Source of the DNA: Apostichopus japonicus
Taxonomy: Eukaryota; Echinodermata; Holothuroidea; Aspidochirotida; Stichopodidae
Length of the DNA: 64,000 bases
Assembly: GCF_037975245.1 (NCBI RefSeq)
Contig: NC_092577.1
Location: 36,138,898-36,202,897 of the forward strand
Direction of reading: 5' to 3'
The notes below the pieces were generated by a model. That model searched no databases and was not told the DNA's origin. It was given only the letters and a program-made list of their open reading frames with translations. Below, piece by piece: positions 1-64,000 of this stretch (positions are counted from its first letter, which is position 1; each line of letters starts with the position of its first letter). The translations under genes were made by a program, and so were the position numbers.

Positions 1-3000
1 CATATAATGGTCTAGATACATTCATTTGAATAAATTTTCAGGCCCATAAGAATCATTGATTGTTGCCTATCCTAAGTTTCCTACCAACATCATGACCCCC
101 TCCCTACAGTAATCAAACTCTAGATTCCTTGCAATCGTATACAAGTCCTATAAGTATATATGCAGAGATATACAATGAGTGTAAAGTAGGTATTATTATT
201 GTTTGGATCAACGCCTTAATTTTGGTACTATGAAAGTTCCCATATAATGGTCTAGATACATTCATTTGAATAATTTATCAGGCCCATAGGAATCATTGAC
301 TATTTCCTATCTTCAGTTGTCTACCCATATCCTGACCCCCCCCCCCCCGCAGTTATCATTCTTTAGATTCACTGCAATTGTATACAAATGCAGAGATTAT
401 TGCCTAGATCCTCTATTCCCTACCCAGATCCTGACCCCCACCCCCAGTTTATAGCTCCATGATTTAATTGACCAGGGCTGTACAGGCCTACAGTAATCAA
501 TATTTAGATTCTCTATAATTGTATACAAGTCCTATCAAGGTATATATGCAGAGATGTACAGTGAGTGTTAAGTAGGTAATATTAGTGTTTGAGCCATTGC
601 CTTAATTTTGGTACTATGAAAGTTCCCATATAATGGTCTAGATACATTCATTTGAATAAATTTTCAGGACCATAAGAATCATTGATTGTTGCCTATCCTA
701 AGTTTCCTACCAACATCATGACCCCCTCCCTACAGTAATCAAACTCTAGATTCCTTGCAATCGTATACAAGTCCTATAAGTGTATATGCAGAGATATACA
801 GTGAGTGTAAAGTAGGTATTATTATTGTTTGGATCAACGCCTTAATTTGGTACTATGAAAGTTCCCATATAATGGTCTAGATACATTCATTTGAATAATT
901 TTTCAGGCCCATAGGAATCATTGACTATTTCCTATCTTCAGTTTTCAACCCATATCCTGACCCCCCCCCCCCCTGCAGTTATCATTCTTTAGATTCACTG
1001 CAATTGTATACAAATGCAGAGATTATTGCCTAGATCCTCTATTCCCTACCCAGATCCTGACCCCCACCCCCTACAGTAATCAATCTCTAGCTATATGTTT
1101 ATAGCTCCATGATTTAATTGACCAGGGCTGTACAGGCCTACAGTAATCAATATTTAGATTCTCTATAATTGTATACAAGTCCTATCAAGGTATATATGCA
1201 GAGATGTACAGTGAGTGTTAAGTAGGTAATATTAGTGTTTGAGCCATTGCCTTAATTTTGGTACTATGAAAGTTCCCATATAATGGTCTAGACACATTCA
1301 TTTGAATAAATTTTCAGGCCCATCAGAATCATTGATTGTTGCCTATCCTAAGTTTCCTACCGACATCATGACCCCCTCCCTACAGTAATCAAACTCTAGA
1401 TTCCTTGCAATCGTATACAAGTCCTATAAGTGTATATGCAGAGATATACAGTGAGTGTAAAGTAGGTATTATTATTGTTTGGATCAACACCTTAATTTGG
1501 TACTATGAAAGTTCCCATATAATGGTCTAGATACATTCATTTGAATAATTTTTCAGGCCCATAGGAATCATTGACTATTTCCTATCTTCAGTTTTCAACC
1601 CATATCCTGACCCCCCCCCCCCTGCAGTTATCATTCTTTAGATTCACTGCAATTGTATACAAATGCAGAGATTATTGCCTAGATCCTCTATTCCCTACCC
1701 AGATCCTGACCCCCACCCCCTACAGTAATCAATCTCTAGCTATATGTTTATAGCTCCATGATTTAATTGACCAGGGCTGTACAGGCCTACAGTAATCAAT
1801 ATTTAGATTCTCTATAATTGTATACAAGTCCTATCAAGGTATATATGCAGAGATGTACAGTGAGTGTTAAGTAGGTAATATTAGTGTTTGAGCCATTGCC
1901 TTAATTTTGGTACTATGAAAGTTCCCATATAATGGTCTAGACACATTCATTTGAATAAATTTTCAGGCCCATCAGAATCATTGATTGTTGCCTATCCTAA
2001 GTTTCCTACCGACATCATGACCCCCTCCCTACAGTAATCAAACTCTAGATTCCTTGCAATCGTATACAAGTCCTATAAGTGTATATGCAGAGATATACAG
2101 TGAGTGTAAAGTAGGTATTATTATTGTTTGGATCAACGCCTTAATTTGGTACTATGAAAGTTCCCATATAATGGTCTAGATACATTCATTTGAATAATTT
2201 TTCAGGCCCATAGAAATCATTGACTATTTCCTATCTTCAGTTTTCTACCCATATCCTGACCCCCCCCCCCCTGCAGTTATCATTCTTTAGATTCACTGCA
2301 ATTGTATACAAATGCAGAGATTATTGCCTAGATCCTCTATTCCCTACCCAGATCCTGACCCCCACCCCCTACAGTAATCAATCTCTAGCTATATGTTTAT
2401 AGCTCCATGATTTAATTGACCAGGGCTGTACAGGCCTACAGTAATCAATATTTAGATTCTCTATAATTGTATACAAGTCCTATCAAGGTATATATGCAGA
2501 GATGTACAGTGAGTGTTAAGTAGGTAATATTAGTGTTTGAGCCATTGCCTTAATTTTGGTACTATGAAAGTTCCCATATAATGGTCTAGACACATTCATT
2601 TGAATAAATTTTCAGGCCCATAAGAATCATTGATTGTTGCCTATCCTAAGTTTCCTACCGACATCATGACCCCCTCCCTACAGTAATCAAACTCTAGATT
2701 CCTTGCAATCGTAAAAAAGTCCTATAAGTGTATATGCAGAGATATACAGTGAGTGTAAAGTAGGTATTATTATTGTTTGGATCAACGCCTTAATTTGGTA
2801 CTATGAAAGTTCCCATATAATGGTCTAGATACATTCATTTGAATAATTTTTCAGGCCCATAGAAATCATTGACTATTTCCTATCTTCAGTTTTCTACCCA
2901 TATCCTGACCCCCCCCCCCTGCAGTTATCATTCTTTAGATTCACTGCAATTGTATACAAATGCAGAGATTATTGCCTAGATCCTCTATTCCCTACCCAGA

Positions 3001-5430
3001 TCCTGACCCCCACCCCCTACAGTAATCAATCTCTAGATATATGTTTATAGCTCCATGATTTAATTGACCAGGGCTGTACAGGCCTACAGTAATCAATATT
3101 TAGATTATCTATAATTGTATACAAGTCCTATCAAGGTATATATGCAGAGATGTACAGTGAGTGTAAAGTAGGTATTATTATTGTTTGGATCAACGCCTTA
3201 ATTTTGGTACTATGAAAGTTCCCATATAATGGTCTAGATACATTCATTTGAATAATTTTTCAGGCCCATAGGAATCATTGACTATTTCCTATCTTCAGTT
3301 TTCTACCCATATCCTGACCCCCCCCCCCCCTGCAGTTATCATTCTTTAGATTCACTGCAATTGTGTACAAATGCAGAGATTATTGCCTAGATCCTCTATT
3401 CCCTACCCAGATCCTGACCCCCACCCCCTACAGTAATCAATCCCCCCTCTAGCTATATGTTTATAGCTCCATGATTTAATTGACCAGGGCTGTACAGGCC
3501 TACAGTAATCAATATTTAGATTCTCTATAATTGTATACAAGTCCTATCAAGGTATATATGCAGAGATGTACAGTAAATGTGTTAAGTAGGTAATATTAGT
3601 GTTTGAGCCATTGCCTTAATTTTGGTACTATGAAAGTTCCCATATAATGGTCTAGATACATTCATTTGAATAAATTTTCAGGCCCATAAGAATCATTGAT
3701 TGTTGCCTATCCTAAGTTTCCTACCAACATCATGACCCCCTCCCTACAGTAATCAAACTCTAGATTCCTTGCAATCGTATACAAGTCCTATAAGTATATA
3801 TGCAGAGATATACAATGAGTGTAAAGTAGGTATTATTATTGTTTGGATCAACGCCTTAATTTTGGTACTATGAAAGTTCCCATATAATGGTCTAGATACA
3901 TTCATTTGAATAATTTATCAGGCCCATAGGAATCATTGACTATTTCCTATCTTCAGTTGTCTACCCATATCCTGACCCCCCCCCCCCCCCCGCAGTTATC
4001 ATTCTTTAGATTCACTGCAATTGTATACAAATGCAGAGATTATTGCCTAGATCCTCTATTCCCTACCCAGATCCTGACCCCCACCCCCTACAGTAATCAA
4101 TCTCTAGATATATGTTTATAGCTCCATGATTTAATTGACCAGGGCTGTACAGGCCTACAGTAATCAATATTTAGATTCTCTATAATTGTATACAAGTCCT
4201 ATCAAGGTATATATGCAGAGATGTACAGTGAGTGTTAAGTAGGTAATATTAGTGTTTGAGCCATTGCCTTAATTTTGGTACTATGAAAGTTCCCATATAA
4301 TGGTCTAGATACATTCATTTGAATAAATTTTCAGGACCATAAGAATCATTGATTGTTGCCTATCCTAAGTTTCCTACCAACATCATGACCCCCTCCCTAC
4401 AGTAATCAAACTCTAGATTCCTTGCAATCGTATACAAGTCCTATAAGTGTATATGCAGAGATATACAGTGAGTGTAAAGTAGGTATTATTATTGTTTGGA
4501 TCAACACCTTAATTTGGTACTATGAAAGTTCCCATATAATGGTCTAGATACATTCATTTGAATAATTTTTCAGGCCCATAGGAATCATTGACTATTTCCT
4601 ATCTTCAGTTTTCAACCCATATCCTGACCCCCCCCCCCCCTGCAGTTATCATTCTTTAGATTCACTGCAATTGTATACAAATGCAGAGATTATTGCCTAG
4701 ATCCTCTATTCCCTACCCAGATCCTGACCCCCACCCCCTACAGTAATCAATCTCTAGCTATATGTTTATAGCTCCATGATTTAATTGACCAGGGCTGTAC
4801 AGGCCTACAGTAATCAATATTTAGATTCTCTATAATTGTATACAAGTCCTATCAAGGTATATATGCAGAGATGTACAGTGAGTGTTAAGTAGGTAATATT
4901 AGTGTTTGAGCCATTGCCTTAATTTTGGTACTATGAAAGTTCCCATATAATGGTCTAGATACATTCATTTGAATAAATTTTCATGCCCATAAGAATCATT
5001 GATTGTTGCCTATCCTAAGTTTCCTACCAACATCATGACCCCCTCCCTACAGTAATCAAACTCTAGATTCCTTGCAATCGTATACAAGTCCTATAAGTAT
5101 ATATGCAGAGATATACAGTGAGTGTAAAGTAGGTATTATTATTGTTTGGATCAACGCCTTAATTTGGTACTATGAAAGTTCCCATATAATGGTCTAGATA
5201 CATTCATTTGAATAATTTTTCAGGCCCATAGGAATCATTGACTATTTCCTATCTTCAGTTTTCTACCCATATCCTGACCCCCCCCCCCCCTGCAGTTATC
5301 ATTCTTTAGATTCACTGCAATTGTATACAAATGCAGAGATTATTGCCTAGATCCTCTATTCCCTACCCAGATCCTGACCCCCACCCCCTACAGTAATCAA
5401 TCTCTAGATATATGTTTATAGCTCCATGAT
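1..5430. repeat. Higher-order satellite array (A-B dimer, about 650 bp)
   Basis: Two related monomers alternate, each opening with catataatggtctaga. A monomers (about 240 bp) begin at 1, 627, 1277, 1926, 2575, 3641, 4294 and 4944. B monomers (about 410 bp, with a C-tract of 9-15 bases) begin at 241, 866, 1516, 2165, 2814, 3223, 3881, 4533 and 5183. The dimer period is 649-650 bp. One A monomer is missing between the B copies at 2814 and 3223; the first of these ends with A-type sequence, as expected of unequal crossing-over. The B copy at 241 lacks about 25 bp. The blocks starting at 1 and at 3641 share private variants, giving a super-period near 3640 bp. The array ends abruptly at about 5430. 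Short open frames inside it repeat with the unit and are not genes. Confidence 0.97.
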
Positions 5431-7020
5431 CTTCAGTTCATCTTCAGTTCCCTACAGTTGTAAGTATACATTTATACACAGATTCCGATACGAGTGCATG
5501 TGACTTTACCTACGTACACTTAATAACAGCCTCTGCGAAGTCACCATGTTAATGATTAACATTAGTCTATCACTCAATTTGTCCTAATGTCGTTTTCGAT
5601 CTTCTTTAGTTGACGGACTATTATGTAGACAAGCCTTATTTTTAACTTCCAGGGGTCATAAAAATGTAACTTTACTACCCACAAAGCTCAAGAATTCAAG
5701 AGTATGAAAAAGTTAGGTAATTACTGAGTAAAAATGTAAGTTTACACGGGCAAGTTGTGCACTAATGACTCAACATTTAAGATGGAACCTTTTTTGCGAA
5801 ACTAGCTGTTCCAGTGTCCATCCTATGAATACTTGCCAAACATGATTTGGCTGTGTAAATTCGAACTTCGAATATTGATTTCAATTTTATTTCATATGAA
5901 AAGAACCTGAAAGTACTGACCATTGGGTAAATAGGTATGTTGTTTTCAGGCCATATCGGTACATCTATCAAATTTGAAAAACTTGGACGAACAAAGTTGT
6001 TTTCGTTCACAAAATATGGACATTTCAACATACTATGTGATAGCCATGCTGATTTGTGTGTGCGTATTGTCATGTGATTGTCATTTGGCAGCAATGCTGG
6101 TTTGCGAATTTTTTAGAGTAATTTTGAGTTGCCCCTCTGACTGGACTACGGAATTGCAAGAAAAACGGCCTTGCCCCACGGTCTAAGACTGATAATAGTG
6201 ATGTAGACCAAGCCCTGGTTAAAATATACCAGGATGGGGTCAAAATTTTACCAGGTTCCGGGTCAGTTTGCCACCTACACAATCCTGGACAACTTGACTA
6301 GGAAATTCTGGTCAAATAAGCTTCACCAAGATCCTGGTTAATTTGTGACCAGGATTAATGGTCAGTTGGTACCAGGATTAATGTCAGAGGTTTAACAAAT
6401 TACCTGGTTCTTTATCCATAGCATAACTAGGATTTTATTCATTATTTAATGAGACATCATTGTCAGATTGTAAACCCACCTCTTTGTCAAATAACCTTAA
6501 TAACCTAGGCCCAGGACAAAAACAGCCTATAGACTTAACACAATTTTGGTAAATTAAGTACTAAGAATCCTTGTTAGATACAGACCCTTAACCTATTCAG
6601 CTGTCTCAGATGTCCTCCTTATGAATGCATCAGGCATTAAAAACTGTCATTTCCCTGGATATTGCATAACAATAGCATTGTAACGTGGCATGGTACGTAT
6701 TGAACAAACTGAAACACCAACAAGTAAAAACATGTACAAAAATAAACAAGTACAAAAACTTGAGGGTGTAACTATCTATTCATAAAACATCTTTAGTAAA
6801 TCTTCAATCAACAAATAGTAAAACATGAATGTAAATGTAAGAGAATGTTTGATGGCAAGTGGTGTAAATATATATATAGATTTATAATCAGGCAAATGCA
6901 TTAGAAGAATGAGAGGCATAATGGACAGATATTAAGAAGGTAATACTTTAACTAGTGTTTGTATCATATCAATAAGTAAACATGTAAACATTAAAACAAT
7001 ATTATGGCGGGTGTTTTACA
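5431..7020. other. Intergenic, no gene recognised
   Basis: Unique AT-rich sequence. Short overlapping open frames on both strands at 5777-6282 show no family resemblance or splice context. At 6200-6400 the word ccagg(at) recurs in several orientations, perhaps a degraded element. No RNA gene seen. Confidence 0.5.
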
Positions 7021-7662
7021 CAAGGGTGGCTGAAGCACTTTTAATCTGGGGGGGCAACGACATCAAAGGGCACTTTGCAGAAATCCGATTCGACTGATGC
7101 AGCCTTATATTTAGCACCCTTTATAACTCTTATTGTACTATCTTATTTGCGTATACACATCACTCCATCAACCCCCCCCCCCTCCTCAAGCAAAATTTGT
7201 ATGCTAGCACTGCAATATCCAATGTGCAAATTGGGAAACAAGGAAGTAGTTTTCTTTTGAGACCAAATGAGGTGAAATCATGCTAGTTGCTAATGTAGGA
7301 ATCTTCCGAATTAGAGTTTATTTCTTGTTAGTATCTTAACAAAGTTTTCCTGCAGTGGAAATAGCTTTGAGTTTGACCCACAGAGATTCTTTAAAAGTCT
7401 GGGTCGTGCCAGGATTTGCAAAGTTGTATGCACGACTACCTGAGCGGAGCGCCACCATCGGTTGGCGCAGAGCGTACAAGAAAATTTTTGGTTTTACAAA
7501 CCCCTCAGATGGCCGGAAACGGCCCTTCCCGAGTGTTCATTCTGGTTCTCTTGCTAATTGAGACACCTCAATTTTTATGTAGAAAAAGGACACATTTTTA
7601 ACCTGAGGAAAAGTGGGGGGGCACATGCCCCTTGTGCCCCCCTCCCGGTTCCGCCGCCCTTG
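7021..7662. mobile_element. hAT-like non-autonomous element, 642 bp
   Basis: Terminal inverted repeats are caagggtggc at the left and the complement of caagggcggc at the right. Flanking 8-bp direct repeats gttttaca (7013-7020) and gtttcaca (7663-7670) match at 7 of 8 positions; 8-bp target duplications are typical of hAT transposons. The interior carries a module at about 7420-7530, recognisable by gagcggagcgccaccatc and ttggcgcagagcgtacaag, which recurs at 10.1, 13.05, 15.4, 15.55, 16.17 and 27.6 kb. No transposase frame is present. Confidence 0.75.
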
Positions 7663-7923
7663 GTTTCACATACAAAGTACAAAGTACAGCTATTACTACT
7701 AAAATAATACAGCTAAAATTACTATTGTACAAAAAACATGGATATTAATAGTTATTAATAGTTCAACATGGATATTACTAGTTCAACCTTAGGGGGGAAC
7801 AGGGGGCACATGCCCCCTGTGCCCCCCCCCCCCCGGTTCCGCCGCCCTTGGTTTCACGTACAAAGTACAGCTATTACTACTAAAATAATACAGCTAAAAT
7901 TACTATTGTACAAAAAACATGGA
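7611..7923. repeat. Two-copy local duplication at the right end of the hAT-like element
   Basis: The right terminus of the element plus about 80 bp of flank (7611-7742) is repeated at about 7797-7923, including the C-rich run, ccgccgcccttg and the following acagctattactacta flank. The second copy has a longer C run and lacks one short acaaagt repeat. This is a post-insertion tandem duplication, not a second insertion. Confidence 0.75.
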
Positions 7924-8855
7924 TAACACACATGGTGAAAGATTTGAAGTTTAAAGTAAGCATATAACTACAAGTAATTAATTACTTTAAAAAATTTTTA
8001 AGAAAAATAGTGTTGTACTACTGCCTTTAGTCATCTTTCTTAAAATACTCCAGCAGGAGTTGAATAGGGAAATCTTTTGAACTGCTGAAAATGTTTAGTC
8101 ATTATTATTCAAAACCCATTGAAATCAATCAAATACAACGAGGGTTTCGTATACCATGATGAACCATACTGTACATGAATTTTGCATCACATGTTATTTT
8201 TTGCTACAAGGTTGTCAGATGTTGACCTATGTTCCCTTTTGATATGGAACCGTGAAAACTATGTACTTCAAACAAGTTTTGATTTCAGTAAGATTTAATG
8301 ATAGTTTGAAATTTTCATCACAATTTCAGTTTGTCAAATGACCCTTGATTCCATGAACAGCAATACCATGTCTATGAAGTTTTAAATATACAGCTGATTC
8401 TGATTTATCATGCTATGAGTGAAAATAAAAAAGTGTTAAGAAATTGTTCACGAACTGAAAAGTCTTTGACTATCTAAAACAAAAAGTGTTATAGAGGACT
8501 AGAGGAGAAACTTGATGGACTCACCTCTCCCTAAGGTTGAACTATTAATACTAACTGAATGCATCGTTCTGGTCTTTGACAGATAAGTACACACAAATTG
8601 AAAGCTCATTTGTAGTTATGATGTATTGAAAACTTAATAACCCGTATGAAGGACGGTAGATTCCCCTTGGGAGACTGGTTGGAAGAATTGCTACAAATGT
8701 TGACAAAGATAGGCCAACTCTAGTACTGAAGATAGGAAGAAAAGTTATAACAAACAAATGATATTGATGTCACGTTTCGACACATTACAAACCATTACAA
8801 TAAAAGAGAATGAACAATAGTTGGAAATAAGTGATGCTGTTTCAAGCGCCTGGCA
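7924..8855. other. Downstream flank of the SAM-like gene, nothing recognised
   Basis: AT-rich sequence with no splice-supported coding segment. The 68-codon minus-strand frame at 8551-8757 has no recognisable features. The region may hold the 3' untranslated part of the gene ending at 8856. Confidence 0.4.
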
Positions 8856-9176
8856 TCAGTCATCCATTCCTGCTTTCAATGCAGCCCTCATTGCAATCAG
8901 GGCAGTTGATGTTTTTGATTTGACGTTACTGTCCAGTTCGTAAAGAACCTTCTGGGCAAACTCCCATGTGACCGCACATTGCCACGGATAGTGAAGGTCT
9001 AATACATAGAACAACTTGAAGCAAACATCAAGAGCTTGTAGTAGGGTCTGATGCTCTAATCCATGCCCATCCGCCACAACAAAATATTGATGGGCAGCAT
9101 TCCTATCACCCATTATTAAGACAAAAGGCTGGCGGTTGTCAACTTCCTCCAAGTATTTGGGCATGTTGGTGCCAAC
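8856..9176 (-). CDS. SAM-like uncharacterised protein, exon 3 (C-terminal domain)
   Basis: About 107 codons. The frame opens after a minus-strand acceptor (ttctgtttttgaag) at 9177 and ends at TGA 8856-8858. It encodes VGTNMPKYLEEVD, then a conserved-looking block with QPFVLIMGD, LEHQTLLQALDVCFKLFYVL and LHYPWQC, and a C-terminal tail LIAMRAALKAGMDD. This resembles the C-terminal domain of a family of uncharacterised metazoan proteins that start with a SAM-like domain; that is recalled, not searched. The open frame continues upstream to 9272, but the splice acceptor and the phase-0 match with exon 2 favour a start at 9176. Function unknown. Confidence 0.7.
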   Translation of the reverse strand, partial: VGTNMPKYLEEVDNRQPFVLIMGDRNAAHQYFVVADGHGLEHQTLLQALDVCFKLFYVLDLHYPWQCAVTWEFAQKVLYELDSNVKSKTSTALIAMRAALKAGMDD

Positions 9177-9691
9177 CTTCAAAAACAGAAAAATGCAGAT
9201 TAAATATACACTTGCTGGAAAAGAACGCTTTGAAGGTATGCTGCATTGGCCCCAAATATGCCAGATATTCAAATATGGTCACCTTCGGGCAAAATTGTTA
9301 AGTCTTTAACCACCCTGAAAGAAATTTACCTCACAAGACATTCAGTCATCTTTAAGTAACTAGTCATGTCTATAAACAGACTGCAACCTTGTCTGTTGTA
9401 GCCTTATTTTTGGAAGTTCCTTTTTAATTCTTTAAAACAATCAAAACCTTGGAAAATAAGTCCATTAGGAGAGTTCATTTACAACTTTAAACAAAAGAAG
9501 CTCCCCACTTTTCCCACTACTGCCAGTACTATAAGAACAAAAAAAAAGAAGCATTTTACAGCATAAAAGAGCATTATAAAAGACTGGTTGTAAAGACCCA
9601 ATTGGTTGAAGATACTGCATAGTCACTCCAATTTATCCCATGATTACTAAAATTAACTATTCACTGTGTGTCAGTCCAAAATAATATGTAC

Positions 9692-9803
9692 CTGTTCTTC
9701 TTGTAATTTTTTCAGGAACTTTTTCATGGTCCCACAGCTTTCACCATTTCTGTTGAGGCTGCTTGGTTTAGCAACAAGAAAGCTTCCTCATCGATCATGT
9801 TCT
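9692..9803 (-). CDS. SAM-like uncharacterised protein, exon 2, with a frame break
   Basis: The exon is bounded by acceptor cttcag (9804-9809) and donor GTAC (9688-9691). It continues exon 1 as ENMIDEEAFLLLNQA and later KAVGP, the second half of a SAM-like domain. The frame then meets TGA; the following sequence, MKKFLKKLQEEQ, lies in another frame and joins exon 3 in phase 0. The exon is 112 nt where 113 would keep phase, so one base appears to be missing (or two gained) near 9729-9735. This could be an inactivating mutation, an allele or an assembly error; both flanking exons are otherwise intact. Confidence 0.6.
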
Positions 9804-10043
9804 CTGAAGAAAAAATAGTGAAACATGGTTCAAATGTAATCCCTTTGGTACAGTACGATTGAAGTTAGTTCCCCCACCAAGAGCCTTCATCAAAAAATTA
9901 TATGAAACATTTTTAACCATTTCTGATTTGAAGCTCCATCTACAAAAAATTTGTATTCTATAATCATGTCAATTTAATAAAAACTGTCATTCATTAGATC
10001 ACTACCAGTGCTTCATCTAAGATCTAAGAGACAGTATTAGTAC

Positions 10044-10262
10044 CAGGGGCGTAGCCAGGATTCTCAAAGTTGTAGGCATGACTATCTGAGTGGAGAGCCA
10101 CCATCGGTTGGCGCAAAGCGTACAAGAAAATTTTGGTTTCACAAACCCCCCAGATGGCCGGAAACGCCCCTTCCCGAGTTTTCATTTTGGTTCCCTGGCC
10201 TCTTGGAAGCTTGAGCCACCTCATTCAACATCACTTTTAAACCCCCCCCCCCCCAAAAAAGA
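10044..10262. mobile_element. Truncated hAT-like element
   Basis: Left terminus caggggcgtagcc at 10044 is followed by the same internal module as the 7.0 kb element (gccaccatcggttggcgc, gtacaagaaaattttgg, agatggccggaaacg). The expected inverted right end (gctacgcccctg) is absent: the sequence runs into a C tract and an A-rich stretch near 10240-10272. It sits in the large intron of the SAM-like gene. Confidence 0.6.
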
Positions 10263-10861
10263 AAAAAAAAACGAATTATAAAAGTACTTAATTCAATATT
10301 ACATAATGTAATTAAAATTAGCAAGGTACATGTACAGAGTAAGCCAGTAACAACAGGCAACAAAGTGCTGCAGCTCTATAAAGTCTGTTAATTAGCAATA
10401 GGCTTATTTGACTGTGGAATGCTTCTCAACTGAAATATTATGTCTGCATTAACGAGTTCTTAACTAGATGTTAAAAATCTGACAAGATCGGATCCGAGTC
10501 TTTTTCGGCAGGTAGAGTGTTGATTAAAACGGCACGCGATACAAATGAGCTAAAGCTAAATTTGGCTCAAATATAGTGCACCACTTGCAATGCAGGGTAG
10601 GAATTTAGATTTGGCTCTGGGGGGCAATTTTGGAAAATGAAAAGCTAAAAAAGCCCCCCTTAATGTATTTATGAGGGCATTTTTAAGGTTTAAGGGGGCG
10701 CTTTCCCAAAGTTCAATATGCTGTTCATGGAAAAGGTTGTAAGCAATCATTCATACATAAAACTGAGCACTACACTTTTTTCCATTTGTGTACAATTTGA
10801 CTAGATTGTGTAGCAAAATGAGATGGGATACTGAACAAATTATTCCCTGAAGTGTAATTGT

Positions 10862-11545
10862 AATTTGTAAGTGTTTTTTTTCGCACACATTACTTTACGC
10901 ACATAACTTTCCACTGAAAAAATTCTTGTGCGGAAAGCAACTTTTTCTTCATCTATCTGTACACTATATTTTTCCTCAATTTTAGGATACCAAATTCAGG
11001 CAGGATGATGAAAATAACATGAGAAAGTATCAAAGAACGTTGATAAAGGATGGTTAGACTGAGTTCATGTCAGAAAAGTTAAGCTGAGCTTATAATTTAC
11101 ATTTTACAGGAGGCTTGGGGTGTTGGTAATTAGGGATTATCAAAGGAGTATGAGGCAGTCAGCGGATAAAAGGGCAAAGGAATGCCCGCGTTATGAAGGA
11201 TTGAGTTTCTAATAAAGTATTAAAAATGCGGTCTGCGTTATGATGGTTTAAAAAAAAATGTTGTAAAAGGCGGTATCTTTTTGATTTTCGCTGGAAATGG
11301 CTGTATAAGTAAGGGCCTGAGCACGCATTTTGCACCAGATTTACATCTAAAATCATAGGCGATTTTTGTCTTAGCTGCATCGCTTTTGTCCATCCGTGTC
11401 AGGAGGCACTTCATTCTGTTCCTCCCCAAAAAACGGTACTTTCCGCTGAAAAAATCATTGTTTTCTGCTGTCAAATTTGTGTACGGAAAACACTGTTTTG
11501 TTTCAGCTGAAAGTAACGTGTGTGGAAAATAACATTACCCTTGAA
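10862..11545. mobile_element. Possible MITE with imperfect inverted ends
   Basis: The left part (10862-10940: cgcacacattacttta, then gcacataactttcc) is roughly complementary to the right part (11430-11545: aaagtaacgtgtgtgg, aaaataacattac). The word cactgaaaaaat/gctgaaaaaat next to gcggaaag occurs near both ends. No clear target duplication was found. It lies in the first intron of the SAM-like gene. Confidence 0.35.
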
Positions 11546-12137
11546 AGACTAGTTTAACACGTTTATAGGCCTGACACACAGTCCTAGCCTAACTAAGCAA
11601 CAATTAACAGTGGGAATTAACATTAGTATGCCTAGCCATTAGTATCAGCAGGCCTAGCCTAATACTGTTAGGCTATGCGTAGCCTATGCACAAACTATTA
11701 GAGTTGCAATTGTAATATTGTAGTTGCTACAGTAGGATAAATTTCTGTCATAAAATTTAGCAAAAACACACAAGAGTAACCATTTTTAGTGACCGTTCGC
11801 TCCTTTTTAGGGCATTTATTTACAGGGCGGCATAAGTCACGGCAACTGGTTTAATGTAGGCCTAGCCTTGGCATTGTCTGCATTATATTAGCCTTCGAAC
11901 AGGACTGTGCAAAATTTAAGGTACTAAAGTAAAACACATTCCTGTTCGACAGCTAGCAATGTATAGGCTTATCCATTGCTAGACCTGTCCTAACGTTGGG
12001 CCTATAGCCCTTTTACTATGTCAACTTAGTGTTAGCCCACTTCATTGGCCTACCGAACGTCTGTTAAGACAATCGCACGTATTTCAAAGAAAATAGGTTA
12101 AACCTTTCTGCATCACAATAATCAAAACAAACTTTAC

Positions 12138-12204
12138 CTTCAAATATGTCATTCAGTGATGATAGGTTCCATTCTGCTAATTTTTCTTTGACAAACTCAT
12201 CCAT
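12138..12204 (-). CDS. SAM-like uncharacterised protein, exon 1 (start)
   Basis: ATG at 12202-12204 lies in a good context (gaaaccATGG) and opens 22 codons, MDEFVKEKLAEWNLSSLNDI followed by FE, ending at a GTAAAG donor (12132-12137) in phase 1. The sequence resembles the first helices of SAM-like domains at the N-terminus of uncharacterised metazoan proteins. Joined to exons 2 and 3 it would give a protein of about 165 residues, apart from the frame break in exon 2. The introns are about 2.3 kb and 0.5 kb; the larger contains a truncated hAT-like element and an inverted-repeat element. Confidence 0.6.
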
Positions 12205-12980
12205 GGTTTCTGGCCTGATGTGAAATATTTCGACCGACACTGTGCTAGTTGTGAAAAGCCCGTGAAGTTAGCATGTCAATTACGTCACTGAATTCAACCA
12301 GGAAAGTAGTTAAAAGTTAGAGCGTGATAAAATTCCCGTCAGGCTAACCAGAATACAGGGTGGCGGCTAATATTTGAACCCCAATGGTGTCACTTTGAGG
12401 TAACCAAGATTATTACACCAGGACGTTTTTAGAGTGTATGATTAAATAGGATTTTACACCATATAGATTAATGAGAATGCTGTTAAAAACAGTGTGGCTT
12501 ATAACCCAAAACAATCTGATTAGGCTATGTTTTGCACTAGATATTAGAAGAGAAAAATCCATACATTCTAAGCAAATCGACGAATCATAAGCAGGTGCCA
12601 CTGCCACATGACTGCCTTTCTAAAATTGAACTTCAAGTCAGAGATGTTCACACCAATTTTTTTTGCTAGTAGTTTTTCGAAATCAATGTCTCATTTGAAA
12701 GAAATATTACGGACAGGATCTCTCTCATCAAACAATCAATATAGCTGAGAGTTCTCAAAACCTATTTACAATAATTCATATTTTTAATGTCAATGAAGAA
12801 TGTCATATTGTCGATGTATCATGCGAAATAAAATAAAAGTAAAAATAGCACAACATGATTTACACTTCATACAGCATATAGCTGCATATCGGAAACAGAA
12901 ACTGGCCAACATGTGAGTAATTATACAGCCTGTTCCCTCCATGTTCATGTGCAAAACCATATTTTACTATTTTTCCTTCT
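12205..12980. other. Upstream region of the SAM-like gene
   Basis: This region should hold the 5' untranslated part and promoter of the minus-strand gene starting at 12204. No TATA box or other element could be assigned with confidence, and no further gene is seen. Confidence 0.35.
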
Positions 12981-12988
12981 AAGTCAGT

Positions 12989-13276
12989 CAGGCGCGTAGC
13001 CAGGAATTTGCCAAGGGAGGGCGAAACTGTAGATTCGGCATTGCAAACTATCTAAGCGTAGCGCCATCATTTTGGCGCGAAGCGTACAAGAAAATTTTGG
13101 CTGAAAATGCCTTCCAGATCGCTGGAAATGGCACTTCCCAGGCCTTGTAAGTTGCATCTTAGCATTTTCTCTTTTGAAAATACTAGCGATATCATAAAAA
13201 TATTTATTTTTTTTTTTAAATATGCTCAAGGAGGGGGGGCGGCTGCCCCTTTCGGCCCCCCCCAGCTACGCGCCTG
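12989..13276. mobile_element. hAT-like MITE, 288 bp, with 8-bp target duplication
   Basis: Left end caggcgcgtagc and right end gctacgcgcctg are perfect 12-bp inverted repeats. Flanks aagtcagt (12981-12988) and aagtcggt (13277-13284) agree at 7 of 8 bases. The interior has the shared module (ctaagcgtagcgccatc, ttggcgcgaagcgtacaag, tcgctggaaatggcacttcc) and a G-rich/C-rich pair near the right end. It is the cleanest copy of this family in the window. Confidence 0.85.
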
Positions 13277-13284
13277 AAGTCGGT

Positions 13285-13808
13285 CATCTTTCCAAAAGTT
13301 ACAAAATGTTACCCAGTAAAGTGGCTTCAAAGGATCCAGTAGCGCTGTCCCACACCTGGGGAATTGGGGTGTTAACCCTTCAGAAGTTCCTGATACTTAA
13401 AATCCAATTACATCAATAAAAGAAATAAAAGTCTGATATTTTCTCACCATTGTTCTATGTATAAGGAACACTACATGGTCCAGAACTATAGCTTTTAACT
13501 ATGAAAGTGATGTATAGAATTGCCTGCAAATTTCAGTATTAAGTAATATTTTAATTTTGTTATTACATTTCTCATTTACAACATTACAATAAGAAATAAA
13601 TTGAAAGAAATTTGTTGTTCTAAATTAGGCAAAACACAATAGGATTTGTAAGAGAAATCTGCACCCTGGGACCTTACTATGATGTGTGGAAACGTATTAC
13701 AATGTGTTTCTTCCCATGTCTGCAAATTGGTCCAAAGATACAAATCTGTACCCCAACTATGGGTTAAATATGTACCAAGAGTGGTGTCCCAACACTGAGG
13801 TGTCGGTC
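13285..13808. other. Spacer, nothing recognised
   Basis: Between the 288-bp MITE and the tetranucleotide repeat. Open frames here only read into the TATG microsatellite and have no independent support. Confidence 0.4.
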
Positions 13809-13973
13809 TGTATGTATGTATGTATGTATGTATGTATGTATGTATGTATGTATGTATGTATGTATGTATGTATGTATGTATGTATGTATGTATGTATGTA
13901 TGTATGTATGTATGTATGTATGTATGTATGTATGTATGTATGTATGTATGTATGTATGTATGTATGTATGTAT
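13809..13973. repeat. (TATG)n microsatellite, about 41 copies
   Basis: About 165 bp of almost perfect tgta/tatg tetranucleotide. Read on the minus strand it is (CATA)n placed directly after the body of a tRNA-derived SINE, so it probably grew from the SINE's 3' tail. The long CMYV and YIHT frames here are artefacts of the repeat. Confidence 0.95.
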
Positions 13974-14203
13974 ATGTGATCTTCCCGCAAGCAGGAACTC
14001 GCGAAAGAAGCCATGGAGGCTTGTAGACTCGCAAGCTGACCGAAGCCAATCTCTCGGCACACATCCATTTAACGTCCATGTCGGGAAGTTGTTATTGAAC
14101 AACACCCTTGCCAGACGACACACATTGCTGTCGGCGGGGAATCGAACCGGGGATCTCATGACTGGGAGACGCCGGCGTTAACCACTAGGCTATACACTCC
14201 GCC
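13974..14203 (-). mobile_element. tRNA-derived SINE, minus strand
   Basis: The minus strand from 14203 begins with a tRNA-like head: an A-box-like tagcctagtgg and a B box ggttcgattcc (14138-14148). The clover-leaf stems are only partly paired, so this is a SINE head and not a functional tRNA gene. The body runs to 13974 and passes straight into the CATA repeat. No clear target duplication was found. Confidence 0.65.
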
Positions 14204-15510
14204 TTGTAGTCGGCATCTTTTCACAGTGTCATATGTAGAAGATTAACACGGAGACATAGTATATGTAATGTATTGAATTCTGCGCACAAAATGAAATACT
14301 CCTCCCTATCAGAACAGCCAAGCTTTATTTAAGTATAGCAAAAATGACAAGGTGTTAAAGTCAAAGACTAAGCACTACCTTAGTTATAAAACAAGTTTTT
14401 TAGTTTAATACAGTTATATTCCGACCAGAATGATACACAATTAATTGCTTAATGTTGAATAAAGGTTAATTAACTGTGGTTACTAACTATAGTTTCTAAT
14501 TACATTATGAAATAATAAAATGTAAAGGATAAACTGTCAAGACTTGCTTAAGTGACGTAATGTAAATATGTGAAATCAGTCATAAATTATGTCATTAATA
14601 TAACATTACATTCAACTTCAAATAATTCTTCAGAAAACATTCATCGAATTGTAGATTGTTGTTAGTTGAGAATATACAACGATAATACTTCAACGACTTA
14701 AAAAACAACTTATATTGTTTCTTTGAATAAAAACAACATAATCAGCAAAGGAGAAACAGAAGAAACAATTACTATGGTAATATAAGTATACAATACATGT
14801 TGTACATAGTAAAACAATTTGTTACAGTTTGTACCTTATCTACCACTTGAGCTACTTTGCGTTAATTTTATTCAAAACTACAAGCTAGGAATAATATATT
14901 TGCCTGATGAAGGTATATTTATTTTCAAAATTGTGTAACAAATTGAAACTTATGCCGTTTTTGTGTATAATTTTAAATATTGAATAATAATATTTATTTA
15001 ATAGCCATTTTTGAAACAAAGTAAACGTTTTAATATACTTTTTTTCTTTAAATGATACATTTACTATGTTTCCATGATATTTTGAATTCTTGTCTTTATC
15101 AAAATCCAAGTTTACCATTGAACTGCGTAAATATAGTTATATTCCGATATTCAATAAAAGTGATATACAATTATTTCTTAGGTTGAATAAAGGTTAATTG
15201 ACTTTGGTTACTAAGTATAGTTTCTAATTACATGAATATATAATAATATGTAATGAAAAACATTCAAAACTTTGCCTTAGTGACGTAATGTATCTATTTA
15301 AAATGTGAAATCAGTCAGTGGCGGAGATTTCTTGTCAGAAGTTGGGGGGTTGCATGCCATTGATGAAATAAAAAGTCATAACTGCTGGCTCACTATCTAA
15401 GTGGAGCGCCACCATAAGTTGGCGCGAAGTGCACAAGAATTTTTTGGCAAATATTGCCTCCCAGTTTGCAGTAAATGGCACTGCCCAGGCCTTAAAAAGC
15501 TGCATTTAAC

Positions 15511-15650
15511 CAGGGGCGTATGCAGGATTTTCTAATCCGGGGGGCGCGTATTACTATCTAAGCGGAGCGCCACCATTGGTTGGCGCGCAGCGTACAAGCA
15601 AATTTCTGGTTTTGGTACCCCCAGATCACCGGAAATGGCACTTCTCGGGC
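15511..15650. mobile_element. Embedded related hAT-like fragment
   Basis: Starts caggggcgtatgcagg, then carries the family module ctaagcggagcgccacc, ttggcgcgcagcgtacaag and atcaccggaaatggcactt. No matching right terminus is visible, so it is a truncated insertion inside the 15316-17241 element. Confidence 0.5.
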
Positions 15651-16117
15651 TTGAAACTGACCAACCATATGTACACTTTTGCCTGAGAACCAAGTTTTTT
15701 CCAAATACTTTTTTCTCATCTAACCTTTTTGAAGATTGTCACAGTCACACATCACGTTCGACTTCATCACATATCCTGTGGATCATTGCTTTTGTAGGTG
15801 ATTCTTCATCGCGGCCCACAATATCCGTCAGCCCCACTGTTCAGAATTTGAAAATTCACAATTCTCGTGAATAAATTCACTACAAAACATACCCATAATG
15901 TTGCACAAAATATCATCTATGGACAACCGATATAGAAAAACCTCCTTCAAACCCTAACAGACGGGTCAAAATTGCACGAGTATGATGATGTATGATGAAG
16001 AATGTTGGTTAGGGAATTTTCGAAAATTCAGACGGCTACTAAAAAATGTCGTTGAAGGAAATAAAAATATACCAGATATTTCCGAAACCGAACTCTACAC
16101 ACATCGACAGTTTTGAG

Positions 16118-16674
16118 CATGGGCGCAGATCAGTCTTGGATAATGGTGGGGACGCGTGTCTGTTCTATGACACTATCTAAGCGGAGCGCGACCATGGGTT
16201 CGCGCGTAGCGTGTGATTTTTTTGGGCAAATATACCTCCCAGATCGCCGGAAATAACACTTCCCAGACCTAATGATGCTCCTAAACCTCTTTAAGTTTTA
16301 GATCTCATGGCTTAGAAATTTAGTTTGGAGAAATACATGGGCGTTTGCAGAAAGAAAATCAGGGACAAATAATCCAAGTAGACTTATGTATATACGATGG
16401 GTCTGGGGTCCTCTCCCAGAAAACAAATATAGACTGCCGCAAATGCGATTTCCGTCCTATATTTAACAACTGTGGATAAAATACAATAACATGAGAACTG
16501 CTGCATGTCATTTGCACAATGCTGGATCAAACTGCGCCAAAGTTCAATACAGGGGAACTTGAAATGCAGCTATTGGTCAAGACAAATTGGTGGGGCCACG
16601 GTATATCATGTCCCCACTACTGAAAAAGTTGGTGGGGACGCGTCCCGCTGTCCTCACCAGGATCTGCGCCCATG
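16118..16674. mobile_element. Nested hAT-like element, 557 bp
   Basis: Perfect 14-bp inverted ends catgggcgcagatc and gatctgcgcccatg. Flanks gttttgag (16110-16117) and gcttggag (16675-16682) agree at 6 of 8 positions, a decayed target duplication. The internal module resembles the other copies (taagcggagcgcgacc, then gttcgcgcgtagcgtg). It lies inside the larger element, so it inserted later. Confidence 0.75.
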
Positions 16675-17847
16675 GCTTGGAGACTGTTTATCGTGGAACG
16701 CCATTTTCATGCTCACTGATATGATGTGATATCTGCTGTTTGCTTTACAAATTCGAATAATTTTGTCACTGTTCCTCTTTCTCTTCCCGTTTTCTTGCCG
16801 TATTTTCTACTCCATCCTTTTCTCTCTTTTTTCTTTTCCTTCCTTCACCTCGTTGAAGTTGGCAAGTGTATACAGTTCCAAAGCTATTCAACAGCAACAA
16901 AACGTTATTTTGTGTATGTCTGTTGTGGGGTGAAGTTAGCGCTATGAGCTACAAGTTCCAATGCGCAAGGTGGGGGAAAGGGGCTAGAAATAATGTGTGG
17001 GTCAATTCTAACTCGGTTTTCGGTCGTTAATTGTTGATGTAGCCTACCAGGTAAAAGGTTGAACTGACTTTAACAATTTCAAATTAATAATTTGATTTAT
17101 TATGCCATTTGGAGCACAAAACATAGGCTATAACAGAATATTACTGGCAAAAACTAGGGGGGTTGATTGTGTGGGCCAACCCCCCCTCTTCAAAAAGTGG
17201 GGGGGTTAAAACCCCCCCAACCCCCTGTTTCTCCGCCACTGAAATCAGTCATATATTGCCTCATTATCATGACATTACATTCAACTTCAAATAGTTGTTC
17301 AGAAAGCTGTCAGCGAATTGTAGATTGTTGTCAGTTGAGAATATACTTCCATGATTGAAAAAAAAACAACTTATACTATTTCTTTGAATAAAAACAATAT
17401 ATTAAGCAAATGAAAATCAGAGCAAACATTTTCTATCATAATATAAGTATACAATACATGTTGTACATAGTAAAACATTTGGTAAATAAGTACTTAAACT
17501 ACGGTTAGAACTAATTTGTTAGAGTGTGTTTATTTTATTCAAAATTACAAGCTAGGATTGATATCTTGAATGATAAAGGTATATTACTTTCACAAAATTG
17601 TTTTAATTTGAACATTTAACCGCTTATGTGTAAAATTTTAAATATTCATTAATAATAAGGACAATTTAATAGCTATGTTCGAAGCAAAGTATAAGATATT
17701 CAAACATTAATTATAGTTTCCAGGATGTTTTGATTTCTTGTGTTTAACAAAATCCAAGTTTACCATTGCACTGCGTAAATATACTTATATTCCGATCAAT
17801 AGGGAGCTATATACAATTAACGTATTTTAAGGTTGAGTAAGTGTTAA

Positions 17848-18824
17848 AGGAATTGTCTGGTGGAAGATTTTGATACATTGTCCTCATAGTTCTCATTTTC
17901 TCTTTCTAACCATGTAAAAATTGACTCCATTCGACGTTTTCTTCTTGTAGAAATCTGGTTTTCAAATTCACCAGTTTCTCACCAAAAGCACCGTTTGTTC
18001 GATCGCATCAATTTGGTTATTTACGTAGTGCAGGCAAATAGGCAAAACAAGCGACTTGAAGTTAGCACACCCATTTCCGCAACAAATGCACTCTCGCGTG
18101 TACACGCACAGGTGATTGCCTATTTATTACGTACACATCACGAACGTATACAGCGTACCATGCCCAGTTGGTATACGTACATAGCGTTGCACATAATTGA
18201 CTCTCACATTCAAACCACAGTTCATAAAACTGTTCTTCGAAATCGCTGAAATAAAATTCACGGATCAACCTTACAGTAAAAGGAAACTTGAAAAGTATTT
18301 GGAACACCAACAGATGAAATTTGGCGGAATCGATGTTAGAGCAGAATGTAGTAGCGAAAAGCTTACGCTTCGCAGAACTGTCCAATTGTAAACGTTAGAG
18401 TAGCCTACATGCAAACATTCTTCGCGTTGGAGCTGGACAGCGCGATGTATAAACAACGAAGAGTCTGCTGTTCAAACTTATCTTGTGTTACACAAAAATC
18501 ACGAAATCCCAGATGCACTTTAAAACATGTATAATTTATAAGAAATTTCACCGACAATTAAGGAAGAACTTAATCTGTATTCCAACGCGGTTTATTTTGT
18601 TATTACTGTAGGAACTGTATGGAGCGTGGGTTATGTCGCATCATCATTTGCGAAGGTGACGTCACGTTCTGTACTGTTCATAGTATATTTGAAATATCAA
18701 TCCTAGACGATTAAAAAATCGTTTCTGGGTCAAACGCAACATAAGCGTTCTCATATTTTGAAAACATTTTTGGAAATTATTTAAGGTTTTTAAGGTAACT
18801 TCTAAGGGCTACCAGACAATTCTT
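17848..18824. mobile_element. piggyBac-like MITE, 977 bp, TTAA duplication
   Basis: Flanked by TTAA at 17844-17847 and 18825-18828. The inverted ends are aggaattgtctggt at the left and the complement of aagaattgtctggt at the right (13 of 14). TTAA target duplication is characteristic of piggyBac-type elements. The matching position in P2 (about 42280, gtaaattaactg) is uninterrupted, supporting insertion after the P1/P2 split. The inner open frames (17995-18391) are short and show no transposase features. Confidence 0.8.
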
Positions 18825-20158
18825 TTAATTATCTATAGAACTAACTATACTTTCTAATACATGATAAAAATGTAAGGACAAACTTTCAAGTCTAGCTTAT
18901 TAGGATACGTAATTTCAATCATGTTTTAATCCATTTTTATGATATTATATTGTATTGTAGATTTTGTATGTTAAGAATATAGAACCAATTAGACTCCCAT
19001 GATTGAAAAGAAACATACATAAAATGTTTTTGTTTTCTGCGAATCGGAAAACACAATCAGCGTAGTGCAATCAAATTTAATATATGTTGTATTATAAGTA
19101 ATATACAATTCATGTTGTACATACTAAAACATTTGTTAAAGTTTCTACCTCAACGGCTAATATAAATACTTTTACTGTATGTATAAAGGAGCGTTTATAT
19201 TTTCAAAACTAAAAAACTACTATCTTACATAATAAAGGTATACATTATTTTCAAAATTAAAATTTATTTCTCTTAAAATTTTTAAATTTACAATTTTCTT
19301 CGAAATTGAAAAAGAAAAATTTGTTACTTATACCGCTGCGTGTTAATAACTATTTACGAAACAAAGTAAACTTTTCTAAACGAACATATATGTTTCTGAA
19401 GAAATTCATACATTAACTATTGTTTCCATGGTTTTGCCAAGTGCACGTCTCTTAAGAGAAACATTAACAGTTAGTTTCAGTTATCAAAATGTTTTAGGAA
19501 ATATAAGCTATATCAGTTGATGGATTTTGAATGTCAAAAATGCTTTAAGACGTACAAAGTTCACTCCTGGAGTTTTCTGCGAGACAAAAAGTCAAGAGGA
19601 AATTCCACGGGATTGCAAACAAGATCCATTGAACTTGTGTTCATATGAAAAGTTACATGAAAACATTAACAATATATCATATTTTAACAAAACAGTCTTG
19701 TGTTTGTAAATAGCTATCAGTCTATATTTAAATAATTGTTATTGATGTGCGAATTACAACTTGTTTTCATTAGTTTGACACAAGGATCATAAACTTTCGA
19801 AAATATTTTTGAAAATAAAGATGAACTTAGATGTCACTTCATAATGATAAGTTGTTACAAAATCGAAACTCACATCGAATAGTTAACCTGGAAAATAATA
19901 CAAGTACAAAGTGGTGTTAAAATTATTCGACCAACTATCTCCTTTATTGCTTTCTTCCTTTTTCACTTTTTTTGTCACATTTTGGAATATAATTCAAGTA
20001 AAGCTTAAAACGGTTAACGTAAACGATAGCTACAAGTAAATGGTGAATGTTATCAGATCTGTATAAAATGTGTACTTCGCGAAGTGTTATGTGCGTTCAT
20101 ATCATCTTGTGTAACTTACATATACGTGTACAGTCTTGTACTATAACCTATGCTGCTA

Positions 20159-23019
20159 CCTAGATACTGTTCAGTAAGATGGTAGTTCCTCCCATAAACT
20201 TTCTAAGGCATCTTCGTCTGAAACTGAAACCCATTCTAGTGGGAGCTCTACTGGCTGTGTACAACTGCGCAAAATCATTATTGAAATGTTGCAATACTCA
20301 CTTCCAGTAAATTATTGGAGTATCCCCTCTAATTGGGGTAATATCCCAAAAAGGATAATCCTCCGCATACTCCTTGTAAGGTCTATACTTCTTTGGTGGC
20401 CCTATGCGGCATCGATATTTAGTGTCGGAGGCTACTAACACTGTGCATGGAGCAGATACCAGTTCAAGTGACTCTTTTCATGATATCCTGCTACACCCTG
20501 TGAGTAATGGAAAATAGCTGCGTGTTTATGTTCACTTCTGATTTGCAAATGGCAGGGTACTTTACAGAAAGGCAAACTTCCTTACACGTTCCTAAATGAT
20601 CTAAAATATCAAGTGCCACGTCCCGCATTTTTGAATAAAGTTGAGATACTACTGATGGATCACTTAGTTTGTCTAAGTCCCATCCTTTGGTAATATCTGT
20701 TTTCAAGTGCGAATTGAACATGCTGTCCAACATCTTGGTAAATTCAGTAATGTCGCTTAGATTGAAATTCTCAACAGAAAATTGTATATACTTTCCATTC
20801 TCTGAAATGTTTTTCAGAAATGTATTTTCCCATTCCCTAAATTTTGTTGTATGTTCCCCTCCACGTTCCTTCATTTCATGTTTAGTCTTACGTAATGCAG
20901 ATTTAGCACAGCTCAGTATTTCATTGACTTTTGGATCTATTAAGTCTTTAACCCAATTTTGAGACCGTGTTGTTATTTCAGTTAGAACCTTTTCGCTCAA
21001 CCAATTGCTAACGAATTTATCATGGGCCTCTATAAAATCATAATACAACTTTGGATCTTTTTTAAGACACAACTCTTCTAAAATTCTGCCAAGCATCCTT
21101 TGCTTATCATTATAACAATGGTCGTCTCTCATATGTGCCAGGGGTTTTACATTGAAGGCATTTAAGGTTACATTTTGCAAAACAGTCACACCCTCATATT
21201 ATGATCGCTTTGCAGCCGCTCCACTCTTAATGGCTTCATCAACATAGCCTTTAAATTTGTGTTTTAAACAGTCCTTCTCATTTTCAAACATTCTTTGCAA
21301 TGAATTGTGACTTTTATACTTTCGTTGGCAATCTTTGCAAACTGTACAAACCTCGTTCTGAACTTCACGAAGGGTACTAACCAAAGTGTCACTATTGACT
21401 TTGCTATTCATTAATACATTGTACACTTCTTGTAAAATAGTATCTACGCGACTTTCTTGAGACGGTATAACTTTTGCGTCATTTGTAAGATAACTTCTAT
21501 GACGATTTACAATTCCAAAAACTACATTTTGAACTTTGTCCAGTCCGTCCTTAGATCCCGAAAAACGTCGTCCAACCCAATAAGCAAATTCCCGGTTTTT
21601 ATTGTCAGGTCGCATCTCGTCAGTGTAAGCTTTGCTATGTTCTGTACCAAGCATTATTTTTCTGAGACTGTTATCACACGCCTGCTCGATATATCCATCA
21701 GTAATTATAAATTTGTTGAAGTTTATTTCAAGCTGTTTGATTTTTTTCCCCAGAATACGTCAAATTGTCTATCCACTTCCACATGGTTTTCCTTCCAATA
21801 GGACAGAGCTTGTTTATCCTTTAATTGCTTTGCGATTTTTTCAGCCTCAAATTTCAGTTCGTCTTTTGCCTCTCTGATGAAATTTGGTAGACCTTCTTTA
21901 TCGGCCTCTTTTTTGTAATTGTATCTCTCTGTTTTCTCTGATGCTTCTTTTAATAACTTTACCAATTTCGTCTGTTTCATTTATGATACTCTGATGACGT
22001 CTTTTCACCTCCTCTTCGTTTGAATGCTCCTTTACGTATTCATTTATTTTATCCTTTATACCTTGGCATTTATTAGTTATTTCAATATCCAATCTCTTGA
22101 AAAAGTCATCCTTTTCCGTAGCATTCGTGATATTTATACCATTGGTAAGTTCCCATTGAAATATCTCAGTTCTCATTTTCCCAATAAGTTTATTATGCTC
22201 TAGTCGGAATCTTTGGTAACTGAGGGCATCTTCTGAGTTCACTGGCTCCAATACATCTTCCAACCTCCTAACAAAATTTGCCATTGTAAACTTAAGAGGG
22301 ATTCTTCTTTCAAATTCTTTCAATAATTCTTCTTTTCTGCCGTACATTGGCAGATACCATTGGGCTTCTACTGATCCACTACAATGGAAAACGTACCCTC
22401 TTTCATCTTCATAAGACAAACAATATTGAAACGTTCCATTACCTTGAGCTCTACCAATGACAATATTTAATACAGATGTTTTGGAGATTGGAAAATCACG
22501 ATATCTTATGAATGCAGTGGTAAATACAGGCTCACTTACCATACGTTTTTCTGGTACAAGAAATGTTTCATTTTGTTTCAATTTTTTTACAAAACGACCT
22601 ACTGCCGAAGCGGGCAATCGTTTTGCGTCATTTTTAACCCCAGGTAATAAGACTGGCACGGCAAGTTGACAAGATGCAAATTTCTGTAGCAAATGCTGTC
22701 TTAAATGATTATCGGAACAGTGAAATATTGCATGTATGAAATCTCTTACACTTCCTTCTATGTGAAGATTCTCTTTCCATGTAATCCTACTATCTAGTGA
22801 GGTTACCTTACTGATAAGAGAAAAGGTAAATCTTCTGTTTTAATTTGTGAATCGTCGCTTGGGATAAGCCGTACCCCTTTGGCCGCTTTCAGGGTTAACT
22901 TCCGTGGGAAGTAGTTCTTTAGACCAACCTCTTCCAAGTATTCCAGAAAATAGTCTTCAGTTCTTTATCTATCGAATATAACAGTATATACTTAAGTTGA
23001 TCGTAAAGCAAATGTGAGT
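20159..23019 (-). pseudogene. VLIG-type GTPase pseudogene lacking the G domain
   Basis: Diverged paralogue of the 43717-48603 gene, broken into several frames. Relative to that copy: a deletion near 22815 after DLPFLL shifts frame; about 1.9 kb, including all GTP-binding motifs, is missing at about 22300, so the N-terminal part (KEELLKE) runs in frame straight into FTMANFVRRLEDV; a base gain near 21915 and another near 21748 shift frame; a TAA stop lies at about 21197 after AKRS; a base loss near 20558 breaks the cysteine-rich VCPFC region. The C-terminal domain is still recognisable down to 20159. At the 5' end a frame reading SHLLYDQLKYILLYSIDKE opens after acceptor acaag (23020). It cannot encode a full protein; transcription is unknown. 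Confidence 0.9.
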
Positions 23020-23023
23020 CTTG

Positions 23024-23026
<3 letters not shown>

Positions 23027-23070
<44 letters not shown>
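23027..23070. repeat. (TA)n microsatellite
   Basis: About 44 bp of TA dinucleotide with one C interruption, just upstream of the pseudogene's large exon on the minus strand, within its presumed intron. Confidence 0.9.
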
Positions 23071-23353
23071 ACATTGACGGTCCTCCCATCATGGGTAACC
23101 CCATAAATCGTAATAGTAACAAGAATTTTCGGTTTAAAATATGAAAATCTGGTCCTGCAATTAGAGGCTTGTGTCAACATAAATTTAACATAACGAAAAA
23201 TGTGCTGCACGAGACGCTTTTACTCTCTTTACAATGGTAACAAAAAAAAACCTATTAACCAACAATGAAGAATGACTTATCTGTTAATAATACAATTTGC
23301 GTAACATTGTTCCTTCACATGCTTTTATACTACAGAGGATAAGAAAAATGTAC

Positions 23354-23475
23354 CTCGTCGATATTTTGCCGAGAGGTCTTGCTATAGTAACAGCGTCTTT
23401 CACATCATCTTCATCCGGGTTCTCTGTCTCGATTATGCTTTCGTTCCTCCTTGCTTTCTCTTCATACACGTCCTC
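23354..23475 (-). pseudogene. Single frameshifted copy of the 40-codon cassette exon
   Basis: Homologous to the ten cassettes at 52.4-57.5 kb, with the shared core ETENPDEDDVKD. It begins after an acceptor-like tttttaaag and ends at GAG before GTACAT, but is 122 nt long: an extra dinucleotide near 23386 shifts the second half to a different reading (AVTIARPLGK). It is the only copy in P1, so the tandem amplification happened in P2 or was lost here. Confidence 0.7.
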
Positions 23476-24785
23476 CTTTAAAAATCAACAAAGCAGGATG
23501 ACTCAAATAATTTCTTCTGAATTAAACTACCATATTAATCATCGCGTTTGAGCTGACGATAGCAATTGTTTTGCTTTTTTATTTAATTTATTAAACCGTT
23601 CGGAGGAAATAATTTTAAACTTAACAGGTAAACTTAGGCTAAGTTATAGTCTTGGTTTTGGGTTCATTTTGTGTGTTGACCTTGATGATTCCAACGTATC
23701 CGCCGAATTTTTGACAGTATAGGAAAAACTAACTACTAACTTTCTTATTTTCTTTCAGACCCACACATTAGGTCTCGCAGATCTAGTATAATACCCTAGG
23801 TTACAGTGCATCATTGTTTGTTGTCCTGTTAATGAGTCGGTCTTAACAGCGGTTTTGATCTTTAGTATTTTTGGAAGCTAAGTTGGAGAAAGTTTGCTAT
23901 AACTAATATTTTTACATTAGTTCTGATTTATCTGTGACAATGCGTTGTACTCATTAAATATGCTTAAATCGTCACATTTGTCTGGCACATTGGAAGGCAT
24001 CAGCATTTTTTTTTCCATTTGGAATATATTGCAGCTACTGGTATTTGAAATACATTTTTTAACTCTCATAAAGGAGATTAGTATAGTTGGAAGTAGATAA
24101 ACTGTGTGTGGCGAAGCGTAAAAAATTACAAAGTAATGTTACTGTTTCCTTTTGACAGCATGTTTTCTACTTTTACTACAAAACAGACTGAACTTTGTGG
24201 AGCATGTCTGGAGTCATATTGTATAAGAGTTGCTGCTTTGATTTTTATGGTAGCTTTATATTTGCACTTAACTTCTCCTCTTTTAGCAAAGAGGTCATAC
24301 CTTTAAATGGGGGGGGGGCCAAAAATCACTGAACATGGATAAAACTAAATAAATGTGCGCTTAGCGCACACCGCAAGCGCCTTGGCGCAAAGCCTTTGTC
24401 GAGAAGGGTTCATGGACCCGCCTAGAGCCCTAAATTGGTCATGGGGCGAAGCCCCGGCGGAGGCCATGGGCGGACTAAAATCTAGAAATCTTCAACTTCG
24501 TTTCTGTTTGGTCCCTGAATTGATATGACAGTCGTAAATAGATTTTACCAAAAGTCACATTTTACAAGTAATTAGACTTCAATTAAGAAAGGCCTATCTA
24601 TGTAACATCTGGTGAAACTGAAAGCCTTTATAATGATTAAGAAAATAAAAATTTAACCAAAACGGAAACATTCTTAAACTTTGCATGCAAGAGTAAAATA
24701 ATCTTGCTGTACGGATGTCTACAATAACAATCGGGTATCTGGGCACATTCACTTCATCGGAAACATAGAAACCTATAAATAAAGA
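23476..24785. other. Upstream flank of P1, shared with P2
   Basis: Matches 57560-58732, for example aatgagtcggtctta at 23832 and 57773, and tctagaaatcttcaact at 24481 and 58430. It contains a small GC-rich patch (24355-24475; gcgaagccccggcggaggcc). Short open frames (such as 24106-24306) have no support. It may contain the ancestral promoter of the GTPase gene, but no element could be assigned. Confidence 0.5.
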
Positions 24786-27700
24786 TAGTTTCAGGGCCGT
24801 ACCTGCGTAGAATCTCTAAAGAGCAGTTGAGGAATTTAGAGAAACATGCATCGTCTAAGTGTTACATTTGTGCTGATTCTGATGTGCCTATACCAGGGCC
24901 TCTATAGAATTTTTGGGGACCAACATGACTCTATTATATTCCATTTATAGAGAAAATTGCAACATTGGCGTTTTTAAAGTTCCGAAAGTAGCACAAATGA
25001 TAAAACTTTACCGTTTCGAAAATGACGGGATGTATCACCTTCGGGTGCTTCATTAGGAAAGAAAAACTGGAAGAAAAAAGTCAATCGCGTCGGATGAAAA
25101 CCAACTTCCTCGTCGTAGCTTTGTCACGTATGTATACTATAGGCCTAAGCATAATCGCTAAGGTTTGGCTAGGCCATAGCGCACAATTAATCCAATATGT
25201 TAGACCTATGCTTTTATATTTAGCCTAGTCATCAGACTGAAATACAAGCATAGCCGTAACGTTCAACTAAGTGCCTGTGGTCTAGCCACAACCCAACTTA
25301 CGAATAGGCTATGTGACTCTCTCATTTACTAAATTCTTGCCTTTTATTGAAATTTTATACAGTTATTCTTTGATATTAAATGTTCATATGTCCCCACCAA
25401 ATTTGACAAAAAATAAGGCTAAATCAGCGCAGACATATGTGAGCTTTTAAAAAGAATACTTCCATTGTAGTTTGTATCTTCTTGATGTGAAGTAGATTGG
25501 ATAATTGAGTATTATGTACAACTGTATTTGTGGCTCTCCCATTAGTGGCAGCAAATTTTGCATGGTCAAGATATTCTTTAACAGTGGCACCAAATTTTGT
25601 AGTTGCAGCACCTCTTGATTGCTCGAAGTATAACATGATACAGTCTAATGCATCTTTATTAAATAAGCTTAACTCAGTTCATTTAATTATTTAGACCTAA
25701 ATTATTATTTTTTTTTTGGGGGGGGGGCTCATTTTGATGATGACCAATTTGAAAGTGGGCATGTTGACATTGATACGTTTAACAATACCGACCACCCTCT
25801 CTCACCGCAAATCAACGGAACCAAGAAGGTCACCTCGAAAGAGATGTTTTACTACAAACTCAAGGACCCCCACAGAAGTTGCAGGGTCGAACATTAACAA
25901 CATTAAGGAACATTAATTTCGACGGTCATTTGTTCAACAGAGCTGTAAGACCCCATTTACATAACAATACCGTCAAGTTTTAATATTTAACATGTATAAA
26001 GTTAGATAATAGGCATATGCTAAATTTAAACTATTGTATATGTTGCACTACAATGTATAACTTTTGTTCAGTTTACAAGGGAAAATGTTCAATTCTAAAC
26101 TGTTACAAATAGTGTTGTTTGAAATTAGGTGTGAACCAACTAGCACTGGCATTGCCGGGAGCAAGTGGGGGCACATCTTTCACCCTAAAGTTAATGTGGT
26201 CATTTTCCATGATTCCTTTCACCTCCCTTGAGATTTAAAGATTTAATTCTTGCCACGTCACTGCAAGTAATTTCTTTATTATAACAGAAGACGACAGTTG
26301 CGGGTGCGCATTCACCCACTTGGAAAACAACTTAATTATCCATAGTTCCCAACCAATAGCAACTTATGTTAAAACATTTCTGTTACATACAGTCAGGGAT
26401 CGATTGCTTATTTTAACAGCTGCATGGTTATGACATACATTTCAGTCATTTAGCTTGTTTAGCTGAATTAACTCATTGGACCATTTCGTATTGGGAGGGG
26501 CTGGGCGGCCAAGAGGAATATTCATGGTCCCATTACAAGAATACAATACCAAAATCTAAATGTGTGTGATAGTTTCCAGGGAAACCCTTTCCTTTTCACC
26601 CCAGCTCCTAACCACGGGCATGGAATATTTATAACCTATTGGAAGTTCTTGTTGAATGGCGGGACTGTTCAAATAATTTTCCAAGCAGCTAATACCTTTT
26701 GTTCTCTATGCCAAGTATCTGTGGAATTTCTACAATACTTACTAATTTTTTAATCGATTTACCTAATATTTAAATACGTCCTTAGCCAAGTTTTGTATAT
26801 TGTCAAAATCTAGGGAAACAATGATTTTAAATTTGAGGTCATTTTCAAGTCACCACATCCCGCCCCTACCCTTTTAAATGTAGCCTAACCCCCACTAGAA
26901 AGTCACTTTCCACTACCTACTCCCCTTGTAGTCCCTATGTTAAGTGTTCTGTTATTTTAAGCTACTGTTTAAAACTATTCATAATTGAAATTATCACCAC
27001 ACTCTACGTCATCCCCTGACCCCTTGTAGGGTCTGACTACGCCGCTGACTGGACACTGGGCTGTAAAATCATCAATAGTATTGGAAATTTAACTTAACTA
27101 CACTTTAAGCATGTAAATTATTGGTTCGTTGTCCCCTTTTGCATTTATATCCACTAGGAATTTCAGCAATTACCGATGGAAAACATAAAACCGAACCACC
27201 CTAACCTATTTCGTTACCCCATTTCTCCACCATGATATACGCCATTAACGGGACATATAGAGGCTAACAGCCTCACCAATTTGGGAAAGAAGGAATTTAT
27301 TTTTTTGAGGAGAATTTATTTCTCAAGCAATATTTAATGTCACCGAACCTGCATACATAAGCAATACATTCGGTACGTTTAACAGGAAATAAGCACCCCC
27401 CCTCCGCCGCCCCTAACACCCCATAGTACTGAAAATGTTAACCAAATCCCCTCTATTCATATATCATCAAATTTGATATTCTAAACACGTCCAGATATGT
27501 AAGCTTTTACATCTAAGTGTACCGACTAAGCGGGACGCCCAGCAAATGGAAAGCAAATTCGAGTTCTCGTAACTCTCTCTATAAAGGAACTGCACACACT
27601 AACTAAGCGTAGCGCCGCTATCAGTTGGCGCGTAGCGTAGCAAGAAAATGTTTGCCAAATTTCCTCCCAGATTGCCGGAAGTGGCACTTTCCAGGCTTTG

Positions 27701-27984
27701 TAAGATGCATCTAAGCATTCTTAATTTTGAGATCTCATTAAAAGGTAAATAAGACAACTTTTATTCGCTAAAATCACTTCGTATATGGGCAAATAGTACT
27801 TTACATTACTTTATAGGCTCTGCTTTATCCATTGATTTGCACAGATAATTGAAGATATAAAAGCACGTTAGGGCATTCTGGCGGTAGCGTATAAATGCTG
27901 ACGGCGAGCCATGTGGGGAATTAAGGTCTAAATTCTTATTCTTATTTCAACCCGGTTGAAAAGTTCTGTTTTTTCATAGGGGAA
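24786..27984. other. Intergenic, no gene recognised
   Basis: Unique AT-rich sequence with a G-run near 25720. The small open frames at 25022, 25424, 25716 and 26562 lack splice context and family resemblance. A fragment of the hAT-like family is annotated separately at 27595. Confidence 0.45.
27595..27735. mobile_element. Fragment of the hAT-like family
   Basis: Carries the family module (actaagcgtagcgccgc, agttggcgcgtagcgtag, caagaaaatg, attgccggaagtggcactt, aggctttgtaagatgcat). No terminal inverted repeats were found at either side, so it is an internal remnant. Confidence 0.55.
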
Positions 27985-28099
27985 GGAGGCGGTGAGCAGA
28001 TGAGAATAAAACATACAATACCTACTAATCTCAACTGAATGTTTGAGCTCCTTTTATGAAAAACACTAGTCATTATGAGAGTGATATAGACCTAGCTCC

Positions 28100-29350
28100 T
28101 ATACGAGGTGTGGGAGGGGGGTGGGGAGACACATATCACATGGCAAATCACTCTAACTTTAACTTTTCAGGCTGAAAAATGTATGAACCAGGACATTGTA
28201 CATTATTTCTTTTGCAGAATGACGTTTACTGTTGCTTGAAACGTCCATTTTTTTAATACATTTTGCTGTTGTATTCCTGATCAGTAACGGCATGCCTAAC
28301 CTAGCAGTTATACGTTAAGTAAGTGTTGATATCGACAATGTTCTAACATTGACTAGCCAACTGGGGTGTATAACTGTATTTCCTTCAATTCCTTGAATCG
28401 CTACTCTAAGGACGTTTGAACAGTGCCTATTTTGCTTATTCGAAGCGTCCAATAACATATGATTCTATTACTTACATTACACATTTTTTGACTCGATGTC
28501 CGCTTAACGTCATCTTAATAATAACATTAATGCCATCGTTGCTAAATTAGGTTAGCGTTGTTACCCGCACACTTGTCAATATACCTCAGTTTGAAAGTTT
28601 GCTTTCTCAGACATTTTGGCATCATCTTACCAACGGGTTTTGTACACAAAGGGGCTTGTTACCATATATTTGATCTGATCCGTTTTCTTCAAAATAGCTG
28701 AGGCAGATAGCTAGGATTGGTATCAAGCTTGCTGAGATACATTGTTTTCAACTTATTTTCATTCACCGGTGGGAATACCGTGCAATTATCCTTAGGTTTG
28801 TGAACGAACAGCTGAGGAGCACGTGCCAATCAGATTCGAGAAGTTTGAACAATTATGAATGAACAAAGAATAAGAATTGTCAGGCATTGATTCGTGCTGT
28901 CGTTTAGCTGTTTAACATTATGAATATTTGTGAATCTGATCGATTTGAAGAAGTAAATGTCAAACTTACCTGTGATGCTTTTATCGATGAGCGAGATCTT
29001 CCATTGCAGATACAGCCAGGATGTGAAAGCTTTGTGCAGTTGTCTGATTCGAACCGTCCAATGGCAAATTCTTCGGCAAGTGGATTCTTATATGAGGATG
29101 CTTATCTGTGGTATTTTAATTAGTTGCAGTGAGTTCCAATCAAATAGTCAGTTTCCTTCGTCAACGAAACTTAAACTGCATGAATATTCAGATGATATTA
29201 GCTATGGGAATAATATGTTTACTCAAACTAATATATACATAACCTTATAAGGATACCATTGCTGCTGCTGCTGGGTCCTACAAATGCTATCAGCAAATCA
29301 TATCCGTTGTTTATAGCCAGCAATAAAGTTCAGATAAACTAATATGTGCA
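28100..29350. repeat. Low-copy repeat R, copy 1
   Basis: Shares ordered blocks with copies at 29838, 31850 and 59540: a G-run before acacatatcacat, a block with gttgcttgaaacgtccat, a block with gaaagtttgctttctcag through ggtgggaataccgtgcaat, and a block from cagattcgagaagtttgaa to cagcaataaagttcagat. Compared with copy 4 it lacks the gtccac(a/g)gcgtttatcac block. No transposase or RT frame seen. Confidence 0.7.
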
Positions 29351-29837
29351 TAAAACCATATTGAACAGTTGTTTTATTTTCGGTTTGGTGCCCGGAGATG
29401 ACGTATTTGTAACAGCCAATCAGTGGGAACCAGGCTGATCGTCTGCCAGTGACAATTTTTTTTCCGTTGGACTTTGGATTGCTGGGCATGTAGGTAGGCT
29501 ACGTTTACACTTCTCTATTAAACTACTTATTAATTTGTAAATAATGAAATTGAAAATAGAACAGCTAATGATATCAAATCATTGTGTAATGGAATATGGA
29601 GCTAATTAATACCTTATTCTTGTATTTTGGTCCATGGTTGTGCCGAGGTTTGGTGCCTGGAATCTTTAGTGGGCAGGGAAGTCAAAAGTTTGTGGATCGC
29701 TGTTATAATGTATTTGTATTTATACAAAGTTATACTGCAAAGGGTTTCTTTTATGCAGTTATTTAATGCTGTTTATTACGTTCCGAATATTATTAATACT
29801 AATATGCTCATAAACACAAAATGCACTTAATAGTTAA

Positions 29838-31700
29838 TCAACGGTCCACGACGTTTATCACTGGATAATGCGAGAACAGTGGTATAACTCAGCCGTAGGG
29901 CGAGTGCATCCGGCGATAGGGTTATATCGCTTGGTGATTGCATTACGTAACGGTTATTGGCTTTAACTACGGATGCATACTTAGTACACTATATACTACA
30001 CCAGGATTTCCCTACTATATCCCCCCCCCCCTCCACACGAACCTTCTGTGGATGTCAGAGTTGTCCACGAACCCCCAACTTTTCGAGACACGATCTGAGT
30101 CATTATTATACTTTAATACGCATAACAGTGCTTCGTAAAAAATCAAGTTCATAGTGTTATATTGTTATGAAAAAAAAAGAGTTTGTCGAAAGGTACGATT
30201 TTTGTAAATTACTAAATTATATGATATATCAGATTTTAGTTCAACAAAAAAGTAGTTTTGACTTTCAGAAACGTCTCACGAACCGCCTGGGATGGACTCG
30301 CGCACCCTCTGAATGTTCATGCACCCCAGTCAGGGAACCCCTGTACTACACTGTGCTATATAGTTACACACTTCCGTCAAGAAAGTAGCAAACTTTTGAA
30401 GTACAATGGATTCGTGGACTTCAACTGTTTAAAACCAGGACAAGAAGCATTACTTCTTTTGGAGAGTGACGTTTACTGTTGCTTGAAACGTCCATTTCTT
30501 ATATACATTTTGTATTCCTGGTCATCAACGGCATGCCTAGACCCAGTAGTTGGACGTAACGTAAGTGTTCCTATCCACAGTGTTCTGACATTGGCTAGAC
30601 AACTGGGGCGTAGAACTGTCTTTCGTAGGTTCAATTCCTTGAATCGCTGCTCTAAAGACATTTGAACAGTGCTTCGTTTGTTGATTCGAAGCCTCCAATA
30701 ACATTAGATACTATTACTAACATTACGCATTTTGGGGGTCTCGATGTCCGCTTAACGCAATATTATTAATATCATTAATCATAATAAATAATAATAATAA
30801 TAACTAAGATTTATGATGCGCTAATTATAAACAAAATAGTTGTCAAAAGCGCCGTACATTATAGTTTGAATAGAAAGAAGCAAAAGCAATAATGCAACAA
30901 TGAAAAATAATTACAAATCAAATTGAAAAAAAATGTTTAGCATAGAGGTAGGCTATAAGTTTAGATTTGAAAAGTGATTTAATAGGTATACATTTTAAAT
31001 GGTTTGAGAGGGAATTCCACAATTTGGGACCAGAAACTGATAAAGCACGGTTTGCATAGGTAACCCCATTGGTTCTAGGTACTAGGAGGGTAATGAATTT
31101 TGATTGACGGGTGACACGCTTGTATTGTTTTACTAGAGAAGTTCGGTAAGGTATTTTGGAGATAACTTGTTATAAATACAATTGTGGATTAAAATAAGGA
31201 CACGGCAAGTCAGATTCGAGAAGTTTGAGCAAGTATAAATGAATAAGGAATACGAATTGTCAGACATTGATTCGTGCTGTCGTTTAACAGTTAAAATTAT
31301 GAATATTTTTGAATTTTGATCGATGTGAAGAGTAAAGTAAATGTCAAACTTACCTGTAAGGCTTTTATCGCTGAGCGAGATCTTCCATTGCAGATACAGC
31401 CAGGATGTAAAAGCTATGTGCAGTTGTCTGATTCGAACAGTCCAATGGCAAATTCTTCGGCAAGTGGATTCTTATATGAGGATCCTTATCTGTGGTATTT
31501 TAATTGGTTGCAGTGAGTTCCGAACCCTATATGGGCAGTTCCTTTGTCCAACACAACTTAAACTGCATGAATATTCATATGTTATTCGCTATGGCAATAT
31601 TGTGTTTATTCAAAGTGGTATACATAACCTTATTAGGATAACGATGCTGTAATTGGTTTCTACATATGCGATCTGCAAATCATATCAGTTGCCAACAAAA
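29838..31700. repeat. Low-copy repeat R, copy 2, interrupted
   Basis: Starts with gtccacgacgtttatcac and contains the gttgcttgaaacgtccat block at 30478 and the cagattcgagaagtttgag block at 31211. About 310 bp found between these blocks in copies 1 and 4 are missing and replaced by a different sequence at 30765-31195. Short open frames at 31316-31652 recur in the other copies and read through non-homologous stops, so they are not supported as genes. Confidence 0.65.
30765..31195. mobile_element. Possible dispersed element inside repeat R copy 2
   Basis: Begins with an ATA/ATT-rich run then aagatttatgatgcgc, and contains gagggaattccacaatttg and gataaagcacggtttgc. It interrupts repeat R exactly where copies 1 and 4 are continuous. 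The wording resembles SINE or LINE tails seen in other marine animals, from memory only. No target duplication identified. Confidence 0.4.
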
Positions 31701-31849
31701 ATCCAGATTACCTTATACGTGCATAATATATGATGCCGTGAAACTTAAATTTCATCAGTAATTACTACCTACAAGAACAAACGAAATACCTACATACATT
31801 AACGGTCCATTTATTTAGCTGCCAACGTGAATTACAACAACCGATGTGA

Positions 31850-32490
31850 TTTGACATTTAAGCAGTGAAAAGTTTGTCGCACTTGTTTTCATGTTACTCT
31901 GTATAAGTAACTTTTTAAAAAAAGTCGCCCAGGAAAGAATCTGGGCACGAAAACCAAACTACCGAACGACTGATCCGCTCTCAACCCCAGTCCCCTTGCA
32001 TCGGGACTGTGACTGTGTGATCATCGTCGGGTGTGCATCACCATTCGAAAGGTAACAGATACTACACATGATCTTTGCCAAAAGGCCGAGAAGCGATAAG
32101 TAACTGCTCCAGTTATTCCTTAACTTGTAGAAATTTTTGAGGGGGTGGGGGGGGGGGGTGACACATATCACATAGCGAAGTAAATATCAAACTTACCTGG
32201 AATGCTATCATCGATGAGCAAGATTTCCATTGCAGATACAGCCAGGATGTGAAAGCTGGAAATATGGCGTTGTCTGATTCTAATGGCAAATTCTGGGGTA
32301 ATTATGTCAGGATCCTTATATGTGGTACTTCATGAGGTTGCAGTGAGTTCCAATCAAATGACCAGTTCCTTTTTCAAACGAACTTAAACTGCATGAATAT
32401 TTAGATGCTATAAGCTCTTGGAATAATATGTTTATTCAAAGTGATATACATAACCGTATTAGGATAACGTGGCAGCATTCGGTTCCTACA
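31850..32490. repeat. Low-copy repeat R, copy 3 (partial)
   Basis: Opens with ttgacatttaagcagtg and catgttactctgtataa as in copy 4 (59546), has the gttattccttaacttgtag and G-run block, then jumps directly to the final block (aatgtcaaa-like to catgaatattta), lacking the middle blocks. Further weak similarity continues to about 32650. Confidence 0.6.
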
Positions 32491-32499
32491 AGTGCGATC

Positions 32500-33280
32500 A
32501 ATACAATATTAACGACAGCAAATCTAAGGAGTTAGTTGTGTTACCAACATTACCTTATACTTGCAGTTCATTTGTCAAACGCAACGCCAATTAAACAGCA
32601 TGAATATTCAGATGCTATTTGCAATCAATTTGTTTGTTATTCGAAGTGTTATACATGTATCCTTATTAGCATAATATTGCTGTAACTAGCTGTGCTTATA
32701 ACATTAATGGGCAGTTCCTTGGCCCACTATTGTATCGCTATGCTAGGTAGAAAAGGTGCAGTCAATCGATAAGTTTGTAAGCCAGTTCGCAAAAATTCGT
32801 TGTCATGCCGCGAATGGTATTTCTTACATATTAAAGCTTTGTTGAAATAAGTTGTTCATAAATTGCTGAAGTCAGTGATTCATAAATTGTTTTTGAGCAA
32901 AAGTTTAACAGAAACTTTATTTATTCGTTTGATAAATTACTAGGCCTGTGTTGTAAAGCGCTATTTGGGGGCCTAGAGGGGCGACCTTAAGCGGGAAAAG
33001 CAACGTAAATGTAAACAACAAAAACGTCCAATTAAGTTGTTTAACTGCAATCTATTCCACAATTCGATAAAACGCCCAAACCACGAGGAACAGGCAGCTA
33101 CAAAAGGATGCAAGGAGCAGTCTACAATCTACAATATGCTTCCTTGCAATTTAACTCGGCTAACTGTAATCCACCAACACTGCAATTAAAAAGTTAGGCA
33201 ATAGCAACCAATCTTCAAGTGCAATATCACTCAGTCCGAAAGACCATTTTGTAACATTGTCATTCCTTTGAACTGATTAT
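32500..33280. other. Spacer upstream of the sulfatase exons
   Basis: No coding exon with sulfatase resemblance was found here, although the gene at 33598 must have upstream exons. The 5' part of that gene is therefore further upstream, outside recognition, or lost. Confidence 0.35.
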
Positions 33281-33282
<2 letters not shown>

Positions 33283-33377
<95 letters not shown>

Positions 33378-33413
33378 TACATATATATACATATATATAC
33401 ATATATATATATA

Positions 33414-33461
<48 letters not shown>
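33283..33461. repeat. (TA)n microsatellite with TATG interruptions
   Basis: About 179 bp of TA dinucleotide interrupted by tatgtatgta, atacata and attta words. It lies 137 bp before the first recognised sulfatase exon. The IYIY open frames on both strands are artefacts of it. Confidence 0.95.
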
Positions 33462-33462
<1 letters not shown>

Positions 33463-33597
33463 CTGGAACGGCGTAACCGATTACTTTTTGCAATCGATGA
33501 CTATCACAGCATGCATATCCGTGTGTTTCTCAGTCAGCTTAAGCAAGCACACGTATGCTACACCGTACAAAATATATGATGTGAGTATATGAGACAG

Positions 33598-33746
33598 CAC
33601 TAATGAAATGAACTCAGCTGTTACCAATGTTATAGATCTCCTAAAGGATTTAGGGCTCAGAGAAAACACTCTGGTAATCTTTCTCTCAGACAACGGACCA
33701 TTTTTAGAGATGTGTGTAATAGCCGGTTTTGAGGGCCCTTTAAGAG
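33598..33746 (+). CDS. Arylsulfatase, internal exon with SDNGP metal-site motif
   Basis: Member of the sulfatase family (hydrolysis of sulfate esters; lysosomal or secreted in animals). After acceptor gagacag (ending 33597) the frame reads TNEMNSAVTNVIDLLKDLGL, then NTLVIFLSDNGPF and GFEGPLRG, ending at GTAAGT (33747) in phase 1. The SDNG motif supplies the Asp and Asn ligands of the active-site calcium in this family. TGA in the same frame just upstream supports the exon start. The N-terminal exons with the C-x-P-x-R formylglycine site are not recognisable in the window, so the gene is 5'-incomplete here or truncated. Confidence 0.85.
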
Positions 33747-34252
33747 GTAAGTTTAAGGTCGTAGTTTAGGAAACCCATATTAAGCTGCACTGTAAAAACT
33801 TTATCTTCTTGATAAATCCATTAGTAGCATGGACTCAACACAGTCATTGTGATTAAGGGAGGTCAACTAGAACCTCATGAGATTTTGTACCGAGTAATAA
33901 ATATGGACGGTATGCAATCATTTTTCCTATCATTAAATTGCGAGATGTTTGAGTTTTAAGAAGTGACAATGCGTATTGAGTGTGCTTAAACTATACAAAT
34001 GATGACGTAACAACAAATATTGAGGAAGCGTGAAAGAAAGGGGAATCACTTTGGTTTGCTGAGTTGTGAAACATTGTAGAAGTACATTGCCGGTCTGCAG
34101 AATACAGCAAAATTGTCTTCTTTACAGAAGCGGAAGCCACTCAACTATTGACATGTTTATTTTGATATGATTTCTTCATAAATGTGGGAGACACAATGTC
34201 AACTCTGTCTTGATGACGTCATTGTCATGTTTCCTTTTGATCTTTACCGCAG

Positions 34253-34559
34253 GTGGCAAGTCGACAGTTTATGAGGGCGGTATTCGTATTCCGTTGATAG
34301 TAAGTTGGCCTGGACAAATTCCCGCAGGTAGCGTATCGCGTCACACGGTCAGTTCCATGGACATTTTCCCAACCATCCTTGACGTCGTAGGTGGGCCTCT
34401 ACCGACAGGTATCACTTACGATGGGAGCTCACTCAAATCCATCTTATACGAAGAATTTCTGATGAGTGAAAAATGGGGGTTTGAAATTCAGTCCCAGACG
34501 GCACCTGCCCATCCGGAGGGGTTGTTTTTCTATTCTGGAGAAATATTGACAGCCATGAG
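34253..34559 (+). CDS. Arylsulfatase, next exon (GGK-EGG region)
   Basis: Acceptor tttaccgcag ends at 34252 and the phase-1 junction restores PLRG-GKSTVYEGG. The exon has EGGIRIPLIVSWPGQIPAG, SSMDIFPTILDVVG, then HPEGLFFYSGEILTAMR, ending at donor GTAATC (34560) in phase 2. The Lys of GGK matches the active-site lysine of the family and EGG(I/V)R(I/V)P is a signature. The block PEGLFFYSGEILTA is typical of arylsulfatases of the steryl-sulfatase branch. The open frame extends upstream of the acceptor but that part is intronic. Confidence 0.9.
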
Positions 34560-35712
34560 GTAATCTCGTGCACGTTTTATTCCTCGTTTCCAACTTTTCA
34601 TTAATTCTTGTTTTGTTTAGTTTTACTATCTTTTGTTATCTTCTGTTTCGTTTAATTGTATTGCTTTGGGTCACGTTTCGTCTCGTACATCCCCCCCCCC
34701 CTCCCCATTTTAGTTTTGCTTGCTTTGAAGTTAGGTCTTCTTTGCTTCAATTCCTGTTCTTTCTATTTTCTTCTTCTTAGTTTGATTTAGATCTACTTTG
34801 TTTCATTTCCTCTTTTTTTGTTAATTTCCTTTAATTCTTCATTTTGCTCGTTTTGCTCGTTTTTTTTTAAGACCTACTGTCACTAATTGTTTCATTCGTT
34901 TCGTTTCGTTTCGACTACATCGAGCACCCTTAAAACGTCGGAGCATTATTTGAATGCACTTGAGAAGGGCGGGGAAGGGCTTTTGCCGCCTGTTTAGAAA
35001 AGTCCTCTGTTAAACTTGATAATTGATGACTTTGATGGGTCAGTAAGAATACAAATAAACATTTTACAGCTATAGGAATACTTCCTTTAAGAACTTGTTA
35101 TACGTTCTAATAACCTGCGGAATGATACGCGTATGGCCAATTAATGCATTGTCGTGCTTCTATGGTATGTGATACAATTATATAACTAAGAAGCAAAAAG
35201 AACCTCATTCCCGGCCCATGCATGTCAAAACCAAACCTCATTAACGATTTAGATATATTAATTAATATCCATTCTGATTTATAAATCATTCATATGTGTT
35301 ACTGCGGTTATTGTTATTTTTAGTTCAGTGGAAAATATTGTAAGCAGCGCTGCATGTCTTTTCTAAGTTTTCTATCAAATTTTAAATGCACCAAACGTTT
35401 CTTTTTCCTAAGAACTTTTTAGAATACATTACTCAACCAATATTAATGCATTAAAACTTGATTAAATTTATAAACGTAATTTAATTGAGAGAAAGAAAGG
35501 AGGGGCGATGGAGAGTAGGTACATTTTAGAGCGCATATTGTTGGTTAGAACGACATGAAAAGTATGAGAAATATTATAACTTAGCTCACTACAAGGATTT
35601 ATATCGCAATTGCACGCAAATATGGAAATGTAGTGACGTCTTGAAATATATTATGGGAAAAATTGATTTCTCCCCACCCCGAACCCAACCCCTGTTTGTC
35701 TTTGTCTTGTAG

Positions 35713-36148
35713 GTTTGATGGCTACAAAGTTCATCTCCGGCTGCAACCTCAACCTCTAACTACCCGGGTAGGATTTGGCGAAGAATGCACAGAGGGCGCC
35801 CCATTAATGGAATATTACGCAGGGTGTAGAGAACCTACTTGTTTTACAACTCAACAAGTTCCAAATGTTTATCTGATTGACGCAGATGTCGGAGAAGGAT
35901 TTCGATTCACCAATTATTCAGAGATTGCCGTTTTCGACCCCGGGTTTGAGTGCAAGATGATGCAGTTGAATTTTGTCCACGTCAGTTCGATTGTGAGAGG
36001 ACCGGATCTGCTCTCATCAACCAATCAAATTGCTGAATTACAACCCTGCTGCACATTACCTGGCTGCCCATGCGCATCATCTGGTGTAAGAGCTAGTGTC
36101 GGAAATCCTGCGTATGTCATTGTCTGCTCTGTGGCTATTCGTCTGTGA
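35713..36148 (+). CDS. Arylsulfatase, C-terminal exon (short-form end)
   Basis: Acceptor gtcttgtag ends at 35712; the phase-2 junction gives AMR-FDGYKVHLRLQP, the usual continuation. Further on lie GCREPTCFTT, QVPNVYLIDADVGE, and the Cys-rich end LQPCCTLPGCPCAS, like other arylsulfatase C-termini. If the frame is read through, it stops at TGA 36146-36148 after CSVAIRL. However, GTATGT at 36112 is a usable donor (phase 2) that matches the exon at 36489, so the last 12 codons may be intronic. Confidence 0.85.
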
Positions 36149-36488
36149 CTAATATTGAGTTCATAAGTAGGATTACGGGGCGACGAAGGAGTGTTCAATT
36201 TTGGGGTTAGGGTGGGAAGTGGTAGGGGCAATAGGATATGTGACAGTCGAATGGATAGGTCAAAGCACAAAGTTTAACTCAAACATTCCGACTAAACGAA
36301 CCTCTCTGTTCAATTCGTATCACAAATTTAATTACTTGAATGCTTTTCCACAAGAGGTCACTTTTTACGTCAATTTTTCATATTTTCAACACCAATGCTT
36401 TTCTTAATAAATACTATGTTCTAAAATGTTCATTTATGAGGTATTTTCTACATAATAATTACACTTTTTTATTTAAACTTGAACAAAG

Positions 36489-36609
36489 AGAACACCCTCT
36501 TTACGAATATGGGCCCTGCCGAGGGTTGTTTTACAATATGCATAGCCGCCAATGGTTTGCATATGAGACACTCGAACATTCCATTAAATTTGTTGAACAA
36601 GGATCATAA
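36489..36609 (+). CDS. Arylsulfatase, candidate last exon
   Basis: After acceptor ttgaacaaag (ending 36488) a frame in the correct phase for the 36111/36112 donor reads EHPLYEYGPCRGLFYNMHSR, then QWFAYETLEHSIKFVEQGS and TAA at 36607. The upstream polypyrimidine stretch (acactttttt) is moderate. I do not recognise the sequence as a known sulfatase tail; it is supported by phase match and position only. Confidence 0.5.
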
Positions 36610-38480
36610 TTCTATTAAACTATATTGAAATAATAATTCATCGATACTTCACATTGCTGGAGCAACCAGTAGCAACCCAGTAGCAGCAAGTACAGCCGAA
36701 TAGTTCTATGTCCATCTCTCTAGAAATAGTTTAAGTATAAATAGTAAATTGCACTTCAGCAAGCAAACGATAAAAGTAGAGTAGAATGTTATACGTTATA
36801 GAAACAAGTAATACTATCATTACGCAATCAAATTCAAAACATTTAAAAAGGGTAACTGGATACATCAAGGACCTACTCCCTGATGGGCAGGAATGAGATG
36901 CAGAATGGTGTGGAGGGTGGGGTGTATGGGACTGGGTGAGTCGTCCGAAATGTATACACCCCCATCACTAAAATGCTTAGCTTCCCCAGCCCACGTGAAG
37001 TGTTTTCTATAACATAATGTGGATAAATTTGTGATTTGTGATATTTCAAATAACGGTGTTACAAACGTCACCAAGTAACACCCCCCCCCACCTCCCTCCA
37101 CTTCTTTGCAAAATTGAATTCTTCCATCCATTGATACGAACAACATTTATTGTGTTTGTGTGTAACCTATGAGTAAATGAAATACAAATAAAGTACCTTT
37201 AGAGGAAAGGTTAACATGATAGAAGAGTATGAAATCAAACATTTCAAGAAATTTTCGAGAAAAAGAAATTCTTGATCACATTCGTGTTCACCAGGACGTA
37301 TATCAGTTCCTTTTTGTAATGGTTTTAATATCGTCGCATCATTTATATATATACTTTGAGATGAGAATTTTAAAACGTAGAGATAAATAAAGGTTTTAAA
37401 GTGATCTTCATAATTGTCGCCCTCTGTTCTATGTTTTTGTTTTCATACCAGAGAGGGATCAGACATGGAGAAAAGAACGAAGTATATATTGAGCCTTTTG
37501 AAGCTACAACGTCATCTTGGGATTTTTTCGACCCACTGATATAATAATAGCAATATAATAAATAAATAAGCGATATTAATACAAAATATCTACCACGATT
37601 AACTCAAGAAGCTGGTTTTATATTCAGAGTAATTCTCTTATATAGTAGAATCAGTATCTCAGACCAGTGATAGTATTAACACAACTGTGAGCTTTAGCTT
37701 ATCAATATAACTGGAACATATCATGAACTGTCTTCATGCATGTAAATAATTCACTGCTGATGGATAAATAAATCCCTTTCGCGAATAAACTCTCCTTTTC
37801 GATAAGAAAACTACTGCCGAAGCTGGAGCAGTCCAAGCAGATTCCCTAAGCTGCAGTAGTTCAATTTTCTGTGTTAAACTAATAAAGTTTCCAATACCCT
37901 TCTCTCATTAATTCTGAACAAGAAAACTGCATTATTTGTCTTGATAACAATGTCTACGATCCAAACAAAAGAAGTTGGATAGACACAGACATACACACAT
38001 TAACACACACCAACTCATTTTTGGCATCATCATTGGGTGGAATCCTTCTCCTTGTTCTCAGCCTTATCGGTGTTTTGTGGTCCCATACTTGGATTGTTAT
38101 CACCCTGGGTCTATTTTACCTCGGGCATGCGCACTGTTGGGCATGTCAGCATGTGATCAGACTAGTGTTACATTGAATGCCGGTATAATAATCCCGTAAG
38201 TTACGATTCTGGTGGGAAATTGTATAGTTAGATCAGAATAGGAATGGAAGACTGCACTGCTTTGTATTACTGCAACCGTTAGACAGATATTTGTTAGTTA
38301 ACATTCTAAAAGAGTTCAACAAATCAGTTTCTAATCACATCATCCACGATCGGACAGTTAAGTTACGCAATATGACATATGCTTTTATGATTGGACTGAA
38401 AAAATATAATTTTCGGAAAAATTGAGGCAACTTGTGAATAGATCATTATAAATAACCTCGATTTAGTACAATGCTACACA
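36610..38480. other. Intergenic, nothing recognised
   Basis: AT-rich sequence downstream of the sulfatase gene. Possible polyadenylation words (aaataaag at 37187 and 37387) exist, but their assignment is uncertain. The minus-strand frame at 36865-37146 reads through a G/C run and is unsupported. Confidence 0.4.
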
Positions 38481-38484
38481 ATGT

Positions 38485-39090
38485 CATTGAATAGCGCCAC
38501 CAATTTCCCTCAAAGACCCCAGCCACCCCCTCATGCTACGGGCTCAGGACATAGTGGGGACTAGTGCCGGCTTTCCTCTTTCCTGAGCCATTATATCCTG
38601 AGCCAGTGTGCCTGTCAAAGGCACACGACATTATGAAGGCATGCAATGCGTGGTCAGAGTGAAAGTCCTGTTCGAGCCGTGCAAGGCACGGCTCCTGCAG
38701 GTTAATTGGATTTTTTTTTATTGGAAAAAACAGACAATCGAGCAATTTAAAGTAACAAATGAGGTGGAGGACAAACAGTACAAAAATTTGGAAGGACGCT
38801 ATTCAATCAAGTTATATTGCCGGCTCCCCTCTTTCCTGAGAAGGGAGCCGGCAAAACTACTTATTGAATAGTGCCACCAATTTTTTCTACTCAAAGACCA
38901 CTCTTTTACTACTTTATTGAAAAGCGACACTAATTTTTTTTTAAAGACACCCTCTTACTGCAATTTTCCTAGCCAGGCGGCTCAGGAAAAAGGGGGCCCG
39001 ACAATACTACTTATTGAATAGCGCCACTAATTATTTCTACTCAGTGACCACTCTCCTACTACTTTATTGAATAGCGCCACTCATTTCAGA
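38485..39090. repeat. Short tandem modules with ttgaatagcgccac
   Basis: The word (ta)ttgaatagcgccac recurs at 38487, 38862, 38914, 39012 and 39065, each followed by an aattt/t-rich stretch and tcaaagacca-like sequence. Between them lie fragments with cggctcaggaa and cctctttcctgagcc in both orientations. It looks like a decayed tandem or inverted element. The frames at 38536-38871 here are unsupported. Confidence 0.6.
38819..38852. repeat. Short hairpin
   Basis: Left arm gccggctcccct and right arm aagggagccggc pair at 11 of 12 positions with a 10-base loop. It lies inside the 38.5-39.1 kb module array and shares wording with 38567-38587. No T run follows, and a terminator role makes no sense in this genome. 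Confidence 0.65.
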
Positions 39091-39318
39091 TGCAGATCCA
39101 CTAGTGATGTCACCAAAATTGTAGGGAGGTTGAATCTGATTCTTGACAAACTTAAGCTATAAGCATCATGCCATTAATATCCATCCCATATAAACACACC
39201 CTGGTTTGTTGTCTACCCATAAACAAGTCAAATGGCAACGGTTTTTGTCATTTCTTAAGTTCATATGCGAGGTACAAGTTTGTTTAATTTTTGCAACATT
39301 TCCTATGAGTAATAGTGT

Positions 39319-39636
39319 ACCGACTGGTTAGCCTCGTGGTTAGAGCATCCGCTTATCAGCCGGGAGGTTCGGGGTTCGACTCCGGGCCGAGTCATACCAA
39401 AGACTTTAAAAATGGGATCTACTGCCATCTTGCTTGGTGCTCAGCAAATAAGTATGGAGCCTGTGTGGGAATATGTGTCTGATTTGTATATACGATTTAG
39501 CGCCCTTTGTGGCAGCTCATCGTGTATAGTCCACAGTGACTTGAGAACGGTTATGGAATGATAAGACGGTTGGTTATAGGCACTGCGCCGTGGGCGTCTT
39601 CGGGCGGATACCGGCGCACTTCCAAGTGTACACTAT
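39319..39636 (+). mobile_element. tRNA-derived SINE with 9-bp target duplications
   Basis: The perfect direct repeat taatagtgt flanks the element (39310-39318 and 39637-39645). The head (39322-39393, 72 nt) resembles a tRNA, with A box tagcctcgtgg and B box ggttcgactcc and a 5-of-7 acceptor pairing, but the anticodon and T stems contain mismatches, so it is not called as a functional tRNA. The body of about 240 bp ends with cgggcggataccggcgcac and no long A tail. Confidence 0.8.
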
Positions 39637-39645
39637 TAATAGTGT

Positions 39646-41464
39646 TGAACAGTGCATGTAAAGAACTATTATGCTATAGCAAGTCAGAACGGTAGTGACA
39701 GATGAGTGCATGTTTGTTGCTATTAAAGTTGTTTGTTGTCTAGAGTTCTAATTCTGATCAAGGCATCTGACATTCACACATACTTGGATAACAATCAATC
39801 TACCTAAGACTGTCACACAATCATTCTCCTAATTAGTAACTTGTGAGCAATTTAATACAAATACAAAAGATTCCATTTTAATATTTGATGACTTGATTTG
39901 GGGACATTAAACATTTATTTACATCTTATTTCATGATTCCCAATAACATAAATAGTTATCATTTGTAACACATTTCTAGTAGATCAAAAGTAATATAGTG
40001 GACAAATGAAATTCGAAATTAACATTCTAATCGCCTGGCATAGATATGTTAGCATGCTACTTTCCCCTCTATTTCCCATAAGTCATATTTTATATGGATT
40101 TGTGTCATTAAAACCAATTGTTTTCTTCTATATGGAATATCTTCTCCAGCTGTTTGGAATATTTGTAAAGCACAAGTATCCTTTACATATCTTGGATGAC
40201 TTGATGACAGGAATTAGGTACTCCTCTAGACATGTATTATAAGTTGGGTTATAAAAAAGAATATATAGGCTACCTATCAATATGCGTAAGGGACTGACAT
40301 GTTGTTACAATAATTTGTCTGTTCAATATCAGTGACGTGGGGGTTGATCACTCGAATTCCCCGGCATTATTAAGGTAGGCGTAAGAACCTTTATTGAATG
40401 GATATGGCATATAAATGATTTTTAAAGGAGCGTGAACCGGTGTTAATTGGAACCCATGACCCTCCACAGAATGAAATTTAATTAGCAGTGGGATCTGATA
40501 CTTAGACTAAAAACAGATAGATAAGGTCTATCTTTAGGTTTAAATGCGAGGTTGCGTTAATGAAAACTTGCATTTAATATCTGTGTGAGGTTGAAAAGTG
40601 TATGTAATGGAAGCATGTTTCCTTCCCCGGGACCCTTTCGCGCACGCCACTGATCCAACTGAAGGAGTTCTTGATTGTTTACTGAGACGCTAAAATTTAA
40701 TGTAATGTTTTCAACTTGTGCAGGATTAACCTCAACAACCATGGTTTGATTTTGTTTCATCTCAGAAAAAGAATTATTTTGCAACAACTTATCTCTCTTG
40801 TAGCGAGTTGTCAAGAGCTAGGTCGGAACTCCGGAACAGTTGGGGCGGTGGGCCCTCCTTTGCGAAGATGTCCGTTACCAGTTGTCCCAAATTAATCACG
40901 GTCCCAGGGTTATGATCCGACCCCCCCCCCCGCCCACCCAATCTCTCTTTACCTTAAGGGGGTCTGAAGTTGCAGCATATGGCCCAGTTAAGGATTACCT
41001 CAGGTAATGCAAAACCTACACTACATTATATAGTTTGATTTAAAATAATATTAGGTTAGTGTGAGCTTCAGGCTACTTTAGTTTATCTTAATGCTTTGGT
41101 AAATTGTCTAAACTTACGTCATTGTGTTCATTCAATAATTTAAAGTCTGTGTTATTTTCAAAATGTTAGCCTGTTTCCAATTTTAAGTAGCTCTTCACCC
41201 AAGTATGCTAATAGATACTCTACATTTGTTTGCGTGTGGTTGAAAGGGGGCTTTTGTCTAATTCTTCCCCGGCTAAATGTTAAAACAAAAATGACGATTA
41301 CATGTGAACGACATGGCCTCAGCCCCCACCCACCACACCACCGGGACCCCCACTGTGAGCGTCACTGAACTGAATTCGTTCAAACTTATATATATAATTC
41401 ATCCTTCAATCGCTGCTGAACCTCCTGACACCACTTGCCAGTCCTGTTGTTTACTTGTAGCAAC
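39646..41464. other. Intergenic, nothing recognised
   Basis: AT-rich unique sequence. The word cgcacgccactg at 40632-40652 resembles a hAT-like end, but no partner or 8-bp duplication was found. The small open frames at 40006 and 40557 are unsupported. Confidence 0.4.
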
Positions 41465-41659
41465 TGTTCACAGTGTCGTATGTAGAAGATCAACACGAAA
41501 CGTACTTTAGGTACTGTATTGTGTACTGCGCAAAAATAACACGAAACAAACATTTCTCCTCCATATAAGAATAGCCAAGCTTTATTTTAGTATAGCAAAA
41601 TGGAAAAAGGGTCTTTAAGTCAAGACTAAGAACCACCTTAGTGATAAAACAAGTTTTTA

Positions 41660-43280
41660 GTTTAATATGGTTAAATATTTCGATCAAGGGTGATAGGCAA
41701 TTAATTTCTTAAGGTTGAATAAATGTGAATTAACTGTGGTTACAATGGTTTCTAATTACATTATAAAATAATAAATTGTAAAGGATAAACTTTCAAGATT
41801 TGCTGAAGTGACGTCACTTACATATTGGAAATGTGAAATCAGTCATAAATTATGTCACTTTTATAACATTACATTCAACTTCAAATAGCTCTTCAGAATG
41901 CTGTCAGCAAATTGTAGATTGTTTTCAGTTGAGAATATTCAAACAATAATACTTCCATGATTGCAAAACAACTTAAACTGTTTCTTAATTTTATTTGCAT
42001 GATTAACGTAAATCAGTTTCGAATTTACAAATTTAAACTTAAAACGCTTCAGTGTAAAATTTTAAATATTGATTAATAATAACTCAACATTTAATGGATA
42101 TTTTCGAATGAAAGTAAACGTTTTTCTTTAACGAAATTAATATACATTGTTCTACATTTTTTTTACTTAAGCTATAGTTTTCAGGATGCTTAGAGTTCTT
42201 GTCTTTAACAAAATCCAAGTTTACCATCGATCAATAAAAGTGATATACAGATAATTTCTTAAGGTTGAATAAAGGTAAATTAACTGTAGTTACTAACTAT
42301 ACTTTCTTATACATGAAGATATAATAATATGTAATGAAAATCATTCAAGTCTAGCTAACATGGCTACGTAATATCAACAATGTGTTAGCACATTATTATA
42401 ATATTATATTGTATTGGAGATTGTCCCAGTTTAGAATATACAACTAATTAGAAAAAAAACATTAAAAATGTTTTTGTTTTGTCTTCGAATTAAACAACAC
42501 AAAAAATGATAATATTCTGTTTTATTTTAAGTAATATACAATGCCTGTTTTACATACTAAAACATTTATTAAAGTTTCTACCTCAACTACGAAAAGAAAT
42601 ACTTTCACCGTTATATGCGTTTAAATTTTCAAAATTAAAAGACAGGACTAATATCTTACATGATGAAGGTAAACATTATTTTTAAAATTACAATTTTCTT
42701 TCTTAAAACTTTTCATAGTAACAATTTTCTTCAGAGTTGAAAAGGAAAGTTTGGTTTCTTATATCGATGTGTGTTAATTTGTAAATATTGTTTAATGAAA
42801 CGAATAAACATGCTTCTGAAAGAAATTTATACGTTAAATATTGTTTCCAATGATTTGTCTCTTAAAAGAAACATTAACAGCTAGTTTCAGTTATCAAAAT
42901 GGTTTGGAAATATAAGCTATATCAGCTCATTGATTTTGAAGTGTCAAAAATGCTTAAAAACTTATAAAGTTGACTCATGAAGTTTTACTTTCAGAAAAAA
43001 AGTTTAAGAGAAAAATTCCACGCGATTTCGAACAAGATCCATTGAATTTATGTTCATATGAAACTTTACATGTATGCATTTACAATATATCATATTTTAG
43101 CGAAACAATTTTGTATTTTTAAATAGCCACAATTTTAAATATTAGTTGGGATGTGCCAATTACAGATTATTGTTTTCATTAGATTGACACAAGGATCATA
43201 AACTTTCGATAATCATTTTGAAATTAAAGATGAAAGTATTACTATAACTTTGTTACAAAATTGAAACTTACATTGAAGAT
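41660..43280. repeat. Two AT-rich units downstream of the GTPase gene
   Basis: Homologous to the three units of P1. The first starts near gttaaatatttcgatc (41669) and ends with tccaagtttaccatcg (42212). The second follows from 42230 and ends at about 43220 (acaaggatcataaactttcg). The first is shorter than its P1 counterparts because of a deletion. No gene seen; the second could include the 3' untranslated part of the minus-strand gene. Confidence 0.65.
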
Positions 43281-43716
43281 TTAAACTGTCCAATGATTCA
43301 AGTCCACAGTGATTGTAAAATTATGTGACCAACTATCTCCTATTATATTTCTTTCCTCTTTTTTTTCACTTTCTTTTCCTTTTTTTGGAGAAATTTATTT
43401 GCCCATTCTCCAGTCACACGTAATGCAGATTGAACATAGTCCAGTTTTTGCTAACTATTACGCTGCTTACCCAATATTGGGACTGTTTTGTTTTTCAGTT
43501 AGAACCTTTTTCTTTCCTCTTTTTTCACTTTTTTCCCCTTCAAATTTTCAATATAATTCAACTAGAGCTTAAAACGGTTACGGTAAACTATACTTTACTG
43601 AATGATATATCAGATCTGTAGAAAATGTGTACTGCGCGTGGTGTTATTTGCGATGACAGCATCTGTTGTATCTTAAATATACGTGTACCGCCTTGAACTA
43701 TAACCTATGCTGCTGC

Positions 43717-46700
43717 CTATTTACTGGTCAGATGGTACTCCTCCCTTAAACTTTTTAGTGCATCTTGCTCTGAAACTGTACCCCATTCATTTGGGAGCTC
43801 TGCTGGCTTTAAACCGTACAACTTCGCAAAATCATTATTGAAAGTTTGCAATACCCACTTCCAGTACAGTATTGGAGTTTTCCCTGTAATTGGGGTAATG
43901 TCCCAAGAAGGATAATCCTCGGCATAGTCCTTGTAAGGTCTATACTCCTCTGGTGGCCCTATGCTGCATCGATATTTCGTGTCGGAGGCTACTAACATTG
44001 TGCATGGCTCTGATACCAGTTTAAGTGACCCTTTGTAATGACGTCCTGCTACACCCTGTGAGTAATGAAAGATAGCTTTGTGTGTATGTTCACCTCTGAT
44101 TTGCAAATGGCAGGGTACATTACAGAAAGGACAAACTTCCTTACACGTTCCTAAATGATCCAAGATATCAAATGCCACATCCCGCATTTTTGAGTAAAGC
44201 TGAGATGCTACTGACGGATCACTTAGTTTGTCTAAGTTCCATTGTTTAGTAATATCTCTTTTCAATTGCGAATTGAACATGCTGTCCAACATCTTGGTAA
44301 ATTCAGCAATGTCGCTTAGATTGAAATTCTCAACAGAAAACTTTATATCCATTCCATACTCTGTCATGTACTCGCTTTTCAGAAATGTATTTGCCCATTC
44401 CCGAAATGTTGTTGTTTGTTTACCTTCACGTTCCGTCAATTCATGTTTAGTCTTACGTAATGCAGATTGAACATAATCAAGTATTTCACTGATTTTTGTA
44501 TATATTACGTCTGTAACCCAATATTGAGACCGTGTTGTAATTTCAGTTAGAACCTTTTGGCTCAACCAATCGCTAACGAATGTATCATTGTCCTTTATAA
44601 AATCATGATACAATTTTGGCTCTTTCTTAAGACAGAGCTCTTCTAAAATTCTGCCAAGCATCCTCTGCTTATCATTATAGCAATCGTCTTTCCTCATTTG
44701 TTCTAAGAGTTTTACATTGAAGGCATTTAAAGTTACATTTCGCAAAACTGTCAAACACTCAGTATATGATCGCTTTACAGCCGCTCCACTCTTAATGGTT
44801 TCATCAACATAGCCTTTAAATTCGTCTTTTAAACATTCCTTCTCATTTTCAAACATTCTTTGCAATGAATTGTGACTTTCATACTGTCGTTGACAATCTT
44901 TGCAAACTGTACAAACCTCGTTCTGAACTTCACGAAGGTTACTAACCAAAGTTTCACTATTGACTTTGCTATCCGTTAATGCATTGTACACTTCTAGTAA
45001 AATAGTATCTACGCGACTTTCTTGAAACGGTATAACTTTCGCGTTATTTCTAAGATCCCTTCTATGATGATTTACAATTCCAAAAACTTCAATTTGAACT
45101 TTGTCCTTTAAGTCCTTAAATCTCAAAGTATTTATGCCAAACCAATGAGCAAAGTATTTCGGAATCCCAAATTTCGGCAAATGCATCTTCTCCCTCAATT
45201 TCTTGTCATCTTTCATCTCGTCAGTGTAAGCTTTGCTATATTCTGTACCAAGCATTAGTTTTCTAAGACTGTTATCACACGCCTGCTCGATATATCCCTC
45301 AGTAATTATAAATTTGTTGAAGTTTATTTCAAGCTGTTTGATTTTTTTATCCCAAAGTATGTCAAATTGTCTATCCAATTCCTCATGTTTGTCCTTCCAA
45401 TAGTCAGTGCCTTTTGTGTCCTTTAATTGCTTTGCGGTTTTTTTAGCCTCACATTTCAGTTCTTCTTTTGCCTCTCTGGTGAAATTTGGCAATCCTTTTA
45501 TATCGGCCTCATTTTGTAATTGTATCTCTTTTTTTTCTTTGATGCCTCTTTCAATATCTTTACCAATTCCGATTGTCTCATTTTTGATACTCTCTTGACG
45601 TCTTTTTACCTCCTCTTCGTCTGAATGCTCCTCTACGTATTTATCTATTTTCTTATTTACATTTTCGCATTTTTCAGTTATTTTAATCTCCAGCCTCGTG
45701 TAAAAACTTTTTCTTGTAGCATTCGTGACATTTCCACCATTGCTAAGTTCCCATTGAAATATCTCAGTTCTCATTTTTCCAATAAGTTTATTATGCTCTA
45801 GTCGGAATCTTTGGTTACTGAGGGCATCAAAACTATTTTGGAAATTAAAGACGAAGTCTTCTGATTTCACTGCATTCCATACATCCTTCAATCTTTGAAC
45901 AAATTTTGCCATTGTAAACTGACGTTGGATTACCGGTTGACTTGCTTTTGGTTTGAAAATGGCTTCCTTTAAAGCGTGAATTTTCTTACTTACCAGTGTA
46001 AACTGAGGAGAGATTACCGATTGATTTACTTTTGGTTTGAAAATGGCTTCCTTTAGGGCGTGAATTTTATCACTGTAGCCAGGATTTGGAGGAGACATTA
46101 AACCCATCCACAAGCATGGGAAAAACTGCAAGTCATCCTCTTCAGCTAGAGGAAATACATCTGAAAAATCTTGAATGTGTTCTACTCTTTCCTCAGCAGC
46201 AGCAATACGAGTGGCTTTGTTGAGAGCATCCTTTATTTTAGCCATGTTAGTTTTATTGTTAGCGGCAGCTGCTATGTCGCTCACTCTCTGCTGAATAATT
46301 CTGCAATTAGAAACCAAATCGACTTTCTTCATTCTTATCAAAGCATGGACAGCTATTTGCAATATGCCAATCATATCTGGGCCAATAGTTTCTTGACCGA
46401 TATTCAATAGGGTAAGGTCCCCTATGCACATGACAAGTGTCGCTATCGAATTATCAAATGTGTGGTCGTTGAGAACAGTTCGATCTGGAGAATGCAATCC
46501 TTCAGTATCAATAATCAGAAGATACTGAAAACCAAGTTGTTCATGAAATGCTTCGTTTACTTCTAACAATTGTAGGTATAACCCCCTTGTGCATCTACCA
46601 GCACGTACCGGAAACCTGACCCCAAACATACTATTTAAGAACGTTGACTTTCCACTACTCTGGATACCAATTATAGACAAAACAAATATTCGTGGGTTAT

Positions 46701-48603
46701 TAAGCGTTTTATCGAGATTCTTTAAGACGCCTGATATCCAATCAATGGGAATGTAAACAGTTTCCCCATCTAAAAGTTCCAATGGATATCCTGCAAGAAG
46801 TAATTTTGATGCCATGTTAACCAGCAATTTATTTCGTTCGTGAGCATTTGTATCTCCCAGGTTTGCTTCATACCATTGTCCTAACTCACGAATAAAGTGT
46901 TCGCAACTAATGTTTTTCGCATTAACTTGTTGGCTTTCTTTTAGGAGCTGCTTTTGCAAATCTTCTATTTCATTTTGCAGTTTCATGCGTTCACTGGGTG
47001 AAACGTGCTTCAGGTCAGACTTTCGTTTTTGCAGGTCAGTATTCAACTCGTGGATTCTCTTAAGTAATTGAGGAAATTCATTGGTGGTCATTTGTTCGAT
47101 ATGTGTTTGAAAAAAGGACATGAAATAATGCAAAAGATCATTTTCGTCAAGCATAACTGTTTTCAAGTTATTAAAAAAAACTTTCATTTTGGCAGATAAA
47201 CCCTTTTCTCTTTGCTTTTTCCTCATATCACGTTTAGTTTTATCCTTTGCTTCAAACTGATGATCGACAGTTTGTTCCCCACGACACAAACGTTTTCTAT
47301 CAGCTTCGACCCATTTACCCCATTCGACTTGCAATTGTAAATATGATTTTTTCACTTCCTCTATGGATTCAGTGTTCGGAAAGGTGGATTGCATCAGTTG
47401 TTTTGCTTTGTAATAGGAATCATATTCCTGATCCACGGTTACTTCATTAAAGCAAAACTTTTGCCAGTCTTCAATTGAATGGTAATCCTCACGCTTTGTG
47501 AAATTGCAGTATTGCATAATCTTCTCACAAATGATTTTTGCAAGGTCTGTTGCATTACGTTCCAAGCCAAAATCAATACTATCATCGTTTGCATCGATGT
47601 TTAGTGTATTACGCTCACTGTTGAGCTGTTGCTTACGTGTTTGCCTGCCCTTCTTTTTTTTTTGTACCATCAAATGTATCACGAAAACATTTTTGAATCT
47701 TTTCTTTATGTCATCAATTGCTGTCTTGTAGCATTCCAATTTGTCTTTATCTACAAAGAGGAATACAGCATTAGCTGCTTTGCACGTAAACTCACTTTCG
47801 GTAGTAAATTCTGTCGCATCACCTCTCAGATTCAACAATAACGTAACTTCTTTCAACAAATCCTCTTTTCTGCCGTACATTGGCAGATACCATTGGGCTT
47901 CTACTGATCCACAACAATGGAAAACGTTCTCTTTTTCATCATCATAAGACATAAAATATTGAAACGTTCCATTACCTTGAGCTCTACCAATGACATTATT
48001 TAATACGGACGATTTGGAGATTGGAATATCACCAAATCTTATGAATGCAGTGGTAAATACAGGCTCACTTACCATACGTTTCTCTGGAGCAAGAGATGTT
48101 TCATTTTCTTTCCATTTTTTTACAACACGACTTAATGCCCAAGTAAGCAGCTCTGGTTTCGCGGCATCTCTTACCCCAGGTAATAAGACTGGCACGGCAA
48201 GTTGACAAGATGCAAATTTCTCCAGCAAATGTTGTCTTAAATGATTATCGGAACAATGAAGAATTGCATATATGAAATCTCTTACACTACCTTCTATGTG
48301 AAGATTCTCTTTCCATGTAACCCTACTGTCTAGTGAGGTTAGCTTACTGATAAACAGAAAAGGTAAATCTTTTCTCTTCTCTTCTTTTTCCTCTTCTTTT
48401 TCCTCTTTTTCTTCCTTTTTTTCTTCCCCTTTTTCTTCCTCCTTTTTTCCCTCTTTTTTTGAATCGTCGCTTGGGATCAGCCGTACCTCTGTGGCCGCTT
48501 TCAGGGTGAGCTTCCGTAGGAAATAGTCCTTTAGACCAACCTCTTCCAAGTATTCCAGAAAATCTTCTTCAGTTTCTTTATCTATCGAATATAAGAGTAT
48601 ATA
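43717..48603 (-). CDS. Very large interferon-inducible-type GTPase (VLIG/GVINP1-like), main exon
   Basis: One open exon of 1629 codons. It starts with LLYSIDKE and VGLKDYF-RKLTL, the N-terminal segment usual before the VLIG body, then an E/K-rich stretch (48369-48470). The large G domain has a P-loop GIQSSGKSTFLN (near codon 640), CTRGLY as switch I, DTEGL as G3, then TLLNIGQE and ILQIAVHALIRMKKV. A long coiled-coil-rich helical part follows, and a C-terminal domain with CPFCNVPC, HYSQGVAGRH, PYKDYAEDYPSWDI and YWKWVL, as in other VLIGs. VLIGs are cytosolic GTPases linked to interferon responses in vertebrates and expanded in several invertebrates. The length is below the about 2400 residues of mammalian VLIG1. 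The first ATG-like start used by frame calling is TTG at 48547, so the true start lies in an upstream exon. Acceptor options are 48604-48605 (phase 0) or 48627-48628 (phase 1, but TGA at 48616-48618 follows). Confidence 0.93.
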   Translation of the reverse strand, partial: YILLYSIDKETEEDFLEYLEEVGLKDYFLRKLTLKAATEVRLIPSDDSKKEGKKEEEKGEEKKEEKEEKEEEKEEKRKDLPFLFISKLTSLDSRVTWKENLHIEGSVRDFIYAILHCSDNHLRQHLLEKFASCQLAVPVLLPGVRDAAKPELLTWALSRVVKKWKENETSLAPEKRMVSEPVFTTAFIRFGDIPISKSSVLNNVIGRAQGNGTFQYFMSYDDEKENVFHCCGSVEAQWYLPMYGRKEDLLKEVTLLLNLRGDATEFTTESEFTCKAANAVFLFVDKDKLECYKTAIDDIKKRFKNVFVIHLMVQKKKKGRQTRKQQLNSERNTLNIDANDDSIDFGLERNATDLAKIICEKIMQYCNFTKREDYHSIEDWQKFCFNEVTVDQEYDSYYKAKQLMQSTFPNTESIEEVKKSYLQLQVEWGKWVEADRKRLCRGEQTVDHQFEAKDKTKRDMRKKQREKGLSAKMKVFFNNLKTVMLDENDLLHYFMSFFQTHIEQMTTNEFPQLLKRIHELNTDLQKRKSDLKHVSPSERMKLQNEIEDLQKQLLKESQQVNAKNISCEHFIRELGQWYEANLGDTNAHERNKLLVNMASKLLLAGYPLELLDGETVYIPIDWISGVLKNLDKTLNNPRIFVLSIIGIQSSGKSTFLNSMFGVRFPVRAGRCTRGLYLQLLEVNEAFHEQLGFQYLLIIDTEGLHSPDRTVLNDHTFDNSIATLVMCIGDLTLLNIGQETIGPDMIGILQIAVHALIRMKKVDLVSNCRIIQQRVSDIAAAANNKTNMAKIKDALNKATRIAAAEERVEHIQDFSDVFPLAEEDDLQFFPCLWMGLMSPPNPGYSDKIHALKEAIFKPKVNQSVISPQFTLVSKKIHALKEAIFKPKASQPVIQRQFTMAKFVQRLKDVWNAVKSEDFVFNFQNSFDALSNQRFRLEHNKLIGKMRTEIFQWELSNGGNVTNATRKSFYTRLEIKITEKCENVNKKIDKYVEEHSDEEEVKRRQESIKNETIGIGKDIERGIKEKKEIQLQNEADIKGLPNFTREAKEELKCEAKKTAKQLKDTKGTDYWKDKHEELDRQFDILWDKKIKQLEINFNKFIITEGYIEQACDNSLRKLMLGTEYSKAYTDEMKDDKKLREKMHLPKFGIPKYFAHWFGINTLRFKDLKDKVQIEVFGIVNHHRRDLRNNAKVIPFQESRVDTILLEVYNALTDSKVNSETLVSNLREVQNEVCTVCKDCQRQYESHNSLQRMFENEKECLKDEFKGYVDETIKSGAAVKRSYTECLTVLRNVTLNAFNVKLLEQMRKDDCYNDKQRMLGRILEELCLKKEPKLYHDFIKDNDTFVSDWLSQKVLTEITTRSQYWVTDVIYTKISEILDYVQSALRKTKHELTEREGKQTTTFREWANTFLKSEYMTEYGMDIKFSVENFNLSDIAEFTKMLDSMFNSQLKRDITKQWNLDKLSDPSVASQLYSKMRDVAFDILDHLGTCKEVCPFCNVPCHLQIRGEHTHKAIFHYSQGVAGRHYKGSLKLVSEPCTMLVASDTKYRCSIGPPEEYRPYKDYAEDYPSWDITPITGKTPILYWKWVLQTFNNDFAKLYGLKPAELPNEWGTVSEQDALKSLREEYHLTSK
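45914..46081 (-). repeat. In-frame 84-bp duplication in the GTPase gene
   Basis: The segment starting gtaaactga at 45914 is repeated at 45998, period 84 bp. In the protein it is a 28-residue tandem repeat with core KIHALKEAIFKPK and QFT, just after the G domain. The two copies differ at several codons. The P1 pseudogene lacks this region because of its large deletion. Confidence 0.85.
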
Positions 48604-48626
48604 CTTAAATTGATGTCAAAGCCAAA

Positions 48627-50619
48627 CTGAAGTCGTAAAAATTTGAAACGATTCATGTACAATTCACAATTGTAATGTGTGTCTCTATCTGGAAATATAC
48701 CAAAATTGTAAGTACCTCGTATATAAACGAACTAATACGATGTTGCTAGTCAGGAATAACTTTCCGACTAAGTATTGCTACATTTATTCTCGGAATATTT
48801 CTTGCAGCAGCGAGAAACGAGTGTAGGTGATGGTGAATGTCGCTGTCAACCAACTTTATTTCCAATGAGTACATGCACCCGCAATAATGGCATTTCGAAG
48901 CGTGAGAGTTAAGCAAAGACAACATGCTTACTCTCACAGTAACCATTACTGCTATCGTTATATGATATGTTCATTCAAACATTTGCCTATAAAGAACAAC
49001 TTGACAACTCTTGACAACAGCTAACTGGATATCATTTTTCTCTCATGCTGATTGTTTGTGAGTTACTAAGTCGAACAGTTTGTAAAACGATACAATTATT
49101 GGAGAAGGACCCTGAACGTTTTTCAAAATACGGGATCTGCATGATCATACATTGATCAAAGAAGTTCTTTACAGTTTACACGGTCTTTGTGGCAAGAATA
49201 AACTCTAATTAATAGCATATCAGTGACAAACGACATTGGAAATGTTTTACACACACATTACATGTAGTTTGCGGAAACTATGCACTGAGCAAAGAAATAT
49301 CGATATGATCCCGATAACGTAATACACACATGTATATAGACTATTTTCCACAAGTTTCTTTAACGAACATGCGAAAAAGAAAGCTACAAGCAACTTCTCT
49401 AGATGAGTACAGGGAGACATGACAGAAATCAACAACAAACCTTATTATCTTATTACCGACAAGGGATGACAGGCAAAGAGAGCAGTAGAAACATACCATA
49501 ATATACTGAATGGACTAATTCGAAACTGAACGTGTATAGCAAAAAACAACTTCGACGTTTGATGATGCCACCATGCAAAACGTCGATCTAACGATGTGAT
49601 GAACAGAAAAGTTTACACTCTTCCCGGCATCTACAAATTATCTGAAGGGGTATTCTCGAGAAGTTTAATACTGGCTCTTTATAGTTGCTCACCAGAAGGA
49701 GTATAATGATGAAGCTCATGAGGAGGAGAGGGAAATTATTTCAACACTGAACAAAATGAGACCTTAAAGAGACATATTGCTAATAATACTTCCGCTTGTA
49801 ATTTATTCTGGTACTCCCATGGTTCGATTTAAGCTGAATAATTTATTGCCTACAAAGGATTAGCTATCTTAATTCATTTGGAATTCTAGTAACCTTAACT
49901 ACTCTTTTAATTTGTTTAAAAGTTCCATTTGTATCATCCTTTGTGAATGCTGTTCTACAATTTTTAATTTCTATATTACTGTTTTATGAGCCATCTGGAA
50001 AGCATTTCTAACTAGATTAGTTTTCTTATACTGTTTCTCGTTTTCTTATTTTTAATGGTTTAGTTTTTATACATTTAATAGCCTCTAATTATCATCCTTC
50101 TACCGGCCTTTGTGCTTGAGTGTTTAGGCAGTTCTGCTTTATATCTGTCGGTTCAATTTGTGGTAATTAAAGTTGAAACAAGATTACACAAGGTCCCCCT
50201 AAAAACAATTTAAAAAATCGACTTATCATCTGGCATAATGGTGTGGAACGACTACACTGTTGATGGAGCAATATAGCAGGTTTATCCTGCAAAAAATCAG
50301 TAGATAAAGCTAAACTGTTAGATTGCCTTGCGAAAAACGTATTCAATTACACTGATTTAACAAGTGTAATTCAATTGAAAACTTGTTTATGTTCTCAAAG
50401 AGACTTTGTCTAAGTCAGTCAAAGCTCTAAGCATTAGGTTTCTTTTTGAACCCTTCACTACATTTAGTGATTTTGCGTACATTTTGTCTGAGCTTCTATG
50501 TACGGATTGCTGATAGCTTTCTCCAAAGATCTTTTCCTGGTATGTGAGAGAGAGAAGCTAAGGGGGGGGGGGGGGGTTATTACAAGTAGCTGTAGCCTAT
50601 ATGTCGTGCATTGCCTTAC
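48627..50619. other. Presumed intron of the GTPase gene
   Basis: AT-rich sequence without a recognised coding exon. The 66-codon minus frame at 48746-48946 has no splice support that fits the neighbouring phases. Confidence 0.4.
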
Positions 50620-50671
50620 CGGGAGATTCTTGTTCTGACTCACTGGTGTTGTTCTCTGTATTGCCGGCCAT
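50620..50671 (-). CDS. Candidate small 5' exon (MAGNTENNTSESEQESP)
   Basis: A 52-nt segment starts with ATG at 50669-50671 right after a good acceptor (ttttcctctttaaccattcatatcag) shown here only by position 50672-50699, and ends at a GTAAGG donor (50614-50619) in phase 1. It encodes an acidic, Ser/Asn-rich 17-residue piece. Phase 1 fits the acceptor at 48627 of the large exon, as in the paralogue, and its phase-0 start fits the cassettes of the array upstream. It may be the start exon or an internal exon. Evidence is splice signals and phase only. Confidence 0.45.
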
Positions 50672-51989
50672 CTGATATGAATGGTTAAAGAGGAAAAAGC
50701 GTGTTCAAATGTTATTTACAACATGACGTTTCAATTACTCCCGAGACCATCATTGACTCCTAACCTTCGCATATAGTTAAAATAGTTTGACATCATGATC
50801 ATCAGTTGCATTTTATCCCAAAAATACTATGACGGATGTATGAAGAAACCTGTTTGTCGTGCAAATGTGTCTATATTGATATCAAATTTTAAGTTAGTTT
50901 AACATAACATTGTAGTAATTTATTGGTCGGCAAGTTTTTCTACAGATTATTACGGTACTCAACATAAAACTGGGATTGATTTTTCTCAACCTCACTGACT
51001 CCACTATGCCATAACGACATACATAACTAGATTACCTATTTAAATCTTACTCCAAATGGTGGCATAAAAGTCGAAAAATTTGCAACTTTCAACTTTTTTT
51101 TTCTCCAAGATATTTTCCGTTGGGATCCCAATAAACCTCGCCCATAATATGAATATTTAAACACTACGAACTTCATCGACCAATACGTAATACAACACCA
51201 TACTTGATTTGTGTACAGTCTATATGGCAGTTGTACCAGTGAGTTCCATAACAACTCCCTGGTTGTACTAACGCAAAGTCTTGAATCTATTTTTTAGCAA
51301 CGGCTCATAACTAAACCTGCATCTCTGATTGGTTGAATTCAAATTAGTGGGTTTGGGGGAACTGTATACGACTAATTTAAAATGTGGAATTTGTCGTGGA
51401 AACTTTTCTCATTATCTGCAAATATCCTTAATGACTCGCCAATTAACGATGTTGGCAGGGAAAAACTTGGCTAATATCTTAGTTTGCTGTTTTGTGATTG
51501 GTATATGTAAAAAACTCGATGGATATGTCAAAAACAAGTAGAAAATGCCGACCAAACGCAAAATGCTGCTTTAACACAATTGTTCCACAAAAGACAGCAT
51601 AACAAGAGAAACATTTTTGATAAGAGTGGTTTTCAATGAAACTGAAAAGCAATTCACCGTTTAATATATTAAAATCTATTCATGCATGTAAAAGATGGTG
51701 CAATGATCAATGGATCATTCTAGACAGCAAATGTTAAATTGGATATCTTTGTACAGTACTGTTTATAATGAAACTACGTGCAGCTATAACTATCTGAAAC
51801 AATCTTTCCAAGTCTCCAGTGAATACAATGTTGTGAGGAAGGAAAACCAACTGAACATAGTGATGTTACTCTCTTGACAATAGTAACACATAATGTTATC
51901 GTATATCGTAACCAACAATGAAGAATGACTTATCGATTGCAATACAATTTGTGTAAAATATTCTATTCACATGATTCTATTCAACAGTA
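50672..51989. other. Spacer between the small exon and the cassette array
   Basis: AT-rich; nothing recognised. The frame at 51036-51254 is unsupported. A long G run sits just outside at 50562-50577. Confidence 0.35.
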
Positions 51990-52006
51990 CATAATATTAA
52001 ATGTAC

Positions 52007-52126
52007 CTCATCGATATTTTGCTGGGAAGTCGTGCCAGTAGCAGCGTCTTACACGTCAGCTCATCTCTGTCTTCCTTATTCTTTCGTTTCGTTTTAATTA
52101 TATTAATCATTTTATTTGAAGTAACA
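52007..52126 (-). pseudogene. Degenerate cassette, unit 1
   Basis: The last part (TTSQQNIDE) and donor are preserved, but AAA before GAC is replaced by TAA, giving an in-frame stop, and the first half no longer matches the others. It is the unit nearest to the GTPase gene; the spacing of 351 bp to the next unit shows an internal deletion. Confidence 0.65.
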
Positions 52127-52357
52127 AGTTGAGGTATGGACTTGGTGTCGGGTTAATTATATATGGTGAACTTCATGATTTCAAAATAAACATCGAATGT
52201 ATGACAGTATCAGAAAAATCTATTTATGTATCTGTCTATTTATCAGGTAAAACGGACCCACACTTTAGTTATCGCAGAACTGGTTTAATACCCGAGGTTA
52301 TAGTGCACCATTGTTTTATTCACTTGATCCTATACTACCGAGGTAATAAAAATGTAC

Positions 52358-52477
52358 CTTATCGATATTTTGCTGGGAAGTCGTGCTAGTAGCAGTTTCT
52401 TTCACATCATCTTCATCCGGGTTCTCTGTTTCCATTATGGTTTCGTTTCTCCCTTCTTTCTTTCTATGTACGTCCTC
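52358..52477 (-). CDS. Cassette exon, unit 2
   Basis: Open 40 codons in phase 0 with core METENPDEDDVKETATSTT and end SQQNIDK. The codons after VK read E-T-A, where later units read D-A-A. First intact unit next to the degenerate one. Confidence 0.55.
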
Positions 52478-52910
52478 CTATAATAATCAACACAGCAGAA
52501 TGACTCAATTTAATTCTTCCGAAATGAACTCCCATATTAATTATATTAATCATTGCATTTGAACATATTAATCATTTGAACTGACAATATAAATGGTTTC
52601 GCTATCATTTTTATATCAGTTTATAAACCGTTTGAAGGAAATAATTTGAATTAACAAATAAAGTTAAAGTATATGGACTTAGTGTCGGGCCCAATTTTGC
52701 GTTGATCATAATAATTTGAAAATATACGCCAAAAGTAAGACGGTATCAAAAAAATATAAACTATAATGTATCTTTCTGTTTGTTTTTCTTTCTATCAGGA
52801 AAAAACGGACCCACGCTTTAATTATCGCAGAACTGGTTTAGTACCCGAGGTTATAGTGCACCATTGTTTTATTCACTTGATCCGATACTACCGAGGTAAT
52901 AAAAATGTAC

Positions 52911-53030
52911 CTTATCGATATTTTGCTGGGAAGTCGTGCTAGTAGCAGTTTCTTTCACATCATCTTCATCCGGGTTCTTTGTTTCCATTATGGTTTCGTT
53001 TCTCCCTTCTTTCTTTCTGTGTACGTCCTC
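52911..53030 (-). CDS. Cassette exon, unit 3
   Basis: Open 120-nt cassette with intact acceptor and donor. Private change: METKNPD instead of METENPD. Shares the VKETA variant with unit 2. Confidence 0.55.
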
Positions 53031-53458
53031 CTATAATAATCAACACAGCAGAATGACTCAAAATAATTCTTCCGAAATAAACTCCAATATTAATTATATT
53101 AATCATTGCATTTGAACATATTAATCATTTGAACTGACAATATTAATGGTTTCGCTATCATTTTTATATCAGTTTATAAACCATTTGAAGGAGACAATTG
53201 AAACAAGTAAAGTTAAAGTATATGGACTTAGTGTCGGGCCCAATTTTGTGTTGATCATAATGATTTGAAAATATACGCCAAAAGTATACGGTATAAAAAA
53301 AAATTATACTATAATGTATCTTTCTGTTTGTCTTTCTTTCTATCAGGAAAAAACGGACCCACGCTTTAATTATCGCAGAACTGGTTTAATACCCGAGGTT
53401 ATAGTGCACCATTGTTTTATTCACTTGATCCGATACTACCGAGGTAATAAAAATGTAC

Positions 53459-53578
53459 CTTATCGATATTTTGCTGGGAAGTCGTGCTAGTAGCAGTGTC
53501 TTTCACATCATCTTCATCCGGGTTCTCTGTTTCCATTATGGTTTCGTTTCTCTCTTCTTTCCTTCTATGTACGTCCTC
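53459..53578 (-). CDS. Cassette exon, unit 4
   Basis: Open 120-nt cassette. Private changes RRKEERNE (others RKKEGRNE) and VKDTA, intermediate between units 2-3 (VKETA) and units 5-11 (VKDAA). Confidence 0.55.
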
Positions 53579-54011
53579 CTATAATAATCAACACAGCAGA
53601 ATGACTCAAATTAATTCTTCCGAAATGAACTCCAATATTAATTATATTAATCATTGCATTTGAACATATTAATCATTTGAACTGACAATATAAATGGTTT
53701 CGCTATCATTTTTATATCAGTTTATAAACCGTTTGAAGGAAATAATTTGAATTAACAAGTAAAGTTAAAGTATATGAACTTAGTGTCGGGCCCAATTTTG
53801 CGTTGATCATAATGATTTGAAAATATACGCCCAAAGTAAGACGGTATCAAAAAAATATATACTATAATGTATCTTTCTGTTTGTTTTTCTTTCTATCAGG
53901 AAAAAACGGACCCACGCTTTAATTATCGCAGAACTGGTTTAATACCCGAGGTTATAGTGCACCATTGTTTTATTCACTTGATCCGATACTACCGAGGTAA
54001 TAAAAATGTAC

Positions 54012-54131
54012 CTTATCGATATTTTGCTGGGAAGTCGTGCTAGTAGCAGCGTCTTTCACATCATCTTCATCCGGGTTCTCTGTTTCCATTATGGTTTCGT
54101 TTCTCCCTTCTTTCTTTCTGTGTACGTCCTC
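54012..54131 (-). CDS. Cassette exon, unit 5
   Basis: Open 120-nt cassette matching the array consensus (RKKEGRNE, VKDAA), with CAC for His at codon 4. Confidence 0.55.
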
Positions 54132-54562
54132 CTATAATAATCAACACAGCAGAATGACTCAAAATAATTCTTCCGAAATGAACTCCAATATTTATTATAT
54201 TAATCACTGCATTTGAACATATTAATCATTTGAACTGACAATATAAATGGTTTCGCTATCATTTTTATATCAGTTTATAAACCATTTGAAGGAGACAATT
54301 GAAACAAGTAAAGTTAAAGTATATGGACTAAGTGTCGGGCCCAATTTTGTGTTGATCATAATGATTTGAAAATATACGCCAAAAGTATGACGGTATAAAA
54401 AAAAATTATACTATAATGTATCTTACTGTTTGTTTTTCTTTCTATCAGGAAAAAACGGACCCACGCTTTAATTATCGCAGAACTGGTTTAATACCCGAGG
54501 TTATAGTGCACCATTGTTTTATTCACAAGATCCTATATACTACAGAGGTAATAAAAATGTAC

Positions 54563-54682
54563 CTTATCGATATTTTGCTGGGAAGTCGTGCTAGTAGCAG
54601 CGTCTTTCACATCATCTTCATCCGGGTTCTCTGTTTCCATTATGGTTTCGTTTCTCCCTACTTTCTTTCTATGTACGTCCTC
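54563..54682 (-). CDS. Cassette exon, unit 6
   Basis: Open 120-nt cassette with RKKVGRNE in place of RKKEGRNE, a variant shared only with unit 9. Confidence 0.55.
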
Positions 54683-55115
54683 CTATAATAATCAACACAG
54701 CAGAATGACTCAAAATAATTCTTCCGAAATGAACTCCAATATTTATTATATTAATCACTGCATTTGAACATATTAATCATTTGAACTGACAATATAAATG
54801 GTTTCGCTATCATTTTTATATCAGTTTATAAACCGTTTGAAGGAAATAATTTGAATTAACAAGTAAAGTTAAAGTATATGGAGTTGGTGTCGGGCCCAAT
54901 TTTGTGTTGATCATATTGATTTGAAAATATACGCCCAAAGTAAGACGGTATCAAAAAAATATAAACTATAATGTATCTTTCTGTTTGTTTTTCTTTCTAT
55001 CAGGAAAAAACGGACCCACGCTTTAATTATCGCAGAACTGGTTTAATACCCGAGGTTATAGTGCACCATTGTTTTATTCACTTGATCCGATACTACAGAG
55101 GTAATAAAAATGTAC

Positions 55116-55235
55116 CTTATCGATATTTTGCTGGGAAGTCGTGCTAGTAGCAGCGTCTTTCACATCATCTTCATCCGGGTTCTCTGTTTCCATTATGGTT
55201 TCGTTTCTCCCTTCTTTCTTTCTGTGTACGTCCTC
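55116..55235 (-). CDS. Cassette exon, unit 7
   Basis: Open 120-nt cassette matching the array consensus; splice sites intact. Confidence 0.55.
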
Positions 55236-55670
55236 CTATAATAATCAACACAGCAGAATGACTCAAAATAATTCTTCCGAAATGAACTCCCATATTAATT
55301 ATATCAATCATTGCATTTGAACATATTAATCATTTGAACTGACAATATAAAAGGTTTCGCTATCATTTTTATATCAGTTTATAAACCGTTTGAAGGAAAT
55401 AATTTGAATTAACAAGTAAAGTTAAAGTATATGGACTAAGTGTCGGGCCCAATTTTGTGTTGATCATAATGATTTGAAAATTTACGCCAAAAGTATGACG
55501 GTATATAAAAAAAAATTATACTATAATGTATCTTACTGTTTGTTTTTCTTTCTATCAGGAAAAAACGGACCCACGCTTTAATTATCGCAGAACTGGTTTA
55601 ATACCCGAGGTTATAGTGCACCATTGTTTTATTCACTTGATCCGATACTACCGAGGTAATAAAAATGTAC

Positions 55671-55790
55671 CTTATCGATATTTTGCTGGGAAGTCGTGCT
55701 AGTAGCAGCGTCTTTCACATCATCTTCATCCGGGTTCTCTGTTTCCATTATGGTTTCGTTTCTCCCTTCTTTCTTTCTGTGTACGTCCTC
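55671..55790 (-). CDS. Cassette exon, unit 8
   Basis: Open 120-nt cassette, same predicted peptide as unit 7. Confidence 0.55.
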
Positions 55791-56223
55791 CTATAATAAT
55801 CAACACAGCAGAATGACTCAAAATAATTCTTCCGAAATGAACTCCAATATTTATTATATTAATCACTGCATTTGAACATATTAATCATTTGAACTGACAA
55901 TATAAATGGTTTCGCTATCATTTTTATATCAGTTTATAAACCGTTTGAAGGAAATAATTTGAATTAACAAGTAAAGTTAAAGTATATGGAATTGGTGTCG
56001 GGCCCAATTTTGTGTTGATCATATTGATTTGAAAATATACGCCCAAAGTAAGACGGTATCAAAAAAATATAAACTATAATGTATCTTTCTGTTTGTTTTT
56101 CTTTCTATCAGGAAAAAACGGACCCACGCTTTAATTATCGCAGAACTGGTTTAATACCCGAGGTTATAGTGCACCATTGTTTTATTCACTTGATCCGATA
56201 CTACAGAGGTAATAAAAATGTAC

Positions 56224-56343
56224 CTTATCGATATTTTGCTGGGAAGTCGTGCTAGTAGCAGCGTCTTTCACATCATCTTCATCCGGGTTCTCTGTTTCCA
56301 TTATGGTTTCGTTTCTCCCTACTTTCTTTCTATGTACGTCCTC
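56224..56343 (-). CDS. Cassette exon, unit 9
   Basis: Open 120-nt cassette with RKKVGRNE as in unit 6, three units (1661 bp) away. Confidence 0.55.
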
Positions 56344-56776
56344 CTATAATAATCAACACAGCAGAATGACTCAAAATAATTCTTCCGAAATGAACTCCAA
56401 TATTTATTATATTAATCACTGCATTTGAACATATTAATCATTTGAACTGACAATATAAATGGTTTCGCTATCATTTTTATATCAGTTTATAAACCGTTTG
56501 AAGGAAATAATTTGAATTAACAAGTAAAGTTAAAGTATATGGAGTTGGTGTCGGGCCCAATTTTGTGTTGATCATAATGATTTGAAAATATACGCCAAAA
56601 GTATGACGGTATCAAAAAAATATATACTATAATGTATCTTACTGTTTGTTTTTCTTTCTATCAGGAAAAAACGGACCCACGCTTTAAATATCGCAGAACT
56701 GGTTTAATACCCGAGGTTATAGTGCACCATTGTTTTATTCACTTGATCCTATACTACCGAGGTAATAAAAATGTAC

Positions 56777-56896
56777 CTTATCGATATTTTGCTGGGAAGT
56801 CGTGCTAGTAGCAGCGTCTTTCACATCATCTTCATCCGGGTTCTCTGTTTCCATTATGGTTTCGTTTCTCCCTTCTTTCTTTCTACATACGTCCTC
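56777..56896 (-). CDS. Cassette exon, unit 10
   Basis: Open 120-nt cassette with EDVCRKK (Cys for His) and acceptor ending atcatag. Both variants are shared with unit 11 only. Confidence 0.55.
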
Positions 56897-57330
56897 CTAT
56901 GATAATCAACACAGCAGAATAACTCATTATTAATTCTTCCGAAATGAACTCCCATATTAATTATATTAATCATTGCATTTGAACATATTAATCATTTGAA
57001 TTGACAATATAAATGGTTTCGCTATCATTTTTATATCAGTTTATAAACCGTTTGAAGGAAATAATTTGAATTAACAAGTAAAGTTAAAGTATATGGACTT
57101 AGTGTCGGGCCCAATTTTATGTTGATCATAATGATTTGAAAATATACGCCAAACGTATGACGGTATCAAAAAAATATATACTATAATGTATCTTTCTGTT
57201 TGTCTTTCTTTCTATCAGGAAAAACGAACCCACGCTTTAATTATCGCAGAACTGGTTTAATACCCGAGGTTATGGTGCACCATTGTTTTATTCACTTGAT
57301 CCTATACTACAGTGGATAATAAAAATGTAC

Positions 57331-57450
57331 CTTATCGATATTTTGCTGGGAAGTCGTGCTAGTAGCAGCGTCTTTCACATCATCTTCATCCGGGTTCTCT
57401 GTTTCCATTATGGTTTCGTTTCTCCCTTCTTTCTTTCTACATACGTCCTC
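57331..57450 (-). CDS. Cassette exon, unit 11 (5'-most in transcription)
   Basis: Open 120-nt cassette with EDVCRKK. Being 5'-most on the minus strand, it would be the first cassette met by transcription. The sequence beyond 57480 loses similarity to the array and returns to the P1-shared flank. Confidence 0.55.
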
Positions 57451-57560
57451 CTATGATAATCAACACAGCAGAATAACTCAAAATAATTCTTCCGAAATAA
57501 ACTCCAATATTAATTTTATCAATCATTGCAATTGAGCTGACAATAGCAATCGCTTCGCTT

Positions 57561-58732
57561 GTTTTAATAAAATTATAAATCGTTTGAAGGAAACCATTTG
57601 AATCAACAGGGAAAGTTGAGGTATAAACTTGGTGTGGGGTTCTTGTTATGTGTTGACTTTAATGGTTTTGAAAATATACGCCAAGAGTATGACAGTATAA
57701 GAAAAAAAACTGTTTTTTTCTCTTTCTTCCATTGAAGTAAAACGGACCCATCATCGTTCGTTATCCTGTTTAATGAGTCGGTCTTATAAAAGTGGTCTTG
57801 CTCTTCAGTATTTTTGGAAGCATTGTTGTAGAAATGTTGATGTAACTAAGACTTTTACATTATTTCTGTAGCAATGCGTTGTACTTATTAGATGCTAAAT
57901 ATGCTTAAATTTGTCACATTTGTCTGGCGTATTAGAAGGCATAAGTATTTTACTTCCATTTAAAATCTCTTCAACCTACTGGTGTTTGTACTACATGTTT
58001 TTACTCTCATAAAGTAGATTTGCGTCGTTGGAAGTAGACAAACTGTGTGTGGTGAAGCGTTAAATATTGCAAAGTAATGTTACTGTTTTCAATTGACAAT
58101 ATGTTTTCTACTTTTACTAGAAAAACAGACTGAGCATTGTGGAGTATATCTAGTGTCATAATGTGTGTGTTGCTTCTATATGGTGTTTTATCCAAAGTTA
58201 ACCTTTAACATTAAAAGTATTTGGATTGTCACAATTCTTCATAAACTTGAGTTTTAAGGGGCTCTATTGTTTTTAACAGGTATCTTTCCAACAGAAATCC
58301 GTTTTAAAAACGACTCAGCATGGATAAAACTAAAAGAGTGTTTTTTTCGGGTGGGGTCCAGGGTCCATCTTACGGCCCTTGATGGGGTCCAGGGGCAAAG
58401 CCCCAGCGGAGGCCATTGGGTGTACTCAAATCTAGAAATCTTCAACTTTACTTCTTTTTGGTAGCTAAAATTGATATTTCAACTGACAACTGATTAGTAA
58501 AAAACTTATCTGTTTACCATCCTGGTGTAACTTTGAGTCTTTATCATGATTAATAAAATTGAAGCTTAAACCCAAAACAGACACATTCTTAAACTCTGCA
58601 CACACGAATAAAGTCATCTTGTTATACATATGTTATACAAGCACATACATGGTGCCATAAGTAGAGTTAAAGAGTACTATTGGATATTTGAGCACATTCA
58701 CTTTATCGGAAACATAGAAACCTATAAAATAG
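57561..58732. other. Upstream flank of the array, shared with P1
   Basis: Matches 23560-24785. It would be expected to hold the promoter or first exons of a minus-strand transcript through the array, but no promoter element or start exon could be assigned. It contains a GC-rich patch (caaagccccagcggaggcc) at 58396. Confidence 0.45.
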
Positions 58733-59539
58733 CAGGGGTGAGCAGATGAGAATAAAACATACAATAATAATGATCTCATAGCGTTTTTACAAATAATCTG
58801 TTACCAAAATGACAAGAAAGCTACCTCCAGAATTTTCCGTTCTCAAGTTTTGAAGTTTAAGGTATTGGATCCTTCTGTGCAAAGTGTCGATTTTTATGTT
58901 ACATCTCCTTCTCAAGTTGTTAAACTCCCCGGTGTTGTTATTCCAGTCGGTGTGGTTAAATTATATGTATCGAGAATATTTCAAAAGACAGGTATTATTA
59001 CACGTCTTTGTGTTATTCGCCAATATAATTTTTGGTCCTTTTATAACAAACATATTCTCTTTTTTCTTTCTTACTGTACAATCATTTGTGACAGCACTTA
59101 CTGCTCTAGAATTAAACTGTTATTCGTTTAATATAATCGAAATATGAAAATTTAACTTCGTTTTTATCATTCGGCACCGTTATTTTCCTCTTCCTATGAC
59201 ATCCACCACTATTAATTTTTTATGTTTCATCGGATATATGCCTGCATTGTTTCAATCATTATTCCAGTTTCGACGGGCTACACGCTCTTATTGTAGGCCT
59301 ACTCCTCTTGCGCAACAATCCTTCTATGCCCTCCTAAAGGATCACATCATACGCTATGCATAATTTGCAGGCAGCTTCCTTTTTCTATTCTCTCTTCTCT
59401 TTTCCTTGCAATTTTGTCTTTGCTTGTCCGGTTTAGAATTAACAAATTATTGTGTGATGATGTTCAGGGAAAAAAAAAAGACAAACAGACTAATAATTCC
59501 GAATTACAAAAATAACAGAAAATGATAAAAAATCCGAAG
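58733..59539. other. Spacer, nothing recognised
   Basis: Begins with gtgagcagatgagaataaa, also found at 27990 ahead of repeat R copy 1. Overlapping plus-strand frames at 58850-59147 are unsupported. Confidence 0.35.
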
Positions 59540-61360
59540 TTATTTGACATTTAAGCAAAGACAAGTTTTTTAGTTCGTTCTTCTAATGTTGTTGTTTCAT
59601 GTTACTCTGTATAACTAACTGCTCTGATTATTCCTTAACTTGTAGAAGTTGTTGGGTGGGGAGGGGAGGGGGGGTGATCATATCACATAGCAAATCGCTC
59701 CTACCACTCTAACATTATACGATATCAATGGCTGGAGTTATATCTCTGCAAAGTTTGATTTACATCCACTGTGGATATGTTGAACATTAATATCATTTCT
59801 GAGATATTAGCTTGACATTTGTCGATGCAGAGATCACATGACAATGGTATTCGTTACATTGGCCAGCTAAGAATTAAGATGTAAAGGTTGCAAATTTTGA
59901 AAAACTTCCCTAGGTTCTATTATAAGAAATATAATAAGAATCGATTTCAAAGAGAATTCATTAACCTTCTTAGGTGAAATAACAGTCCACAGCGTTTATC
60001 ACTTGATAATGCAGGAAAAAGTATAACTCAAACAATACACGCGGCCGTAGGCCGAGTGCATCCAACGATAGGGATCGCCGTGGGTGCAATACGTTACGTT
60101 CATTGACTTTTACTACGGATACGTACTTAGTATAATACACTATACATACTACGCCAAGTTATATATTTACTTTCGTAAACACAATTCACCAAGAAAGTAA
60201 AAAGATTAGTTAACTTTTCTAGTACAATGGCTTCAATGACTTCAAGTTTGATCAGACGTTTATTGTTGCTTTGAAACGTCCACTTCTTGAATACATTTTG
60301 TATTCTTGATCATTAACAGCATGCATGGACCTAGCAGTTAGACGTTACGTAAGTGTTAATATCGACGTCACAGTGTTCTGACATTGGCTTGCCAAGAAAT
60401 ATAACTGTCATTCGTTGTTTCGATTCCTTCAATCGCTGCTCTTAGGATACTATTACTAACATTACGCATATTTGGCCTTGATGTCAGCTTAACGCAATAT
60501 TATTGATAACATTATAATGCCAGCTTTGCTAAATGAGGTTAGCGTTGTTGATCGCACCCTTGACAGTATACTTCAGGCTGAAAGTTTGCTTTCTCAGAAA
60601 GTTTGGCATCATCTTACCAAGTGGTGTTTACACAGAAGGGCTTCTTACAATACCATTTTGATCTGATTCGTTTGCTTCGAACTATAGCAAGGCAGATAGC
60701 TAGGATTGGTATCAAGCTTGCTGAGATACATTGTTTTCAACTTATTTTCATTCACCGGTGGGAATACCGTGCAATTATACTTATGTTTGTGAACGATCAG
60801 CTGAGGAGCACATGCCAATCAGATTCGAGAAGTTTGAACATGTATAAATGAGCAAGGAATAAGAATTGTCAGACATTGATTCGTGCTGTCGTTTAGCTGT
60901 TTAACATTATGAATATTTGTGAATGCTGATCGATGTGAAGAAGTAAATGTCAAACCTACCTGTAATGCTATTATCGATGAGCGAGATTTTCCATTGCAGA
61001 TACAGCCCGGATGTGAAAGCTGGAAATATGGCGTTGTCTGATTCGAATCGATTAATGGCAAATTCTTCGGCAATTAGATTCTTATATGAGGATGTTTATC
61101 TGTGGTATGTTAATTAGTTGCAGTGAGTTCCAATCAAATAGTCAGTTTCCTTCGTCAACGCAACTTAAACTGCATGAATATTCATATGTTATTAGATATG
61201 TGAATAATTTGTTTACTGAAACTGGTATACATAACCTTATTAGGATACCGTTGCTGCATTTGGGTCCGTCCTACAAATGCTATTAGCAAATCATATCCAT
61301 TGTTTGTAGCCAGCAATAAAGTTCAGATTACCTAATATGTGCATAAAATATGTCGCCGTT
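59540..61360. repeat. Low-copy repeat R, copy 4 (most complete)
   Basis: Holds all ordered blocks: ttgacatttaagca and the G-run before atatcacatag (59546-59700), gtccacagcgtttatcac (59991), gaaacgtccacttcttgaa (60272), gaaagtttgctttctcag (60580), ggtgggaataccgtgcaat (60757) and cagattcgagaagtttgaa to cagcaataaagttcagat (60820-61328). No protein-coding frame in common with the other copies was recognised. Confidence 0.7.
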
Positions 61361-64000
61361 CATCGTTACCAGCAGTTACTTTAGTGAGGTGAAGTTTTGA
61401 ATATTCAGAGCTTGGTACTACTTCTATATCCTCAAGGGGGTAACACTATTGACCAATTGCTGGACACCCTCTTCACCCTACATAATAGTATCGTACTACA
61501 GTTAATGTAGTAACGGCATGGTATACATGTACATTACTCCGTCAGCTTGTAAGTGATGTGAACTGTATTACTACGCTGAATGGTAGGCACGCTAGCGTGG
61601 TGCATCCCAGCCATTTCTGAGCGTGGGTTTCCAAATAAACGAACAAAGTAAAGTGAAAGTATCTTAACATTAGTCAAAAAGAAGGTAATGCGTTCCGGTA
61701 TGAAATAAGAATTAGGAAGTATTTCAAACCATAAATTCAATATTGTTGTTAACGTTACAGCTATGTATAACGATCTGTTTTAGATTTGTGTAAGGTTACC
61801 TAATCCACGAAATTTAGCGTTAGCTATCATTACGTAAAATTATTTCATCACTTCATAATTATGTCACATTGTATTAATTATCGGATCCTTAAATGAGTAA
61901 GTGACGAGTGTAAAGTATGATTTTATGCATGCTATTATATTAGGTGTATTAGGAGGGACATGAGAGATGTTCGGTATACACAACGTAACAAATTCTCTGT
62001 TCTCTATAAACAACATGGCGGCCATTCAATGGACCCTTTTGGTCGGACCACATGGTCCCATGTATAGATTATATGGCGATACTAGTAGAGGTATGATGGC
62101 TAAGAGGATTTATGGATTATTAAACTTGTTTCCAACTTGATTTCTTTTATTGTATAGTTGTTTTATATGTTAACTACTTTGAAGAATATGTACTGTTCAT
62201 TGTTTCATATTATACTTTAAGTGTAATTGTGTGGTTATAATGTCTTATCTATAAAAAGTTTCTCCAGGTCAATTGCCGGTGGATTGGTACTTTTATATTA
62301 TTTGTGTGTATATATTTATTTGGTATAGGTTCTGTGTTCACGTACAACATTCTATACTAGGCCGCTGTCATCCGATATTCTGGATCCGCCACTTAAATGA
62401 TCTCAATGGGTTGGTGAGCACTTCGGTGGTTATGTATCGCAAGTTGTTGAGGGTCGAGATCCCAAATGTATTGCCACTGTGTATTACCTGGTCGAATGTA
62501 AACGACTCGAATGCATGTTATCATTCCTGTTCCTAAAATAAGTTCATTAAAATGTATTGTACCATTGCATGATATTGAGAGATAGTGTTCCATCCATGAC
62601 ATTTAAGCTCAAGGTTATAGTCTTATTGTTATATGAGATGGTATATGTAAATTAGATTTATGTGTTGTGACTGTACCATAATACTATCATTCATGTTTAA
62701 AGATACCTTCAGTTGTGACTTCCATGTATGCTCGACAGTATTTTTTTCTTATTACAATTTTTAGCTTTTACTTGGACAACAATTTTTAGAAATGTTTATA
62801 TTTAACGTCAACAATTCGGGACAAACAGTCAAAATTTGGATTTAGTACGGTAAGATTTCGACTTAAACGCCCAGTTACCAGAGAAAATGTCGAGATTGTG
62901 AGAAAGAACCCCGAAGTATTTAGATGACATGTCGACAGTTCGAGTCGACACGTCGGAAATTCCAACATGAAATTTTCAACATGAACTATTTTACAATTGA
63001 CGTCTATCACGCATATTCATATACATTTAATGCTTAAAGACCAACTATGGAGGCAATTTTTGTTGTTGAGATTTTCCATTAATTTAGGAGTTTACATACC
63101 CATAATCAACATGTGTAAAAAATAATCTTCAAAAACCTACTATAACCCATCAAAAACGACCACGAAAATGGACATTTTGGGTAGTCACGTGACATGAACC
63201 TCTGGAATGTCTGAAAACAGAGATTGACCCAAAGGAGCCTCTGGTCACCGTGTGACGTCAAAGTTGGTATTCCGCGAAAATCAAACGCTGATATAGGCAC
63301 TGTTTGTACACAGATAGCGAACAACTGTACTGTTTTTGACTTCCAATTTCGAGCGTTTGAAAAGCTGTTAGCTTAAAACAAGAACACATGAAGGTTAACA
63401 ACAAGTTTTAAGACAATTATAAGCAGAAATTTTAGTTAAATTGCTTATTTTATTAGCAAAATTTCCACTCAAATGGAGGCATCTTTTACATAGCGTAGCG
63501 TCAATAGGTCCGTACGGTACAATATACTTACGTAGTACTTACTCGTTTTAATATCCAAAAGTACAAACACAGAAAAAGTATCCTGTCAAACAAATTTAGC
63601 AGTGAATATCCTAATCCACGTTTCTTGTTCAATCCTGGGCGAAAAACTACCGTGACTCTGTGTAATTCCATACAGTTAGGTCTAGTTGAAACAGGCCTTG
63701 ACCAGTAACATCCCACAATCACAAGACAGTCACTAACGAAATAAAATGTCCGATCGCTACATACTACCGTTTTTATTCAACTCCTTGGAACATGCAGATG
63801 TCGGAATAAACAGAACGGACAATATTACACATGTATCACGAACTCAGGATACTGGAATACAACAAATGAAATAGATAAATCCTAACATGGCTATTTACAC
63901 ATGCTGTGAGCCAACGCCGGCGAGAGTTGTAACCAACTACCGTACATGTACTAACAATGCTATACCCTTGGCACGGTATATATATACGGTCATCTCTTAC
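61361..64000. other. Intergenic to window end, no gene recognised
   Basis: AT-rich unique sequence. A short frame at 62015-62140 begins aacATGGCGGCC and is discussed under rejected items. Other frames (61534, 62273, 62786, 63106, 63528) lack splice context or recognisable motifs. Confidence 0.4.

What the first reader, a model, noticed from the sequence alone, without database searches (positions are those of the whole stretch)
51990..57560. Tandem array of ten in-frame 40-codon cassette exons upstream of a VLIG-type GTPase
Seen: units of about 553 bp, ten carrying an open 120-nt minus-strand segment with acceptor and donor, all exactly 120 nt and phase 0-0, so any number can be included or skipped without shifting frame. 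The peptide is acidic and Ser/Thr/Asn-rich (core ETENPDEDDVKD). Units differ by a few coding changes (H/C at codon 4, E/V at codon 8, E/K, ETA/DTA/DAA). The paralogue has one broken copy. Inference: a recently amplified, copy-number-variable exon array that could diversify the N-terminus of an immune-type GTPase, or form a low-complexity repeat protein.
Basis: partly seen in the sequence, partly recalled or inferred. Interest (0 to 1): 0.88.

Follow-up and report, generated by a model that had tools for sequence, protein, structure and literature searches.

The report
Amplified start exon of immune GTPase
In what is probably an echinoderm genome, a small start-codon-bearing segment that sits in front of a family of large immune-type GTPase genes has been copied in tandem up to ten times, so neighbouring genes carry one to ten nearly identical copies; whether the copies are spliced into messages is still unknown.

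Summary
In detail: ten units spaced 548-555 bp, each with a 120-nt open minus-strand segment between AG and GT. The window's own genome (671.6 Mb; mitochondrial code suggests an echinoderm) allowed comparison. The segment lies upstream, same strand, of 16 of the 20 closest VLIG/URGCP-type GTPase genes: 10, 8, 3, 3 and 2 copies in five genes, one in ten, a remnant in one, none in four. So it is an old, gene-linked element.

Of 11 non-array loci, one keeps a multiple of 3. Among array units the 26 codons from an internal ATG to the donor vary less than intron (6/78 against 83/427, p=0.0098); the part before the ATG does not (8/42). Across eight C17 loci, however, that core diverges as fast as its flanks. 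Best reading: a start-codon exon, tandemly amplified by unequal exchange, joining in frame to exon 2 (50620-50671) and the GTPase exon. Splicing is inferred; no RNA was available. The copies are too alike for sequence diversification.

The parts
57331..57450 (-). copy 1 in transcription order (5'-most) of the 120-nt segment; ATG-to-donor part 57331-57408
56777..56896 (-). copy 2
56224..56343 (-). copy 3
55671..55790 (-). copy 4 (used as reference copy)
55116..55235 (-). copy 5
54563..54682 (-). copy 6
54012..54131 (-). copy 7
53459..53578 (-). copy 8
52911..53030 (-). copy 9
52358..52477 (-). copy 10 (3'-most intact copy)
51999..52090 (-). degenerate eleventh copy: ATG lost, deletion, in-frame stop; a matching piece also lies at the 3' end of the arrays at 36.27, 36.30 and 36.43 Mb
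57451..58060 (-). region upstream of the array, mean column conservation 0.86-0.98 across nine C17 loci; candidate promoter or 5' UTR (inferred). The upper limit is partly set by how much of four loci was fetched
50620..50671 (-). exon 2: CAG|ATG...CCCG|GTAAGG, MAGNTENNTSESEQESP, phase 0 to 1; found in 15 genes
43717..48581 (-). GTPase exon (acceptor TTCGATAG|AT, phase 1, to the stop codon); URGCP-like and URGCP_GTPase domains
23354..23475 (-). single broken copy in front of the decayed paralogue: 122 nt, 2-nt insertion, ATG to ATC; exon 2 absent there

Best explanation
The repeated segment is the 5' coding (start-codon) exon of a group of VLIG/URGCP-type GTPase genes, amplified in tandem with about 430 bp of flanking intron by unequal exchange. 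Each array copy carries a 5' UTR-like stretch behind an AG, an ATG in good context (Kozak rule, recalled), 26 codons of acidic Ser/Thr-rich leader, and a GT donor that leads in frame into exon 2 (MAGNTENN...) and then the GTPase exon. Shown: the array, the genome-wide linkage to these GTPases, the copy-number differences between genes, the frame match, and the lower variation of the ATG-to-donor part among array units. Inferred: that it is spliced and translated, that one copy per message supplies the start, and that copy number acts on dose or choice of start exon rather than on protein sequence. Messages that take several copies (adding 40 residues each) remain possible in array genes.
For: Linkage: 36 tblastn places and one DNA-only remnant fall into 16 loci; the nearest copy lies 0.4-4.9 kb upstream, same strand, of one of the 20 closest GTPase genes. 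Exon 2 sits between in 15 of these 16, and its AG-at-ATG acceptor and GTAAGG donor are kept in 15 of 15, so an exon upstream of it is likely. The AG before the segment is kept in 11 of 11 non-array loci and the GT after it in 10 of 11. In the 36.40 Mb gene only about 0.27 kb separates segment and exon 2. Codon content. Slower ATG-to-donor part in array units: 6/78 against 83/427, p=0.0098, with 8/42 before the ATG. Indels seen before the ATG are 19, 1, 1 and 2 nt, while in the core the one indel outside the decayed window paralogue and the ruined 36.36 remnant is 21 nt, in frame. ATG, open core and GT are kept in 26 of 26 array copies (25 checked by script, the 26th read out).
Against: No RNA. 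Donor (AAG|GTACAT) and acceptor rank only in the top 6% of all GT and AG on the strand, by a human-like matrix recalled from memory; the unit holds a better-scoring AG at 56104 and an equal GT at 56189. A better-scoring donor, AAG|GTTAG, lies about 0.1 kb before exon 2 in 12 of 15 genes and could be what exon 2 pairs with. ATG or frame is lost in 5 of 11 non-array loci, including one gene with a long GTPase frame (36.02 Mb, ATG to ATA). Four of the 20 closest genes have neither segment nor exon 2 by search. Across eight C17 loci the core diverges as fast as flanks (C4 loci, window paralogue and 36.36 left out of that mean). pN/pS of the core is 0.65, interval 0.35-1.37. One intron stretch is as invariant as the core (3/40). 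Within the window alone the core test is borderline (p=0.063). Array copies are not independent. No genomic copy with joined exons was found.
Confidence: 0.52

Rival explanations
1. In-frame cassette exons: several 40-codon copies joined per message, giving an N-terminal acidic repeat of variable length.
For: 120 nt and phase 0-0 in 25 of 26 array copies; an AG before every copy; codons 1-14 open in the ten window copies.
Against: A multiple of 3 is kept in 1 of 11 non-array loci. Codons 1-14 score no better than shuffles and vary like intron (8/42 against 83/427). One array copy (36.43 Mb) has 119 nt. No segment-segment junction in the genome (15 matches, all with 3 mismatches, against 18 for the control).
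Confidence: 0.15
2. Untranslated or regulatory: the copies are 5' UTR exons, or part of an upstream promoter region, with a short open frame that does not matter; exon 2's ATG is the real start, its acceptor pairing with the segment or with the AAG|GTTAG donor close by.
For: Exon 2's ATG is kept in 15 of 15 genes while the segment's ATG or frame is lost in 5 of 11 non-array loci. The core is no more conserved than flanks across eight C17 loci and the noncoding region upstream is as conserved or more. AAG|GTTAG in 12 of 15 genes.
Against: Codon content; lower variation of the ATG-to-donor part with an intron-like pre-ATG part among array units; the in-frame 21-nt deletion at 35.93 Mb.
Confidence: 0.22
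3. An unspliced local satellite: unequal exchange of upstream DNA that happens to contain a former exon, with no present role.
For: Units are shared between arrays and further multiplied inside genes (tree); weak splice sites; open-frame length is chance-like.
Against: Apart from a second, 3'-end piece in four arrays, the unit was found only in front of these genes (the search scores best candidates only); core variation is low among array units; splice dinucleotides are kept across loci.
Confidence: 0.11

Closest known systems
VLIG/GVIN and URGCP-type GTPase genes
   Same: Giant exon with URGCP-like and URGCP_GTPase domains; the N-terminus has 80 matches at about 65 places in this genome, fragments included.
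   Different: A tandemly amplified 5' exon-like segment. My recollection is that vertebrate VLIG coding sequence is in one exon; the one paper search on that gave no paper.
Arrays of alternative first exons (clustered protocadherins, UGT1A; recalled)
   Same: Tandem start-codon exons in equal phase upstream of constant exons.
   Different: Copies here are nearly identical and an AG precedes each; own promoters are not shown.
Tandem exon duplications with mutually exclusive use (Dscam type; recalled)
   Same: Tandem copies of one exon.
   Different: Near-identical copies, no evidence for exclusive choice; length a multiple of 3 in the arrays.
Coding VNTRs and repeat exons of symmetric phase (recalled)
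   Same: Copy number differs; equal unit length; phase 0-0 within the arrays.
   Different: Symmetry is not conserved in relatives, and the part before the ATG looks non-coding.

Membership tests
VLIG/URGCP-type GTPase gene (host gene of the array) | URGCP_GTPase and URGCP-like domains | tested here: met
   PF25683 E=1.7e-92, PF25496 E=1.8e-50, both above cut-off
VLIG/URGCP-type GTPase gene (host gene of the array) | immune-inducible expression | not testable with these tools
   no expression data
Alternative first-exon array | each copy has a start codon | tested here: met
   26 of 26 array copies
Alternative first-exon array | all donors in one phase that fits the constant exons | tested here: met
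   phase 0 into exon 2 (CAG|ATG), exon 2 phase 1 into the GTPase exon
Alternative first-exon array | own promoter per copy, no acceptor | tested here: inconclusive
   promoters not tested; an AG is kept before every copy
Alternative first-exon array | copies encode different N-termini | tested here: not met
   6 of 78 core sites vary over 21 units
Symmetric (phase 0-0) cassette or repeat exon | length a multiple of 3 in array copies | tested here: met
   25 of 26
Symmetric (phase 0-0) cassette or repeat exon | symmetry conserved among relatives and whole exon coding-like | tested here: not met
   1 of 11 non-array loci; codons 1-14 shuffle-like and intron-like
Symmetric (phase 0-0) cassette or repeat exon | copies joined to each other in mRNA | not testable with these tools
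   no RNA; no genomic junction above control
Mutually exclusive exon array | exactly one copy per message | not testable with these tools
   no RNA

The most novel reading that the evidence does not exclude
Within one clustered family of immune-type GTPases, the start exon is a copy-number-variable module (1 to 10 copies) that has even moved with its upstream region onto a diverged GTPase body (36.40 Mb), and copy number tunes how much GTPase message starts with the acidic leader, or how long that leader is, so that genes and perhaps individuals differ by array length.
Probability: 0.2. Interest if true: 0.62.

Novelty: new variant of a known kind. Interest (0 to 1): 0.42.

Why it matters
Arrays of tandem exons are usually discussed as sources of sequence diversity. 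Here the same exon-like segment is kept nearly unchanged while its number differs up to tenfold between neighbouring immune-type genes, which makes a simple test possible of whether exon copy number alone changes expression, start-site choice or N-terminal length. It also gives a natural series (1, 2, 3, 8, 10 copies) inside one genome.

Tried and rejected
Open-frame length as evidence for coding: rejected, chance-like. Relatives in viral and prokaryote collections: none confirmed. Rfam (gathering threshold) and tRNA scans of the window: nothing. Loose Pfam scan of the 40-residue peptide: nothing; a sub-threshold DUF5094 match of the joined 98-residue N-terminus (15.9 bits, cut-off 33.2) was ignored. 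Genomic copies carrying a segment-exon 2 or segment-segment junction: 6 matches against 2 for the control, and 15 against 18, all with three mismatches. Six of the 6 segment-exon 2 matches were looked at for wider similarity to segment, exon 2 and GTPase start and showed none beyond short or low-complexity words. Of the 15 segment-segment matches four were looked at in the same way, with the same result. Integrity of segment against GTPase frame of 1248 aa or more: 7 of 8 against 4 of 8, p=0.28; arrays against that frame length: 4 of 5 against 4 of 11, p=0.28 (frames, for the matched reading frame only; segments; tests). Conservation between window paralogue and array consensus (core 69/78 against intron 258/349, p=0.005) was my first support for coding; the comparison over eight C17 loci did not repeat it. 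Rows dropped before counts: the five 5'-most units, whose upstream flank is diverged; window paralogue, both C4 loci, 36.36 and a second window unit from the mean; window paralogue, 36.36 and all array genes but one from the core. Papers: seven searches, search listings with abstract starts only; no paper was opened. No listing described such an array, which is weak evidence of absence because most listings were off topic and long lists were cut.
Full report
Observation. The minus strand of 51990-57560 holds ten units spaced 548-555 bp, each with 120 nt open between AG|GAGGAC and GATAAG|GTACAT, plus an eleventh degenerate unit at 51999-52090. The nine full units differ pairwise by 0.5-5.5%. 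The open frame alone is not evidence: shuffled units hold frames as long. Codon content is: 14.1-15.8 bits against a maximum of 9.3 in 3472 open background windows. Against its own dinucleotide shuffles the reference copy is reached by 2.05%; the ATG-to-donor part by 1.15%, the part before the ATG by 33%.

Host gene. The large exon downstream carries URGCP-like and URGCP_GTPase domains. Between it and the array lies exon 2, 50620-50671, CAG|ATGGCC...CCCG|GTAAGG. Frames fit: segment phase 0, exon 2 phase 0 to 1, GTPase exon acceptor TTCGATAG|AT phase 1 at 48581. The alternative acceptor at 48603 scores poorly.

Genome context. The window lies at C17:36138898-36202897 of a 671.6-Mb assembly of 35 contigs. 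Its mitochondrial COX1 reads sensibly with AAA as Asn and AGA as Ser; that this is the echinoderm code, and which residues are expected, is recalled. The GTPase N-terminus has 80 matches at about 65 places. The 20 closest genes (70-100% identity) are 14 in the C17 35.9-36.5 Mb cluster, 2 on C4 and 4 at C17 34.2-34.3 Mb. The segment is found in front of the 14 and the 2 (36 places by tblastn; one remnant at 36.36 Mb by DNA). It was not found for the 4 at 34 Mb in the genome-wide search; about 0.65 kb in front of three of them was aligned only with the start of the GTPase exon, where they too have an AG before the conserved start. Copy numbers are 10 (window), 8 (36.30 Mb), 3 (36.40), 3 (36.43), 2 (36.27), 1 in ten loci and a remnant in one. 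Exon 2 has 15 places, lacking only in the decayed window paralogue among the 16. It has AG directly before its ATG in 15 of 15 and GTAAGG in 15 of 15, so an exon upstream of it is likely.

What is conserved. In the 11 non-array loci the AG is kept in 11 and the GT in 10. Segment lengths are 101 nt in five, 103, 119, 119, 122 and 99 nt, with 36.36 ruined, so one of 11 is a multiple of 3. Seven loci share a 19-nt gap before the ATG, and the two C4 loci lack 1 nt there. ATG with open core and GT remains in 6 of 11; it is lost by ATA (36.02), loss of ATG (36.47), a stop (36.52), a frameshift and ATC (window paralogue) and ruin (36.36). In the arrays 26 of 26 copies keep them and 25 of 26 are 120 nt. 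Over 21 full units of five genes, 6 of 78 core sites vary against 83 of 427 intron sites (p=0.0098) and 8 of 42 sites before the ATG; one 40-column intron stretch is as invariant as the core. Within the window alone the same contrast is 3/78 against 48/427 (p=0.063). Against a coding role, over eight C17 loci core, pre-ATG part and flanks diverge alike (0.118; 0.118; 0.109 upstream and 0.128 downstream). Uncorrected pN/pS of the core over ten loci is 0.65 (0.35-1.37), not different from exon 2 in 15 genes (0.84, 0.34-2.94) or 35 codons of the GTPase exon start in 15 genes (0.76, 0.40-1.45), so short length gives little power.

History. The unit tree mixes genes: the 36.19 and 36.30 units next to the 5' end pair, and the 3'-most units of 36.40 and 36.43 pair, while other units form gene-specific groups. 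The degenerate last unit has a counterpart in four arrays. So an ancestral array was inherited by several genes and then changed in number. Gene 36.40 has a diverged GTPase N-terminus (80%) and exon 2 (75%) but a 93-94% identical upstream region, as if 5' ends had been exchanged.

Mechanism. Most likely: transcription starts upstream of the array (a region conserved at 0.86-0.98 per column up to about 58.06 kb, beyond which several loci were not fetched), a segment supplies ATG and 26 acidic Ser/Thr-rich residues, and its donor joins exon 2 in frame. Where the segment is broken, exon 2's own ATG can serve. More copies then mean more chances to use this start exon, or a longer leader if several are joined. 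All splicing steps are inferred. The sites are only in the top 6% by a generic recalled matrix, and a better-scoring donor lies about 0.1 kb before exon 2 in 12 of 15 genes.

Verdict. A real, gene-linked, copy-number-variable exon-like array.

Noticed in passing
window 1-5430: A second tandem array with a period of about 650 bp (larger self-matches 91-98% alike) at the window's low end; the longest stop-free frames found inside it are 62-67 codons.
   Followed up: no
window 45909-46068: In-frame 84-bp (28-codon) direct duplication inside the GTPase exon, just after the GTPase domain.
   Followed up: no
window 48368-48460: 12-bp coding minisatellite giving a Glu/Lys-rich linker in the GTPase exon; missing in the window paralogue, and matches of several paralogues break at this linker.
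   Followed up: no
G000:C17:36394000-36399000: Gene with diverged GTPase and exon 2 but a nearly identical array and upstream region, suggesting exchange of 5' ends.
   Followed up: partly
window 18827-24237: Decayed GTPase paralogue with several breaks, lacking exon 2 and about 3.2 kb around it.
   Followed up: partly
window 50672-50750: Conserved noncoding stretch before exon 2 in 15 genes; words such as TTGTAAATAA are kept even in the diverged 36.40 gene. May be promoter or splicing signals.
   Followed up: no
window 28221-29355 and 60255-61348: 82% identical dispersed repeat, further partial copies at 30.4-32.7 kb.
   Followed up: no
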